64,000 nucleotides of DNA from Gammaproteobacteria bacterium (GTDB lineage Bacteria > Gemmatimonadota > Gemmatimonadetes > Longimicrobiales > Gaopeijiaceae), in the NCBI GenBank assembly GCA_028819075.1, contig JAPPMM010000019.1, positions 1-64,000 of the forward strand. The letters are read 5' to 3'. A program made the translations under genes and the position numbers. Under the pieces are notes generated by a model, which was given only the letters and a program-made list of their open reading frames with translations, was not told where the DNA came from and did not search any database. This document shows, in pieces, positions 1 to 64,000 of this stretch (position 1 is its first letter; the number at the start of each line of letters is the position of its first letter).

Positions 1-75
1 GACCCGGTCATGCAAATCACGCGGGAATCTGCATGATTATGGGAGACAAGCCAGCGCCAGAGCCCGCTCATCTAC

Positions 76-2463
76 GTGGACGGCGTGCGCATGGACAACG
101 CAGTCGAGCGCGCCACGTCCGTGAGGACCGACCGGCTGCAGGACATCAATCCCCAGGACATCGACCGGGTGGAGGTCATCCGGGGGGCAGCGGCCGCGAC
201 CCTCTACGGCACCGAAGCCTCCAGCGGCGTGATCCAGATCTTCACCAAGCGGGGACAGACGGGCTCGCCGGTATACGCCTTCTCGACCGACCTCCAACAC
301 CTCGCCTTTCCACGCGACTTCCCGGATAACTGCGGATACAACCGTGCCGAGCATCGGCTCCTCTGCGACAGTCCCTGGGAAGAGAACGCGGTGCTCGGGT
401 ATCACCAGAACTACAACCTGTCGGTTCGCGGCGGGACGCCCGGCCTGCGCTACTACCTGTCCGGGCGCCTGATGGAGGAGCGGAACCCCTCGCCCAACAA
501 CGAACTGGCCAACCAGTCGGTGCGCGCCACCTTCGACTTCACCCATACCGAGAAGCTGACCAGCCAGGTCGGGGTGAATGTCGTGCGGCGCAACCTCCAG
601 ACCGCCACCCCCGGGTGGGGCGACCTCTTCGGCAACCTCATGCTCGGGAATCCGTTGCGCGCCACCGAGACCAATCCTCACGGGGCCTACACGCCCCTGC
701 TGGCCAGCCGCATCACGGAGAACCTCCAGGAGTCCGTCAACACCATGCTCAACGCCTCGCTGGTCTACCAGTGGGCCGAAGGACTCAGCTCCACCCTTCA
801 GATGGGGCACAACTTCATCGACAGCCGCTTCAGCGCGTTCTTCCCCCAAGGCGTGGTCGCGGAGTCGGTCACCGGCTACAAGCAGGTGAGAAACTCGCGC
901 TTCGCCACGACCACGCTGGACTTCAGCACCCACTGGGAGACCCAGATCAGCGACCGGATGGTCGGCAACGTCACGGTCGGCGGCCAGAGCTTCCGCGAGG
1001 TGCAGGCGAACGAGTTCGCGTCCGTGCGCGAGTTCGGGTCGCCCACCCTCAAGACCCTCAGCGGCGGCGCCCAGATCACCGGGGTGAGCGAGGGCTTCGA
1101 GGAGGTCATCAACGCGGGTCTCTTCGTCCAGGGGCAGGTCGGGCTCGACGACCGCCTCTTCCTGACCGGGGGCGTTCGCGCGGACGGCAACTCGGCATTC
1201 GGCGAGGACTTCGGCCTCCAGGTGTACCCCAAGGCGGGTGTGTCCTGGGTGGTCTCCGAGTACGACTTCTGGAACGTCGGCTGGATGAACGAACTCAGGC
1301 TGCGCGCGGCGCTGGGTGCCTCCGGTCTGCAGCCGGGCGCCTTCGACGCCCAGCGCACCTGGAGCCCGAGCAGCAGCGTCATCGGCGGCTACCTTACGCC
1401 CCAGAACCTGGGCAATCCGGAACTCAAGCCCGAGCGTTCGACCGAGATCGAGCTGGCGGTCGAGGCGGGGCTGCTGGACGGCCGCTTCGGCATGGAGCTG
1501 GTGTACTTCAACCAGACCACCGACGATGCGCTGCTTCCGGTGCCGCCCTCGCCCGGAGACGGGTTCACCCGCTCGCAGTTGCGGAACCTGGGCACGCTCA
1601 AGTCCTGGGGGCTCGAACTCACCGCCGACGCGCGCCTGGTGCAGAGCCCCAGCTTTACCTGGGACCTGACGCTCAGCCCCACCTACCTGAAGCAGTGGGC
1701 GGACGACCTGGGCGGGCAGCCCGACCGGCGCCTCGGCAGCCGGCGCCGGTTCCATTCGCTCTACGAGGGGATGTGGCCCGGCATCTGGATCGCCCCCATC
1801 GTCGACCCCAACCAGCCCTACATTCTCTCCGGACCCATCGACGAGATCCGCAGCCGCCGGGACATCGCGCCCAACATCCTGAAGGCGGCCGACGGCACCG
1901 ACTCGCTGGCGGTGATCGGCAGACCCCAGCCCAACTGGACCATCGACATCCGCAGCGCCATGCAGTTCGGGAGCTTCAGCTTCCGCAACATCTTCGAGGC
2001 GGCGGGCGGCTTCATCGTCTCCAACGAGACCGACCACCTGCGCAACGCGCTGGGCAACGGTCCCCTGGTAGCGACGCTCGAGCATACCCTGAACGACCCC
2101 AACGCCAGCGTCGAGGAGAAACAGCGGCTCGTGGACGAGTACGGCCGCAAGCACAACGGCGTCATCTCCAACACGGTCTACCCGGGCGACTATGTGCGCT
2201 GGGCCGAGCTCACCGTCTCCTACCAGCTTCCGGACTCGTTCGCCGAGCGTTTCGCGGCAACGAGCGCGCAGATCAGCGTGGGGGCCAAGAACCTCAAGGT
2301 GTTCAGCGACTACCTGAGTTCGCCCAAGAACGGCTGGATCGACCCCGGCACCCGCGGCATCGAAGCGGGCACCGCCGGCGCCAGCTACTTCACCCAGAAC
2401 GTCGACTACCTCAAGGTGCCGGCTCCCAGACGCCTGGTCTTCTCCCTCAGGGCCCAGTTCTGA
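76..2463 (+). CDS. SusC/RagA-type TonB-linked outer membrane receptor, 5' end missing or broken
   Basis: Outer-membrane TonB-dependent transporter, the usual partner of the SusD lipoprotein that follows. The visible protein starts inside the plug domain (LIYVDGVRMDN, then RVEVIRGAAAATLYGTEASS) and runs through a beta-barrel to an aromatic C-terminal residue (RAQF), typical of outer-membrane barrels. The signal peptide, the carboxypeptidase-regulatory domain, the TonB box and the first part of the plug are absent. In this frame a TGA lies at 34-36, and plug-like codons continue from about 37 (SQRQSPLIYVDG), so GTG 76 is only the first nominal start and is unlikely to be the native one. Either the gene is disrupted here or the first bases of the window are unreliable. 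The substrate is unknown. Identity as a SusC family member is secure. Confidence 0.9.
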   Translation: MDGVRMDNAVERATSVRTDRLQDINPQDIDRVEVIRGAAAATLYGTEASSGVIQIFTKRGQTGSPVYAFSTDLQHLAFPRDFPDNCGYNRAEHRLLCDSPWEENAVLGYHQNYNLSVRGGTPGLRYYLSGRLMEERNPSPNNELANQSVRATFDFTHTEKLTSQVGVNVVRRNLQTATPGWGDLFGNLMLGNPLRATETNPHGAYTPLLASRITENLQESVNTMLNASLVYQWAEGLSSTLQMGHNFIDSRFSAFFPQGVVAESVTGYKQVRNSRFATTTLDFSTHWETQISDRMVGNVTVGGQSFREVQANEFASVREFGSPTLKTLSGGAQITGVSEGFEEVINAGLFVQGQVGLDDRLFLTGGVRADGNSAFGEDFGLQVYPKAGVSWVVSEYDFWNVGWMNELRLRAALGASGLQPGAFDAQRTWSPSSSVIGGYLTPQNLGNPELKPERSTEIELAVEAGLLDGRFGMELVYFNQTTDDALLPVPPSPGDGFTRSQLRNLGTLKSWGLELTADARLVQSPSFTWDLTLSPTYLKQWADDLGGQPDRRLGSRRRFHSLYEGMWPGIWIAPIVDPNQPYILSGPIDEIRSRRDIAPNILKAADGTDSLAVIGRPQPNWTIDIRSAMQFGSFSFRNIFEAAGGFIVSNETDHLRNALGNGPLVATLEHTLNDPNASVEEKQRLVDEYGRKHNGVISNTVYPGDYVRWAELTVSYQLPDSFAERFAATSAQISVGAKNLKVFSDYLSSPKNGWIDPGTRGIEAGTAGASYFTQNVDYLKVPAPRRLVFSLRAQF

Positions 2464-2522
2464 CCGGGCCGAACATGCGGAGGCAATCCATGAACGTGCA
2501 TGAGAGACAAGGGAGTCGACCG

Positions 2523-3920
2523 ATGACAAAGAACGGAAACCCTGATGCCGGAACGATCGCTGGAACACGACGACTGAGGGGTCTCGCGGCCCTCGCTTCG
2601 GGACTGATGCTGACCACGGCCATCGGCTGCAGCGACTTCCTGGAGGTCGACAACCCGGCGAGTCTGCTGGACGAGGACCTGGAGCGCAAGGAGCTTCTGG
2701 GGACGCTGGCCAACACGCCGGAAGGGAACCTCGCCGGTACCTATTCGAGCCTGCTGACGCGACACGGGCTCCTGAGCGATGAACTGTTCCATCCCACCAC
2801 GCAGCTCGAGAACATCGACGCCATGCGGGGCAACCGGCTGGCGTCCAACTCCGCCGTGGAAGGCCACTGGCGCGGGCTCGCCCAGGCGCGCTGGCTCGCG
2901 GACGAGGTGGCCGAACGCCTCTCGGCGGCCGGAGGCAACGACCTGGGCGTCGCGCGCGCGTACTTCTTCGGCGGGATGACCCGCATCACCATGGCGGATC
3001 ACTACAACGTCATCGTGTACGGCGCGGAGGATCAGCTGCGCGGCCCGGTCGACGTGATCGCGGAGTCCGTCGAGCGCTTCCAGCAGGCCGCCCAGGTCGC
3101 GCAATCCGCCGGGGACGCGAATCTCGCCGCGGGCGCGATGGGACAGGTCGCGCGGGCCTATCGCTCGCTCTACTACGAGCGCACCCACCTCCAGGGCCAG
3201 ATGGACCGCAGCCTGTTCGACCAGGCCGAATCGGCGGCCCGGCAAGCGCTTTCGACGGCCCCCGACTACAACGTCTCGCTGCGCTTCGGCGCCCCCGGCG
3301 GCTCCAACTCCGGGGCCTCCCTCGGAGGGCCGTACGGAGGCACCAACCGGATCGACGAGATCTATCTCTTCCTTTCGGACCCCGTGACCGGGGACTGGGA
3401 CCCGCGCATCCCGCACGAGGAAACGACCCGCGAGGAGCCGCTCGGGACCAGCTCCTACAACCTGAAGTATACCGCGCGGGAAACGCCGCTCCCGCTCAGC
3501 CGTGCCGCCGAGGCGATGCTCATCATTGCCGAATCCCGCCTGCTGGCCGGAGACCTCGCGGGCGCGGTCGAGTGGATCAATCACACCCGCGCGGCGGCGA
3601 GGACCCGAACGATGGCCGGGGACTGGGGCGACGCGTCGCGCGGCTGGCCGCCCACAGCACATGCGCTTTCGGATCTGCGGGACTTCGCCAGCATGGACGC
3701 GGGCGAGATCATGGCCCAGCTCCAGCACGAGCGCAGAGCCGAGTTCTGGATGGAGATGCGGCGCTGGCAGGACATGCGCTACTACGAGATCTTCCCCTAC
3801 CGCTGGTTCGACCAGAACAAGGCGATGGGGATTCATCTGCGCTGGCCGCCCTCTCCCGAGGACGTCAACGCCAACCCCAACCTGACCAACGAGATCGCGC
3901 AGCGCCTGTACGTGAACTGA
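2523..3920 (+). CDS. SusD/RagB family nutrient-binding outer membrane lipoprotein
   Basis: Surface lipoprotein that caps a SusC receptor and binds its substrate. The start at ATG 2523 has GGGAG seven bases upstream and gives a lipoprotein signal peptide ending in a lipobox (TTAIGC, Cys 36), followed by SDFLEVDNPASL, a typical mature SusD N-terminus. ATG 2490, preceded by GGAGG, is an alternative start 11 codons longer. The 465-aa length and the C-terminal part (HERRAEFWMEMRRWQDMRYY) fit SusD, where the region following an ERR(A/V)EF motif is conserved. It begins 60 bases after the SusC stop and is followed within 70 bases by the DUF1552 gene, so it probably belongs to one transcript with both. 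The substrate cannot be read from sequence. Confidence 0.9.
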   Translation: MTKNGNPDAGTIAGTRRLRGLAALASGLMLTTAIGCSDFLEVDNPASLLDEDLERKELLGTLANTPEGNLAGTYSSLLTRHGLLSDELFHPTTQLENIDAMRGNRLASNSAVEGHWRGLAQARWLADEVAERLSAAGGNDLGVARAYFFGGMTRITMADHYNVIVYGAEDQLRGPVDVIAESVERFQQAAQVAQSAGDANLAAGAMGQVARAYRSLYYERTHLQGQMDRSLFDQAESAARQALSTAPDYNVSLRFGAPGGSNSGASLGGPYGGTNRIDEIYLFLSDPVTGDWDPRIPHEETTREEPLGTSSYNLKYTARETPLPLSRAAEAMLIIAESRLLAGDLAGAVEWINHTRAAARTRTMAGDWGDASRGWPPTAHALSDLRDFASMDAGEIMAQLQHERRAEFWMEMRRWQDMRYYEIFPYRWFDQNKAMGIHLRWPPSPEDVNANPNLTNEIAQRLYVN

Positions 3921-3987
3921 GTGCCGTGAATCGAGTCCGGGAAACCGCGTCCTGTGAACCGAATCGCTGTATGGAGGGAAGTCGTCG

Positions 3988-5409
3988 ATGAATTTCATCA
4001 CGGGAAGACACCTTTCGCGCCGCACCTTTCTGAAGGGCGCCGGGGCCTCCGTGGGCCTCCCGCTCCTCGAGGCGATGGTGCCGGCTGGCAAGCCCTGGAG
4101 CGATGCGGCGCAGTCGCAGTTCACGCGCCTGGTGTGCGTCGAGGAGTCGATGGGGTGCGCGGGCGGGAACGACTGGGGGGACGAGCAGAACCTGTTCGCG
4201 CCAGCGACCGCGGGCCGCGACTTCGAGCTCAGGGCGGAGAGCCAGCTCAAGCCGCTGGAAGTCTACCGGGACTACCTCACCATCGTCAGCAACACCGACG
4301 TGCGCATGGCGGAGCCCTACCGGGCCGAGGAGATCGGCGGAGACCACGATCGCTCCACCGCCGTGTTCCTCACCCAGGCCCATCCGCTGCAGACCCAGGC
4401 CGACGTCTACCTGGGGAAGTCCCTCGACCAGGTCCACGCGGACCGCTTCGGACAGGACACCGCGCTGCCCTCGCTCGAGATCACCACGGAGCAGATGGAC
4501 CGGGGGGGCGGGTGCGCCTACAACTACCACTGCGCCTACACGACCACCCTGGCGTGGGCGTCGCCCACCCAGCCGCTTCCCGCCATCCGCGAGCCCCGGC
4601 GGGTGTTCGAGCAGCTGTTCGGGGCCGGCGACTCCCCGGCCGACCGCGCCGTGCGCCTGCGCAACAGCCAGAGCCTGCTCGACTGGGTGCTGGTGGAGCT
4701 GAACGACCTGAAGCGGGAGCTGGGGGCGCTGGACCGGCAGGCGCTCGATCAGTACGCCACCCACATCCGCGAGCTGGAGCGGCGCATCGAGCTGGTGGAG
4801 GCGCAGAACTCGAGCGGTGAGGAGCGGCAAATGCCGGAGGCGCCGTCGGGCATTCCGGACCGCTGGGAAGACCACATGCGGCTGATGTTCGACCTGCAGG
4901 TGCTCGCCCTGCAGGCGGACCTGACGCGGGTCATCACCTTCAAGACCGGCTTCGACCTGCAGAACAGCACCTTCCCCGGCAGCGGCACCAGCAAGTCGTT
5001 CCATGCCGCGTCGCACCACGGCAACGTCCCCTCCGCCGTCATGGAGTTCAACGTCATCAACACGTATCGCCTGGGACAGATGGCGTATTTCCTGGAGAAG
5101 ATGAAGAACACGATGGAGGGCGAGGCTTCGCTGCTCGACAAGACGGCGATCATCTGGGGTTCCCCGATGGGCGACCCGAACCTGCACAACCACCGGCGCT
5201 GCCCGCTCCTGCTCATGGGCCATGCGAACGGCGCGCTGGAGGGCAATCTGCATCTGAGGGCGCCCAAGGGGACGCCCATGGCCAACGTGTTCGTGAGCCT
5301 GATGCAGCGCCTGGGGCACGACGACATGCGCGCCTTCGGCGACAGCACGGGCGAGTTCCCGCTCAGCTTTCCGATGGGCCGGCCGGTGAGCACGCGGAGG
5401 GAGCCATGA
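3988..5409 (+). CDS. DUF1552 family protein, Tat-exported (copy 1)
   Basis: Member of the DUF1552 family of unknown function, common in Planctomycetes, Verrucomicrobia and Gemmatimonadota beside DUF1592-type cytochromes. The 473-aa product starts with a Tat signal (SRRTFLKGAGASVGLPLLEA). GGAGGGA sits 7 bases before the ATG. Conserved features shared with the second copy in this window include CxEE near the mature N-terminus, GGGCxYNYxCxY, a late FHxASHHG motif and IWGSPMGDxNLHNHRRCPL near the end. The His- and Asp-rich C-terminal motifs resemble a metal site, which is my inference. The stop overlaps the start of the ankyrin gene (ATGA at 5406-5409), implying coupled translation. No DUF1592 gene accompanies this copy; SusC/SusD precede it instead. 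Confidence 0.9.
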   Translation: MNFITGRHLSRRTFLKGAGASVGLPLLEAMVPAGKPWSDAAQSQFTRLVCVEESMGCAGGNDWGDEQNLFAPATAGRDFELRAESQLKPLEVYRDYLTIVSNTDVRMAEPYRAEEIGGDHDRSTAVFLTQAHPLQTQADVYLGKSLDQVHADRFGQDTALPSLEITTEQMDRGGGCAYNYHCAYTTTLAWASPTQPLPAIREPRRVFEQLFGAGDSPADRAVRLRNSQSLLDWVLVELNDLKRELGALDRQALDQYATHIRELERRIELVEAQNSSGEERQMPEAPSGIPDRWEDHMRLMFDLQVLALQADLTRVITFKTGFDLQNSTFPGSGTSKSFHAASHHGNVPSAVMEFNVINTYRLGQMAYFLEKMKNTMEGEASLLDKTAIIWGSPMGDPNLHNHRRCPLLLMGHANGALEGNLHLRAPKGTPMANVFVSLMQRLGHDDMRAFGDSTGEFPLSFPMGRPVSTRREP

Positions 5410-7358
5410 GGCTTGGACGCGGGGTCAGGCGGGCCGGCGCGGTCCTCGCGGTCTTTCTGGCCGTGGCTGCGGCGCGCCCGCAGGACGGGCTGCTGGATGC
5501 GGCCAGGCAGGGGGACGCGGACGCCGTGCAGGCGCTGCTCGAGGACGGCGCCGACCCCAACTTCGCGCAGGGCGACGGCCTGACCGCATTGCACCTGGCC
5601 GCCCGCGAGGGTCACCTCGAGATCGTGGATATCCTGATCGGCGCAGGGGCCGAGACCGGGGCGGCGACGCGCATCGGTGAGTATACGCCCCTGCACCTGG
5701 CCGGCGGCGCGGGACACGCGGACGTGGTGGGCGCGCTCCTGGACGCAGGCGCGGACCCGGGGGCGGTGACCACCTCCAGCGGCGTGACCCCGCTCCACCT
5801 GGCGGCAGAGGCGCGCGGCGGCGAAGGCGCGGTTCGGCTGCTGGCCGAGCACGGCGCGCCGGTGAACGCGCGCGAAAAGTCAGCGGGGCAGACGCCCCTG
5901 ATGTTCGCCGCCGCCGCCGGACGGACGGCCTCCGCGGCCGAACTGCTGGAACACGGCGCCGACCCCTCGATCGCCACCGAGGTGGCGGACGTGCTGCGCC
6001 GCATGGCGATCAGCAGGGCGGCCCGGGGGCGTCTGCTGGAGGCGCTGTCCGAGATCCAGCGGGCGACCGAGGGCGGGACCGCGCGGGCGCCCACCGCCGC
6101 CGAGGTGCAGGCCGCGCTCGCGGTTCAGCGGGAGTTTCTCGCCTCCGAGGAGCTGCAGGAGCAGTTGGCCGGCTTCCACCCCGACGACCTTGCCAACGTG
6201 GTGCCCGCGTGGGACACCCCCGCCGGCTACGTCAGCGACAACGAGATCGTCCGGCGGCCCATGTACGAGACCCTGGTCGGCAGGACCGGCGGCATGACCG
6301 CCCTGCTGCACGCCGCCCGCGAGGGCCATCTGGAGGTCGCGCGCGTGCTCCTGGACGGCGGCGCCGACATCGACCAGGTCGCGGGCGACGGGGCCAGCCC
6401 GCTTACCCTCGCCGCGCTCAACGGCCAGTTCGACATGTCGATGCTGCTCATCGAGCGGGGCGCCGACCCCGACCTGGCCACCCACACGGACGGCGTCGCC
6501 CCCCTGTTCGCTGTGCTGCAGACGCAGTGGGCCTTCAAGTTCACCGACCATCCCCACCCGCGCGCGCACGACAACCAGGCCACGACGCACATGGACGTCC
6601 TGCACGCCCTGTTGGAGGCGGGCGCCGACCCCGACGCGCCGATCGGGACACACCTGTGGTACTCGGACTTCCTGCGCGGCAAGCTGGGGCTCAACCTGAC
6701 AGGGGCCACCCCGTTCTGGCGGGCGGCGCTGGCCCAGGACCTGCCCGCCATGAAGGCGCTGGTGGCGCACGGAGCCGACCCGGACATCCCCACCACCTGG
6801 CCGGAACCGGGAATGCGCGAGGGACGCCAGAACGACGGGCGCCTGCAGGAGGATTCCGGGCTGCCCATGATCCCCGAGGGAACCCCCAACATGTACCCCA
6901 TCCACGCCGCGGCGGGGGGCGGGTACATGGGACTCGGCGCCTTCCTGATGAACCACGTTCCGAACAACTTCGTCAACACGGTCAGGTACCTGGTCGAGGA
7001 GCTCGGGGCCGACGTCAATCTCCGCGACTCGTGGGGCTACACCCCCCTGCACTACGCCTCGGTGCGGGGCGGCAACGACCACATCGAGTACCTGGTGGCG
7101 AAGGGGGCCGACGTGGGCGCGATCAGCCGGCTGGGTCAGTCCACCGCGGACATGGCGCGCGGCGGCCGGGCGGGCTACTTCTCGCGGCCGTCCTACCCCG
7201 GGACGGTGGACCTGCTGGTGGGTCTCGGGTCGGAGCTGAGGTGCCTCAACACCCACTTCCGGGGCACCGGCGACTTCTGCCCGGGTGCCGGGGTGGAGGC
7301 GTTCGACACGCAAGGGCCTCCGGGGGAGCAGGATCGGCCGCCGGGCGGAAGGCGGTGA
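5406..7358 (+). CDS. Exported ankyrin-repeat protein (copy 1)
   Basis: 650-aa protein with a Sec signal peptide (GAVLAVFLAVAAA) and about ten ankyrin repeats in three blocks: roughly residues 28-190, 285-465 and 535-600, recognisable by TALHLAAREGHLEIV, TPLHLA and ADPN-type turns. A helical linker (about 190-285) separates the first two blocks. A non-ankyrin patch near 495-530 (MYPIHAAAGGGYMG) is shared with the paralogue at 30037-32304. Two cysteines near the C-terminus (RCLNTHFRGTGDFC) could form a disulfide. The gene is translationally coupled to DUF1552 copy 1. Ankyrin repeats bind proteins, so a scaffold or inhibitor role for the partner enzyme is plausible but is inference. Export to the periplasm or surface is unusual for ankyrin proteins. 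Confidence 0.9.
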   Translation: MRLGRGVRRAGAVLAVFLAVAAARPQDGLLDAARQGDADAVQALLEDGADPNFAQGDGLTALHLAAREGHLEIVDILIGAGAETGAATRIGEYTPLHLAGGAGHADVVGALLDAGADPGAVTTSSGVTPLHLAAEARGGEGAVRLLAEHGAPVNAREKSAGQTPLMFAAAAGRTASAAELLEHGADPSIATEVADVLRRMAISRAARGRLLEALSEIQRATEGGTARAPTAAEVQAALAVQREFLASEELQEQLAGFHPDDLANVVPAWDTPAGYVSDNEIVRRPMYETLVGRTGGMTALLHAAREGHLEVARVLLDGGADIDQVAGDGASPLTLAALNGQFDMSMLLIERGADPDLATHTDGVAPLFAVLQTQWAFKFTDHPHPRAHDNQATTHMDVLHALLEAGADPDAPIGTHLWYSDFLRGKLGLNLTGATPFWRAALAQDLPAMKALVAHGADPDIPTTWPEPGMREGRQNDGRLQEDSGLPMIPEGTPNMYPIHAAAGGGYMGLGAFLMNHVPNNFVNTVRYLVEELGADVNLRDSWGYTPLHYASVRGGNDHIEYLVAKGADVGAISRLGQSTADMARGGRAGYFSRPSYPGTVDLLVGLGSELRCLNTHFRGTGDFCPGAGVEAFDTQGPPGEQDRPPGGRR

Positions 7359-7423
7359 TCCCCCCGCAAGCCGGGAGATAGCGAAGCAACTCGCCTGCGC
7401 GGTGGCCGCGGCCGCGGCTGCCC

Positions 7424-7444
7424 GGTAGCCCCGTGCCGGCTACC
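7424..7444. terminator. Hairpin between convergent genes, probable bidirectional terminator
   Basis: Perfect 7-bp inverted repeat GGTAGCC / GGCTACC around a 7-base loop. It lies where the ankyrin gene (plus) and the DUF4384 gene (minus) converge and overlaps the latter's TAG stop at 7440-7442. A second GC-only palindrome, GCCGCGGCCGCGGC, sits just before it at 7405-7418. There is no clear T-tract, so a terminator role is inferred from position and structure. Confidence 0.45.
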
Positions 7445-9005
7445 CGACTGGTGGCCTGCCGGGCGGACGCCTCCGGGCGGCGGGCGGCGGTGGGCCCGAG
7501 GACCGGGGCGGAGGACCCGACCGCGCGGATGGCGGCGGCCCGGTTGCGGGGGAGCGACTCGGGCCCGATCCGGCGGCCGACCCCACCGATCCCGGAGGCG
7601 GCTGCCCAGCGGACGAAGGCGGCGGCTCGCCGGGCGGAGTGCGCGGCCGCGCCGAAGGAGGGGGACCGGCACCGGCGGGGGGCGGTTCGCCCCGCCGCTG
7701 CAGCACCGGTCGCTCGTCGCGGCCCTCAGCGGCACGGACCGCGGGAGATACCGCCGGATCCGGCCGCAACCGCGCCCCGCGAACGGCCGCATCCGGGAGC
7801 GATCCGTCAGGCCGCGGGGAGGTGGCGGGGGGCGGCACCGCGGGCGGCGCACCCGCCACGGCATCCCCGACCGTCTCCGGCGATGCCACCGGATCGGCCC
7901 CCTCCGCCCGCACCTCGCCGGCCGCGGCCGTGGACCGCCCCACCGGCGCCAGCTCCGCCCCGGCCGGCGCCTGCCCGCGGGCGTCCGCGCTCGACCCCAA
8001 GGAGCCCGACGGCCCCGCCATCGCCGGGGGCCGTACGACCCTTCCCGGCAGCGCCGACTCATCTGCGCGGGGTGCCAACCCTCCCCGCGCGCCTGCCCCC
8101 GGCCGCATCGGTTCGCGCAGGCCGGGAACGCGCGCGGTGGGCACCTCGCCCGGACCCTGCCCCAGGTCCCTGCCGATACCGCGTTCGGGCGCTTCCCCCG
8201 ACCTCGTTCGGATCAGGGGCGTCGCGGCTTCGCCATCAACCCGCTCCTTGAACTCGAACATGGGACGCGAGGGCTCGGGCGGGCGCGTGTACACCACCCG
8301 GTCGCCGCTGTACCGGTACACGGGGTAGTAGTAGGGGTCGTCGTGGATCACGACCCGGAAGTCGGTGCACCAGCGGCCGTACGGGTTCCAGTCGAACATC
8401 GGCCGGAACCCGTGACACTGGTAACACAGGAAGCGCGGATAGTCGTGGGGCCGGTCGATGTCGTAGGCGACGAAGTCGAGCGCGTACTCCCCTGCCTCCT
8501 CCGGGATCAGCGCTGCGACCACATCGTCCATCATCAGGAACGGATCGCGATATGCGGCCTGCGCCAACGCGGCCAGGTTCCACCCGCCCTCGTAGCGCGA
8601 GTACGCGAAGCCCGAGAAGTCGAGCGGCGCCGAAGCCGCGACGATGAAGAGGTAGCCCTTGCCCTCGTCCTCCTCCACCTGCCAATAGCGCGACTCGGGA
8701 AACAGCAGCCGGTAGTCGCGCCCGGGCAGGGCCAGGTGACCGTCGGTGGGGGAGCCGGGATGGAGCAGGCGCGTGAAGCCGTTGGTGTCGATGTGGAAGA
8801 TGCTCACGTAGGCGTCGCGCGAGGCGCGGTAGAAAACGCGCACCAGATCGCCTCGCCGCAGCACGGGGCTGGTGCCGCGATCCAGCCATATGCGCGACTC
8901 CAGGGGCTCGTCCCGGGCTGCGAACTGCTCCTGGGCTGCCATGGGCGCCGCACACAGAAGCGTCAGCCCGAACACCGGGCCGGTGGCCAACCTCGCGAAC
9001 CGCAT
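7440..9005 (-). CDS. DUF4384-like exported protein with long proline-rich tail
   Basis: 521-aa protein with a Sec signal peptide (residues 1-24, cleavage near APMAAQ). Residues about 38-125 look like a DUF4384 domain (LRRGDLVRVFYRASRDAYVS, then IDTNGFTRLLHP), a module found in bacterial envelope and secreted proteins. Residues 194-198 read CYQCH, formally a c-type heme motif, with another Cys about 20 residues later (GRWC), so a disulfide is an equally good reading. From about residue 250 the protein becomes low-complexity, rich in Pro, Gly, Ala, Arg and Ser, likely disordered. The function is unknown; a cell-surface role is inferred. It converges on the ankyrin gene and diverges from the DUF58 gene across a 261-bp gap. 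Confidence 0.75.
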   Translation of the reverse strand: MRFARLATGPVFGLTLLCAAPMAAQEQFAARDEPLESRIWLDRGTSPVLRRGDLVRVFYRASRDAYVSIFHIDTNGFTRLLHPGSPTDGHLALPGRDYRLLFPESRYWQVEEDEGKGYLFIVAASAPLDFSGFAYSRYEGGWNLAALAQAAYRDPFLMMDDVVAALIPEEAGEYALDFVAYDIDRPHDYPRFLCYQCHGFRPMFDWNPYGRWCTDFRVVIHDDPYYYPVYRYSGDRVVYTRPPEPSRPMFEFKERVDGEAATPLIRTRSGEAPERGIGRDLGQGPGEVPTARVPGLREPMRPGAGARGGLAPRADESALPGRVVRPPAMAGPSGSLGSSADARGQAPAGAELAPVGRSTAAAGEVRAEGADPVASPETVGDAVAGAPPAVPPPATSPRPDGSLPDAAVRGARLRPDPAVSPAVRAAEGRDERPVLQRRGEPPPAGAGPPPSARPRTPPGEPPPSSAGQPPPGSVGSAAGSGPSRSPATGPPPSARSGPPPRSSGPPPPAARRRPPGRPPVG

Positions 9006-9161
9006 CGTCCTGACTCTTCCCCCTGCCGGCGGGCGCGGCCCGCGAAAACGAAACCCTGGGCCCGTTGTGCTGCACCAAGCGTGCCAGCGCCCCGGCCCGT
9101 CGCCTTTCCTCTAACCTATCCGACCATGCCGTCCTTCCCGCAAGTAGACGTGGGCCTGATA

Positions 9162-9175
9162 CCTTGCATGCAAGG
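9162..9175. promoter_or_regulatory. 14-bp perfect palindrome CCTTGCATGCAAGG
   Basis: Perfect palindrome in the 261-bp region (9006-9266) between the divergent DUF4384 and DUF58 genes, an operator-like position for a dimeric regulator serving either gene. I saw nothing else clear in this gap, and no convincing -35/-10 pair. Confidence 0.35.
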
Positions 9176-9266
9176 GCCGGCGGCGGCACCTGCCATACCC
9201 TGGAGCCAAAGAGCGGAACCCGGGCGGGCATGGCATCCTCTCCCACGGTTTTCTAGACTACCCACC

Positions 9267-10220
9267 ATGAACGAACCCAACACGTCCGCACCTGACCCCC
9301 GCCTCGGGACCGCCCCGGGCCGGCGGCGCGCCGACCTGATGGACCCGGTGGCGCTGTCGGAGGTCGGCGGCCTCGAGTTCATCGCGCGCGAGGTCGTGGA
9401 GGGATTCTACATGGGGCTGCACCGTTCGCCGCACCGCGGGTTCTCCGCGGAGTTCGCGGAGCATCGGGCGTATCAGGCCGGCGATGACCTGCGCTACATC
9501 GACTGGCGCATGTACGGCCGCTCGGACCGATTCTACGTGAAGCAGTTCGAAGAGGAGACCAACCTTCGCGCATACCTTCTGCTCGACAACAGCCTCTCGA
9601 TGGCATGGACTTCGCAGCCGGGCACGCTGGCCACCAAGTCGTGGTACGCGAAACACCTCCTGGCATGCATCGCGCTTCTACTCCTGGGTCAGGGGGATCT
9701 GGTCGGCTTCGCGTCCTTCCACCACGAGATCCAGGCCCGGCTCGGACCCAGCGGAGGACGCAAGCAGTGGCACGAGGTCATCCGGCGCGTCTCTCCGCTG
9801 GAGCCCACGGGCCTGACCTCCGCGCATTCTGCGTTGCGTGACATCGCCGGACGCCTGCGCCGCCGGGGCCTGATCGTGCTGTTGTCCGATCTGTTGATCG
9901 ACCCCGAGGAGACCCGGCTGGCGCTGCGCTATCTCAAGCACTACGGGCACGAAGTGCTCGTCTTCCACATTCTGGATCCGGGCGAGCGCGAGCTGCCTCC
10001 CGCGGGCGACGTGCGCTTCTTCGATCCCGAGAGCCGCGATGAGATTCAGATCAGCGTGCCGGACATGCGCCGCGAGTACCGGGAGGCCGTGGATAGCGCG
10101 ATCGCCGAGTGGGAGCGCGCCACCCGGCCCTACGGGATCGACTACTGCATGATCGAGACGAGCCAGCCGTTCTCGCTCGCCCTGAGGACGTATCTGCGCA
10201 AGCGGCAGAGACTGGGATAG
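9267..10220 (+). CDS. DUF58 domain-containing protein
   Basis: 317-aa cytoplasmic protein of the DUF58 family, usually found with MoxR ATPases and BatA-type von Willebrand factor A proteins. Diagnostic motifs are SAEFAEHRAYQAGDDLRYID at residues 55-75 and LLLDNSLSMAW, a VWA metal-site (DxSxS) motif. ATG 9267 is used because the region upstream in this frame does not look like coding sequence. The BatA-like gene follows after 12 bases. No MoxR ATPase is present in the window, although it normally accompanies this pair. The biochemical role is unknown; metal-dependent complex assembly or envelope stress is the usual suggestion for the family. Confidence 0.92.
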   Translation: MNEPNTSAPDPRLGTAPGRRRADLMDPVALSEVGGLEFIAREVVEGFYMGLHRSPHRGFSAEFAEHRAYQAGDDLRYIDWRMYGRSDRFYVKQFEEETNLRAYLLLDNSLSMAWTSQPGTLATKSWYAKHLLACIALLLLGQGDLVGFASFHHEIQARLGPSGGRKQWHEVIRRVSPLEPTGLTSAHSALRDIAGRLRRRGLIVLLSDLLIDPEETRLALRYLKHYGHEVLVFHILDPGERELPPAGDVRFFDPESRDEIQISVPDMRREYREAVDSAIAEWERATRPYGIDYCMIETSQPFSLALRTYLRKRQRLG

Positions 10221-10232
10221 GAGCCGGATGGC

Positions 10233-12191
10233 GTGGGCTTTCTGAACCCTCTTTTCCTGGCTGCCGCCGCGGTGGTCGCGGTCCCGCTGATTCTTCATCT
10301 CTTCCACCGCCACGAGCTCCGCCGCGTCCCGTTCCCCGCGCTGCGCTATCTGCTGCGCGCCACGCGCGATCATGCGCGCACCATTCGCATCCGACAGCTG
10401 CTGCTGCTCCTCCTCCGGGTCGCCATCTGCCTTCTGCTCGTTCTGGCGGGGAGCCGGCTCTTCTGGAGGGGCGCCGGGGGCACGCACCAGCCTACCGCGC
10501 TGGTGATCATCCTGGACAACTCGCTCAGCTCCGGGCTGGTCCAGGGAGAACAGCGCGTGCTCGATCGACTGAAGGCACTGGCCCTCGAGACCCTCGACGA
10601 AGCCGGGCCCGAGGATCGCATCTGGGTGATGAGGGCGGGAGAGCCGTGGGATGTCGCAGTTCCGGGATCTCCCGTCCAGGCGCGGGCGCGCGTTCTCGAG
10701 ACCCAGGTGAGCGGCGGACGAGGGGATCTCGCCGCCGCGATCGAGAGAGCCGGCGCCCTCGTCTCGGCGGCGCCGCTCGACGAAACCGAAATACAACTGC
10801 TGTCCGACCTGCAGGCCACGGCGTTCCCGGGCGACGCCCCCGTGGTGCTCCCCGCCGACACCCGTCTCCTGGTGTACCAGGCACCGTCCTCCGTGGAGGA
10901 CAACCGTTACCTCAGGGAGGTACTGGTGGGCGGAGGTCTCGCACCCATGACGAACGAGCGCTCCCAGGTGTCCATCGCGGTCGGGGGCAGCGGGGAAGGC
11001 GCGGATACCCTGGCGGTGCGCCTGGTCGTGGGAGGGCGCACCGTCGGCGCGACCACCATCACGGCTGGATCGGAGGCGCTGCTCAACGTGGGCCCGTTCG
11101 CAGGAGGCGCCGTGAGCGGGTACGCCGAGATCGACCCGGACGCGCTGCGCGGCGACGACCGCCGTTTTTTCTCGGTGTCGGTGCGGCCTCCAGTGGGGGT
11201 GTCGCTCCGGGGGGATGGCGGCTTTTTCCTTGAGCAGGCGATCGAGGTGCTGGCTCGGGCGGGCCGGGCGCAACGAACCGCGGACGCAGCGGCCCAGGTA
11301 CTCCTGAGCGTCGGCGGAGAAGGGTTGGACGGCCGGCCCGGCGGTTCCGCCGCAGTCGTGGTTCCGCCCTCCGACGGAGCGATGCTGCCCGCCCTCAATC
11401 GCCAACTCCTGCTGGCGGAGATCCCCTGGCGTTACGAGAGCGAGCCCGGCGCCGGCGAGATCGGGGTGGCCGACAACCGCCTGCCGGTCGCCCTCGACGA
11501 GGTGCGCATCGTCCGCCGCTATCGCCTGGTCGCCAACGGCGAGGAAGCGGCGGGTGTGGTCCAGGCCACCCTCGACTCGGGCGAGCCCTGGATCGTGACC
11601 GGCAGCGCGCCGGGCGGACCCTATCTGCTGCTCGGCTCCCCGGTGGACGCAGAGGCCACCAGCCTGGCCGTGTCCGCCCCCATGCTGCCGCTGGTCGAAT
11701 GGATGGTGTCGCGCTGGCCGTTCCAGAGCGACGGCAGGTCGTTCACCGTCGGGGATGTCCTGCCGATTCCGGCCGGAGTCGACGCCGTTGCCGATGCCGC
11801 CGGCGCGCGGACGCCGGCCGGCCCGGGGGCCCAGGTTGTCGCGCGCGCTCCGGGGCTCCATCGCCTTCTGGCCGGCGACTCCCTCGTGCGGCAGGTCGCG
11901 GTCAACCCGCCCGCGGCGGAATCGATCCTGGAGCCGATCGCGGAGAGCGCCCTCGACGGGGTTCTGGGGGACGACTACGACCGGGCCGACGCCTCGTCCT
12001 GGCGGCGCCTGGTCTTCGCCAGCCGGCAGGGCACCGAGGTATGGCGCTGGCTCCTCGTCGCCGCACTGGTGCTGCTGCTCCTGGAATCCCGGGTTGCCGC
12101 CACCGGCCGGCGTACCAGCTCCTCGGGCGGCGGCGCCATGTCGGGCTCCCGCGGCCCGTCCGCTTCCGGCCCTCTTCCGCGAACCGGATGA
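10233..12191 (+). CDS. BatA-like membrane protein with von Willebrand factor A domain
   Basis: 652-aa membrane protein. It opens with the BatA N-terminal region (GTG start, MGFLNPLFLAAAAVVAVPLI, a transmembrane helix, then LHLFHRHELRRVPFPALRYL) and a second hydrophobic helix near residues 50-70. A VWA-type domain follows, with LVIILDNSLSSG carrying the DxSxS metal site. The extracytoplasmic middle is long, and a final transmembrane helix (WRWLLVAALVLLLLES) lies near residue 615. Its stop overlaps the mfd start (ATGA at 12188-12191). It presumably works with the DUF58 protein encoded just upstream. GTG 10233 keeps the family N-terminus intact. Confidence 0.85.
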   Translation: MGFLNPLFLAAAAVVAVPLILHLFHRHELRRVPFPALRYLLRATRDHARTIRIRQLLLLLLRVAICLLLVLAGSRLFWRGAGGTHQPTALVIILDNSLSSGLVQGEQRVLDRLKALALETLDEAGPEDRIWVMRAGEPWDVAVPGSPVQARARVLETQVSGGRGDLAAAIERAGALVSAAPLDETEIQLLSDLQATAFPGDAPVVLPADTRLLVYQAPSSVEDNRYLREVLVGGGLAPMTNERSQVSIAVGGSGEGADTLAVRLVVGGRTVGATTITAGSEALLNVGPFAGGAVSGYAEIDPDALRGDDRRFFSVSVRPPVGVSLRGDGGFFLEQAIEVLARAGRAQRTADAAAQVLLSVGGEGLDGRPGGSAAVVVPPSDGAMLPALNRQLLLAEIPWRYESEPGAGEIGVADNRLPVALDEVRIVRRYRLVANGEEAAGVVQATLDSGEPWIVTGSAPGGPYLLLGSPVDAEATSLAVSAPMLPLVEWMVSRWPFQSDGRSFTVGDVLPIPAGVDAVADAAGARTPAGPGAQVVARAPGLHRLLAGDSLVRQVAVNPPAAESILEPIAESALDGVLGDDYDRADASSWRRLVFASRQGTEVWRWLLVAALVLLLLESRVAATGRRTSSSGGGAMSGSRGPSASGPLPRTG

Positions 12192-15100
12192 ACGCGCGCG
12201 AGAACGCCATTCTCGACCTGATCGAGGCAACCGGGCCCTTCCGGTCCCTTCGAGCACGCCTCCCGAACGCCGGCCACGAGTTGTCCCTCGGCGGCGCGTG
12301 CGGATCACTGGGACATGCCGTGCTGGCCGCTCTGGTCCGTGCTACGCGAGATCGCGTGGTCGTGCTTCTCGCTCCGTCGCCGGACAGGGCGGTCGCCGCC
12401 GAGGCGGACCTGGAGGCCCTCGTGGGCCCGGATGCCGTGGCCGCCTACCCCCAGCGCGAGTCTCTTCCCTACGAGAGCGACGACTTCCACATCGAGATCG
12501 AGGGGCGCCGGGTCGAGGCGGTGGAAGCCGTGTTCGGCAACCGCTGCCGCCTGCTGGTGACCACGCTGCGCGCGCTCCAGGAGCGAGGCTCCTTCCCCAC
12601 CCGCCTCACCCACCTGCACCTCACCCTGCGGACGGGCGCCGAGGTCGGGCTCACCGCTCTGGCGGAGCAACTCCGGGAGCGCGGTTTCCACAAGGCTCCG
12701 CTGGTGGAGGAAGTCGGTCAGTTCGCGGTGCGCGGGGGCATAGTGGACGTCTTCTCCTTCGGTTCCCCCGACCCGGTGCGCGTCGAGTTCATGGGTGACG
12801 AAATCGTTTCCATGCGCCGCTTCGACATCCTGGACCAGCGGTCCAGGGGGTCGGTCGCCGAGGTGCGCCTGCTCCCGGTCAGGCTGGGCGACGGCGGAGG
12901 TCCGGACGCGCCCGGCGCGCCCCGCTCCCTGCTCGACCTGCTGCCGTCGGACACGCTGGTGGCGCGCTGGGCGGGCCACGACCTGAAGGCCTCCGCGGAG
13001 CACACATGGACGGAGGTGGAGCGCCGCCACGCCGAAGCCGTCGCGGGCGGAGACGAGCCCCCCCCGCCGGACACCGTCTGTCTTCGGCCCCGGGACCTGC
13101 TGGAGCGGCTGGCCGCCCTCCCCCGGCTGGTCGTCTCCCCTGCCGCGGGTGGCGAGATTCTCTTCGGCTCGGAGGCGCCGCCGGTCATCTCCCGTGACAT
13201 GAAGCGGTTGAAGGAAGTGCTGCGGGCCGGCGCCGCCCGCGGCGACCGAACCCTCATCCTCTGCGACAACGAGGGGCAGATTCAGCGCCTGGAGGAGATT
13301 CTGGGCGGGCAGACGCGCCTTCCGGCGGGCGCCCAGCTCGCCGTGGGGGCGCTGGACGGGGGATTCATCCTGAACGACTCGGCCCCGCGCCTGCGCGTCC
13401 TCACCGACCATGAGATCTTCCTGCGCACGCGACGCATTCGCCGGCGGCGCCGCTTTCGCGGCTCCGCTTCGCTCGAGAGCGTCGCGCAGCTCACCCCGGG
13501 GGACGCGGTCGTGCACATGGACCACGGCATCGGCCGCTTTCGCGGGCTGGAGCATGTCACCATCGGTGGCGAGGAGATCGAGTCGATTCTGATCGAGTAC
13601 GCGGGGGCGGAGTACCTGCGCGTGCCCGTGTACCGGCTCGACCTGCTGGAGCGGTGGGTCGGCGGCACGGAGGGGGCGAAGCCTCCGCCGGTGCACCGCA
13701 TCGGCGGGAAGCGCTGGAAGAATCTGCGCGCCCGCACCGAGCAGGCCATCCGCAAGGTCGCCACCGAACTCCTCGAGCTCTACGCCCGCCGCGAGATGGC
13801 TCAAGGGCACGCTTTCGCGCCCGACACCCGCTGGCAGAGGGAAATGGAATCGTCGTTCCTCTACGAGGACACGCGCGATCAGCGGCGCGTGGTGGAAGAC
13901 ATCAAGCGGGACATGGAGGCGGCCACGCCCATGGACCGGCTGGTCTGCGGAGACGTGGGATACGGCAAGACCGAGGTGGCGATTCGCGCCGCCTTCAAGG
14001 CAGTCCAGGACGGCAGGCAGGTCGCCGTGCTCGCGCCCACCACCGTGCTGGTCGAGCAGCACGCGCGCACCTTCGGAGAGCGTCTCGCCGACTACCCGGT
14101 GACCATCGGGGCGCTCAACCGATTCCGGAGCCCGAAGGAGACCACCCGCCTGCTGGGGGAGTTGCGCCGCGGGACCCTCGACATCGCCATCGGCACCCAC
14201 CGCCTGCTCTCCAAGGACGTCGTCTTCCGTGACCTCGGCCTCCTCGTCGTCGACGAAGAGCAGCGCTTCGGAGTCCGTCACAAGGAGCGTCTGAAGCGGC
14301 TGCGGGCCTCGGTCGACGTGCTCACCCTCACGGCGACGCCCATTCCGCGCACCCTTCAGCTCTCCCTCGCCGGCCTGCGCAACCTGTCGCTGATCCGGAC
14401 TCCGCCCCGCGACCGGGTCCCCATCACCACCCATGTCATTCCGTGGAACGACCACATCCTGTACGACGGCCTGTGGCGGGAGCTCGACCGGGGCGGCCAG
14501 GTCTTCTTCCTCCACAACCGCGTTCAGACCATCCACAGCACGGCCGAGAAGGTGCGCGCGCTGGCGCCCGGCGCGGCCGTCGCCGTCGCCCACGGCCAGA
14601 TGGGCGGCCGGCAGCTCGACCAGGTGATGCTCGGTTTCGTGAACGGTGACGTGGACGTTCTGGTCTGCACCGCCATCATCGAGAACGGCCTGGACGTTCC
14701 CAACGCCAACACCCTGATCGTCGACCGCGCCGACCGCTTCGGGCTCGCGCAGCTCTACCAGATCCGTGGCCGGGTCGGGCGCTCCGACCGACACGCGCAC
14801 TGCTACCTGGTCGTCCCCGACGGCGTTTCCAGGGACGCCATGCGGCGCGTGCGCGTGCTCGAGCGCCACACCGACCTGGGGAGCGGCTACGCCGTGGCGA
14901 TGCGCGACCTGGAGATGCGCGGCGCCGGCAACCTGCTCGGCGAGGACCAGTCGGGATACGCGCAGGCGGTCGGCGTCGACACCTACATGCGCCTTCTGCG
15001 CAAGACCGTGGAGCGCATGAAGCGGGGACGGACCGACCAGCCCGCACCGCGCGATCCCGAGATCTCGCTCGCGGGATCGGCCTACCTGCCGGACAGCTAC

Positions 15101-15505
15101 GTCCCCGAGTCCGGACAGAAGCTCCACCTCTACCGCCGACTGTCGCGCATCACGACCAAGACCGGACTCGACGAGTTCGCCGCGGAGTTGCGCGACCGCT
15201 TCGGGACGCTGCCTCCGCCGGCCGACCGCCTGCTCGACGGCCACGTGCTGCGCCTCCTCGGCCGCAAGATCGGCCTCCAGCGCATCATGGTGCGCGGACG
15301 CCGCGCGCGCCTCACCTTCCGGGACGACATGGTGCCCCGGCTCGCCGCCCTGGAGGAACCGCTTCGGGACCGATTGATCGCCGTGGAGGTACGCAGGATG
15401 TCGCCCCTCTCGCTGGTCCTCCGCCAGGAGGGCGCGGACCCGCTGACCGCCACGCTGATCCGGGCGCTGGACCGGCTGTCGGCGAACCGCGCCCGGGCGG
15501 CCTGA
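12188..15505 (+). CDS. mfd: Transcription-repair coupling factor Mfd
   Basis: 1105-aa ATP-dependent translocase that removes stalled RNA polymerase from damaged DNA and recruits UvrA. Domains run in order: a UvrB-like N-terminal region (QRESLPYESDDFHIEIEGRR), the RNA-polymerase-interacting domain (GDAVVHMDHGIGRFRG, about residue 440), then the RecG-like motor with Walker A GDVGYGKTEV, the DEEQRFG box, TATPIPRTLQ and the Mfd/RecG motifs GRVGRSDRHAHCYL and EMRGAGNLLGEDQSG. A C-terminal TRCF domain ends near the stop. Length is close to E. coli Mfd (1148 aa). It is coupled to the BatA-like gene by a 4-base overlap, an uncommon neighbour. Confidence 0.98.
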   Translation: MNARENAILDLIEATGPFRSLRARLPNAGHELSLGGACGSLGHAVLAALVRATRDRVVVLLAPSPDRAVAAEADLEALVGPDAVAAYPQRESLPYESDDFHIEIEGRRVEAVEAVFGNRCRLLVTTLRALQERGSFPTRLTHLHLTLRTGAEVGLTALAEQLRERGFHKAPLVEEVGQFAVRGGIVDVFSFGSPDPVRVEFMGDEIVSMRRFDILDQRSRGSVAEVRLLPVRLGDGGGPDAPGAPRSLLDLLPSDTLVARWAGHDLKASAEHTWTEVERRHAEAVAGGDEPPPPDTVCLRPRDLLERLAALPRLVVSPAAGGEILFGSEAPPVISRDMKRLKEVLRAGAARGDRTLILCDNEGQIQRLEEILGGQTRLPAGAQLAVGALDGGFILNDSAPRLRVLTDHEIFLRTRRIRRRRRFRGSASLESVAQLTPGDAVVHMDHGIGRFRGLEHVTIGGEEIESILIEYAGAEYLRVPVYRLDLLERWVGGTEGAKPPPVHRIGGKRWKNLRARTEQAIRKVATELLELYARREMAQGHAFAPDTRWQREMESSFLYEDTRDQRRVVEDIKRDMEAATPMDRLVCGDVGYGKTEVAIRAAFKAVQDGRQVAVLAPTTVLVEQHARTFGERLADYPVTIGALNRFRSPKETTRLLGELRRGTLDIAIGTHRLLSKDVVFRDLGLLVVDEEQRFGVRHKERLKRLRASVDVLTLTATPIPRTLQLSLAGLRNLSLIRTPPRDRVPITTHVIPWNDHILYDGLWRELDRGGQVFFLHNRVQTIHSTAEKVRALAPGAAVAVAHGQMGGRQLDQVMLGFVNGDVDVLVCTAIIENGLDVPNANTLIVDRADRFGLAQLYQIRGRVGRSDRHAHCYLVVPDGVSRDAMRRVRVLERHTDLGSGYAVAMRDLEMRGAGNLLGEDQSGYAQAVGVDTYMRLLRKTVERMKRGRTDQPAPRDPEISLAGSAYLPDSYVPESGQKLHLYRRLSRITTKTGLDEFAAELRDRFGTLPPPADRLLDGHVLRLLGRKIGLQRIMVRGRRARLTFRDDMVPRLAALEEPLRDRLIAVEVRRMSPLSLVLRQEGADPLTATLIRALDRLSANRARAA

Positions 15506-15584
15506 CCCGACGCCGGGATCTCAGCGAGCGAGCGCCGGGGAATCGCGGTACTATGCACGCAGGCATGACCATCGGGAGTGAAAC

Positions 15585-17042
15585 ATGAAGGTTCCTGTAC
15601 ACGGCATCCCACGGATCCCCGGCATCGTCTGCCTCGCGGCGCTCGCCGCGCTCGGCGGGTGTGGCGATTCCGCGCCGGGCGACGAAATCGTCGCGCGCGC
15701 CGCCGGCTACGAGCTGTCCGTGGACCAGACCGCCGATCTGCTCGCGCGCCAGGCGCAACTTCCCGACCAGGCCGACGTGGTGGAGGCGATCGCCAGCCTG
15801 TGGATCGACTACACCCTGTTCGCCGTCGCCGCTCTGGAGGACTCGACCTTCCAGCACATCGACCTGCTCCCGCTGGTCCGTCAGGAGATCGAACAGGAGC
15901 TGGTGGCGCGCCTGCGCGAGCGCGTGATCCAGGTGGACACCGCATTCACCGAAGAGCAGTTGCGACAGATCTACGAGGAGCAGGCGGCGGGGGTGGAACT
16001 GCGTGCGCGCCATATCCTCCTTTCGCTCGACCCGGGGGCGGACGCCGCCACCGCCGACAGCGTAATGGAGTTCGCCGGCGGCCTGCGCGAGAGGATCCTG
16101 GCGGGAGAGGACTTCGCGGCCCTGGCCGGAGAGTTCAGCCAGGACCCGGGAACCGCGACCCAGGGCGGAGACCTGGGATCCTTCCGGCGCGGCCAGATGG
16201 TTCCGGCCTTCGACTCCGCGGCGTTCGCTCTGGCGCCCGGCGAGGTGAGCGATCCCGTGCGCACGGGCTTCGGAGTCCACATCCTGCGGGTCGACGAGCG
16301 GACCCAGATCCCGTTCGAGGAAGCGCGCCCCCAGTTCGAGCCACAGCTCAAGCTCGGCCTGGTCAGCCAGGCCGAGGAAGCCTACCTGGGGCGCGTCTTG
16401 AGCCGCGCCGAAATGGAACCGGTAGACGGGGGCGCCGACATCGCCCGTCAGCTGGCCGCGCGTCCCAGCCAGCGCCTCAGCCGCCGGGCCGCGGCCCGTG
16501 AGCTCTTCCGCTTCGAGGGGGGCGCGTACACGGCGTCGGACTTCCACCGCTTCCTGAACGAACAGGGACCTCCCTTCCGCGCGCAGGTGCGCAACGCGAC
16601 CGATGACCAGCTGACCGGGCTGCTCGGAAACCTCGCCCAGAGCAAGGTCCTGGTGAACGAGGCGGAGCAGGCCGGCATCTCGCTCAGCGTTGTCGAGCAG
16701 GATTCGCTGCTCATGGTCGCCCGCACCCGCTTCACGCGCGCGGCGCGCGACCTGGAACTGACCAGCCTGACGCCGGCCGAAGGAGAATCCGCGCGGGACG
16801 CCGTCGAGGCCATCGTGCGTCGCGTCATGCAGCGCATCGTCGACGGAGACGAGAACATTCCGGCTCTCGGACATCTCTCGTTCGCGCTGCGGGAGGAATA
16901 CCGGGCCGACGTGTTCGAGAACAGCTTCACCGCGGTGACCCAGCGCACCAGCGAGTTCAGGGTGATCCGGGGCCGCTCCCAGCCGATCCAGCCCCCGGAC
17001 TCGCCGGTTGTGGCTCCCAACGCACCGCCGCCCGGCGATTGA
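15585..17042 (+). CDS. Parvulin-type peptidyl-prolyl isomerase lipoprotein
   Basis: 485-aa exported lipoprotein; the signal peptide ends at the lipobox ALGGC (Cys 26). A PpiC/parvulin rotamase domain occupies about residues 140-245 ([13 protein letters not shown], then [17 protein letters not shown] and [10 protein letters not shown]). The rest, about 30-135 and 250-460, is helical like SurA or PrsA chaperone arms. It probably assists folding of outer-membrane or periplasmic proteins. GGGAG lies 7 bases upstream of the ATG. A second parvulin gene follows directly, and the two likely form a periplasmic folding unit. Confidence 0.92.
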
Positions 17043-17194
17043 AGGCGATGCCCGCGCAGGTGTCCCGGCGACCTCCGGATCCCGCGGCCGCGCGCTCCGG
17101 AACCCGTCGCCAGCACGGGGTTTACACGGGATCGAAGCCCGGATGCGCATTCCGCCCCCCGCTCCATCCCTCCATATCCGCAGGTCCAAACGGC

Positions 17195-18541
17195 ATGGCG
17201 AAGTCTCTTCTTGCGATCCCTGGCAGACTTTCCTCGCGGCATCTCCTCATCCTCGCACTGCTACTGTGCGCCGCCCCGGCGCGGGCACAGCAGCCGGGGA
17301 GCCTCCCGGAAGTCGTCGACGGCGTCGTGGCGATCGCCGGCGACTCGGTGATTCTGCGATCCGAGGTGCAGGAACGCCTGCTCCAGATGCGTGCCAGCGG
17401 CGCGCCCATGCCCGAAGATCCGGCGGGCATCATGCAGCTCCAGGATGAAATCGTCGAATCCCTCATCAACGAGCAGCTTCTCCTGCAGGCAGCCGAGAGC
17501 GACACCACCATCGTCGTATCCGACGAGGAACTGGAGGTCATCGTCCAGCAGGACCTGGACGAGCGCATGCGCAACGTGGGAGGAATGGGGCAGATGGTGG
17601 CCCTTCTCAGCGAGCAGGGCCTGAACCTGATCAGCTACCGCGAGATGCTGAAGGAGCAGGCGCGCCGGCAGCGCCTGCAGTCGCTCTGGGTGGGCAGGAG
17701 ACGCGCGGACATCGGTCCCATCGTGGTGACCGAAGGAGAGGTGCGCGCGTTCATCGACGCACAGCGCGATCAGCTTCCCAAACGCCCCGCCTCCATCATC
17801 TTCCGCCAGGTCCTCGTGCGCTCGGAGCCATCCGATTCCACCCGCGAGGCGGCCAGGCTGGAGGCCGAGCGCCTGCTGGGGCTCATCAACGAGGGAGAGG
17901 ACTTCGAGGAACTTGCGCGCCGGTATTCCCGGGACCCGTCGAGCGCGGCGCAGGGCGGTGACCTCGGGTGGTTCCCGCGCGGACGCATGGTGCGTGAGTT
18001 CGAGGATGCCGCCTTCGGGATGTTCCAGGAGGGTCAGGTGAGCGACGTGGTCGAGACCGACTTCGGCGCGCACATCATCCGCGTCGACCGCATAAGCCTC
18101 GGGGAGCGGAGGGCGCGGCACATCCTCATCACCGCGGAAACCAACGCGGCGGACGAGGCGGCGGCGCAGGTGTTGGCCGGCGAGATTCTCGAGCGGGCGC
18201 GGGCCGGCGAGTCCATGAGGGCGCTTCACGAGGAGTACGGTTACAAGGCCCAGCCGCCTCTGGATTCGCTCCAGATCTTCACCCCCCAGCTCGGCTCGCT
18301 CCCCCCGGGATACGTGGCCGAGATCGGATCCGCGGCGGACGGGGACGTGGTCGGCCCCATCGAGTTCGACGACCGGGGCAAGGTGTTTGCCGTGGTCAAG
18401 GTTCTCGAGACGCGGCCCGAGGGCGACTACACCTACGACGATCTGCGGACCCGCGTGGAGGATCAGCTGCGCGAGACGAAGGTGCTCGACGAGATCATCG
18501 AAGAGCTGCGCGCGCGGGCGCATGTCGAGCTTCGCCCATGA
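17195..18541 (+). CDS. SurA-like periplasmic chaperone / peptidyl-prolyl isomerase
   Basis: 448-aa protein with a Sec signal peptide ([15 protein letters not shown]). A SurA N-terminal chaperone region follows ([20 protein letters not shown], then [14 protein letters not shown]). Two parvulin domains follow: a canonical one at about residues 190-300 ([13 protein letters not shown], then [17 protein letters not shown] and [10 protein letters not shown]) and a weaker one at about 305-410 ([14 protein letters not shown]). This matches SurA, which escorts outer-membrane proteins to the BAM complex. ATG 17195 is preferred over an upstream TTG at 17039 because it begins at the signal peptide. A 152-bp gap separates it from the preceding parvulin gene. 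Confidence 0.92.
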
Positions 18542-18560
18542 GCGGCTCCGCCTGAGCTTC

Positions 18561-18577
18561 CGCTGCGTAGCGCAGCG
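18561..18577. other. Short inverted repeat CGCTGCG-TAG-CGCAGCG
   Basis: Perfect 7-bp stem with a 3-base loop in the 44 bp between the SurA-like gene and pdxA. No T-tract follows and the loop is very short, so it may be an attenuator, a decayed repeat or chance. Confidence 0.3.
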
Positions 18578-18585
18578 CGACTGAC

Positions 18586-19587
18586 GTGACGTCGCTTGCC
18601 CCCGCCCCGCGCGCACGACTCGCCGTGACCCTCGGCGACCCGCGCGGCATCGGACCCGAGGTGATGTCGGTGGCTGCCCGCCGTTTCGTGGAGGAAGACC
18701 CGGGCACCGAGTTGCTGGTGCTGGGACCGGCGGGCGCGGACCCGGGTGTGGGCGAATACCACTCCATGGGGAAGTGGGACGGCACCGAGCTGAGCGCGGG
18801 ACAAGTGTCGCTTGCGGCGCTGGAGACGGGGGTCGAACTCGCGATGGAGGGTGCCGTGGCCGGGATCGTGACCGGACCGGTGCACAAACCCGCGCTGCAG
18901 GCGGCCGGGAGCCGCCACCCGGGCCAGACCGAGCTGCTGGAGGCGCTCGCCGGGGCGGACGAGTCCGGAATGCTCATGTGTGCCGAGCGGACGCGCCTGG
19001 GAGCTCCCCTGCGTGTCCTGCTGGCCACACGGCACATCGCGCTGGCGCAGGTCGCCGCGCACGTGACGGTAGACGTGCTGGTACGGCAGGCCCGCCTTCT
19101 GGTCGCGGGGCTGCGAACGGACTGGGCCATCGCCGAGCCGCGCGTCGCGCTGTGCGCCCTCAACCCCCACGCCTCCGATGGCGGCCTCTTCGGCGACGAG
19201 GAGGAGCGGGTGTACGCGCCCGCGCTCGAGGCGCTCGCGCGGAAAGCCGGAAGGGTGGCCGGCCCCCTCCCCGCCGACACCGTGTTCGTGCGCGCCCTGC
19301 GGGGCGAGTTCGACGCGGTCGTCGCCCCCTATCACGATGTGGCCATGGCAGCCCTCAAGACGGTCTCCTTCGGCACCGGGGTCAACGTCACCCTTGGGCT
19401 GCCCTTCGTGCGCACCTCCCCCGACCACGGCACCGCCTTCGACATTGCCGGCCGGGGAGTGGCGGACGCCACCTCCGCGCTGGAGGCGTTGCGGCTTGCG
19501 ACCCGCGTCGCCGCCAACCGGGCGACCACCTCCCGCGGTGCCGCAGCGCCCGCAGGCCCATCCGCGGCGCCCTCCGCGACCCTGTGA
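18586..19587 (+). CDS. pdxA: 4-hydroxythreonine-4-phosphate dehydrogenase PdxA
   Basis: 333-aa enzyme of the DXP-dependent vitamin B6 pathway. It oxidises 4-phosphohydroxy-L-threonine with NAD(P); the product is used by PdxJ. Family motifs are all present: VTLGDPRGIGPEV at the N-terminus, TGPVHKPALQ, GQTELLEAL, ALNPHASDGGLFGDEE, and the metal and substrate site YHDVAMAALKTVSFGTGVN followed by TSPDHGTAFDIAGRG. Translation starts at GTG 18586. Its stop overlaps the start of the delta prime gene (GTGA at 19584-19587). No other B6 gene is seen here. Confidence 0.96.
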   Translation: MTSLAPAPRARLAVTLGDPRGIGPEVMSVAARRFVEEDPGTELLVLGPAGADPGVGEYHSMGKWDGTELSAGQVSLAALETGVELAMEGAVAGIVTGPVHKPALQAAGSRHPGQTELLEALAGADESGMLMCAERTRLGAPLRVLLATRHIALAQVAAHVTVDVLVRQARLLVAGLRTDWAIAEPRVALCALNPHASDGGLFGDEEERVYAPALEALARKAGRVAGPLPADTVFVRALRGEFDAVVAPYHDVAMAALKTVSFGTGVNVTLGLPFVRTSPDHGTAFDIAGRGVADATSALEALRLATRVAANRATTSRGAAAPAGPSAAPSATL

Positions 19588-20726
19588 CGCTGCCGCCGGT
19601 TACGGGGCACGAGCCGGCGCGCTCGACGTTCGCCGGAGCGCACGCAAGAGATTCCCTCCCGGCCGCGCTCCTGATCCACGGCCTCGCGGGAACCGGCAAG
19701 CAACGCATCGCCCTGTGGCTCGGCCAGTTGCTCCACTGCGAGATCCCGAACGCCCGGGGCCCGTGCGCCCGCTGCCGCGCCTGCCGGATGGCCGTCCGGC
19801 TGCAGCACCCCGACCTGCACTGGTTCTTCCCCCTGCCGCGCCCCAAGCGCGCCAGCGGAGCGGAGCGGATGGTGGCCGCCCTGGAGGAGGCCCGCGCGGC
19901 CGCCCTGGAAGCCGTTCGGCGCAAGCCCCTCCGCCCCACCCACAGCGACCAGCCACGGGGCATCTACCTCGGCGCCGTCACCACCATCCGCCGCATGGCG
20001 CTCAAGCGCCCGTCCCTGGGCGAGCGGCAGACCTTCGTCATCGGCAACGCGGAGGAACTCATCCCCCAGGAAGCGAGCGACCAGGCGGCCAACGCCCTGC
20101 TCAAGCTGCTGGAGGAGCCGCCCGCCGGCACGACCTTCATCCTTACTTCGAGCGAGCCCGGCCGGCTGCTCCCCACCATCCGGTCGCGCACGGTCCCCTT
20201 CCACCTCGGCCCCCTGCCCGTCGAGCAGGTGGAACGCTTCCTGGTGGAGACCGCCGGAGCGCCCGCCGCCGACGCCCGCCTGGCCGCCGCGCTGTCGCGC
20301 GGCTCGATCGGGCGCGCCCTGGCCTACCTGCCGGCAGACGGCGAGCCGGGCCCGCTCGAGCACGAGCGGGCCCGGGCGCGCCATCTGCTGGAAGCCGCCC
20401 TGGACGGCGGCATCGGCGCCGCCGCCACGGCGGCGAGCGGGGTCGGGGTGTCGGGCGCGCGCGGGATGCTCGGCCTGTTCGGCGCGCTGGAGGACTGGCT
20501 GCGCGACCTGGCAGCGGTGGCGACCGGCGCACCCGCCTTCAACCAGGACGCCGGGCCCTTCCTCGAACAGGCCGTCGCACGGCGGAACATACACCCCGAG
20601 GGCGTCGCGCGGGCCGTGGCGGAGGTGGAGCAGGCCAAGCACCTCGCGGCCAGCAACGTCAACCCCCAGCTCCTCGTCTACGGCATGGTGCGCGATGCTT
20701 CCGCGGCCCTGGAGACACGCACATGA
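19584..20726 (+). CDS. holB: DNA polymerase III delta prime subunit
   Basis: 380-aa AAA+ clamp-loader subunit. The Walker A region reads HGLAGTGKQRIAL (about residues 30-42), a zinc-binding cluster CARCRACRM follows, and the sensor region includes ASDQAANALLKLLEEPP and TSSEPGRLLPTIRSRT, both typical of delta prime and DnaX-like proteins. It starts at GTG, overlapping the pdxA stop by four bases, and ends overlapping the moaC start (ATGA). An insertion of about 50 residues sits between the zinc cluster and the EAS(D)QAANALLK motif. Its role is to load the sliding clamp on DNA during replication. Confidence 0.93.
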   Translation: MTLPPVTGHEPARSTFAGAHARDSLPAALLIHGLAGTGKQRIALWLGQLLHCEIPNARGPCARCRACRMAVRLQHPDLHWFFPLPRPKRASGAERMVAALEEARAAALEAVRRKPLRPTHSDQPRGIYLGAVTTIRRMALKRPSLGERQTFVIGNAEELIPQEASDQAANALLKLLEEPPAGTTFILTSSEPGRLLPTIRSRTVPFHLGPLPVEQVERFLVETAGAPAADARLAAALSRGSIGRALAYLPADGEPGPLEHERARARHLLEAALDGGIGAAATAASGVGVSGARGMLGLFGALEDWLRDLAAVATGAPAFNQDAGPFLEQAVARRNIHPEGVARAVAEVEQAKHLAASNVNPQLLVYGMVRDASAALETRT

Positions 20727-21211
20727 GCGATTCGCCGAAACTCACGCACCTTGACGCCCGCGGCCGGCCGCGCATGGTCGACGTCACCGGCAAGCCGGGC
20801 ACCCGGCGCACCGCCGTGGCCGAAGGCCGCATCCGAATGGCGCCCGCGACCCTCGCCGCGATTGAGGAGGGCACCGTCGCCAAGGGCAACGTCCTGCGCG
20901 TGGCCGAGGTGGCCGGCGTCATGGCCGGCAAGCGGACCGGCGAACTCATCCCGCTGTGTCACATCCTGCCCGCCGCGTCCATCCGGGTGGAGGTAGCGCC
21001 CGACCCCGATCTGCCGGGAGTTCGCGCCCGCGCGGTCGCCCGCATCGAGGGCCGGACCGGGGTGGAGATGGAGGCGCTCACCGCAGTGTCGGTGGCGCTG
21101 CTCACAGTCTACGACATGGCCAAGGCGGTGGATCGCGGCATGGTCATCGAGGGAGTGCGCCTGCTGCGCAAGGAAGGAGGCCGCTCCGGCGTCTGGACGG
21201 CCAGCGGCTGA
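20723..21211 (+). CDS. moaC: Cyclic pyranopterin monophosphate synthase MoaC
   Basis: 162-aa enzyme of molybdenum cofactor synthesis. With MoaA it converts GTP to cyclic pyranopterin monophosphate. Motifs MVDVTGKPGTRRTAVAEGRI, GKRTGELIPLCHILP and EGRTGVEMEALTAVSVALLT are the MoaC signature, and the length matches E. coli MoaC (161 aa). It is coupled to the delta prime gene by an ATGA overlap. moeA, acting later in the same pathway, lies at 51724; no moaA, moaD or moaE is visible. Confidence 0.97.
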   Translation: MSDSPKLTHLDARGRPRMVDVTGKPGTRRTAVAEGRIRMAPATLAAIEEGTVAKGNVLRVAEVAGVMAGKRTGELIPLCHILPAASIRVEVAPDPDLPGVRARAVARIEGRTGVEMEALTAVSVALLTVYDMAKAVDRGMVIEGVRLLRKEGGRSGVWTASG

Positions 21212-21268
21212 GGGCGCGGCCAGCCCGGCACCCCGACCGAGCCCACCCCCTTCCGGCCAGGGGCCAGG

Positions 21269-24178
<2,910 letters not shown>

Positions 24179-24196
24179 GCGACGCGACGCGAGGGC

Positions 24197-24214
24197 GGCA
24201 CGCGGCCGCGTGCC
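24197..24214. promoter_or_regulatory. 18-bp perfect palindrome GGCACGCGGCCGCGTGCC
   Basis: Perfect palindrome directly after the TAG stop (24215-24217, minus strand) of the small DUF2281-like gene and 18 bp upstream of the guaB -35 box. As RNA it can form a 7-bp stem with a GGCC loop, so it may terminate the upstream gene. As DNA it could be an operator for guaB. No T-tract follows. Confidence 0.45.
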
Positions 24215-24625
24215 CTATTCGGAAGGGGCTCCGTCCGTGCGCGCGGAAGTCCCTGAGGAATCGTCCTCCTCGGCGCGCGCCTCCCCGCCACCCTCCTCCC
24301 GCTCGCGCGAACTCCCGGCGCGCTCACCGGGGCCGTTGAGGTCCCGCAGGAACTTCTGTCCTGCCGCCGAGACGTTCGAGAGGCCGCGGTCCGCGGCTGC
24401 GAGGAGCTGAAACGCTTCACGGATGACGGCGGGCCTGACGGTTCGCTTGCGCAGGCTGTCCTCGAGCCTTTCGGCGAAGCGCTGGAACCCGGTGGGCTCC
24501 TGCTCGCCCTCGCGCTCGCCATACTTCTCCTCCAGGAACTCGATGTAGTCCAGGACCTGGTAGATCTGCCGGTCGGGCAGGCTCTCGATCTTTCTCAGCA
24601 GCCGGTTGCGCAGGACATCATGCAT
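24215..24625 (-). CDS. Small DUF2281-like protein with acidic tail
   Basis: 136-aa protein of unknown function. The N-terminal 40 residues (LRKIESLPDRQIYQVLDYIE, then FLEEKYGE) resemble DUF2281, a short helical domain sometimes found in antitoxin-like proteins. The middle is helical, and the last 45 residues are Glu/Gly/Ser-rich and probably disordered. No toxin partner is adjacent, so a toxin-antitoxin role is not supported. It lies upstream of guaB on the same strand and diverges from the acyltransferase across a 203-bp gap. Confidence 0.7.
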   Translation of the reverse strand: MHDVLRNRLLRKIESLPDRQIYQVLDYIEFLEEKYGEREGEQEPTGFQRFAERLEDSLRKRTVRPAVIREAFQLLAAADRGLSNVSAAGQKFLRDLNGPGERAGSSREREEGGGEARAEEDDSSGTSARTDGAPSE

Positions 24626-24828
24626 TTGCGTTCATCCTTTTCAGGGTCCCGGCGCCCTACGCAGGGCTCATGTGTCGAGTTCCGGGGAACACTTCCCCTC
24701 CAGACCTTGCTGCGGGTCGGGAACCGCGTATCCTTCTGGCAGGGCTGGAGAGCCCGGACAACCATCCGCGACACATCCCGGCAGTGTGCGCGGTTTCAAC
24801 ATACAACCGAATGCGGGAATCCGCGTAG

Positions 24829-25671
24829 ATGGCGTATCTGCCCCTGAGAAGCGTTCCCATCACAGGCGATGCGAGAGAGGTCTACCATCGCTGGCTGGAG
24901 GGCATCGACGACGAGCTTTCGGGCGCCGGCTGCAACCGGCGGGAGCTGTGCCGGCGCGTGCTGACCGACATCTATCGTCCGTGGGGAGCCGCCGCCTCAG
25001 GCCTGTCGCGTCTCTTCGGCGACGCTTTGCACGACACGGAGCGCGTCCAGCTCCTGCAGATGGATCCGGCCAACGTCACCGTTGAACCGGAGCATTACGC
25101 CGACATCGACACGGAGCGGTATGCCCGGGTCAAGCCGCTGCTCTGGATGTGGGAGATGTTCGACCGGAGCCCGCTGGGGGAGAACCTCTACCTGGGCGTG
25201 CTCTTCCGGCGCATCCTGGCCCGGCGCATCTTCCGCCGCTGCGGCAGGGACTTCAAGGCGTTCCACCAGGTCAAGTTCTCCTTCGGCTACAACATGGATG
25301 TGGGGGACGGAGTGGTCGTGCACCGGCACGTGCTGCTCGACGACCGGGGCGGCATCCGGCTCGGAGACGGCGCCTCGGTTTCCGACTACTCGAACATCTA
25401 CAGCCACAGCCATGATGTCGTGAACTCCCCCGAGATCACGAACCGGATGACGGTGGTCGGGGCGGGCGTGCGCATCGCGTACCACGCCACCATCCTCACC
25501 GGCGTGACCCTCGCGGACGACAGCATGATCGGCGCGGGGGCGGTGGTGTCGCGGGACACCGAACCCAGCGCCGTCTACGCGGGGATCCCCGCCAAACTGG
25601 TGCGAAGGAAGCCCGATCTGCCGAGGAAATCCGCGCCGCCCGATCCGTTCGCGGGAATGTTCAACGGGTAG
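24829..25671 (+). CDS. Left-handed beta-helix acyltransferase
   Basis: 280-aa acyltransferase of the hexapeptide-repeat superfamily. The N-terminal 120 residues are helical and unrecognised. From about 150 onward, hexapeptide repeats build a left-handed beta-helix (MDVGDGVVVHRHVLLDDRGG, IRLGDGASVSDYSNIYS, VVGAGVRIAYHATILTGVTL, MIGAGAVVSRD), closing with AVYAGIPAKLVRRKP, typical of maltose/galactoside O-acetyltransferases. The acceptor is unknown. In the 203-bp gap upstream, TTGCTG and TATCCT sit 16 bases apart (about 24709-24736) as a possible weak promoter. The class IV aminotransferase follows after 90 bases. Confidence 0.85.
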   Translation: MAYLPLRSVPITGDAREVYHRWLEGIDDELSGAGCNRRELCRRVLTDIYRPWGAAASGLSRLFGDALHDTERVQLLQMDPANVTVEPEHYADIDTERYARVKPLLWMWEMFDRSPLGENLYLGVLFRRILARRIFRRCGRDFKAFHQVKFSFGYNMDVGDGVVVHRHVLLDDRGGIRLGDGASVSDYSNIYSHSHDVVNSPEITNRMTVVGAGVRIAYHATILTGVTLADDSMIGAGAVVSRDTEPSAVYAGIPAKLVRRKPDLPRKSAPPDPFAGMFNG

Positions 25672-25761
25672 CTCCTTCACAGCCCGGCGGGATTGGCTCG
25701 ACCGGCGCTCGCAGGACGCGCCTGCAGGAAGGCTGCCCCGAGCCCTGAGACATCCCAACCC

Positions 25762-26703
25762 ATGCTCCAGCGCTTCGACGAACGCAACCGGGACCTGATC
25801 GTCAACATCAACGGCCGGCTCGTGCACCGGGACGAGGCGGGAGTGAGCCCTTTCGACTCGGTCGTGCAGGGCGGCGATGCGGTCTGGGAAGGACTGAGGC
25901 TCTATGCTGGGCGGATCTTCAAGCTTGAGGAGCACCTCGCGCGGCTCCGCTCGTCGGCGCTCGCGCTCGCCTTCGCCGAGATTCCCTCGGGCGAGGAGAT
26001 CGTCGAGGAGATCCGGCGCACACTGGCGGCGAACCGGATGCGCGACAACGTGCACATCCGGCTGACGCTCACCCGGGGCGTGAAGCACACCAGCGGCATG
26101 GATCCGCGCCTCAACCGGTCCGGCCCCACGCTGATCGTGCTGGCCGAGCACAAGGCACCCGTCTACGACCGTTCGGGACTCCGGCTGGTGACCAGCGCCC
26201 TCCGGCGTTTCGACCCGGATGCGCTCGATCCGAAGATTCACCACGCCAACCTCCTGCAGTCGATCCTGGCCAAGATCGAAGCCAACGCCGCGGGCGCCGA
26301 CGACGCGCTCATGCTCGACAGGCGCGGGTTCATCGCCGAAACCAACGCCACCAACTTCTTCGTCGTGACCGGCGGGGTCGTGATGACCGGCCGGGCCGTT
26401 GCATGCCCGGAGGGAATCACTCGCGCGACCGTCCTTGAGCTGTGCGATGTGAACGGAATCCCCTCGCGGGTGAAGGACCTCTCCCTCACGGAAGCGTACC
26501 GCGCCGACGAGGCCTTCTGCACGGGCACGATGGGCGAACTGGCCAGCGTTACCGAGATCGACGGGCGCACGATCGGCGACGGCAAGCCGGGGCCGATGAC
26601 GGCAAGGCTGAGCGATCTGTTCCGGGAGTTGACGGGCCTCGCGGGAACGGTCGTTGCGGGAGAGAGGCAACCTGTGGCAGGAGGCGGGCATGCCGCCGGC
26701 TGA
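25762..26703 (+). CDS. Class IV PLP aminotransferase (branched-chain or D-amino acid type)
   Basis: 313-aa fold-type IV PLP enzyme. Family features: INGRLVHRDEAGVSPFDSVV at the N-terminus, GDAVWEGLRLY, the likely PLP lysine in LDPKIHHANLLQ, GFIAETNATNFFVV, and CTGTMGELASVTEIDGR near the C-terminus. It transfers amino groups between branched-chain (or D-) amino acids and 2-oxo acids. Which substrate is used is uncertain, since IlvE, DAT and ADC lyase share these motifs; the overall pattern is IlvE-like. Its last 14 bases overlap the next gene. Confidence 0.88.
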   Translation: MLQRFDERNRDLIVNINGRLVHRDEAGVSPFDSVVQGGDAVWEGLRLYAGRIFKLEEHLARLRSSALALAFAEIPSGEEIVEEIRRTLAANRMRDNVHIRLTLTRGVKHTSGMDPRLNRSGPTLIVLAEHKAPVYDRSGLRLVTSALRRFDPDALDPKIHHANLLQSILAKIEANAAGADDALMLDRRGFIAETNATNFFVVTGGVVMTGRAVACPEGITRATVLELCDVNGIPSRVKDLSLTEAYRADEAFCTGTMGELASVTEIDGRTIGDGKPGPMTARLSDLFRELTGLAGTVVAGERQPVAGGGHAAG

Positions 26704-27562
26704 CGGGCGCCGCGAGGAGTCGTCGCCGCGATCAGATCCCCCCGCGCAGGGGTCGAGCGGCTCAGTGACGGTCACGCGGGAGCAACTCGAGCGCGTAATC
26801 CTGCGCGCGGCGGATCTCCAGTTCCGACGTTCCAAGCCGGCCAGCGGGGAGTTACGCGCGGGCGAGGTCGTTCAGATCGGCGCGGAGGTCGGGATCGAGG
26901 AGCGGTACGTCCGGCAGGCCCTCGCCGAAGTCGAGGCCGCCTCCCTCGTCCCCGACGCGCCTCCCGACGAGGGACTCGCGCGGCGGATCGCAGGTCCCGC
27001 GATCGTGAGCACGAGCCGGGTGGTGCCCGGAAGCCCAACGGAAGTGGAGGCGAACCTCGAGTCCTATCTGCGACAGGAAGAGCTTCTCAGACAAGTGCGT
27101 TCACGATCGGGTGGATCGATCTGGGAGCCGGGGAGCGGCCTCGTCCACCAGATGCGCCGCGCCTTTGATGTCGGCGGGCGCCGGTATACGCTCGCCAAGG
27201 TGCGCGACCTCCAGATCCGCGTGGCAGCCCTGGAGAGCGGCTGGTCACTCGTTACGCTGACAGCCGACATCGGCAACCTTCGAACGGAACACCTGGCCGG
27301 CTGGTTCACGGGAATGGGGTTGGCGGGAGCGGCCGGCTGTGTCGGCCTGTTCATGGCTACGGGAGGCGGTATCCTTCCGCTTCTGGGCGGACTCGCGATC
27401 CTCTCGGGTTTCACAGGCCTCGCGACGGCCTCCGCACGAGCCGGGCTGCGGAAGGCGGGGCAACGAACGAAACTCGCACTTGAGGGTCTTCTGGACCGAC
27501 TGGAACGCGGCGAGAATCTCCGGAGCGAGGAGGAGCCATGGCACCGGAAGCTCCTGCGCTGA
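26690..27562 (+). CDS. Unrecognised membrane protein
   Basis: 290-aa protein of unknown function. ATG 26690 has AGGAGG five bases upstream, which decides the start and makes a 14-base overlap with the aminotransferase gene. Residues about 27-80 form a helical region (TREQLERVILRAADLQ, then AEVGIEERYVRQALAEVEA) with a helix-turn-helix flavour. Two hydrophobic helices near 205-250 (GLAGAAGCVGLFM and GGGILPLLGGLAILSG) suggest a membrane hairpin. It ends with a basic helical tail. Context gives no clear function. Confidence 0.75.
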   Translation: MPPADGRREESSPRSDPPAQGSSGSVTVTREQLERVILRAADLQFRRSKPASGELRAGEVVQIGAEVGIEERYVRQALAEVEAASLVPDAPPDEGLARRIAGPAIVSTSRVVPGSPTEVEANLESYLRQEELLRQVRSRSGGSIWEPGSGLVHQMRRAFDVGGRRYTLAKVRDLQIRVAALESGWSLVTLTADIGNLRTEHLAGWFTGMGLAGAAGCVGLFMATGGGILPLLGGLAILSGFTGLATASARAGLRKAGQRTKLALEGLLDRLERGENLRSEEEPWHRKLLR

Positions 27563-27576
27563 GCAAAGGAAACGAG

Positions 27577-28665
27577 ATGCCCGACACCCGCCTCTCACGC
27601 CGCCGCTTTCTTCAGACCACGACGCTCGCGGTCGGCGGCCTGGGCGTGGGCGCCTGCCGCCTGGACGAACCGGCGCCGGCACCCCTCCGCATTCTCATCC
27701 TGGGCGGCACCGGCTTCGTCGGCCCCAACCAGGTGCGAAGCGTCCTGGCGCGGGGGCACGAGGTCACCCTCTTCAACCGGGGCATCACCAACCCGGATCT
27801 CTTCCCCGACCTCGAGACCCTCATCGGCGACCGGGACGGCGACCTGGCCGCGCTGGAAGGGCGCACGTGGGACGTCGTCATCGACAATTCGGCCAACCTT
27901 CCGCGCTGGGTGCGCCTCTCGGCCGAAGCGTTGCGCGGCTCCGTCGGCAAGTACCTCTTCGTGTCCTCGACCGGCGTCTACATCCCGTACCTCACCACCG
28001 ACATCCGCGAGGACGCCCCGGTCGACACCATCGACGATCCGGAGACCGAGGTCGTCAACGGCCGCACCTTCGGCGCCCTGAAGGCGCTCGCCGAGGAGGA
28101 AGCCCGCACGACCTTCCCCGACACGCACCTGGTCCTGCGCCCGACCTACATCATCGGGCCCGGCGACCCGACCGACCGCTACACCTACTGGCCGGTGCGG
28201 CTGGCGCGCGGCGGCGAAGTGCTTGCACCCGGAAGCCCCGACGACCCCATGCAGCACGTCGACGTGCGCGACCTGGCCGCCTTCATGATCCGGGCCGTGG
28301 AAAACGACCTGACGGGCACCTACAACGTGACAGGTCCGCGCGAGCCGCTCACGATGGGCGGCCTGCTCGAGCGGACGCGCTCCGCCGTTGGCTCCGACGC
28401 TACCCTGACGTGGGTGAACGCCGGCTTCCTGCAGGACCACGGCCTTTCGGCCCTGACCTACTGGACGGAGCCCGCTGGCGACTACCTGGGCATGATGCAG
28501 GTCAACGGCGAAAAGGCGTTCGACGCAGGCTTCGCGATGCGCCCGCTCGAGGAAACCGCGCGCGACACGCTGGAGTGGTTCAACGCGCAGGACGCGGAGC
28601 GGCAGGAGCTGAGATCGGGGCTGACACCGGAGCGCGAGGTGGAGCTGCTGGCGGCGTACCGCTAG
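27577..28665 (+). CDS. Tat-exported NAD-dependent epimerase/dehydratase-like protein
   Basis: 362-aa extended SDR protein. It opens with a Tat signal (LSRRRFLQTTTLAVGGLGVG) ending in a lipobox-like VGAC (Cys 27). The Rossmann motif GGTGFVG is at 43-49, followed by RSVLARGHEVTLFNRG. The usual catalytic YxxxK is replaced by FGALK at 165-169; the lysine is kept but the tyrosine is Phe. Similar CSP41-like SDR proteins often lack normal chemistry. Export of a nucleotide-binding fold by Tat is plausible because Tat moves folded, cofactor-loaded proteins. The substrate is unknown. ATG 27577, preceded by AAAGGA, is used instead of the upstream ATG 27538. Confidence 0.88.
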   Translation: MPDTRLSRRRFLQTTTLAVGGLGVGACRLDEPAPAPLRILILGGTGFVGPNQVRSVLARGHEVTLFNRGITNPDLFPDLETLIGDRDGDLAALEGRTWDVVIDNSANLPRWVRLSAEALRGSVGKYLFVSSTGVYIPYLTTDIREDAPVDTIDDPETEVVNGRTFGALKALAEEEARTTFPDTHLVLRPTYIIGPGDPTDRYTYWPVRLARGGEVLAPGSPDDPMQHVDVRDLAAFMIRAVENDLTGTYNVTGPREPLTMGGLLERTRSAVGSDATLTWVNAGFLQDHGLSALTYWTEPAGDYLGMMQVNGEKAFDAGFAMRPLEETARDTLEWFNAQDAERQELRSGLTPEREVELLAAYR

Positions 28666-28722
28666 AGAACGCGACTCCAGCGCAATCACGCAGGCCCCTC
28701 GGCTTCCCGACGGACCTCCCCC

Positions 28723-29952
28723 CTACCCTGGCATCCTCCGGAACAGTCTCAGCACCGACCAGAACGCCAGCCCGTACATCACGGCGCCCAGCAGGAACGG
28801 CGCCCCGGGCAACTGGACCGGCGCGCTCGCCGACGTGAAGTAGCTGAACAGCCCCGCCGTGAAGATCAGCGGCGCCGCGATGCTGGTGAGGCTCATGAGA
28901 GACTGGATGCCGCCCTGGACCTTGCCCTGGTCTTCTGGAGGGACCGCGCCCGCCACCAGGCTCTGGATCGCGGGGCCGGCGACGCCGCTGATCGAGCCGA
29001 CGACGATGACTAGGAGCAGCATCCATCCGGCCGTGGCCAACCCGTAGCCAAGAAACGCGACCACTGCCCAGATGAGGCCGTAGAGGACCGCCCGGCGTTC
29101 GCCGATGCGCTTGATCACGGGCTGGACCAGCCCGCCCTGGACGATCGCTGACATGATGCCCACCAGGGCCAGCGACAGCCCGTTCGCCCGCTCGTCCCAC
29201 CCGAATTTGTGTCCCGTGTAGAGAACCCATACGGTCTCGAGCCCGCGCTGCGCGAGGATGACGAAGACGAAGGCCGCGGTCAGCCCGGCGACGAGAGGAT
29301 AGGTACGCAGCACGTGGAGGCTGCCCACCGGGTTGGCCTTGCGCCAGCGGAAGACGTCGCGCTTCTCCGGGGGCAATGATTCCGGCAGGACGAAGAAGCC
29401 GTACAGCCAGTTCACCAGCGCGAGTCCCGCCGAGGCGAAGAACGGCAGCCGCAGGTCGATGCTTCCGAGCAGACCGCCTATGGCGGGGCCGAAGATGAAG
29501 CCGAGCCCGAAGGCCACGCCGATCAGACCGAAGTTCCTTGCCCGGTTCTCGGGCTTCGACACATCGGCGATGTAGGCGTTGGCGGTGGTGACGTTCGCGC
29601 CCATCACGCCCGCGATCAGGCGGCCCACGAAGAGCCAGCCGAGCGTCGGCGCGAACCCCATGATGAGGTAGTCGACTCCGAGCCCGAAGAGGGAGATCAG
29701 GATCACGGGCCGGCGTCCCACCCGGTCCGACAACGCTCCCAGAAGCGGCGCGAACAGGAACTGGGTGACGGCGTAGGTGGCCGCCAGGACGCCGTACCAG
29801 CGCCCCGCGAGCGCGGAGCTTCCTCCCACGAATTCCCGGATCAACTCCGGGAGGATGGGGATGATGATGCCGATCCCCAGCATGTCGATGAAGACCGTGA
29901 TGAGGATGAAGATCATCGCGGCCTTGCGGCGCTGTCCGGAGGACTTCACCAC
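28723..29952 (-). CDS. MFS transporter, TetA/TCR-like family
   Basis: 409-aa major facilitator with about 12 transmembrane helices. Motif A of the drug:proton antiporter family reads GALSDRVGRRPVIL; GRLIAGVMGANVTTANAYIAD and FGPAIGGLLG are typical of TCR/Tet-type members. It starts 84 bases after the second ankyrin gene on the same strand and may be co-transcribed with the DUF1592-DUF1552-ankyrin set. The substrate is unknown; many TetA-like proteins are not tetracycline pumps, so resistance should not be assumed. Confidence 0.9.
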   Translation of the reverse strand: MVKSSGQRRKAAMIFILITVFIDMLGIGIIIPILPELIREFVGGSSALAGRWYGVLAATYAVTQFLFAPLLGALSDRVGRRPVILISLFGLGVDYLIMGFAPTLGWLFVGRLIAGVMGANVTTANAYIADVSKPENRARNFGLIGVAFGLGFIFGPAIGGLLGSIDLRLPFFASAGLALVNWLYGFFVLPESLPPEKRDVFRWRKANPVGSLHVLRTYPLVAGLTAAFVFVILAQRGLETVWVLYTGHKFGWDERANGLSLALVGIMSAIVQGGLVQPVIKRIGERRAVLYGLIWAVVAFLGYGLATAGWMLLLVIVVGSISGVAGPAIQSLVAGAVPPEDQGKVQGGIQSLMSLTSIAAPLIFTAGLFSYFTSASAPVQLPGAPFLLGAVMYGLAFWSVLRLFRRMPG

Positions 29953-30036
29953 GGGGTCGACGCCTGGAGCGGAGGGTCGGGAGGGCTGGTTCGAGACGTC
30001 CGGGAGCCGAGCTCGCCGAGACTCGGGATCAAGCCC

Positions 30037-32304
30037 TCAGCAGGACACGCAGTTGTTGTTGTTCTTCGACCCCAGGCGCTCCAGCAGAGCGATGGTGGAC
30101 GGGAACGGCTGCACGCGCTGCACCGGACCGTTGGCCATGTCGGCGGTAGTCTGGCCCCTGCGGCTCAGCACCGTGACGTCGGCGCCGTGCTCCACCAGAT
30201 AGAGCACCAGCTCGTCGTCGCCCCGGGACGCGGCGTGATGGAGCGCGGTGTAGGCGTTGGCGTCGCGCACGTTGACGTCCGCGTTGGCCTCTTCCACCAG
30301 GAACTTGACCGCCGCGAGCCAGTTGTCGGGCACGTAGCGATGCGCGTTGCCCGCGAAGGACTGGCCGTAGCCGACGCCGGAGGCAGCGTGGATCGGGTAG
30401 ATGGCGGGCCCGCCGGTGGGGACGGACGGCACGCCGGAGAGATCGTCGTCGTCGCCCCGTCCATAGCCCTGCTGTGCGGGTTCTTCCTCCTCTTCATCCG
30501 TCTCGCCCTCGGCGTTGGCCAGGCCGGGACCCTCGGCCTCGGCTCCAGCTGCCTCGGTGGCTGGCTCTTCGCTGGCCGGCGTCTCCGTCTCGGACTCGCC
30601 CTCGGCCTCCTCACCTTCAACGGCCTCACCCTCTCCAGCCTCGACGACCGCTTCCTCCGCCGGCGCCGGTTCCGGGGGCGGCGGGGGACGGCGGCGGCGG
30701 CGCTGGGGCGGCTTCATGGTCGGGATGCCGGGATCGGCGCCGTGCTCTTTCAGGAGTCGCATCGCATCCACGTCGAGCGCATAGGCGGCCCTCCAGAACG
30801 GCGTCGCGCCCTGCAGGTTGATGCCGCTGCCGCGGAGCACCCCGAATGTGTACTCCATGAACCAGAGATGGGCCTTCAGGCGCGCGTTGGGATCGGCGCC
30901 GGCTTCCAGCAGGGCATCCAGCACCTCCAGATGGGTCGCGTTCTGCTGCAGATGCTCGGTGGGGTGCGCATAGGACGCCCGCGGCGCCCATTGCCGCTCC
31001 AGCACCGCGAAGAGCGGGGTCGTGCCCGCCTGACTCGCCAGGTTGGGGTCGGCGCCGCGCTCGAGCAGGGTCAGGGCGAGGTCGAACTGACCGTTCACGG
31101 ACGCCATCAGGAGCGGGGAGGTCTGGTCGCCCTCGGAGACCTGGTTGATCTCCGCGCCGGCTTCGAGCAGCGTGAGGGTCGCCTCCACGTGGCCCTGCCG
31201 GATTGCGTGCAGGAGAGGCGTCAATCCGCCCCAGGCGCCCACCATCTGCGCGTAGGACATGGGCCGGGGCTCTTCGTCCGGACGGGGATCGCCGTCCTCG
31301 TCGTCCGCGGATTCGTCCTCGTCTCCCTCGTCGTCCGTGGATTCCTCCTCGTCCCCTTCGGCTTCCTCGGATGCCTCGTCGGCCTCCCCGCTTTCCGCGG
31401 GCTCGCCGGAGTCTTCCTCCGCTTCGGAAGCCGCGTCAGCCTCGGTCCCGGATTCCTCGCCCTCCCCTTCTTCCTCCGCCTCGATCTGCCCTTCCTGGTT
31501 GGCCATGGTGCGCCCGTCGTTCGCGGGATCGGGCACGTCGGGCCACCTGCGCTGGATTTCGCGCGAAGCCTCGATGGCCGCCTGCACCTGGCTGGGGGTG
31601 GGCTGCCACTCCGGACCCCCGCCCTCCTTCTCCTTGAAGTCGGCCAGGAACTCGTTCAGGCGGCGGTCGGCCGCGGCGTCCGCCCGCTCGCGCTCCGCCA
31701 CGTCCACCGACCAGGCCGCCAGCGATAGATCGGCACCGGCTCCGAGCAGCACCTCCAGGGCCGCGACCCGGTTGCTGGCGGCGGCGAAGATGAGGGGGGT
31801 CTGGCCCCATGCGCCCTCGCGCCCGTTCACGTCCGCGCCGGCCTCGACCAGTACCTCGACCACTGCGGGATCGCCGGTGGCCGCCGCCAGGTGGAGCGGC
31901 GTCGCGCCCGAATTGGTCGTGCTCGCGTTGGGGTCGCTGCCCGCATCCAGAAGCACCTCGACCACGGTGGCGCGCGCGCGCCGGGATGCCAGGTGGAGGG
32001 GCGTGTAGTGCCCGATGCGGGTGCCCGCGTCCACACGCGCGCCGGCATAGAGCAGCACGTCCGCGAGTTCGGCGTCGCCGCGCTCGGCGGCCCAGTGGAG
32101 CGCGGTCATGCCGTCGCCCTGGGGCGCATTCACGTCCGCGCCTTCCCGCAACAGGCGCCGCACGGCCTCCAGATCGCCCCGCGCCGCCGCGTCGGCCACG
32201 GGCGCGTCGGACCAGCCGCCGCCCAGCAGCAGCAGCGGCACGATCGCCATCCCCAGCAAGCGCGCCCGCCCGCGAGGGCTTCCCATCGGCCCCGCCGTTT
32301 TCAT
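30037..32304 (-). CDS. Exported ankyrin-repeat protein with acidic linkers (copy 2)
   Basis: 755-aa paralogue of the ankyrin protein at 5406-7358. A Sec signal (LLGMAIVPLLLLGGG) is followed by ankyrin repeats in three blocks: about 38-205, 355-535 and 640-735. Two long Glu/Asp/Ser-rich inserts, about 270-345 (bases roughly 31255-31495) and 545-620, are absent from copy 1. Shared non-ankyrin stretches include HLWFMEYTFG, GATPFWRAAYALD, IYPIHAASGVGY and SRRGQTTADMANG. It ends in an Asn run and CVSC, so a cysteine pair closes the chain. Its start overlaps the DUF1552 stop (ATGA at 32304-32301). The acidic inserts could bind Ca2+ or keep the protein extended; this is inference. Confidence 0.9.
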   Translation of the reverse strand: MKTAGPMGSPRGRARLLGMAIVPLLLLGGGWSDAPVADAAARGDLEAVRRLLREGADVNAPQGDGMTALHWAAERGDAELADVLLYAGARVDAGTRIGHYTPLHLASRRARATVVEVLLDAGSDPNASTTNSGATPLHLAAATGDPAVVEVLVEAGADVNGREGAWGQTPLIFAAASNRVAALEVLLGAGADLSLAAWSVDVAERERADAAADRRLNEFLADFKEKEGGGPEWQPTPSQVQAAIEASREIQRRWPDVPDPANDGRTMANQEGQIEAEEEGEGEESGTEADAASEAEEDSGEPAESGEADEASEEAEGDEEESTDDEGDEDESADDEDGDPRPDEEPRPMSYAQMVGAWGGLTPLLHAIRQGHVEATLTLLEAGAEINQVSEGDQTSPLLMASVNGQFDLALTLLERGADPNLASQAGTTPLFAVLERQWAPRASYAHPTEHLQQNATHLEVLDALLEAGADPNARLKAHLWFMEYTFGVLRGSGINLQGATPFWRAAYALDVDAMRLLKEHGADPGIPTMKPPQRRRRRPPPPPEPAPAEEAVVEAGEGEAVEGEEAEGESETETPASEEPATEAAGAEAEGPGLANAEGETDEEEEEPAQQGYGRGDDDDLSGVPSVPTGGPAIYPIHAASGVGYGQSFAGNAHRYVPDNWLAAVKFLVEEANADVNVRDANAYTALHHAASRGDDELVLYLVEHGADVTVLSRRGQTTADMANGPVQRVQPFPSTIALLERLGSKNNNNCVSC

Positions 32305-33698
32305 GACGTCACCGGCACGGTCAGGGAGAACTCGCCGGTTGCATCCCCGAACGTGACCAGATCCTCGTGGCCGAGCTTGTGCAACAGCGTGGTGAACACA
32401 TTGGCCATCGGCGTGCCGTCCGGGGCCTTCAGATGCAGGTTGCCCTCAAGCTGGCCGTTGGCCCCGCCCAGGATCACCAGCGGGCACCGCCTGTGGTTGT
32501 GCAGGTTCGCATCCCCCATCGGCGAGCCCCAGATGACCATGGACCGGTCCAGCAGGCTCATCTCCCCGTCCATCGTCTCCTGCAGCCGCTCCAGCAGGTA
32601 CGCCAGTTGTCCCGTGCGCCACTGGCAGATCGTGTTGAACTCGAGGATGGCCTCCTCGTTGCCGCCGTGGTGAGAGGCGGGATGGAAGGCCCGGTCCGAA
32701 CCGCTCTCCGGGAACCTGCGGTTGGAAGCGTCCCGTCCCATCTTGAGTGAGGCGACCCGCGTGGCGTCCGTCTCGAAGGCCAGCACCTGCAGGTCGAAGA
32801 GGAGGCGCATGTGCTCCTCGAAGGAGTCGGGCACGCCCGGAGGAGCGCCGGGCAGCTCGCGCGGGGCTCCGCTGGTGTTGCGCTCCTCCACCCGCTCGAT
32901 GCGCCGCTCGATCTCGCGGACGCTGTCCAGATAGCGGTCCACCCGCTGCAGGTCCACCGCGCCCAGCTGGCGCCGCAGGTCGGCCACCTCGCCGGCAACC
33001 CAGTCCAGGATGCTCCCGTGGGTCCGCCGCCGCCGTGCCCGCTCGTCGGTGCTACCGCCGGCCCCGAAGAGCATGTCGAACGCGGCGCGCGGGCTGCGGA
33101 TCATCGGCAGCGGCAGGTCGGGCGACGCCCAACTGATCGAGTCCATGTACGAGCACGAGTAGTTGTAGTCGCAACCGCCCCCCGAGTCCGTGGGCTCGAT
33201 GGAGAGCTGGAGCGAAGGCAGCACCGTGTCCTGCCCGAAGCGCTGGGCGTGCAACTGATCCAGCGAGGTTCCGCAGTAGATGTCGGATCCCTGGGTCTGC
33301 TTCGGATGCGACTGGGTCAGGAACACCGCGCTGGAGCGGAAGTGGTCGCCGCCCACCTCCGGCGGCGCGAAGGCCTCCGCCATGCGCACGTCGGTGTTGC
33401 TGATGATGGTCATGTCGTCACGCCACGGCTCGAGCCCCTTCAGCACGTTGATGTCGCTGAGCTCGAAGTCCCGTCCCTGGGTGACGGGCGCGAAGAGATG
33501 CTGCCTGGCGCCCCACTCGTTGCAGCCGGCGACGCCGTGCACCTCCTCGATGCAGATCAGGCGTGTCGGCTCGCCTTCCGCGCGCCCGCGCGCGATACCG
33601 GCGGGAATCATCGCGTCCAGCAGCGGAAGCGAGAGGGTGGCGCCCGCCCCGCGCAGGAAGGTTCGCCGCGGAAGAGCCTTGCTGGTCAGAAAATGCAT
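32301..33698 (-). CDS. DUF1552 family protein, Tat-exported (copy 2)
   Basis: 465-aa paralogue of the protein at 3988-5409. The Tat signal reads LPRRTFLRGAGATLSLPLLD. Shared motifs include CIEEVHGVAGCNEWG, ISNTDVRMAEA, GGGCDYNYSCSY, FHPASHHGGNEEA and MVIWGSPMGDANLHNHRRCP. The function of DUF1552 is not established; the protein is normally encoded beside DUF1592-type cytochromes, as here, where that gene ends 78 bases upstream. It is translationally coupled to the ankyrin gene downstream. Functional linkage of all three is inferred from this order. Confidence 0.92.
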   Translation of the reverse strand: MHFLTSKALPRRTFLRGAGATLSLPLLDAMIPAGIARGRAEGEPTRLICIEEVHGVAGCNEWGARQHLFAPVTQGRDFELSDINVLKGLEPWRDDMTIISNTDVRMAEAFAPPEVGGDHFRSSAVFLTQSHPKQTQGSDIYCGTSLDQLHAQRFGQDTVLPSLQLSIEPTDSGGGCDYNYSCSYMDSISWASPDLPLPMIRSPRAAFDMLFGAGGSTDERARRRRTHGSILDWVAGEVADLRRQLGAVDLQRVDRYLDSVREIERRIERVEERNTSGAPRELPGAPPGVPDSFEEHMRLLFDLQVLAFETDATRVASLKMGRDASNRRFPESGSDRAFHPASHHGGNEEAILEFNTICQWRTGQLAYLLERLQETMDGEMSLLDRSMVIWGSPMGDANLHNHRRCPLVILGGANGQLEGNLHLKAPDGTPMANVFTTLLHKLGHEDLVTFGDATGEFSLTVPVTS

Positions 33699-33776
33699 GC
33701 CACGATCCAGGATGAAGGATGATGGACGCGGGCCCGCCCGTGCCGTACACGGTCGAGCGCGCGGTTCGCGGTCATA

Positions 33777-36236
33777 TCAGTTGAATGTATCCCGGGCCCC
33801 GCTGTTCTCGCCATCGGCGAGCGCCAGTGCCTGCTTCATGCGGAACGCGTCGCTCATCACCACTCCGACGATGAAGGACGACATGCGATAGTCGTTCCGC
33901 TCGGCCTCGCGCGCGATGGCGCGAACGGCAGGCTGGTCCCGATGGTCGATCCCCCGCCCCAGCGCATAGGCCATCAGGCTCTCGGTGAACTGCCGCACCA
34001 GCGGAATGGGGCGCTTGAGCAGGACGCGAGACAGATCCGCCGGGGTCTCGATCTCGGTCCCGTCGTAATAGGTGCTCCGGGTGTCGAGCGGCGTGCCCTC
34101 CTCGCGGATGCGCCACTGGCCGGTCACGTCGAAGTTGTCGAGCGCCAGCCCGATGGGGTCGATGAGCTCGTGACAGGAGGCGCAGTCCGGGTTGTCCCGA
34201 TGGGCCTCCAGCCGCTCGCGCGTGGTCAGGACCTTGCCGTCGCGCGCGCTTGCGGTCTCCTCCAGGTCGGGGATGCCGGGGGGAGGAGGTGGCGGCGGGG
34301 TACCCAGCAGGACTTCCATCACCCACAAGCCGCGCAGCACCGGCGACGTGCGGTTTCCGAGCGAGGTCTGGACCAGCATGCTGCCGTGGCCCAGGATTCC
34401 GCGCCGGCGATCGTCGGGATAGCCCACGCGACGGAAGGCCTCGCCCTGCACGCCCTGGATGCCGTAGTGACGCGCCAGCCGCTCGTTCACGAAGGTGTAG
34501 TCGGCGCTGTACAGCTCCAGCAGGCTCCGGTCCTCGCGGATCAGGTTGTGGAAGAAGAGCTCGCTCTCGCGCCGCATCGCATCGGCGAACTGGCGGCTGT
34601 AGTTGGGGAAGCGGAACGCGTCCGGGCTGACCAGTTCCACGTCCTGCAGGCGCAGCCAGAGTGACGCGAAGCGGGTGGCCAGCGCCTCCGAACGCGGATC
34701 GGCCAGCAGCCGGCGCGCCTGGGCCTCGAGCCGGACCGGATCGGAGAGCGCTCCCTCGCGCGCTGCGGCCACCAGCTCGGCGTCCGGGCCGGCGCCCCAC
34801 AGGAAGAAGGACAGGCGCGCCGCAAGATCTTCGCCTGCGAGCGGATAGATCTCTCCGGGCGCCACATCCCCGGGCTCCCGCTCCATGCGGAAGAGGAAGT
34901 GCGGACTCGAGAGGATCGCCTCGAGCGCCGTCCGCACGCCCGCTTCGAAGCCCCCGTCCTCCGAACCCATCCCGTAGAAGACGAGGAGATCGCTCACCTC
35001 GCTGTCGTTCACGTCGCGGCCGTAGGCTTCCGCGGCGAGCCGGGACACGATCTCGTGGGCGCAGGGCCGCTCCTCGGCGGCGGCCGTGGGCCGGCAGGAG
35101 AAGACCCGCCGCCGGGCGTCGAAATCGGACACGCCCGTGGTGTTGTGCGGCCCTTCGACCGTCAGGCTCATAATGTGCGGGAGCGAAGTGGTCCCGTAGC
35201 TGGTCTCGGTGCCGGTCAGCGACCAGTCGTTGGGGCGGATCAGGTCCTCGTAGGGGCCGTCCATCTGGCGGATGAAGGCAGCCGTGAGGCGGTGCTCGCC
35301 CGCGCGCACGGGGATGGGGTCGGTGCGCACCGGGAAGCCCTTGCGCCCCTGGAAGTCGATGTCGCCCCCGTAGCGCAACAGCGCCACCCGCTCCCCGTTG
35401 ACGGAGATGTCGATGTCGTGGTCGCGCTCGCCCCAGCCCGACATGAAGCTCATCGAGAAGATGTACTCCCCGTCGGCCGGGAAGGAGTGCAGGACGCTCA
35501 CACCTCCGCGGGTGCCGAAGGGCGCCCCTTCGACCCGCTCCCATTCGTGCTGGGACACGGAGGGCGGGTTGCCGTAGGTAACGGACGTGGTGGCCGCGTC
35601 GCGGTCGCCGATGGCGCGGCGCGCGATATCGCTGGCGGCGGCCAGGTAGGCGTCCATCAGGGTGGGGGTGAGCGTCTGGGCCTCGGCGTTGTTGTCGAAG
35701 CTCTCGCTGATGCGGTCGGGCGGCAGCCAGTCCTCCGGGTCGACCGTGAGGCCCAGCAGGTCGTGGATGACGCGGGCGTACTCGGCCCGGTTGAGGCGCT
35801 GGAACGGGCGGGTGCCCGCATACGGGCGGGCGGCCGCCGCCTCGTCCACCACGTCCTCCAGGTACTGCGCCAGCGCGGTGAGGGTGTCCTCGGTGGGGCG
35901 GCGCGAGCCGGGCGGCGGCATCATGCCCGCGCGCAGCTTGCGGATCATGCGCTCGGCAACTTCGGCGTTTTCGTCCGCGCGGGTGACATCGAACCCCTCA
36001 AGCGACAGGTTGCCGCGCATGCGCCGCTCGCTGTGGCAGCGGGTGCAGTAGCGCTCGACGACGTCTTCGACGGGGACGGAGCCCAGATCGGCGGGGAGAA
36101 CCGGATGGGCATCGTCGTATGCGGGATATGCATCCGGGGCAGGCCCATACGTCACGTCGGAGGAGCCGGCGTCGCGCGCTCCCTCCGCGACCAGCAGCAC
36201 ACCCCCCAGCGCCACCGCGGCGGCCAGAACCTTCAT
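33777..36236 (-). CDS. DUF1587/DUF1592/DUF1588/DUF1585 multidomain cytochrome-like protein
   Basis: 819-aa exported protein of the planctomycete-type cytochrome family. The signal peptide is KVLAAAVALGGVLLVAEGA. A c-type heme motif CTRCH is at 64-68, typical of the N-terminal cytochrome module. DUF1587 follows (RPFQRLNRAEYARVIHDLLG), then a carbohydrate-binding-like beta region with GGVSVLHSFPADGEYIF, DUF1592 (AARLSFFLWGAGPD), DUF1588 with a second CxxCH (CASCH, 685-689, in DCASCHELIDPIGLALDNFD) and a C-terminal DUF1585-like end. Translation starts at ATG 36236 behind AAGGAGA. It presumably transfers electrons or oxidises a substrate in the periplasm; the substrate is unknown. It heads the DUF1552-ankyrin set. 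Confidence 0.92.
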   Translation of the reverse strand: MKVLAAAVALGGVLLVAEGARDAGSSDVTYGPAPDAYPAYDDAHPVLPADLGSVPVEDVVERYCTRCHSERRMRGNLSLEGFDVTRADENAEVAERMIRKLRAGMMPPPGSRRPTEDTLTALAQYLEDVVDEAAAARPYAGTRPFQRLNRAEYARVIHDLLGLTVDPEDWLPPDRISESFDNNAEAQTLTPTLMDAYLAAASDIARRAIGDRDAATTSVTYGNPPSVSQHEWERVEGAPFGTRGGVSVLHSFPADGEYIFSMSFMSGWGERDHDIDISVNGERVALLRYGGDIDFQGRKGFPVRTDPIPVRAGEHRLTAAFIRQMDGPYEDLIRPNDWSLTGTETSYGTTSLPHIMSLTVEGPHNTTGVSDFDARRRVFSCRPTAAAEERPCAHEIVSRLAAEAYGRDVNDSEVSDLLVFYGMGSEDGGFEAGVRTALEAILSSPHFLFRMEREPGDVAPGEIYPLAGEDLAARLSFFLWGAGPDAELVAAAREGALSDPVRLEAQARRLLADPRSEALATRFASLWLRLQDVELVSPDAFRFPNYSRQFADAMRRESELFFHNLIREDRSLLELYSADYTFVNERLARHYGIQGVQGEAFRRVGYPDDRRRGILGHGSMLVQTSLGNRTSPVLRGLWVMEVLLGTPPPPPPPGIPDLEETASARDGKVLTTRERLEAHRDNPDCASCHELIDPIGLALDNFDVTGQWRIREEGTPLDTRSTYYDGTEIETPADLSRVLLKRPIPLVRQFTESLMAYALGRGIDHRDQPAVRAIAREAERNDYRMSSFIVGVVMSDAFRMKQALALADGENSGARDTFN

Positions 36237-36478
36237 GACTTCTCCTTGCCGAGCGGGCCGCGGTCCGGCAGCCCCTCCACCCAGGGTCCCCGCCAGGCAC
36301 TCGCAGCCGGACGAGGACAACCCTTCAATGTAACGATGTGCCGCATGCGGAACAGCCCGCCTGGAACCGACCTTGCCGTAGCGGTCCGCGTCAGCTCGTC
36401 AGGCCGCTTGCCGGGGTCTCCGGCAGCCGGTCTTATCCTACGATGGTCCTGACGTTGCGGCTAAAGGGGAGGCGGACG
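36237..36478. promoter_or_regulatory. Divergent intergenic region, 242 bp
   Basis: Separates the DUF1592 gene (minus) from the TonB receptor (plus), so it must hold promoters for both. It contains the perfect 10-bp palindrome CCGCATGCGG at 36341-36350 and a short GCCGG/CCGGC hairpin close to the receptor start. No convincing -35/-10 pair was found. Confidence 0.35.
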
Positions 36479-39157
36479 ATGGGTGCCTTGCACGGGCTCC
36501 AGGTGAGTTCCCTGTTTGCGCTCGTTCTCACGGCGGTTCAACTGGAAGCCCAGGAGGGCGCCATCGCCGGCCGAGTGACGGACATGGAGACCGGCGCGCC
36601 GCTGGCGTCCGCCGCGGTGGAGGTTCTGGGTGCGGCGGCCACCTCGTCGGTGACCGACGCCGCCGGCGAATTCCGCGTCTCCGTGCCGGCTGGCACCCAT
36701 TCCCTCCTGGTCACCCTCATCGGGCACGAGTCCTCGCGCACGGACGGTGTAACCGTGGTGGCCGGAGAAACGGCATCGGTCGCCATCCAGCTCCGCTCCC
36801 GCGCGCTCGTCCTCAACCAACTGGTCGTGACCGTATCTCGCCGGGAGGAGAAGGAGCTCGACGCCCCGGCCTCCGTCTCCACCCTGACCAACCAGCAGAT
36901 CTCGCGCATCATCGCGCGAACCCCCGCGGACCACGTCAGGACGCTCCCGGGAGTCGACCTCGCCAGCACCGGTCTCACCCAGAGCTACGCGGTCGTGCGC
37001 GGCTTCAACAACGTGGCCTCCGGACGGCTGCTCAGCATAGTCGACAACCGCTATGCGCGCATACCGGCGCTCAGGATCAACGCCATCAACATGATCCCGA
37101 CCACCGACATGGACATCGAGCGCATCGAGCTGGCGCGCGGCCCGGGCGCGGCGCTCTACGGGCCCAACGCGGCCGAGGGCGTGATGCACATCATCACCTG
37201 GTCGCCGATCGACCGGCCGGGGACGACCGTCACGCTCGGCGGCGGCGAGAGGTCGGTCGTGCAGTTCCTGCTGCGCAGCGCGCACTCGGTCTCCGACCGG
37301 TTCGGCTTCAAGGTGTCGGGCCAGTATCTCCGCGGCGAAGACTGGGAGTACGAGGACCCGTGGGAGGTGCAGGCGCGCACGGAGGAGCCCGACCATCCGC
37401 GCATCGGGATCCGCAACCCGCTCAACGAGCGCTTTTTCGGCGACGTGCGGGCGGACTATCGCTTCGCGGACGACGGCGAGTTCATCGTCTCGGGCGGACT
37501 CAACAACTCCCTCAGCAGCATCAACCTCACCGCCATCGGCTCCTCCCAGACCCACGACTGGCAGTACCGCTACACCCAGGCGCGGCTGCTGAAGGGACGC
37601 TTCTTCGGGCAGTTCTTCCTCAATCAGACGCATTCGGGCCACAACAGCTACCTGCTGCGCAGCGGGGATCTCATCGTCGACCGCTCGCGCACCATGGCCG
37701 CCCAGCTTCAGCACGGCCTGGATCTCGGCACCCGCCAGAGCTTCACCTACGGGATCGACTGGCAGCGCATCGAGCCCCGCTCCCAGGGCACCATCTACGG
37801 GCGCAACGAAGACGACGACGTCCTCGTGGAGGCGGGCGCCTACCTGCACTCCGAGACGCGGCTCGGAAGCCGATTCGACCTGGTGACCGCGTTTCGGGTC
37901 GACGATCACAACCGCCTGACCGGCCTGAACTTCTCGCCGCGGGCCGCGCTCGTCTTCCGTCCCGCCGAAGGCCACAACCTGCGCCTGACCTACAATCGCG
38001 CCTTCGCGAACCCCTCCACGTCGGCGCTCTTCCTCGACATCGCTTCGGGCAGGCTGCCGATCGTCCCGGGCATCGGCTACACATTGCGCGCCTTCGGCGT
38101 CCCGGGCGACGGCATGAGCTTCTCGGACCGCTGCTCCGGCGGGTTGATGGACTACTGCATGCGATCGCCCTTCATGCCGGGCCAGCTCCCCGCAAACGCC
38201 GCGCCGTTCTGGGACGCGCTGGTGACGCAGTTCGCGCCGGAGATGCTGCACCCGCTCCTGATGGGGCCAGGGAATCGCCCCGGCGATCCGGCGCTGGGCA
38301 CGGTCTTGCGGCGCTTCGACCCGAACGCGCTTGGCGTCGAGGGTGGCGACATCTTCCCCCTCGATCCGGGACCAAGAGCGGTCCCTCCCCTCGTCGCGAC
38401 CACCTTCAATACGATCGAGGCCGGGTACAAGGGGCTGATCCAGGACCGTGTGAGGCTGGCCGCCGACGTGTATTACGCCAATGTCGAGAACTTTGTCGGC
38501 GCCCTGAAGGTGGAGTCGCCCAACGTCTTCCTCGACCCGGCCTCGGCCGGCGCGTTCCTGCAGAGCCGGCTCGGCCCGCTGGTTGAGGCGGGGCTGGTCA
38601 CACCCGGGCAGATGACCGAACTGGCCGCGGGGCTCGTGTCGGTGCCGCTGGGAGTGGTCACGCCGGACGGGTTCGACGTGCATGACATGGTCTTCACCAG
38701 CCGGAATTTCGGATCGGCGAGCTACTGGGGAGCCGACTTCTCGGCGCAGTACCTCGTCTCCGACCGGGTCAGCCTGACCGCGGGGTATTCGTTCCAGAAC
38801 ACGGATTGCTTCGACTTCGACGACGACGGCCACTGCCCCGGCCCGGACGACCTCGCCCTCAACGCTCCCAGCCACAAGGGCGCCCTCGGCTTCGCCTACA
38901 CCGACCGCGCCGCGGGATTCACTTTCGACGGGCGCTGGCGCCTTTCCGACGCCTTCGAGATGAGTTCGGGCGTCTTCAGCGGGCGCGTGGATGCCTACCA
39001 GGTCGTGGACGTCACAGCCGGTTATCTGCTTCCATTTCAAACAGATACGCGCGTTGAGTTCACCGTCTACAACGCCCTGGACAACCTGCACCAGGAATTC
39101 GTGGGCGCTCCGGAGCTGGGCAGGCTGGCGCTCGTGAGGGTACGCTACGACTTCTGA
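36479..39157 (+). CDS. TonB-dependent receptor with carboxypeptidase-regulatory-like domain
   Basis: 892-aa outer-membrane receptor. ATG 36479 has GGGGAGG six bases upstream and starts the signal peptide (SSLFALVLTAVQLEAQ). A carboxypeptidase-regulatory-like domain spans about 25-110 (GAIAGRVTDMETGAPLASAA). The plug domain starts with VTVSRREEKELDAPASVSTL and contains RIELARGPGAALYGPNAAEG. The barrel ends in RVRYDF, an aromatic outer-membrane signature. Unlike the SusC at the window start it lacks a SusD partner. It diverges from the DUF1592 cytochrome gene, suggesting uptake of a related substrate. The plug and barrel look intact. Confidence 0.93.
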   Translation: MGALHGLQVSSLFALVLTAVQLEAQEGAIAGRVTDMETGAPLASAAVEVLGAAATSSVTDAAGEFRVSVPAGTHSLLVTLIGHESSRTDGVTVVAGETASVAIQLRSRALVLNQLVVTVSRREEKELDAPASVSTLTNQQISRIIARTPADHVRTLPGVDLASTGLTQSYAVVRGFNNVASGRLLSIVDNRYARIPALRINAINMIPTTDMDIERIELARGPGAALYGPNAAEGVMHIITWSPIDRPGTTVTLGGGERSVVQFLLRSAHSVSDRFGFKVSGQYLRGEDWEYEDPWEVQARTEEPDHPRIGIRNPLNERFFGDVRADYRFADDGEFIVSGGLNNSLSSINLTAIGSSQTHDWQYRYTQARLLKGRFFGQFFLNQTHSGHNSYLLRSGDLIVDRSRTMAAQLQHGLDLGTRQSFTYGIDWQRIEPRSQGTIYGRNEDDDVLVEAGAYLHSETRLGSRFDLVTAFRVDDHNRLTGLNFSPRAALVFRPAEGHNLRLTYNRAFANPSTSALFLDIASGRLPIVPGIGYTLRAFGVPGDGMSFSDRCSGGLMDYCMRSPFMPGQLPANAAPFWDALVTQFAPEMLHPLLMGPGNRPGDPALGTVLRRFDPNALGVEGGDIFPLDPGPRAVPPLVATTFNTIEAGYKGLIQDRVRLAADVYYANVENFVGALKVESPNVFLDPASAGAFLQSRLGPLVEAGLVTPGQMTELAAGLVSVPLGVVTPDGFDVHDMVFTSRNFGSASYWGADFSAQYLVSDRVSLTAGYSFQNTDCFDFDDDGHCPGPDDLALNAPSHKGALGFAYTDRAAGFTFDGRWRLSDAFEMSSGVFSGRVDAYQVVDVTAGYLLPFQTDTRVEFTVYNALDNLHQEFVGAPELGRLALVRVRYDF

Positions 39158-39230
39158 ACCATGACGGATTGTCCCAGGTCGCGAGAGCGGATCTCATGAC
39201 GAATCTCTTCCAGTCGCAGGAGCGGGCCTC

Positions 39231-40520
39231 ATGCTGAGTTATTTCCAGCTTCAGGAACGCGGATCGTCCGTCCGGACCGAGGTGCTTGCCGGATGCACCA
39301 CGTTTCTGACCCTCGCCTACATCATCTTCGTCAACCCGCTGGTTCTTGGGGGCGCGGGGATGGACACCGGGGCCGTGCTGGTGGCCACCTGCCTGGCCTC
39401 GGCGTTCGGCTGCCTGGTGATGGGGCTGTGGGCCAACTACCCCATCGCCCTGGCACCGGGGATGGGGCTGAACGCGTACTTCGTGGCGATCGCCGTGGGC
39501 ACGATGGGGCTGGCGTGGCAGGTCGCGCTGGGAGCGGTGTTCCTGTCGGGCGTGTTGATGTTCATCCTTTCCGTGCTGCCGGTGCGCAAGTGGGTGGTGG
39601 ACAGCATCCCGCGCTCGCAGAAGATGGCCATCGCGGCCGGGATCGGGTTCTTCCTGGCGATCATCGCTCTGCAGAACGCGGGGGTGGTGGTCGACAGCGA
39701 GGCCACGCTGATCACGCTCGGCGACCTCGGCCAGTGGACGGTGTTGCTGGCCGTGCTGGGCTTTCTCGCCATGGTGGCGCTGGAGCACCGCGGGCTGCCG
39801 GGGGCGGTGCTGCTGTGCATCCTGGCGGTGGCGGTCGTGGGATGGCTGTCCGGCCTGTCCCCGGCGCCCGAGTCAGTGGTGTCCGCCCCGCCCTCCCTGG
39901 CGCCCACGGCCTTCCAGCTGGACGTGGCGGCGGCGATCGAGGTGGGGCTGGTGGCGATCGTCTTCTCGTTCCTGATGGTGGACCTGTTCGACACCAGCGG
40001 CACCCTGGTCGCGGTGCTGAACGAGGCCGGGCTCGCCGACGAGGACGGGCGGATTCCGGGGCTGCGGCGGGCGCTGGTCGCCGACAGCTCGGCCACCATG
40101 GTCGGCGCGCTCCTCGGCACCTCGACCACGACCTCCTACATCGAGAGCGCGGCGGGGGTGCGGGCCGGCGGGCGCACGGGCCTCACCGCGGTGGTGGTGG
40201 CGGGCCTCTTCCTGGCGGCGCTGGTGCTCGCGCCGGTGGCGACCGCCATCCCCGCCTTCGCGACTGCTCCGGCAATTCTGTTCGTGGGCTGCATTATGGC
40301 GCGGGCGCTGCGCAACGTCCCCTGGGACGACCTCACCGAGTGCGTGCCGGCGATCGTGACCGCGCTGTCGATGCCCTTCACCTACTCGATCGCCACCGGC
40401 ATCGGCATGGGGTTCATCGCCTATGCGCTCATCAAGCTGTTCTCGGGGCGCGCCTCCGAGTTGAACGCCGCCGTGGTGATCGTGGCGGTGCTGTTCGGGA
40501 TTCGCTTCGCGATCACCTAG
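39231..40520 (+). CDS. AzgA-type NCS2 purine permease
   Basis: 429-aa inner-membrane proton symporter of the AzgA subgroup of NCS2, which takes up adenine, guanine or hypoxanthine. Typical features: TEVLAGCTTFLTLAYIIFVN at the N-terminus, ALAPGMGLNAYF, the substrate-binding region VDLFDTSGTLVAVLNEAGL, and GTSTTTSYIESAAGVRAGGR. AGGAG lies 8 bases before the ATG. The closest purine specificity cannot be assigned. It is 73 bases after the TonB receptor and may be read through from it. Confidence 0.94.
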   Translation: MLSYFQLQERGSSVRTEVLAGCTTFLTLAYIIFVNPLVLGGAGMDTGAVLVATCLASAFGCLVMGLWANYPIALAPGMGLNAYFVAIAVGTMGLAWQVALGAVFLSGVLMFILSVLPVRKWVVDSIPRSQKMAIAAGIGFFLAIIALQNAGVVVDSEATLITLGDLGQWTVLLAVLGFLAMVALEHRGLPGAVLLCILAVAVVGWLSGLSPAPESVVSAPPSLAPTAFQLDVAAAIEVGLVAIVFSFLMVDLFDTSGTLVAVLNEAGLADEDGRIPGLRRALVADSSATMVGALLGTSTTTSYIESAAGVRAGGRTGLTAVVVAGLFLAALVLAPVATAIPAFATAPAILFVGCIMARALRNVPWDDLTECVPAIVTALSMPFTYSIATGIGMGFIAYALIKLFSGRASELNAAVVIVAVLFGIRFAIT

Positions 40521-40545
40521 GAGTCTGCGCGGCAGCAGCCATAGG

Positions 40546-40596
40546 CCACAACATGTCGTGGATGAGGCGCAGGAACCACAACATATGGTAGTGTGG
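40546..40596. promoter_or_regulatory. Two operator-like palindromes sharing CCACAACAT, 30 bp apart
   Basis: Site 1, 40546-40561, CCACAACATGTCGTGG, is a palindrome with one mismatched pair. Site 2, 40576-40596, has arms CCACA and TGTGG around CATATG. Both begin CCACAACAT and start exactly 30 bp apart, about three helical turns. They lie between azgA and the M24 peptidase gene, in a locally AT-richer stretch. Confidence 0.4.
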
Positions 40597-40642
40597 GAAG
40601 CACCCGCGCGAAGCTGGCGGTGGCACCTGCGTATCAATGTGA

Positions 40643-40675
40643 CATACAGGTTTCATACATGATTCATACAGGAAT
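40643..40675 (+). repeat. Three tandem 11-bp CATACA repeats before the M24 gene
   Basis: CATACAGGTTT, CATACATGATT and CATACAGGAAT follow each other with an exact 11-bp period at 40643, 40654 and 40665. The third contains the likely Shine-Dalgarno AGGA for ATG 40682. One repeat per helical turn suggests cooperative protein binding or a translational control site. Confidence 0.5.
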
Positions 40676-40681
40676 TTGCCG

Positions 40682-42133
40682 ATGCACACGACTCCCGCTC
40701 CTCTGAGAACCGGATCATTGGCTGCCATCGCGGCCCTGATCGCCTCCTGCGCTCCGACAGAACAGTCAGCCGCCACCCGCTCTGCCAGCCAACGTCCATC
40801 CGTATCCTCCCGGCCAGTCGAACTCTTTGACGGCCGCATCATCCCCGGGATGCCCGAGCTCCTGGGAATGCGCACCCAGTACGAGGTCCGCCTCGACTGG
40901 CTCGCGCGGAAGCGTCCCCTGCTGCTCGAGCAGATGCGGGAGCACGGAATCGAGATGTGGATCGTGGTGAGCGAGGAATTCCACCCCGACCCCGTCACCC
41001 AGTTCGTCGCCCCTCCCCTGCGCTACACGCGCCGGCGCGATGTCATGGTGTTCGTGGATGCCGGCGAGGACGGGCTCGCGGCCTACTCCGACTACTGGCG
41101 CCCGACGGAGGACTACCGCCGCTTCTTCCAGCCACTCCCGGCCGCACGCAACGCCCGCGGCATCCAGGACACCCGTGCCGGGCTTGGAGCGCTGATGGAG
41201 CGCTATGGGCCCGCCACCATCGGGCTCAACATCGGCGGATCTCGCGGCCACGACAGCGCTCTCACCCACGACAGCTACCTGTTTCTCGCCGACGCGCTGG
41301 GCCCGGAAGCGGAATCCCGCTTCGTCTCCGCCGCCGACCTCATCGAGGACGTGTTCGATACCCGGCTGCCCGAGGAGCTGGAGCACTATCGCCAGCTCGT
41401 GCTCGCCACCGATGTCATCGCTCAGACTGCGTTCTCGAACGTGGTCATCACCCCGGGCGAGACCCGCGCGGGCGACATCAAGTGGTTCTTCGAGGAGACC
41501 ATCGCCGAGCTCGGCGTCGGCGGCGTGCCCTGGTTCGAGATCCACGTGGCCGTGCAGCGCTACGATACCGACTACGGCGAGATGATCCCCTACGTGCATC
41601 CCGCGCCCGACGACCTGGTCTTCCAGCGGGGCGACATCATCCACCTCGACTGCGGCTTCGACTACATCGGTTTCGCCAGTGACTGGCAGAAGGTCGCCTA
41701 CATCCTGCGGGAAGGCGAAGACGATGTCCCCGAAGGACTCAAAACCGCGCTCAGGAACGCCAACATCGTGCACGAGGCGTTCGCGTCCGAGCCTCGCCCG
41801 GGGATGACCGGCTGGGAGGCCACCCTCGCGATCGCCGCCAGGCTCGAAGGCGTCGACTTCCTGCCCAGCCTGTACTCACACCCCATCGGCTACCATGGAC
41901 ACGCGCTGGGCCCGAACATCAACGCGCGCGACATGGATCTGTCCTCGCCCCCGGAGCGGGACTCCCATCTCAGGAACGGCGCCTATCGCTCCATCGAGTT
42001 CAGCGCCACGTCGGCGGTCCCGGAATACGGCGGCGGCAGGGTAACGATTCCGATGGAGGACGACGGGTATCTCACGCCCGACGGCTACGAGTACTTCCGG
42101 CCCTATCAGACGGAGTGGTACGTGATCCGATAG
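40682..42133 (+). CDS. M24 family metallopeptidase lipoprotein (Xaa-Pro aminopeptidase-like)
   Basis: 483-aa exported protein with a lipoprotein signal (SLAAIAALIASC, Cys 23). The C-terminal pita-bread domain holds the M24 metal ligands: Asp in IIHLDCGFDYIGFASDWQK (both Asp residues), His in YHGHALGPN, Glu in SIEFSATSA and Glu in IPMEDDG. A creatinase-like N-terminal domain precedes it. It resembles Xaa-Pro dipeptidases, but the natural substrate is unknown. A paralogue lies at 49483-50892. ATG 40682 is chosen over TTG 40676 for the signal peptide. The upstream region carries unusual repeats. Confidence 0.9.
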   Translation: MHTTPAPLRTGSLAAIAALIASCAPTEQSAATRSASQRPSVSSRPVELFDGRIIPGMPELLGMRTQYEVRLDWLARKRPLLLEQMREHGIEMWIVVSEEFHPDPVTQFVAPPLRYTRRRDVMVFVDAGEDGLAAYSDYWRPTEDYRRFFQPLPAARNARGIQDTRAGLGALMERYGPATIGLNIGGSRGHDSALTHDSYLFLADALGPEAESRFVSAADLIEDVFDTRLPEELEHYRQLVLATDVIAQTAFSNVVITPGETRAGDIKWFFEETIAELGVGGVPWFEIHVAVQRYDTDYGEMIPYVHPAPDDLVFQRGDIIHLDCGFDYIGFASDWQKVAYILREGEDDVPEGLKTALRNANIVHEAFASEPRPGMTGWEATLAIAARLEGVDFLPSLYSHPIGYHGHALGPNINARDMDLSSPPERDSHLRNGAYRSIEFSATSAVPEYGGGRVTIPMEDDGYLTPDGYEYFRPYQTEWYVIR

Positions 42134-42200
42134 GAATGGACCCCGAAGGTGGACAACCCGGCAGGACGCGCTGGGCTGCCCACGGGCGAATCCCCTTCCC

Positions 42201-44159
42201 CTACCCCTCCGTGTCCGCGTACGCCTCGGTCAACTGCTGTACAACCGACGGGTCCGCCAGCGTCGTAGTGTCCCCCAGGGCACGCCCCTCCGCGATGTCC
42301 CGCAGCAGGCGGCGCATGATCTTGCCGGAGCGCGTCTTGGGCAACTCCGCCGTGAACAGGATGGCGTCCGGGCGCGCGATGGGGCCGATCTTGGTGCGCA
42401 CATGCTGTCCCAACCCGGCCATCAACTCGTCGGAGGCCTGGAACCCCTGGCGCAGACTGACGAACGCCACGATTCCCTCTCCCTTCACCTCGTGGGGCCG
42501 CCCCACCACCGCCGCCTCCGCGACCGCCTCGTGCTCCACCAGCGCGCTCTCGACCTCGGAGGTGCCGATGCGGTGCCCCGCGACGTTGAGCACGTCGTCC
42601 ACCCGGCCGAGTACCCAGATGTAGCCGTGGGCGTCCTCCTTGGCGCCGTCCCCGGCGAAGTAGACGTCGTCCCACTTCGACCAGTAGACCTCGCGGTAGC
42701 GGTCGTCGTCGCCGTAGATGGTGCGGAGCATCGCGGGCCAGGGCCGGTCGATGGCCAGATACCCGGCCTTTACCCGCCTGCCGTCGTCGTCGCGGAGCGA
42801 AACCGAGATGCCCGGGAAGGGCCGCGTCGCGCTCCCCGGCGTGGTCGCGGTCACCCCCGGTAGCGGCGTGATCATCATCCCCCCGGTCTCGGTCTGCCAC
42901 CAGGTGTCGATGATGGGACAGCGCCCGGCGCCGATGGTCTCGTGGTACCAGATCCACGCCTCGGGGTTGATGGGCTCGCCCACCGTGCCCAGCAGGCGGA
43001 GCTGCGACAGGTCGTGCCCGGCCGGCCACTCGTCGCCCCACTTCATGAATGCCCGGATGGCCGTGGGCGCCGTGTAGAAGATGGTCACGCCGTACTTGGC
43101 GCAGAGGGCCCAGAAGCGGTCCTTGCGCGGCCAGTCGGGAGCCCCTTCGTACATCACCACGGTCGCTCCGGCCGCCAGCGGACCGTAGACGATGTAGCTG
43201 TGCCCGGTGACCCATCCCACGTCGGCGGTGCACCAGAAGACGTCGTCCTCCTTCAGGTCGAAGACGCATTTCGCGGTCGCGTGCACCTGGGTCAGGTAGC
43301 CGCCGGTCGTGTGCACCACGCCCTTGGGCTTACCCGTCGTGCCGGAGGTGTAGAGGATGAAGAGCAGGTCCTCAGCGTCCATCGCCTCCGGCGCGCAGTC
43401 GGCGCTCGCCCTCTCCATGAGTTCGTGGTACCAGTGGTCGCGCCCCGCCTGCATCTCCACGGGGGTGTCGGCACTCAGCCGCCCGCCCCGCCGCACCACC
43501 ACCACGTTCTCCACCGAAGGGCACTCCGCGACTGCGACGTCGGTGTTGGCCTTGAGCGCGACGTAGCCGCCCCGCCGCCAGCCGCCGTCCGCGGTGATCA
43601 CGGTGGATGCCTGTGCGTCGTTGATCCGCCCCGACAGCGACTCCGGGCTGAATCCCCCGAACACCACCGAGTGCGCGGCGCCGATGCGGGTGCAGGCGAG
43701 CATGGCGATGGCCGCCTCGGGAATCATGGGGAGATAGATCGCCACCCGGTCGCCCCGCCGCACCCCCAGCCCGCGCAGCACGTTGGCGAACTTGCACACC
43801 TCGCGGTGCAGGTCCCAGTAGGTGAAGGTGCGCGTGTCCCCGGGCTCCCCCTCCCAGATGAGCGCAGCCTTGTTGCGGCGGAAGCCGCCCAGGTGCCGGT
43901 CGAGGCAGTTGTGCGAGACGTTCAGCTTGCCGCCCAGGAACCAGCGCGCGTGCGGCGGATTCCATTCCAGCACCGTGTGCCACTTCTCGAACCAGTCGAG
44001 TTCCCCGGCCCATCCGGCCCAGAACCCCTCCGGATCGGCGGCGGCGCGCTCGTAGACGCCCGGATCCGAGAGGTTGGCCTGCGCGCGGAATTCGTCGCTC
44101 GGCGGGAAGAGCCGGGTCTCCCGCAACAGGTCGTCGAGCACTCCGGGTTTGCCGCTCAT
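42201..44159 (-). CDS. acsA: Acetyl-CoA synthetase
   Basis: 652-aa AMP-forming ligase that activates acetate to acetyl-CoA through acetyl-AMP. Motifs: [20 protein letters not shown] (P-loop), [35 protein letters not shown] and the C-terminal acetylation-site region [14 protein letters not shown], whose Lys is regulated by acetylation in characterised homologues. Length equals E. coli Acs (652 aa). Translation starts at ATG 44159, giving [11 protein letters not shown]. It converges with the M24 peptidase gene. Confidence 0.97.
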
Positions 44160-44250
44160 CTCACGTCTCCGCTGCCTGGTGACATGTCGTGCCTGTCTAC
44201 TGTCATATGCTGTCATCTACTGGTGATTATCGGTTCCCAGCGTCCGCCGC

Positions 44251-44817
44251 TCATGAATCTTCGGCCCCGAGAAAGTCGGCCACAACCCGGCTCGCCAGCA
44301 GCGCCTCGAACGACTTCACCGTGGCCGTGCTCAGCGTGCGCACCACGCGTGCCCCTGCGTCGATCGCCACATCGGGGATTACGAGCCTGAAACGGCACTC
44401 GGTGCGGGCATCCGCGGCGCGCGCATTCCGGTGCGGCACGGTCGCGCGCAGCGTCACCGGCGTGCTGTGCCCCCGGGTCAGCTCGCGATTCGCCACCCGC
44501 GTCAGTTCCCCGAGCGTCTCCGTGAAGTCCCCGAGGTCTTCCAGGGACGGCCCCTGCACGGCGAGCGTCAGGTTGCCGCCGAGCCCCTGCGAGGTCTCGT
44601 CGAGGAAGACGTCCACGCTGACCGGATTACGGCCGCCCGGCTGGTGGAAGAAGAGATAGGCGCTGCGCGTCGATTCGCCGGCCCAGCGGCCCTCGAACTG
44701 GTGGCTGGTCGTCTTCTGCATCCCGGAGAGCGTCCAGCCAGCCTTCTCGATCCCTTCCCGAACGGCATCGATCAGCGGCTCCAGCGTCAGCAGCGGGCCT
44801 TCGCCGGGATCCATCAT
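44251..44817 (-). CDS. Unrecognised conserved-looking protein
   Basis: About 188 aa, no recognised domain. The sequence looks like an alpha/beta soluble protein (LEPLIDAVREGIEKAGWTLS, then AYLFFHQPGGRNPVSVDVFL), with no signal peptide or membrane segment. ATG 44817 follows AGAGGG closely; ATG 44814 or GTG 44850 are alternatives, but the GTG would overlap the TTGACA box of the divergent PerR promoter. It is encoded 91 bp upstream of acsA on the same strand; nothing links them functionally. Confidence 0.65.
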   Translation of the reverse strand: MMDPGEGPLLTLEPLIDAVREGIEKAGWTLSGMQKTTSHQFEGRWAGESTRSAYLFFHQPGGRNPVSVDVFLDETSQGLGGNLTLAVQGPSLEDLGDFTETLGELTRVANRELTRGHSTPVTLRATVPHRNARAADARTECRFRLVIPDVAIDAGARVVRTLSTATVKSFEALLASRVVADFLGAEDS

Positions 44818-44843
44818 CCCTCTTTCGGGCGGCTCGGTTCCGG

Positions 44844-44873
44844 TTGACACATTTTTGCCCCGCTCATTACGTT
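44844..44873 (+). promoter_or_regulatory. Promoter for the PerR/Fur-type regulator
   Basis: TTGACA at 44844-44849, an 18-base spacer, then TACGTT at 44868-44873 (three of six for the -10). It precedes the regulator gene by about 75 bases. Confidence 0.4.
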
Positions 44874-44913
44874 GGCTGGTCAGGGGAATACGTGTTGAAG
44901 GCCCGGTTTCAGT

Positions 44914-44926
44914 TGGCTGTCAGCCA
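44914..44926. promoter_or_regulatory. 13-bp palindrome TGGCTGTCAGCCA
   Basis: Perfect 6-bp arms around a central T, 24 bp before the PerR/Fur-type start. A related sequence, GTTGGCTGGTCAGG, occurs at 44871-44884 overlapping the promoter, so the two could be autoregulatory operator sites. Confidence 0.35.
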
Positions 44927-44949
44927 CGGCGGGCCGAAGATCACTTGCG

Positions 44950-45390
44950 ATGTTGACCCAGTCCGAGCAGAGCGACGTCCTCCTCCGGGAGGCGATGGAG
45001 CGGAGCGGTCAGCGCTTCACCACGCAGCGCGCCGCCGTCTTCCGGTTTCTGCACGCCACCGACACCCATCCCACCGCCGACGACGTGTACCGCAACGTGC
45101 GCGCCGACCTGCCGGGCATCTCCCTGGGAACCGTCTACAAGAGCCTGGAGACGCTCGTGGGATGCGGGCTCGCGCGCAAGCTCGCCAGCGGGAACAGCTC
45201 TGCCAGATACGACGGGCGCATGGACCCGCACTACCACGCGCGCTGTCTTGAGTGTGGGCGGCTGCGGGACGTGCCCGCGCCGGTCAAGCCGGAGTCGGTC
45301 GTGGACGTGCCCGTCGTGATGGACGGCTTTGCCGTCACCGAGTTGCGGCTGGAAGTGGTGGGCTACTGCGACGGCTGCCGCCCCGACTAG
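44950..45390 (+). CDS. Fur family transcriptional regulator, PerR-like
   Basis: 146-aa metal-dependent repressor. The winged-helix N-terminus (RFTTQRAAVFRFLHATDTHP, then SLGTVYKSLETL) binds DNA. The dimerisation domain carries two CxxC pairs for structural zinc (Cys 99/102 and 140/143) and a PerR/Fur regulatory site with His 40, Asp 88, His 94 and His 96 (MDPHYHARCLECG). Such regulators sense peroxide (PerR) or iron (Fur); the spacing is closer to PerR, which I consider likely but not proven. No peroxidase or iron-uptake gene is adjacent. Confidence 0.9.
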   Translation: MLTQSEQSDVLLREAMERSGQRFTTQRAAVFRFLHATDTHPTADDVYRNVRADLPGISLGTVYKSLETLVGCGLARKLASGNSSARYDGRMDPHYHARCLECGRLRDVPAPVKPESVVDVPVVMDGFAVTELRLEVVGYCDGCRPD

Positions 45391-45398
45391 ACCCCCGT

Positions 45399-45656
45399 CT
45401 ACGGGAGCGCCCGCGAAGAAGCCCGGCCCCGGGCAGAGCGCAGGCGCCGGCGCAACTCCACGCCGGAGGTGGTCGCGAGCGTCCGCTGCGCCGTCTTCAG
45501 TGAATTCCAGCGTACATCGGCGAGCTCGATCGGCTCGCCGCCCTCCTGGCCTTCGGGCGTGAACACGAACGAATAACGGCCCTTGTAGTCGTGGCCCGGG
45601 CGCTCCCGCACGGTCGCAATCCACGTTCGCCCGCGTTCGTCCTGGAACGTCCTCAT
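45399..45656 (-). CDS. Small unrecognised protein
   Basis: 85-aa soluble protein (FQDERGRTWIATVRERPGHD, then YSFVFTPEGQEG), ending in a basic tail (ELRRRLRSARGR). No domain recognised and no signal peptide. It is encoded just upstream (27 bp) of nothing obvious; on the minus strand it follows the zinc-ribbon membrane protein gene and may be co-transcribed with it. Confidence 0.6.
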   Translation of the reverse strand: MRTFQDERGRTWIATVRERPGHDYKGRYSFVFTPEGQEGGEPIELADVRWNSLKTAQRTLATTSGVELRRRLRSARGRASSRALP

Positions 45657-45683
45657 GTATCGCCGCTCTCCTCGGTCGATGCC

Positions 45684-46532
45684 CTATGGTCCCCGTCCCG
45701 GCCTGCGCTGCAGCTCCGGGAACTCGTATACGATAACCCCTTCGTCGGTCACATCCGAGCACACACGCTGGCTGTCCTCCAGCTCCATTCCGTCGAGGAG
45801 CTTCTTGGCGGCATCCGGCGACAGATCCATGTACGCTGCGACTTCGCTTGCGGTCAGCCGGCCCCCCCGCTGGCTGGCCAGGCGGAGGATGCCGCGCTGG
45901 AGCTGACGGGGGGATCCCCTGCGCCAGCGCAACCTCTTGATTCCCGACCAGATCAGCGCCGCTCCGCCGGCGACTGCGGTGGCTCCGCCAGCGAGCATCA
46001 CCAGCGTCATGATAGCCAGGCCGGGGGCACCCATGCCGAGGACCGTGGCGCCCCCCGACAGCCAGCCTGCGCCGATGAAGCCCAGCAGGGCGCCGCCTCC
46101 GATCCGGATCCAGCCCTGTGCCGAACGATCTTCAGGGGGCGCGTAGATGGCTGGAGCCGATGGATCCGCATAGTGGGCGAGGGCTTCGTCACCGGGCTGG
46201 ATCCCCGGGGCTGCATCCGGACTCGAGATCGCGCGGTACGAAGCATGTCTCCAGTTCAGGCCACAGCGCGGACAAAGGCGGTGCTGGAACCGCATCAGCC
46301 AGTAGATCAGAGCCCCGATGCCGGAGGTGGCCAGGCCAAGGACGACCAGCAAGGCGATGTGCTGCGGCTTCGAGAAGTAGTGGTCCCCGTAGCCCTGGTG
46401 CCGGCACCGGGGACAAGCCTTCACCCAGGTCAGGGGGCGGCCGCCGGGATTCTCCGCGCCACACGTGGTACATCGTCGCGCCGGGGTCTCCAGGGCGGCG
46501 CCGCAGGTCGTACAGCGGAGGGGTTTTGCCAT
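45684..46532 (-). CDS. Zinc-ribbon membrane protein with C-terminal winged-helix-like domain
   Basis: 282-aa protein of unknown function. ATG 46532 gives an N-terminal double zinc ribbon (CTTCGAALETPARRCTTCG, then CPRCRHQG). A transmembrane helix follows at about 55-75 (IALLVVLGLATSGIGALIYW), a CPRC pair at 84-87, then two hydrophobic helices near 150-200. The last 65 residues (LQRGILRLASQRGGRLTASE, then VAAYMDLSPDAAKKLLDGM) look like a winged helix. It could sense something at the membrane; this is inference. In the 227-bp gap to the divergent gltS-like gene, TATACT (46659-46654, minus) is a possible -10 box; nothing else is clear. Confidence 0.75.
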   Translation of the reverse strand: MAKPLRCTTCGAALETPARRCTTCGAENPGGRPLTWVKACPRCRHQGYGDHYFSKPQHIALLVVLGLATSGIGALIYWLMRFQHRLCPRCGLNWRHASYRAISSPDAAPGIQPGDEALAHYADPSAPAIYAPPEDRSAQGWIRIGGGALLGFIGAGWLSGGATVLGMGAPGLAIMTLVMLAGGATAVAGGAALIWSGIKRLRWRRGSPRQLQRGILRLASQRGGRLTASEVAAYMDLSPDAAKKLLDGMELEDSQRVCSDVTDEGVIVYEFPELQRRPGRGP

Positions 46533-46759
46533 GCGTCCTCGGACTGTTGAATCCGGCAGTGCCGTACGACGATTCGGCTGGAACGGATTCGCGCAGTCCG
46601 ACCGGTAACCCGCGCCCGCGCGGCGCGGAAGCTCGACAGCGACGGCTGCGCTCTCAAGTATAACACGCTCCCCCGGAGCCTCGAACGCCGCCCGGGCCCG
46701 GTCCATTCACACGGTCGGTCCACCCGGACGGGCCACCCCTCCTGCGCAAGGCACGAGCC

Positions 46760-48130
46760 ATGTTCCTGGATTTCGCCCTGATCTCCGGCCTGCTGGTGGT
46801 CGCCCACCTGCTGCGCTCCCGGATCGGGCTCTTCCAGGCGATCCTCCTGCCCACGCCCATCCTCGCGGGGCTGATCGGGCTGGCGGCGGGGCCCGAGGGA
46901 CTGGACCTCATCCCCTTCGCGCGCGACGAGGGTGGGGCTCCGGTGATGCGGCGCTACCCGGGGGAGCTCGTGATCCTCCTGTTCGCCACCCTGTTCATGG
47001 GCTCGCGGGCGGACGAACCGGGCCTCGCGACGATGATTCGCAGCGCGGGAGACACCTTCTTCTACAATCTCTCGGCCTGGATCGGACAGTTCGGCCTCGC
47101 GCTCCTGTTCGCCGGCGCCGTCCTCATTCCTCTCTTCCCGGAGGTGGGCGGACCCTTCGCGCTGATGCTCCCCTCGGGCTTCGCAGGGGGACACGGAACC
47201 GCCACCGCCGTCGGGTCCATTCTCGCCGGCCAGGGGCACGAGAACGCCATGGCCATCGGGTACACCTTCGCCACCATCGGGCTGCTGGCGGCCGTGCTGG
47301 GGGGCGTCGCGGCGATCAACCTCGCCACGCGGTCGGGCTGGACGCGTCTCGTCGCCACCCCGCGCGAGCTTCCCGCCGACCTGCGCCGCGGGCTGATCGA
47401 TCCGGCCGGTGCCAGGCACGTCGCCAGGGAGACGGTCAGCCCCCTGGCCCTCGAAACCCTCACCTGGCACCTGGGACTCGTGCTACTGGCATACGGTGCC
47501 GCCCACGCGGTCCGTTGGGCGCTCCAGTCGGCGGGAGACCACTTCACCGCCCTCCCCATGTTCGCACTGGCGGTGATCTGCGGCGCGGTGCTCCAGAAGC
47601 TGCTGGACGGCGTGGGCGTCGGCCGGCACGTGGACCGGCAGACGATGGGACGCCTCGGATCGTCGATCTCCGACTTTCTCGTCGCCTTCGGGGTGGCGTC
47701 GATTCCTCTCACCATCGTGGCCGACTACGCTGCGCCCATCCTGGTGATGTCGGTGTTCGGCTTCGCCCACGCCGCCTTCATCACGTGGTGGATCGCCCGC
47801 CGGACCTTCCACAACTACTGGTTCGAGCGGGGGATCTTCACCTTCGGCTGGACTACCGGGGTGGTGGCCATGGGGATCGCTCTGCTGCGCGTGGTAGACC
47901 CCCAGATGAAGTCGAAGACGCTGGATGACTACGGGCTGGCTTACCTGCCGATCGCGATGGTCGAAATCGTGGTGCTATCGACCCTGCCGCTATGGGTTGC
48001 CGGCGGGGCGGTCTGGCAGCCGGGATTGCTGCTCACTGGCGTGGCTGCTGGCCTCCTGCTGGTTTCGTGGAAGACGATCGGGTTCTTCCCTGCCGACCCA
48101 GTGGTCCGGCGGGCGGAAGAGTCCCGGTGA
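46760..48130 (+). CDS. GltS-like sodium/glutamate symporter family protein
   Basis: 456-aa polytopic inner-membrane protein with about 11-12 transmembrane helices. The pore-loop motif PSGFAGGHGTATAVG and the second-half VFGFAHAAFITWWIARR fit the sodium:glutamate symporter (GltS, ESS) family. The central loop around 210-235 is cytoplasmic and basic. It probably imports glutamate or another acidic substrate with Na+. Family members vary in substrate, so the specific name is not used. Confidence 0.8.
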   Translation: MFLDFALISGLLVVAHLLRSRIGLFQAILLPTPILAGLIGLAAGPEGLDLIPFARDEGGAPVMRRYPGELVILLFATLFMGSRADEPGLATMIRSAGDTFFYNLSAWIGQFGLALLFAGAVLIPLFPEVGGPFALMLPSGFAGGHGTATAVGSILAGQGHENAMAIGYTFATIGLLAAVLGGVAAINLATRSGWTRLVATPRELPADLRRGLIDPAGARHVARETVSPLALETLTWHLGLVLLAYGAAHAVRWALQSAGDHFTALPMFALAVICGAVLQKLLDGVGVGRHVDRQTMGRLGSSISDFLVAFGVASIPLTIVADYAAPILVMSVFGFAHAAFITWWIARRTFHNYWFERGIFTFGWTTGVVAMGIALLRVVDPQMKSKTLDDYGLAYLPIAMVEIVVLSTLPLWVAGGAVWQPGLLLTGVAAGLLLVSWKTIGFFPADPVVRRAEESR

Positions 48131-48146
48131 CGCGAGCTGCCGCCTC

Positions 48147-49467
48147 TCAGCTCCAGGGGAAGGGCGAGTTGCTCACCGGGTGGAGCCGGCCTTCGGCGTA
48201 GCGGCTGTAGCGGAAGGGCTCGAGCAGCTCCTGCGGCCATCCGGTCAACTCCTTCGCCACCAGCGCGCCCACGCCGATCATCTTGTAGCCGTGGTTCGAG
48301 TCGGCGATGAAGTAGACGTTGTCGGCGAAGGTGTCGAACACGGGGAAGCTGTCTGGCGTGAAGCTGCCGATGCCCCCGGAGGGCTCCCGGCCGATCAGGT
48401 GGTTCCTCCTCTCGAAGCGCTTCTGGCAGAAGGCCAGCGCCGCGGTCCACGCGCGGTGGAAGTCCTCTCCGACGACGAAGTCGGCGGACTTGGGCCCGTA
48501 GGGATCGATGGCGACTTCGCACTCGGGCCTGGCGACCCTGCGCGGCATGGTTCCGCCCTGCACCCCCCCGAAGTGGAAGTCCGGCTTGTAGTAGATGCCC
48601 CAGGGACCCTCGGCCACCGGTCCCTCATCGTCGAAGAGGGGTTCGTCGGTGTCGACGTGCACGACCCGGCGGCATGTCGCCCCGGTTGTCCACCAGGAAG
48701 CCGGGATCGACCTTGAGCGTCCCTTCCTGAAGCGCCCAGCATGTCCAGGTGGGCACCTGATGGAGCTGGCCGCCTGTGTCCCGGACCGCAGTCGCGTCCG
48801 GGAGATCGAGCATCGCCCATTGCCTCCCTACCCAGGGACCGGTAGCCACCACCACCTGCTCGCAGCGGATGTCCCCCCGATCCGTGACCACCGCCGTGAC
48901 CGCGCCCGACGCATCGCGCGCGAAGCCCTCGTTCCGGACCCCGAAGACGAGCCGGACATCCTCGGCCTCCACTCGCGCCCGCAGGCCCTCCAGGGAGGCC
49001 ATGTTGTTGGCGTAGCCGCCCCGATGCTCGTGCAGCACGCTGGTGATGCCCCCGGCCTGCCAGTCGTCGAAAATGGCCCGCATGTAGGTGCGGGATGCTC
49101 CGGCGCCCTCCACGAAGGTCGATTCGTACCCGATGGCCCGCTGCTGCTCGTGGATCGAGGCCACGTCGTCGCCCATGGCTTCGTGGCTGATCTGCAGATA
49201 GCCCACCGGGTGGTAGGAGAACCCCTCCGGATCGCTCTCCCAGACGGCCACCGAGTGCGCCATCAGTTCGCGCATGGCGGGCTGGAAGTAGTTGTTGCGT
49301 ATCACGCCGCAGGCGATGCCCGAGGCCCCCGCGCCGACGCCGGTCTTGTCGATGACGACGATGTCGCGCCCGTCGCCGCGCCCGGACGCCCGGAGTTCCC
49401 GGGCCAGGTGCCAGGCGGTGGAGAGGCCGTGGATGCCGGCCCCGATGATGACGTATTTCGCGGTCAT
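48147..49467 (-). pseudogene. FAD-dependent oxidoreductase (DAO/sarcosine oxidase family), frameshifted
   Basis: Two reading frames together make one DAO-family flavoprotein. The 5' frame (49467 to about 48670) starts MTAKYVIIGAGIHGLSTAWH, an FAD Rossmann motif, and includes GVIRNNYFQPAMREL and VVVATGPWVG. It would end with about 13 nonsense residues at 48625. The 3' frame (to 48147) resumes with VVHVDTDEPLFDDEG and ends after SFTPDSFPVFDT and SNHGYKMIGVGALVAKELTG, the conserved flavin-binding C-terminus. The switch lies in CCGCCGGG at about 48666-48676 and needs one base removed or two added. It may be a real disabled gene, an assembly error or slippage. The substrate is probably an N-methyl or D-amino acid. 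Confidence 0.8.
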
Positions 49468-49482
49468 GGCCCCTCGGAGGGC

Positions 49483-50892
49483 CTATCTCACGAGCAGAAT
49501 CCGGTTGTTGACGGGATAGAGCCACTCCACCCCGCGCTCAGTCACCACGGCATCGTCCTCCAGCGGGATGCGCACCTTGGCGTTGTCCCACTCCGGGTTG
49601 GCCGTATAGGCAAACAACTCGACGGAGATGAGGGTGCCCGGGCGCAGCTCGTAGGTGAGCTGGGTCGGGTTGAAGAAAGCCAGCGAGGGGCCGATGCCGT
49701 GGCCCCAGTTCCCCACCGAGTGCGGACCGATGACGACGTCGGTGACCTCCGGATCGGCGGTGGGCTGGTTGAACTCGATGCGGTTGAAGCCTGCGGCCTC
49801 GATGGCGGCCCAGGTGGCGTCCAGCGCCTCCCGGGCGGTGGCCGCGGGCTTGATGGAGGCCTTCATCACGTCGCGCACCTCCACCGCCCGATCGAAGGCG
49901 AGCTGGAGTCCCGGCGGCGCCCGGGTCTCGCCCTCCCGCAACACGTACGCGATGCGCTTCATGTCGGTGTAGAAGTCGAGGTAGCCCACGCCCCAGTCGA
50001 TCATGAGCAGATCGCCCCGCTGGATGATGCGCGCCGAGGAGGTGGACTCGATCCCCAGCGGGCCGGTGATGTAGATGGAGGGCATGTCGAACGACGACTC
50101 GAGGCCCCGCTCCAGCAGCCGGTCCCAGATCCACCAGGCCACGTCCTCGAGCGCGGTCACGCCCGGCTCGATGACCTCGTTGGAGAACGCCCGCTCGGCG
50201 ATCTCGCGGCTGATCTCGCCGGCCTCTGCGAAGGTGGCGATCTCCATGGCCGTGCGGGTGGCCCGGAAGTCGGACACGAAGCGCTCGGCGGAAACCAGAC
50301 GTTCGCCGTAGACGGGGCCCAGCGTCTCCTTCAGGTGCAGGTAGGAGCTGTGCGAGAGGCCGTCGGCTCCGCCGATGGCGGGGGCCATGTTCACGCCGAT
50401 GCGGCCGGGGTCGCGCTCGGCGACGAATCCGGCGAGCGCGGCCGCCGGGACGAAGCGGTCGTAGACGCCGCACTGCTGGAGCATGTAGCCGCCCACGCCC
50501 AGCGCCGCGCGCTCGACGCGCCCGCCGTCGCCCGGGTTGGTGAACACGTAATAGGCCCAGTCGCCGACGTAACCCCGGCCCAGCGCCTCCCACAGCGGAT
50601 CCAGCAATCCCTCGCGCATCACCACGATCCACATGTCGAGATCGTTGTCCTGCATGGCCTTGGGGAGGACCAGGTCGAACTTCTCGGCACGAATCTGGCA
50701 CATGCGCTCCCAGCGGCGGCGCGCCTCCTGCCCTTCCGCGGGGGGCGCCGCGGTGATGCCGGCTGCCAGCAGTGTGGCGGCGAGGAGTAATCCTCGGGCC
50801 GAGGACCTCGCGGCGGACCGGCCCGCGACCGGTCCCGGATGCGGCGAGTGTAGAGACGGACGGGCCGATTGGGTATCTTCGGTCACGTTCAT
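49483..50892 (-). CDS. M24 family metallopeptidase, exported (Xaa-Pro aminopeptidase-like)
   Basis: 469-aa protein with a Sec signal (ARGLLLAATLLAAGITAAPP) after an unusually long n-region of 33 residues. M24 ligands are intact: both Asp in LLMIDWGVGYLDFYTDMKR, His in NWGHGIGPS, Glu in SVELFAYT and Glu in IPLEDDA. It is a paralogue of the protein at 40682-42133, sharing VVM/VVSE-type DMWIVV, the ERLVSAE region and the same fold order. It probably cleaves proline-containing or modified peptides in the periplasm; the substrate is unknown. Only 17 bp separate its start from the divergent gene at 50910, so one of the two starts may be misplaced. Confidence 0.9.
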   Translation of the reverse strand: MNVTEDTQSARPSLHSPHPGPVAGRSAARSSARGLLLAATLLAAGITAAPPAEGQEARRRWERMCQIRAEKFDLVLPKAMQDNDLDMWIVVMREGLLDPLWEALGRGYVGDWAYYVFTNPGDGGRVERAALGVGGYMLQQCGVYDRFVPAAALAGFVAERDPGRIGVNMAPAIGGADGLSHSSYLHLKETLGPVYGERLVSAERFVSDFRATRTAMEIATFAEAGEISREIAERAFSNEVIEPGVTALEDVAWWIWDRLLERGLESSFDMPSIYITGPLGIESTSSARIIQRGDLLMIDWGVGYLDFYTDMKRIAYVLREGETRAPPGLQLAFDRAVEVRDVMKASIKPAATAREALDATWAAIEAAGFNRIEFNQPTADPEVTDVVIGPHSVGNWGHGIGPSLAFFNPTQLTYELRPGTLISVELFAYTANPEWDNAKVRIPLEDDAVVTERGVEWLYPVNNRILLVR

Positions 50893-50909
50893 GGCAACGT
50901 TCCTGAAAG

Positions 50910-51710
50910 GTGCGAAGTCTCAAGGACATGTTTCGGATGCAAACACGCGGGGAATCTCGGGGATCGCCTGCCGTCTGGCAAAGCCGGCGATTCCTCCTCC
51001 CGACGCTCGTCCTCGCGGGCAGCCTGGCCTTCGGGACTGGTCCGGCGCACCTGTCCGCACAGCGGATTCCCTCCGCCTACCGCTTCATCGAGACCGCGCA
51101 GGAGGCGGGCGCGGCCATGTTCACGGTCGAGCCCCGGGCGGGGATCTTCGGTTTCGGGCCCAAGGGCGGCCGCATCATGGGCTCGTACTATCAGATACGC
51201 GTCGGCGGACCGTTCTCCCTGCAGGGGAACCTCGGGTACCTGCCGACGACCCGGGACGTCATCGACCCGCGCCGGATCAAGGGGGACCGCAAGATCGGGG
51301 AAGCGGACGTGACCATGGGAACGGCGGACGTGCGCCTCCAGTTCACCCTCACGGGCCCACGGACGTGGTATCGGCTGGCGCCCCACCTGTTCGCGGGTGG
51401 GGGCATCGCCATGGACCTGGCGCCGGAGCAGGACATCGACATGGTTCTGGAGGAGGACGACCGCTTCTCGTTCGGTCCCTCCTTCCTGGGGAGCTTCGGC
51501 GCGGGGATCAAGTTGTTCCCAGTCGATCGCATATCGGTGCGCGCGGAGGGCATCGTAACCTACTGGAAGGTCAACACGCCCCGCGGCTTCCTGCGCACGG
51601 ACCGACGGCTCCTGCCGCCACCCGAGGGCTCCGACGAACCCGCCATCCCGGAGGACGGGTTCTGGGCGGTGGGGAGAGGTCTCTCGGTCGGGATCGCCTG
51701 GCGGTTCTAG
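50910..51710 (+). CDS. Probable outer-membrane beta-barrel protein
   Basis: 266-aa protein with a signal peptide (FLLPTLVLAGSLAFGTGPAH, cleaved near LSAQ) and alternating hydrophobic/polar strands (GSYYQIRVGGPFSLQGNLGY, DVRLQFTLTG, GAGIKLFPVDRISVRAEG), ending GLSVGIAWRF with a C-terminal Phe, as in outer-membrane barrels. The function is unknown. GTG 50910 is the longest start; ATG 50937, with AAGGA ten bases upstream, would leave a proper gap to the divergent M24 gene. moeA follows after 13 bases. Confidence 0.75.
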   Translation: MRSLKDMFRMQTRGESRGSPAVWQSRRFLLPTLVLAGSLAFGTGPAHLSAQRIPSAYRFIETAQEAGAAMFTVEPRAGIFGFGPKGGRIMGSYYQIRVGGPFSLQGNLGYLPTTRDVIDPRRIKGDRKIGEADVTMGTADVRLQFTLTGPRTWYRLAPHLFAGGGIAMDLAPEQDIDMVLEEDDRFSFGPSFLGSFGAGIKLFPVDRISVRAEGIVTYWKVNTPRGFLRTDRRLLPPPEGSDEPAIPEDGFWAVGRGLSVGIAWRF

Positions 51711-51723
51711 CGGTGGACGACTG

Positions 51724-53073
51724 ATGGGTGAGAGGCCGGAAGCCCGGAGGGATCGGACTCCGGCGACGCGATTCGAGTCCCGCTCCGCCGACTGGCTCTC
51801 CTGCGCCGAGGCGCTGGCGCGGGTGATGGAGCACGCGCGGGCGCTTCCCGTGCTCCGGCTTCCGGTCGAGGCGGCGAGGGGCATGGCGCTGGCGCGGCCG
51901 GTGGAGAGCCCGGTCACCCTGCCCCCCTGGGACAACTCGGCCATGGACGGCTACGCGGTGCGGGGCGACTCCATCGAGGGGGCCTCTCCGGAAGCCCCCC
52001 GCACCCTGCGCGTGACTGCAGCCCTGCACGCGGGCGAGGTGGGCGGGGTAGCGGTGGGGGCGGGCGAGGCCGTGCGCATCATGACCGGCACTCCGGTCCC
52101 GGAAGGGGCCGACTGCGTGGTCCGGGTCGAGGACACCGACGCCGAGCGGAAACCGGGGCGGGTGGCGGTCTTCTCGGAGCGGGACCGGGGCCGCAACGTG
52201 CGCCCGGCCGGACAGGACATGCGGGCGGGCGAGACCGTGCTCGCGCGCGGGACCACCCTGGGCGCGGGCCAGCTCGGCGTGCTGGCGGCGTGCGGGCTCA
52301 CCTCGGTGGAGGTGCACCGGCGGCCGGTGGCGGCGGTGCTCGCGAGCGGCGACGAGATCGCGCCGGTCGAGCGGTTCGCCGAGGTGGCGGCCGGGCGCGC
52401 CATCCCCGACACCAACGGTCCGATGCTGGCCGCCGCGGTGGCGGAGGCGGGGGGGGAGGGGGTGCGGCCGGGGATCGCGCGCGACACCGAAAAGAGCGTG
52501 CGCGAGCATCTGCTGCGGGGCGCCGCGCAGGCGGATCTGCTGATCACCATCGGGGGCGCGTCGATGGGCGAGGGCGACCTCTTCAAGCGAGTGCTCGACG
52601 AACTCGGGTACGAGCCCGACTTCTGGCGCGCGCGCATCCGACCGGGCAGCCCGGTCGGCTTCGGGCACCTGCCGGTCGAGGGGCGGGCGCCGGTTCCGGT
52701 GTTCGGGCTGCCGGGCAACCCGGCGTCGGCCTTTGTCACCTTCCACCTCCTGGCGCGGCCCTTCATCAGCGCGCTTGCCGGGCACCGCTACCCATTCCCT
52801 CCCGCCGTGCGGGCACGCGCGGGAGTGGCCATGGGGGGCCCCAGGGGCCTCGCGGTCTACCCGCGCGTGCGCCTGCTGCCCGCCTCGAAAGGTGGATGGA
52901 CCGCGGTGCTTTCCGGCCATCAGAGTTCCGCGCTGGTCGCGCCCACGGGACGCGCCGACGGGCTGGCCGTCATTCCCGAGGGGGTGCAGCGCATCGCCGA
53001 GGGGGAGGAGGTCGACGTGCTGCTGTTCGGCGGCCCGGGCCTGCTTTCGGGCGAGACCGCAACCGGCCGATGA
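51724..53073 (+). CDS. moeA: Molybdopterin molybdenumtransferase MoeA
   Basis: 449-aa enzyme that inserts molybdate into adenylated molybdopterin, the last general step of molybdenum cofactor synthesis. Motifs: PPWDNSAMDGYAVRGD, RIMTGTPVPEGADCVVRVED, the MoCF-binding core TIGGASMGEGDLFK and FGLPGNPASAFVTFHLL. It is coupled by ATGA to the DMT transporter gene downstream. moaC, at 20723, belongs to the same pathway. Confidence 0.96.
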   Translation: MGERPEARRDRTPATRFESRSADWLSCAEALARVMEHARALPVLRLPVEAARGMALARPVESPVTLPPWDNSAMDGYAVRGDSIEGASPEAPRTLRVTAALHAGEVGGVAVGAGEAVRIMTGTPVPEGADCVVRVEDTDAERKPGRVAVFSERDRGRNVRPAGQDMRAGETVLARGTTLGAGQLGVLAACGLTSVEVHRRPVAAVLASGDEIAPVERFAEVAAGRAIPDTNGPMLAAAVAEAGGEGVRPGIARDTEKSVREHLLRGAAQADLLITIGGASMGEGDLFKRVLDELGYEPDFWRARIRPGSPVGFGHLPVEGRAPVPVFGLPGNPASAFVTFHLLARPFISALAGHRYPFPPAVRARAGVAMGGPRGLAVYPRVRLLPASKGGWTAVLSGHQSSALVAPTGRADGLAVIPEGVQRIAEGEEVDVLLFGGPGLLSGETATGR

Positions 53074-54071
53074 GGGCCTCGCCGGCGCGCGCGCCGCGGC
53101 TGGCCCGCACCCCCACAAGCGAACTCGACCTCCTGGCCCTCGTGGTCATCTGGGGGGTGAACTTCTCGGTGGTCAAGGTGGTGCTGCAGGAGGTCGAGCC
53201 GCTGGCCTTCAACGCGCTTCGCTTCCCCTTCGCGGCACTTACGGTGTGGGTTCTCCTGCGCGCGCAGGGACGGCGCGTGCTGCCGCGCCCCGGAGACTGG
53301 CCCAGAGTCGCGTGGCTCTCGCTCTTCGGACACGTCGCATACCAGGTCTTCTTCATCTTCGGGCTCTCGCTGACGCTCGCCGGCAACGCCTCACTCATGC
53401 TGGCGACAGTCCCGATGTGGATCGCAGTCCTCTCCCCGGCGCTGGGCCACGAGCGCTTCAGCTGGGTGATTCTGGGCGGAGTCGGCATCACGATGTCGGG
53501 ATTGACGCTCGTCATTCTTGGAGGATCCGCGGGGATGGCCCTCGGAGGCGTGACCCTGCGGGGAGACCTGTTCATGCTGGCCTCCGCGGTGGTCTGGGCA
53601 CTCTACACGGTGCTGGGACGCCGGGCAGTGCGACGCAACGGAGCGCTCGAGATGACCGCCTGGACCCTCTGGCTGGGGACGCCCGCGATCGTTCTGATGG
53701 GTTTGCCGGGCCTGTTGCGCACCGATCTGGGGTCGCTCTCGGCGGGCGCGTGGCTGGGAATCGCCTACGCCGGGGTGCTGGCGATCGGGCTTGCATACTT
53801 CATCTGGTACAGGGGCGTGCGGCGGCTCGGCAGCAGCCGGACCGCCGTATACTCCAACCTGGTGCCGGTGGCCGCGCTGCTCACGGCCTGGCTCTGGATC
53901 GGCGAGACGCCGCGCGCGTTGCAGGTGCTCGGGGCGGGCGTCATCTTGGCGGGCATCGCCGTCGTGCGCCTGGCGCCACCAACCAGGGCGGGCGACCGGG
54001 CCCGGCGCCGCGCCGCGCGGGAACGCCGGCGAGCCGAGAAAGCGGCACGATCCAGGAGGACGCCATCATGA
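53070..54071 (+). CDS. EamA/DMT superfamily transporter
   Basis: 333-aa inner-membrane protein with ten predicted transmembrane helices in two EamA repeats (LLALVVIWGVNFSVVKVVL at 20-40 and DLFMLASAVVWALYTVLGRR at about 170-190), ending in a long Arg-rich cytoplasmic tail. EamA proteins export metabolites such as amino acids or drugs; the substrate is unknown. It starts inside the moeA stop (ATGA) and ends inside the start of the serine hydrolase gene (ATGA), forming a tightly coupled trio. Confidence 0.92.
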   Translation: MRASPARAPRLARTPTSELDLLALVVIWGVNFSVVKVVLQEVEPLAFNALRFPFAALTVWVLLRAQGRRVLPRPGDWPRVAWLSLFGHVAYQVFFIFGLSLTLAGNASLMLATVPMWIAVLSPALGHERFSWVILGGVGITMSGLTLVILGGSAGMALGGVTLRGDLFMLASAVVWALYTVLGRRAVRRNGALEMTAWTLWLGTPAIVLMGLPGLLRTDLGSLSAGAWLGIAYAGVLAIGLAYFIWYRGVRRLGSSRTAVYSNLVPVAALLTAWLWIGETPRALQVLGAGVILAGIAVVRLAPPTRAGDRARRRAARERRRAEKAARSRRTPS

Positions 54072-55252
54072 ATTCCGGCAAGGTCGCTCTCGCCCTCTTC
54101 GGGACGCTGTTGACCGCGGCGCCTCTCGCCGCACAGGACTCCCCCGCCGACTACATCGCCCTCATCGAAGGCGTACAGAGCCCCAGCCGCCAGGGGCTGG
54201 ATGTCCTTACGCTGCCGGAGGTGATGGAGCGATTCGGCGTCCCCGGGATGAGCGTCGCCGTCATCCGCGACTTCGAGGTGCACTGGGCGAAGGCGTATGG
54301 AGTTGCGGATGTGGTGACCGGCGCCCCGGTGGACACCGAAACCCTCTTCCAGGCCGCCTCCATCTCGAAGCCGGTGACCGCCATGGCGGCGCTGAGCGCC
54401 GTCCAGGAGGGCCTGTTTTCGCTGGACGACGACATCAACTCGATCCTGCGTTCGTGGTCCCTCCCGGGCAGGGGCTTCACGGACGAGCAGCCCGTTACGC
54501 CGCGGCTGCTCTTCAGCCACACCGCCGGGCTGGGTGACGGGCACGGGTTCCCCGGCTACGCGCCGGACGCTCTCCGCCCCACCCCGGTGCAGATCTTCGA
54601 GGGAGACGCGCCATCGAACGTCGGACCCGTAGAGCTGGTGCGGCCGCCCCTCACGGCCATGCACTACTCCGGCGGCGGCACCACCATCATGCAGCTGGCC
54701 CTCGCCGATGCCCGTGACGAACCCTTCCCCGACCTCATGCGCCGGACCGTCCTGGAACCGGCGGGGATGACGCGGAGCACGTTCGAGCATCCCCTTCCCG
54801 CAGCGCTCGACGCGAACGCCGCGCGCGGTCACCGGGGCGACGGGCTGCCCATGGGAGTCGAGAAGTGGCACGCGTACGCCGCACTGGCCGCAGCCGGGCT
54901 GTGGACCACGCCCACGGACCTGGCGCGCTTCGCGATCGAGGTGCAGAAGGCGGCCCGCGGCGACCCGGACCGGGCGCTGTCACGGGCGAGCGCGCAGGAA
55001 ATGCTTAGCCCGGTGGGCGTGGGCTCGTATGCCGTCGGCTTCCACATCGAACAGCGCGGCCAGGGCTGGTACTTCAGCCACTCCGGAGGCAACTGGGGCT
55101 TCGTGTGCTACCTGACGGCCCACAAGGCCAAGGGGTACGGGGTAGTGGTCATGACCAACTCCTCCGGCGGAGGCGGCCTCTACCGCGAGGTGCTGGAGCG
55201 GGTCGAGCGGGCCTACGGCTGGGATTCCCTGGACAAGCCGGTGCTGCGGTAG
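54068..55252 (+). CDS. Exported serine hydrolase, class C beta-lactamase-like fold
   Basis: 394-aa protein with a Sec signal (ALALFGTLLTAAPLAAQ). The catalytic SxxK reads SISKP, followed by the family's RLLFSHTAGLGDGHG; a Tyr motif YSGGG and a late HSGGNWG box (the KTG position) complete the beta-lactamase/esterase fold. Class C-like serine hydrolases are mostly esterases or peptidases; resistance to beta-lactams is not implied. It is translationally coupled to the DMT transporter gene. Confidence 0.92.
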   Translation: MNSGKVALALFGTLLTAAPLAAQDSPADYIALIEGVQSPSRQGLDVLTLPEVMERFGVPGMSVAVIRDFEVHWAKAYGVADVVTGAPVDTETLFQAASISKPVTAMAALSAVQEGLFSLDDDINSILRSWSLPGRGFTDEQPVTPRLLFSHTAGLGDGHGFPGYAPDALRPTPVQIFEGDAPSNVGPVELVRPPLTAMHYSGGGTTIMQLALADARDEPFPDLMRRTVLEPAGMTRSTFEHPLPAALDANAARGHRGDGLPMGVEKWHAYAALAAAGLWTTPTDLARFAIEVQKAARGDPDRALSRASAQEMLSPVGVGSYAVGFHIEQRGQGWYFSHSGGNWGFVCYLTAHKAKGYGVVVMTNSSGGGGLYREVLERVERAYGWDSLDKPVLR

Positions 55253-55269
55253 CGTATCCGGACGGATCC

Positions 55270-56334
55270 CTACCCGCCCGCGCTCTTCAGCCGCCGGATC
55301 TCGGCGGCCAACACCGGGGCCACCTCGAATACATCCCCGACGATGCCGTAGTCGGCGACGTTGAAGATGGGCGCGTCGGCGTCCTTGTTCACTGCGACGA
55401 TGGTGCGCGCGGTTCGCATCCCGGCCAGGTGCTGGATCGCCCCGGAGATGGCGAGCGCGAAATAGAGCTTGGGCGCAATGGTCTTGCCGGTCTGCCCCAC
55501 CTGTTCGCCGTGCGGGCGCCACCCGGCGTCCACCACCGCGCGCGAGGCGCCCAGGGCGGCGGTCGGCCCCAGCGCGTCGCGCACATCCTCGATCACGCCC
55601 CAGTTCTCCGGTCCGCGCAGGCCGCGGCCGCCCGACACCACGATCTCCGCCTCCGCCACGTCGACGCTTCCACCCGAGGCGGCCCGGAAGTCCACCGCTC
55701 TCCCTCCCGCCGGCGCTCCTCCGGCCGGGGTGAAGACCTCCACCCGGCCGGCTGCGGCGCGGGTGCCCGGGGGGAACACATGTGGACGGAGCGACACCAC
55801 CGCCGGGCTGGCGTCGAAGCCGACGCGCGCGAACGCCTTCCCCCCGTATACGGGACGGGTCGCGACCAGCCCGCCGTCCACCACCTCCAGGCCGGTGGCA
55901 TCCGAAGCCAGCGGGACGTCGAGAAGCGCCGCTACCCTGGGCGCCAGGTCGGCCCCCAGCGCGCTGGCGGAAAAGAGCACCGCCTGGTATCCGCCCCCGG
56001 CGACCATGCCGGCGACGATGTGTGCGTAGCGCTCCGCCTGGTACTGTGCCAGCCCGGCGCCCTCGGCCACCCGGATCATCCCCGCCCCGCGCGCGCCCAA
56101 CTGCTCGCACTCCGCGCCCAGGCCGGGCCCGCCCACGGCGAGCGCGTGCACTTCTCCACCCAGGCCGCGCGCCAGTTCGGCCGCCGCCCCCACGACCTCG
56201 TGTGCCGTGGCGCGGATGCTCCCGTCGCGCTGCTCCACGAACGCAGCCACGACTCCTGCACCGGACTCCATCTTCGCCTCCGACCCGTCCTCGGGCATCG
56301 TCATCGGTTCGGCCAACACGGCAGCGGCGCTCAC
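55270..56334 (-). CDS. etfA: Electron transfer flavoprotein alpha subunit
   Basis: 354-aa FAD-binding subunit of the ETF dimer, which carries electrons from acyl-CoA and other dehydrogenases to the quinone pool. The C-terminal FAD domain contains [60 protein letters not shown] and [21 protein letters not shown]. The first 20 residues are variable. Its start overlaps the etfB stop (ATGA). No ETF-quinone oxidoreductase or acyl-CoA dehydrogenase is in the window. Confidence 0.95.
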
Positions 56335-57080
56335 AGGGCTCCCGCCTCCTCGCGCAGCAGCCGGACCAGCTCGGGCACCGCCTCCACGCCCTCTCCCACG
56401 ATCCGTCCCGGTGGTCGGGGCGCCGGGGGTTCCAGCGCCAGCACGCGCAGGCGCGCGGGGGGCATCTGGGCCGGTCGTCGCTCGAGCGGCTTGCGGCGCG
56501 CAGCCATGATGCCCTTCAGGGTGGCGTACCGGGGCTCGTAGGTGCCCTTGGTGATGGTGACCACGCTCGGCAGGGGCAAATCCACCACCTCCGTTCCGCC
56601 CTCCACCTCGCGGTGGCAGCGGACATGTCCGTCCCTAACCTCCAGCCGGGTTACCGCGGTCGCGCAGGGCCGTCCCAGCAGCGTGGCGAGCATCGGACCC
56701 ACCTGCTGCTGGTCGTCGTCCGCGGCCTTCACTCCGAGCAGGATGAGCGGGGCATCGGTTTCGGCGAGTTCCTCGGCCAACGCTCTGGCGGTCGCGAGCC
56801 CGTCCATCGTGATTTCGCCCTCGAGCAGCAGCGCCCTGTGGGCGCCCATCGCCAGGCTGTTCTTGAGGCTCTCCGTGGCCCCCGCGTCTCCCACGGTCAC
56901 CACCGTCACCTGGCCCGCCCCCAGGCCTTCCGTCACCTGCAGCCCCGCTTCCAGGGCGAACTCGTCGTAGGGGCTCACGATGTATTTCACGCCGCTGGTG
57001 TCGATGGAGACACCGTCTTCGCCGACGCGAATCCGCGTCTCGGTGTCGGGCACCCTGCGGATGCAGACGGTCACGTTCAC
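56331..57080 (-). CDS. etfB: Electron transfer flavoprotein beta subunit
   Basis: 249-aa AMP-binding subunit, partner of EtfA. GTG 57080 is chosen because it gives MNVTVCIRRVPDTETRIRV, matching EtfB N-termini exactly; the open frame extends further upstream without similarity. Motifs: ISPYDEFALE-like SPYDEFALEAGLQV and LILLGVKAADDDQQQVGPML, the AMP site. It is coupled to etfA. Confidence 0.93.
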   Translation of the reverse strand: MNVTVCIRRVPDTETRIRVGEDGVSIDTSGVKYIVSPYDEFALEAGLQVTEGLGAGQVTVVTVGDAGATESLKNSLAMGAHRALLLEGEITMDGLATARALAEELAETDAPLILLGVKAADDDQQQVGPMLATLLGRPCATAVTRLEVRDGHVRCHREVEGGTEVVDLPLPSVVTITKGTYEPRYATLKGIMAARRKPLERRPAQMPPARLRVLALEPPAPRPPGRIVGEGVEAVPELVRLLREEAGAL

Positions 57081-57174
57081 TTCCGGGTCGCTCCGGTTTG
57101 AGGATCGGGACGGGAAGGCGACCGCCGCGCGCACACGCTCACGCCCGCCAGCCGGCCGCAGCCCAAGGAAGGTA

Positions 57175-57233
57175 CACCGGATCCCGTTCAGGGGAATGGC
57201 GGTCCGGCTCGAAGGCGATGGCACCGGATCCCG
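57175..57233. repeat. 12-bp direct repeats CACCGGATCCCG upstream of etfB
   Basis: Two perfect copies at 57175-57186 and 57222-57233, start to start 47 bp, within the 180-bp gap (57081-57260) that must carry the etfBA promoter. They may be operators. I saw no clear -35/-10 pair in the gap. Confidence 0.4.
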
Positions 57234-57247
57234 ATGCGCTCGCATCG
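57232..57247 (-). terminator. Hairpin after nhaC
   Basis: Perfect 6-bp stem CGATGC / GCATCG with a 4-base loop, 14 bp past the nhaC stop on the minus strand. There is no T-tract, so termination is uncertain. It touches the second CACCGGATCCCG repeat. Confidence 0.35.
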
Positions 57248-57260
57248 TGTTGCGGCGGCA

Positions 57261-58673
57261 TCAGAGCGTCGCCCCCAGCACCGCGAAGCAGACGGCCGCC
57301 GCCCCCCCGGCCAGCAGCGCGTAGGGCAGCTGCGTGCGCACGTGGTCGATGTGATCGGTGGCGGCCGCCATGGACGAGATGATGGTGGTGTCGCTGATGG
57401 GCGAGGAGTGGTCGCCGAAGATGCCGCCGGAGAGGGCCGCCGCCACGAACGGGGCGAGCGGCATGCCCAGCGTCTCCGCCACCGGCACCGCGATGGGCAG
57501 CATGATGGCGAAGGTTCCCCAGCTCGAGCCGATCGAGAACGCGATCCCGCCCGCGACTACGAAGACCAGGGGCAGGAAGAGCATCGGCGCGAGCACGCCC
57601 TCGGTGACCTGCGCCACGTACTCGCCGGCGCCCAGGGTGCGCGCCACCGACCCCAGGGCCAGGGCCAGGAGCAGGATCAGCGCCAGCGGCATCAGCCCTC
57701 CGGCGCCCTTGAGGCCGGTGCGGGTAAGCTCGTCGAGGCTCGCGCCCCTCTGCGCCAGGAGCATCAGCCACGCGGCCCCCAGGCCGACCAGCACCGCCCA
57801 CAACACGCTGGTCGACCCCGACCCATCGAGCATCGATCCGCCGCCGGTCACGTACAGGCCGAGCGGCATGGTCAGCACCATCACCGCGATCGGCACCAGC
57901 ATATTGCGCGCACGCGGGGCGATGCGGCCCACGGGCGTGGGCGAGAGCACGGTCTCGTCCACCATCGGTTGGGCGTTGGGCCACAGCACCTGCCCCTCCG
58001 CGGCCCGCATCTCGGCCCGCTTCATGGGACCGAGGTCGATCTTCCACACGATCGACGCGCCCGCGAGCAGGAAGGCGATGAGGGCGTAGAAGTTCACCGG
58101 AATCGCGGCGATGAACACTCCGAGCGCATCCTCCACGCCCAGTTCGTTCAGGATCCCCAGGTTGAGGGCTCCCCAGGCGTTCAGCGGGATGAGAATGCAG
58201 ATGGGCGCCGAGGTGGAGTCGACGATGTAGGCGAGGCGTTCGCGCGAAATGCGGAAGCGGTCGAAGAGGGGACGCGACACGGCCCCCGCCACGAGCACGG
58301 TGATGTTCGATTCGATGAAGATCACGATGCCGATGATCCACGCCAGGAACTGGGCGCGGCGTCCGTCGGTGACCCAGCGGTTGCCCTCGATCCAGCGCAC
58401 GAACCCGCGCACGCCGCCCGCGGCTTCCAGCGTCGCGATCATCGCCCCGATCACCAGGGTGAACAGGATCACCTTGGCGTTCCCGGGGTCGCCCAGCACC
58501 GCTACGGTCTGCTCGATGGCGGTGGCGAGGCCGGTGAGCGGGTTCCAGCCCTCGAGGATCGTCCAGCCGATCCAGATGCCCGCGGCGAGCGACACGTAGA
58601 CCTGGCGGCTCCAGATGGCCAGCACGATCGCGAGGACGGTGGGAAGGAGCGAAATCCAGGAGGGTTCGTTCAT
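57261..58673 (-). CDS. Na+/H+ antiporter NhaC family protein
   Basis: 470-aa polytopic inner-membrane protein. Family motifs: [58 protein letters not shown] and [20 protein letters not shown], the ion-binding signature of NhaC-type carriers. It exchanges Na+ for H+ (or related ions and metabolites). ATG 58673 overlaps the mpg stop (ATGA), an odd pairing of DNA repair and ion transport. The longer open frame upstream is mpg in another frame. Confidence 0.9.
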
Positions 58674-59284
58674 CGGGTTCCGCCTGTGCGCCGGGAGACG
58701 TGAGGATTGCCGTGGAGGAAGAAACGCAGTTCGCGCTCGCGCGCCCGCGTCACGCCGATGCGCGGCGACCGCGCGATGATCTCTGCCGGAACCGGCTTCC
58801 GGGGAACGAGGCGGAGCGGCGCCCGGTCGAGCGTGTGCCCGTCGAGTTCGCCGGTGACGCCCAGCGCCTGGCAGAGGCGCGCCGGTCCGGAACACAGATC
58901 GCAGTGCCGGCCCCGCCGCGCCGCCATCGTGGCCTCACCCGTCACCGGCTCGAGCGCGCGCACCAGCACCGCGGCCGGAAAGTCCTCCCGGCCGGTCACG
59001 ACGTTCAGGCACCAGTGCATGCCGTAGATCAGATAGACGTAGGCGATGCCGGGGGGACCGAACATGGAGGCGTTGCGGCGGGTGCGGCCGATCCGCTCGG
59101 CGGCGTGGGACGCCGGGTCGTCCGGTCCGGTATAGGCCTCCACCTCCACGATGCGGCCCGATGTCGTCAGGCCGCCGACGGTCGACTCCACCTCCCAGCC
59201 GAGCAGGCCGGGCGCCACCGCGCGCGCGCCACCCGACAGGAGGCCGGCGAGCGCCCCGTCCACGGCAGCACCGGATGACACCAC
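58670..59284 (-). CDS. mpg: 3-methyladenine DNA glycosylase (AAG/MPG family)
   Basis: 204-aa base-excision repair glycosylase that removes alkylated purines. Motifs: [20 protein letters not shown] with the catalytic Glu, [30 protein letters not shown] and [17 protein letters not shown]. Length is normal for bacterial AAG proteins. It is encoded 22 bp after the NYN-LOTUS gene and is coupled to nhaC. Confidence 0.95.
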
Positions 59285-59306
59285 CCGCTCGACGGGGCGT
59301 GCCCGG

Positions 59307-61151
59307 TCAGGAAGACCCGCGCCGCCGTCCCAGACGGGTCCGGCGCGCCGTGGCGGTTGCCTGCCTGTCGGCCTTCGATTCCGCCCTGGACCGGCGGGAG
59401 AAGTCGTCCTGCCAGGCTTCGGCGAGCTTGGCCACCCGATTGCGCGGCAGAACCCCGTTTACCTTGTCCGGGGAGTCGTGCAGCACATGGAACACCCGGT
59501 CGCCGAAGGCCTCGATGAGGCGTTCCGCGGTTTTCTCGCCCACGCCCCGATAGCGGTTGGCCAGGTAGCGCTGCACCGCGCTCGCATCGGTGGGCAATCC
59601 GAGCCGGGCGGGATCGAACGCGGGTTTCGTGTCCGCACGCCCGTCCTCGCCGGCGCGCTCATCCCTGTCGCGCTCGCGGGCCCGCTGGCTCTGGCGCCAC
59701 ATGCGCTGACGGGGCGAACGCGGTGTGCGGCGCCCTCCCTTCTTTGCCGAGGGCGACGCCGTCGGCTCCGCCGACTCTGCAGAGGCGGCCTCATCCACCG
59801 CCGCAGACGCGGCATCCCCTTCCCCCCCTTCGGGGGCCGCGCGCGGCGCAGGGGCCGCAGCCGTTGGCGACGCGCCGGATGCCGCTCCATCTGCGCTGGC
59901 GGGCGTTTCGCTCTCCTCTCGCGATCCCGTGGAGGCAGCGTCGCCCTTGCGCGCCCGGTGCGACCGCGGAAGCCGCACGACGAAGTTGCCCGCTTCGTTC
60001 CGGCGGATGCGTACGACGTCGTGCTCGTGGGCCTGCGTGAGGAACTTGCTGAACTTGCTGAACCCGAGCCCGGTCTCATCGAAGTTCCGGTCGAGATCCA
60101 GCATGCGGCGCTTCACGTCCGAATCCCGCGTCCAGCTGTTGTCGGGGCTGATTTCCGCCAGCGACCGGCGCAGCAGCTCGTACGCGTCGGCCAGCGGGTC
60201 CGCGCCCGTTGTCCCGTTCTCGGACGCGCCCTCGCGGCGGGGCTCGCTCTTCGGGGATTCCGCTTCGCCGGGGGCTGCAGCTACCCGCCCGCGTTCCGGC
60301 CCACCAGCCCCCCCCGCCCGGCTGCGCGCGCCCGGTTGTTGAGGGGTGGGGCTGGCTGCGGCATCTCGCTGACGCCCCCCCGCGGCAAGGATCTCGTGCT
60401 GTCCGTTCTCCAGCTTGCGCAGGCGCACGAGGCCGCGGGCGGCAGCTTCGGCAAGGAATCTGCTGAACTTGCTGAACCCGTGCCTGGATTCCTCGAAGCC
60501 CGGGCTCATCTCCAGCATCACCTGCTTGAGCCTGTCCGAGCGCATCACGTCCCCGCGCTCGATCATCTTCTTCGATGCCTCACTGACGAGATGCCAGGGG
60601 TCCACCGATTTGCCCTTGTCCCCCACGGAGGCCTTCTGGAGACCGGCGATGGACGAGTACGAGTAGTATTCGTCGCAGTTCTGGACCAGGATGTCGGAAC
60701 TCGATTCCTGGATCCCGACCCCGATGACATACTTCCCGTACTCCTTGAGCTTCAGGACCAGACTGGAAAAGTCGCTGTCGCCCGTGAGGAGAATGTAGGT
60801 TCCGATTTCCGGACGAATGAAGACCAGCTCCATGCCGTCAATGGCCATGCGGATATCGGTGGCGTTCTTCTTCGAACTGCCGTATGCGGGCGCGAAGATC
60901 AGGTCGACCGACGCCTCCGAGAGCGGCACGATGTACTGGGGATACCGCCGCCAGTCGGCGTAGGCCCGCTGGACGGTGACCTTGCCCTTGATGATGTCGG
61001 AGTTGAGGAGCGTCTTGATCTCTTTGGAAAGATCGCTCCGGATGCCCATCGTCACGTTGTCGAAGTCGATGAGCAGCGCCGCGTTGGGCGCCGAAGACAG
61101 GATCGGGCCCGCCCCTTCGACATGCGGGGCGCGCGTGAAGTGGTTGATCAT
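59307..61151 (-). CDS. NYN-domain (LabA/PIN-like) protein with two LOTUS domains and a RecD2-like helix-hairpin-helix end
   Basis: 614-aa protein. The NYN nuclease-like domain (about 20-170) has [11 protein letters not shown] (Asp 29, Asp 31), [12 protein letters not shown] (Asp 99, Asp 105) and [12 protein letters not shown] (Asp 125, Asp 127), so the acidic site looks intact. Two OST-HTH/LOTUS domains follow at about 185-255 and 318-395, with near-identical GFSKFSRFL (225-233) and GFSKFSKFL (363-371); LOTUS domains bind RNA, including G-quadruplexes. A disordered basic and acidic linker (about 395-515) leads to a helix-hairpin-helix region (524-583, [20 protein letters not shown]) like the RecD2 N-terminus. 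Predicted as an RNA- or DNA-processing enzyme. NYN-LOTUS pairs are known; the HhH addition seems unusual. Confidence 0.88.
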
Positions 61152-61265
61152 GTGATGTTCTCTCGCAACCGATGTTCCGGTCGCCGAGCTTCCCTCTCCG
61201 GTCCACCCTCTCTCCGGCGGCGCACGCCGTGATCGGTCGTGGAGCGGGGCTGGGAAGCCAGGGAC

Positions 61266-62861
61266 CTAGCCGTGCCGGCGCAGGGCCTCGGCCCGCAACA
61301 GGCGAGCCAGTTCTCCGCGTCCGACCTTCCCGGCCGCCGTCGCCGGGAATTCGTCAAAAAAGTGGATCCGATCGGGCACCTTGTAGGTGGCCAGCGAGGG
61401 GCGGCACCACGCTCTCAACTCCTCCGCCGAGACCATGGCCCCTTCGATCATGTGCACGCAGGCGCAGACGGCCTCACCCAGGAGTTCGTCGGGGAGGCCC
61501 ACCACCACTACATCCCGCACCGCCGGGTGGGTCGCGATTCTGTTCTCGACTTCCCGGGGATACACATCGAACCCAGCCTTAATGATAACATCGCCCTGGC
61601 GACCTACCAAATGCAGGTAGCCGTCCTCGTCCACGATGCCCATGTCGCCGGTGTGAAGGAACCGGTCGGCGTCGAAGTGCCGCCGGGTATTGTCGGGCTG
61701 CCGATGGTAGCCGCGCATCACGCCGGGGCCGCGAACCCGGATCTCCCCCAGGCTCTCGACCGGGAGCACGGACCCGTCGCCGTCGCACACGCGCACCGAG
61801 GCATCGGGCAGCGGCCGTCCCACGGTAAAGCGCTGCTTTTCGGGAGGATCTTCGGCGCGAGTCATGGACAGGGTGGACCCGGCCTCGGTGAGTGAATAGG
61901 CCACCTGCAGGTTCGGGCAAAGCTCCTCGCGCACATGGCGCAGGGCCGGATCCCCGATGGGGCCCCCGGTGACGATGCCGCTGCGCAGGCTGGAGAGGTC
62001 GCGCGGCATGCGCCGCTGCTGGTACAGCTCCGTCAGAAAGTGCGTGGGCACCCCGTAGTGCACCGTGACGCCGTGCCGTTCGATCAGATTCAGCGCCTCG
62101 TCGCCGTCGAAGCTCTCCTGCAGCACGATCGACGCACCCGTGCTCGCGGTGCCGAGGATGGCGGGACCCAGCGCAAAGGCGTGAAAGATGTCGCTGGGCC
62201 CGATGACGCGGTCCGTGGAGGTCACCCCCAGCTCCGCCACGGTCTGGCGCGCCGGTACCACCAGGTTGCCATGGGTCAGCTCCACCCCTTTCGGCTTACC
62301 GGTGGTTCCGGCGGTGTAGAGAATCGCGAAGAGGTCGTCGGAGGCGACGTCCGGGCGCGGACATTCCTTTCCCCGTCCCGCCGAGACCAGGTCTTCAAAC
62401 TGGTAGATCTGGTCGTCGTACCAGAGGTCCTCTTCGCCGACGGTGATCACATAGCCCAGTTCCGGCAGATCCTCCAGCACGTCCTCGGCGAACTGCAGGT
62501 AGTCGATCCCCTCGAACATCTCGGGCGTCACCGCAGCCACGGCCTGCGAGTGACGGAGGCGGTAGCGCAGCTCCAGCGGCGGGAGGCGGGGATTCAGAGG
62601 CACCACGACGATCCCCAGCCTGGCCGCCGCGAAGACCGCCACGATGAACTCGGGGCAGCCGGGCAGCAGGATCGCGAGACGCTCGCCCCGCTCGATGCCC
62701 AGGTGGTGCAGGGATGCCGCCAGGTCGCGGGCCTGGCTCTCCACCTGGCCGTAGGTCATCATGCCGTCCCCGGAAAACAGAAACGGCCGGCCCGGAGCGG
62801 CGGCGGCGGCGGCCAGTACCGCGGCGGCAGTGGAGGGCAACGGACCTTGCGGAGAACTCAT
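61266..62861 (-). CDS. AMP-binding acyl-CoA ligase
   Basis: 531-aa acyl/aryl-CoA synthetase of the ANL superfamily. The P-loop reads [20 protein letters not shown]; other motifs are GVPTHFLTELYQ, the YSLTEAG aromatic motif, HTGDMGIVDEDGYLHLVGR and KVGRGELARLL with the catalytic C-terminal Lys. It probably activates a fatty or aromatic acid to its CoA ester; the chain length is not readable. It is coupled to aroB (ATGA at 62861-62858), which decides the start. The NYN gene is 114 bp downstream. Confidence 0.93.
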   Translation of the reverse strand: MSSPQGPLPSTAAAVLAAAAAAPGRPFLFSGDGMMTYGQVESQARDLAASLHHLGIERGERLAILLPGCPEFIVAVFAAARLGIVVVPLNPRLPPLELRYRLRHSQAVAAVTPEMFEGIDYLQFAEDVLEDLPELGYVITVGEEDLWYDDQIYQFEDLVSAGRGKECPRPDVASDDLFAILYTAGTTGKPKGVELTHGNLVVPARQTVAELGVTSTDRVIGPSDIFHAFALGPAILGTASTGASIVLQESFDGDEALNLIERHGVTVHYGVPTHFLTELYQQRRMPRDLSSLRSGIVTGGPIGDPALRHVREELCPNLQVAYSLTEAGSTLSMTRAEDPPEKQRFTVGRPLPDASVRVCDGDGSVLPVESLGEIRVRGPGVMRGYHRQPDNTRRHFDADRFLHTGDMGIVDEDGYLHLVGRQGDVIIKAGFDVYPREVENRIATHPAVRDVVVVGLPDELLGEAVCACVHMIEGAMVSAEELRAWCRPSLATYKVPDRIHFFDEFPATAAGKVGRGELARLLRAEALRRHG

Positions 62862-63976
62862 TCCGCCTCGCCAAGTACGGCCAGCACGACTTCGTCGGGC
62901 ACGGCGTGCGTCCATCCGCCAGTCCCGTCCACTCGTCCGATGCGGTCCAGGAGGACGTAAGCGACGGACCCCGCGCGCATCTTCTTGTCGGTGCGCGTGC
63001 GCGCCAGCACGGCGGCGGCATCGGTGCCCTGAGGAAGGACCGTGGGGAGGCCGCAGGCGTCGAGCGCCTCGCGCAGCCGGTCGGCGGTACCCGGCGCGGT
63101 TCGCCCGATGCGCCCGCCCGCCCGCGCCTCCAGAATCATGCCGAGCGAGACGGCCGAACCGTGCGGAAGGGTGTAGCCCGATTCCGCCTCGAGCGCGTGC
63201 CCGAGGGTGTGCCCGAAGTTGAGCAGTTGCCTGAGCCCCCCTTCCCGTTCGTCGGCGCTGACGACGCGGGCCTTCAGTTCCACCGACCGGCGCACCACCG
63301 CTTCCATGGCGGCGCCGTCTCCAGCCAGCACCCCCGCGGCGGAGCGCCCGACCTCCTCGAAGTAGTCCTCGTCCAGGATCGCCCCGTGCTTGACCGCCTC
63401 GGCGAGCCCCTGGGCGCGCTCCGCCGCAGGCAGCGTGCCGAGGTAGTCGGGATCGGCAACCACCAGCCGGGGCGGGTGGAAGGCTCCGATCAGGTTCTTG
63501 CCGGCCCGGGTGTCCACCCCCGTCTTCCCCCCCACCGAGGCGTCCACCATGGCGATCAGGCTGGTCGGCACCTGCACCACCGGGATGCCCCGCAGCAGGG
63601 TCGCGGCCACGAAGCCGGCGAGGTCGCCGGTCACCCCGCCCCCGAGCGCGACCACGCAGCCGTCGCGTCCGAATCCGGCCGCCAGCAGCTCGTCGGAGAG
63701 GCGCGACCAGCTCCGGCGGATCTTGTTCTCCTCCCCGGCGGGAAAGGTGAACAGCTCCCCCCGCGCGCCGCCCGCGGCCAGGCCGTCCAGCAGAGCGTCG
63801 CCGTGCAGCCGGGCGACGTTGGAGTCGGCGATCACGGCATAGCGGTGGGCGGGCGCGTATTCGGCGAGCAGCTCCGGCATCGCATGGCGCAGGCCGCGGG
63901 ACACGAGCACGGGATACCCTCGTCCCCCCCTCGTGCTCACCGGCACGGCGTGCGCCGCCGACGCGCGCGAACTCAT
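62858..63976 (-). CDS. aroB: 3-dehydroquinate synthase
   Basis: 372-aa shikimate-pathway enzyme converting DAHP to 3-dehydroquinate with NAD and a metal ion. Motifs: VALGGGVTGDLAGFVAATLL, QVPTSLIAMVDASVGGKTGV, GLAEAVKHGAI, the metal ligands in LLNFGHTLGHALEAE, and YTLPHGSAVSLGM. Length is close to E. coli AroB (362 aa). Its start overlaps the stop of an upstream frame (ATGA at 63976-63973), so it is the second or later gene of an operon. Confidence 0.97.
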   Translation of the reverse strand: MSSRASAAHAVPVSTRGGRGYPVLVSRGLRHAMPELLAEYAPAHRYAVIADSNVARLHGDALLDGLAAGGARGELFTFPAGEENKIRRSWSRLSDELLAAGFGRDGCVVALGGGVTGDLAGFVAATLLRGIPVVQVPTSLIAMVDASVGGKTGVDTRAGKNLIGAFHPPRLVVADPDYLGTLPAAERAQGLAEAVKHGAILDEDYFEEVGRSAAGVLAGDGAAMEAVVRRSVELKARVVSADEREGGLRQLLNFGHTLGHALEAESGYTLPHGSAVSLGMILEARAGGRIGRTAPGTADRLREALDACGLPTVLPQGTDAAAVLARTRTDKKMRAGSVAYVLLDRIGRVDGTGGWTHAVPDEVVLAVLGEAE

Positions 63977-64000
63977 GCGCCCTCCACGATCTTCGCCAAC
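63973..64000 (-). CDS. 3' end of a gene continuing past the window
   Basis: On the minus strand the last codons of the window read LAKIVEGA followed by TGA, which overlaps the aroB start as ATGA. This is the same coupling seen throughout the window, so a real upstream gene is likely. Too short to identify. Confidence 0.45.

Follow-up and report, generated by a model that had tools for sequence, protein, structure and literature searches.

Gene organisation at the two loci

The window, a contiguous stretch of 64,000 nucleotides, carries two copies of a gene pair in which a DUF1552 gene is followed by a gene encoding an exported ankyrin protein. In copy 1 (3988-7358, forward strand), the DUF1552 gene (3988..5409) encodes a protein of 473 amino acids that matches PF07586 with 259 bits (cut-off 30) and displays a Tat-type signal, with the motif RRTFLKG near its N-terminus and a score of 20.9 bits against the Pfam TAT_signal profile, just under the cut-off of 22.7. 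The ankyrin gene (5406..7358, forward strand), recognised by the Ank Pfam families, encodes 650 amino acids with six Ank stretches and a hydrophobic N-terminal stretch. The stop codon of the former and the start codon of the latter share an ATGA overlap, and GGAG-type ribosome sites lie ahead of both starts. Directly upstream, on the same strand, there is an adjacent SusC-SusD pair (76-3920), formed by a SusC-type TonB-dependent receptor (76..2463; PF00593 and Plug) and a SusD-family lipoprotein-like gene whose exact start is uncertain (2445..3920; PF07980). The contig begins inside the SusC gene, whose 5′ end is probably cut, as its reading frame stays open as far as contig base 1, where the window also begins. 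A PSCyt3/DUF1592 gene was not found directly upstream of DUF1552 copy 1, where SusC/SusD stand instead, and the genes examined downstream encode DUF58, BatA and VWA proteins.

Copy 2 (30037-33698) lies on the reverse strand and is paralogous to copy 1: the DUF1552 proteins are 59% identical and the ATGA overlap is the same. It consists of a DUF1552 gene (32301..33698; PF07586, 279 bits, cut-off 30) and an ankyrin gene (30037..32304), identified by the Ank Pfam families and by alignment, whose product has two acidic inserts and a C-terminal CxxC (NNNNCVSC). Here, a full DUF1592/PSCyt3 gene (33777..36320, reverse strand, start perhaps at 36236) precedes DUF1552 and represents the third gene of the module. 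It encodes a dihaem protein with a CBM-like domain and matches PSCyt1, PSD3, PSD5, PSD4, PSCyt3 and PSD2. Divergent from copy 2 there is a gene for a TonB-dependent receptor (36338..39157, forward strand; PF00593 and Plug), the true start of which is probably further in. A previous reading of this DNA from sequence only had described the Tat-type DUF1552 gene with its overlapping exported ankyrin gene, the recurrence of the arrangement in the second locus and the position of copy 1 behind SusC/SusD, and all of these features were borne out. That reading made no mention of the PSCyt3 gene ahead of copy 2.

A three-gene module repeated throughout the genome

The 4.4-Mb genome contains 12 DUF1552, 12 DUF1592 and about 15 ankyrin genes. 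Directly behind every one of the 12 DUF1552 genes there is an ankyrin gene on the same strand, whose start falls between about −4 and +71 nt relative to the DUF1552 stop (two of the starts were placed approximately); the exact 4-nt overlap is not universal among these pairs. Because 12 of only about 15 ankyrin genes in 4.4 Mb occupy the position directly behind the 12 DUF1552 genes, a chance pairing is excluded.

The proposal of a DUF1552-ankyrin module made in the sequence-only reading held for the pairing. The part that did not hold is the idea of a two-gene system apart from DUF1592, because PSCyt3 lies directly upstream of DUF1552 in 10 of the 12 modules, including window copy 2. The two modules without an upstream PSCyt3 (window copy 1 and a copy on contig C24) are both directly preceded by SusC-SusD, and a third module, on contig C28, has SusC-SusD downstream; the genome has 17 SusD genes in all. 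The usual unit is a run of three genes, PSCyt3/DUF1592 - DUF1552 - ankyrin, and the SusCD-led form is a minority.

Distribution in the phylum and beyond

PF07586 was present in 45 of 121 genomes of the phylum, and a profile of the ankyrin family, applied with a threshold chosen by us (E ≤ 1e-40) and with at most 10 candidates scored per genome, hit exactly those 45 (Fisher 2.8e-34, a value that overstates the number of independent events because the genomes are related). Among the best 150 ankyrin matches in the phylum, a listed DUF1552 lay upstream in 117. Of the remaining 33, 20 were retrieved, and every one had DUF1552 and PSCyt3 upstream. In a phylum sample of 40 DUF1552 loci, the ankyrin gene was directly downstream in 36 and within 4 kb in 39.

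Outside the phylum, a scan of species genomes covered 80 loci, whose titles name Acidobacteriota, Gammaproteobacteria, Acidimicrobiia, Isosphaeraceae and further groups. Ankyrin genes, located downstream, divergent from PSCyt3 or up to 4 kb away, accompanied 82 of the 86 DUF1552 genes uncut by contig ends, a proportion biased upward because the loci are the closest relatives of an ankyrin-bearing query. A second sample, drawn by family score from 25 of the scanned genomes, gave an adjacent ankyrin in 29 of 40 DUF1552 genes. The order PSCyt3/DUF1592 - DUF1552 - ankyrin was observed in nearly all loci sampled elsewhere. Control families of the same superfamily, inspected with shorter flanks, showed a nearby ankyrin frame in 0 of 20 cases (DUF1501) and 1 of 20 (sulfatases). 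A lack of enrichment of ankyrin genes beside DUF1552 outside this genome was what the sequence-only reading had named as refuting its proposal. The enrichment was instead strong, in the 45 DUF1552-bearing genomes of the phylum as in both samples from other phyla. Together with the 12 of 12 pairs in the genome and the coincidence in the same 45 of 121 phylum genomes, it supports a dedicated exported ankyrin partner.

Eleven of the 40 sampled DUF1552 genes from other phyla, including all four sampled in an Isosphaeraceae genome, had no ankyrin neighbour, which indicates that the ankyrin protein is not required by every DUF1552. Taken together, that genome and one other had the neighbour in none of their six sampled loci. 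Where it was absent, the genes nearby encoded (carbohydrate-)esterases, a glucoamylase-like protein, an FGE-type protein and, once, a leucine-rich-repeat protein. Some of the module-bearing bins come from soil and groundwater metagenomes, and a single genome can hold up to 40 DUF1552 genes. It is very likely that these genes constitute a conserved gene module.

Co-divergence of DUF1552 and its ankyrin neighbour

Pairwise distances among the 12 DUF1552 proteins of the genome correlate with those among the 12 neighbouring ankyrin proteins (0.79; 2000 permutations, p 0.0005). The correlations in the same genome were weaker for DUF1552 and PSCyt3 (0.56) and for ankyrin and PSCyt3 (0.32). Over all 130 pairs, r for DUF1552 and ankyrin reaches 0.93, a value to which shared descent contributes. 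The co-divergence within the genome suggests that every DUF1552 retains its own ankyrin. The ankyrin proteins themselves also have recognisable marks. Of 163 module ankyrins, 125 carried a GATPFWxA-like signature, which none of the three non-module ankyrin frames tested in the genome had; this distribution points to a single ancestral partner. Class-A ankyrins, those of the phylum, end in an NN..CxxC tail in 60 of 64 cases by the strict pattern, and in two more with short extensions. Ankyrin copy 1 and its nearest paralogue (contig C52) have a variant C-terminus, C...THF..TGDFC, in place of this tail, and class-B ankyrins, from Acidobacteriota and others, are devoid of CxxC. Judging from these sequence comparisons, the ankyrin protein is likely a specific partner of DUF1552. 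No fusion of the two proteins was found; the long frames pursued as candidates turned out to be upstream read-through of separate genes.

DUF1552 adopts a predicted sulfatase-like fold

An AlphaFold model of DUF1552 copy 1, built from 69 aligned sequences (pLDDT 87.6), found its best structural matches exclusively in the alkaline-phosphatase superfamily, with Z 16.2 for both 5i5h and choline sulfatase over 240-265 residues and NPPs, LtaS and YejM close behind. According to this model, DUF1552 is a protein of the alkaline-phosphatase/sulfatase superfamily fold. A sequence search of solved structures with DUF1552 returned only insignificant matches, and the window DUF1552 protein had no match to Pfam Sulfatase. 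Profile comparison linked DUF1552 with DUF1501 (E 1.9e-05) and DUF1501 with sulfatases (E 1.8e-07). Because the direct match between DUF1552 and sulfatases is weak (E 0.019), the case for their relationship is made by the fold and by the intermediate DUF1501.

DUF1552 shares with formylglycine sulfatases and DUF1501 the fold, a distant profile similarity and an invariant residue nine positions before the threonine of an LTG/LTQ-like motif. In DUF1552 this residue is H120, nine residues ahead of T129, which reproduces the spacing of the formylglycine cysteine in sulfatases (C49 to T58). DUF1501 also has an invariant histidine at this spacing, whereas sulfatases have the cysteine that becomes formylglycine. 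Both window proteins contain an HxxSHH motif (HAASHH and HPASHH). The CxPxR formylglycine motif and the Asp-Asn metal ligands were not encountered in the window DUF1552, where the sulfatase SDNG aligns, weakly, with SPMG. DUF1552 is accordingly not a canonical sulfatase, because the fold is present and the sulfatase nucleophile and one metal-ligand pair have apparently been replaced. As a consequence of this replacement, the protein might bind a substrate instead of catalysing its conversion.

PSCyt3 and the carbohydrate context

The PSCyt3 protein carries haem-type domains with CxxCH. In the model of the window protein (copy 2, pLDDT 82.4), residues 214-365 form a predicted sandwich similar to CBM36/6/35 (Z up to 9.5, in a structure search that covered essentially the CBM-like domain only), inserted between the cytochrome/DUF1587 part and the DUF1595/DUF1592 part. 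No solved structure was matched when the PSCyt3 sequence served as query. Sulfatase genes are represented in the genome by at most one weak match. The presence of SusCD, the CBM-like domain, the sulfatase fold and the esterase and glucoamylase-like neighbours at loci without ankyrin make a role of the module in substrate uptake or processing, which the sequence-only reading had suggested, plausible. Periplasmic glycan processing by the module is likewise plausible from the sequences.

Relation to known systems

He et al. (2017; PMC5615132) reported that PSCyt3 genes usually adjoin a gene family of unknown function and suggested a part in periplasmic carbohydrate use. The module resembles those PSCyt3/PSD pairs of Verrucomicrobia and Planctomycetes, in which PSCyt3 lies beside a gene of an unknown family in many copies per genome. 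It differs from them, as no ankyrin was described there, in that an ankyrin gene is the third member and PSCyt3 has been lost from copy 1. In the secreted protein Cbp2D of Cellvibrio japonicus, too, DUF1587 and two CxxCH domains are combined with a domain that binds carbohydrate (PMC8981238). This domain is a CBM2 and Cbp2D has no described DUF1552 or ankyrin partner, whereas PSCyt3 has a CBM36/6/35-like predicted fold.

Ankyrin proteins encoded next to an enzyme-type gene are known from the AnkB-KatB type of pairs. As cited in PMC7567364, an ankyrin gene lies beside a catalase gene in Pseudomonas aeruginosa (AnkB-KatB, periplasmic), Campylobacter (Cj1386-KatA) and Leptospira (ank-katE), and these ankyrin proteins are needed for full activity of the partner enzyme. 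In contrast to these pairs, the neighbour in the module is DUF1552, with its predicted sulfatase fold, and not a catalase. In agreement with the sequence-only reading, which knew of no such system, no account of an ankyrin linked to DUF1552 or to DUF1592/‘planctomycete cytochrome’ was found in the open-access literature searched, and within that literature the ankyrin as third member of the module is apparently new. Environmental bacteria are rich in PSCyt/PSD and DUF1552 genes, and the exported ankyrin partner and the fold offer concrete handles on their function.

Proposed role and alternative explanations

The explanation we favour, with roughly even confidence, is a periplasmic or surface module for glycan processing in which the ankyrin protein is the dedicated partner of DUF1552. 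All three proteins would work on a glycan or glycoside-like substrate, either in the periplasm or at the surface of the cell. As a member of the alkaline-phosphatase superfamily, DUF1552 would be an enzyme that depends on metal, catalysis being presumed; in it a histidine-rich site (HxxSHH, DxNxHNH) may stand in for the formylglycine and Asp-Asn site found in sulfatases. Substrate binding and electron transfer would fall to PSCyt3, and the ankyrin protein may be a co-evolving scaffold or maturation subunit of DUF1552, by analogy with AnkB and the periplasmic catalase KatB. In copy 1, devoid of PSCyt3, the SusC/SusD proteins of the same gene run would import the substrate or the products. A much more specific proposal, which we regard as rather improbable, is that DUF1552 and DUF1501 together form a hitherto undescribed catalytic class within the alkaline-phosphatase superfamily, in which an invariant histidine takes the place of formylglycine. 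For its action on glycans, such an enzyme would need the ankyrin protein as an obligatory subunit and would work alongside the dihaem protein with its CBM, while the terminal CxxC of the ankyrin would help to transfer metal or electrons. The whole would be a novel type of modular machine for glycan processing, of which one genome could contain as many as about 40.

Other explanations assign the ankyrin protein a different client or none. The ankyrin might mature PSCyt3, delivering haem to it or helping in its assembly in the way that Cj1386 serves KatA, with DUF1552 as a mere co-member of the operon. PSCyt3 is a CxxCH haem protein encoded in the same gene run, and class-A ankyrins have the conserved terminal CxxC; however, the DUF1552-ankyrin pair is kept without an adjacent PSCyt3 in 2 of 12 modules, ankyrin distances track those of DUF1552 and not those of PSCyt3, and CxxC is missing from class-B ankyrins, so that we consider this explanation unlikely. 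The possibility that DUF1552 and the ankyrin protein are simply co-transcribed, by inheritance of an operon order and without interaction, is rather improbable. Gene order within the phylum is indeed conserved mostly through descent, but the modules have been duplicated and scattered over 12 places of the genome without the ankyrin gene ever being lost, the association persists among phyla in which the arrangement is downstream, divergent or convergent, and the paralogues co-diverge.

It is very unlikely that PSCyt3 donates electrons to LPMOs, with DUF1552 and ankyrin supporting the redox chain. This role has been proposed for Cbp2D, which carries DUF1587 and two CxxCH domains, whose X183 domain reduces LPMOs (PMC8981238) and which matters for growth on insoluble cellulose (PMC12542752). 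Against it, the genome has no LPMO_10 gene, on which ground we rejected a coupling to LPMOs for this organism, and only one of the family's 38 genomes has such a gene. That the pair forms a toxin-immunity module or another kind of conflict system, with immunity conferred by the ankyrin, is hardly credible. Some polymorphic toxin systems do use ankyrin repeats as their immunity proteins (PMC3482391), but the only features recognised in DUF1552 are PF07586 and the Tat signal. DUF1552 has no toxin or secretion domain and matches nothing in PADLOC, where the hits of the ankyrin proteins are of the generic repeat kind. In contrast to polymorphic systems, the pair is conserved across phyla at similar rates and in unchanging order. 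Equally hard to sustain is the view that the ankyrin proteins are eukaryote-like effectors aimed at a host and stand next to DUF1552 by coincidence, since their association with DUF1552 is exact in 45 genomes and extends to several phyla, including the soil and groundwater bins, and both proteins co-diverge. This view draws on the common practice of taking high ankyrin numbers as a sign of host association (PMC3932732). Because 12 of the 15 or so ankyrin genes in this genome belong to the module, ankyrin counts are a poor sign of such a lifestyle.

DUF1552 genes outside and within the module

DUF1552 genes near the class of those in the window were also found in three IMG/VR viral contigs (sampled loci L130, at 4998-6368, L131 and L132). 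In these three contigs the gene is surrounded by phage-type genes (endonuclease VII-like and polynucleotide-kinase-like), and inspection of its neighbourhood revealed neither PSCyt3 nor ankyrin genes. In a genome titled Isosphaeraceae, one DUF1552 gene is followed by a gene of the FGE/SUMF1 type (PF03781; L158:2951-3886), even though DUF1552 appears to have no formylglycine cysteine of its own. The number of DUF1552 genes reached 40 in a genome titled Vicinamibacterales (G127, with locus L065), 36 in one titled Acidobacteria (G121, L050) and 34 in one titled Vicinamibacteria (G133, L084).

The ankyrin protein of the second window copy (30037-32304) contains two long acidic inserts, rich in Glu/Asp and placed between repeats, whereas its relatives carry short variable linkers at these positions. 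Beyond the first module and an intervening minus-strand gene lie DUF58 and BatA/VWA genes (8343-12191). Elsewhere in the window's own genome, a single DUF1592 gene has no DUF1552 neighbour (contig C59:140354-140737; L022); the contig ends approximately 1.3 kb away.
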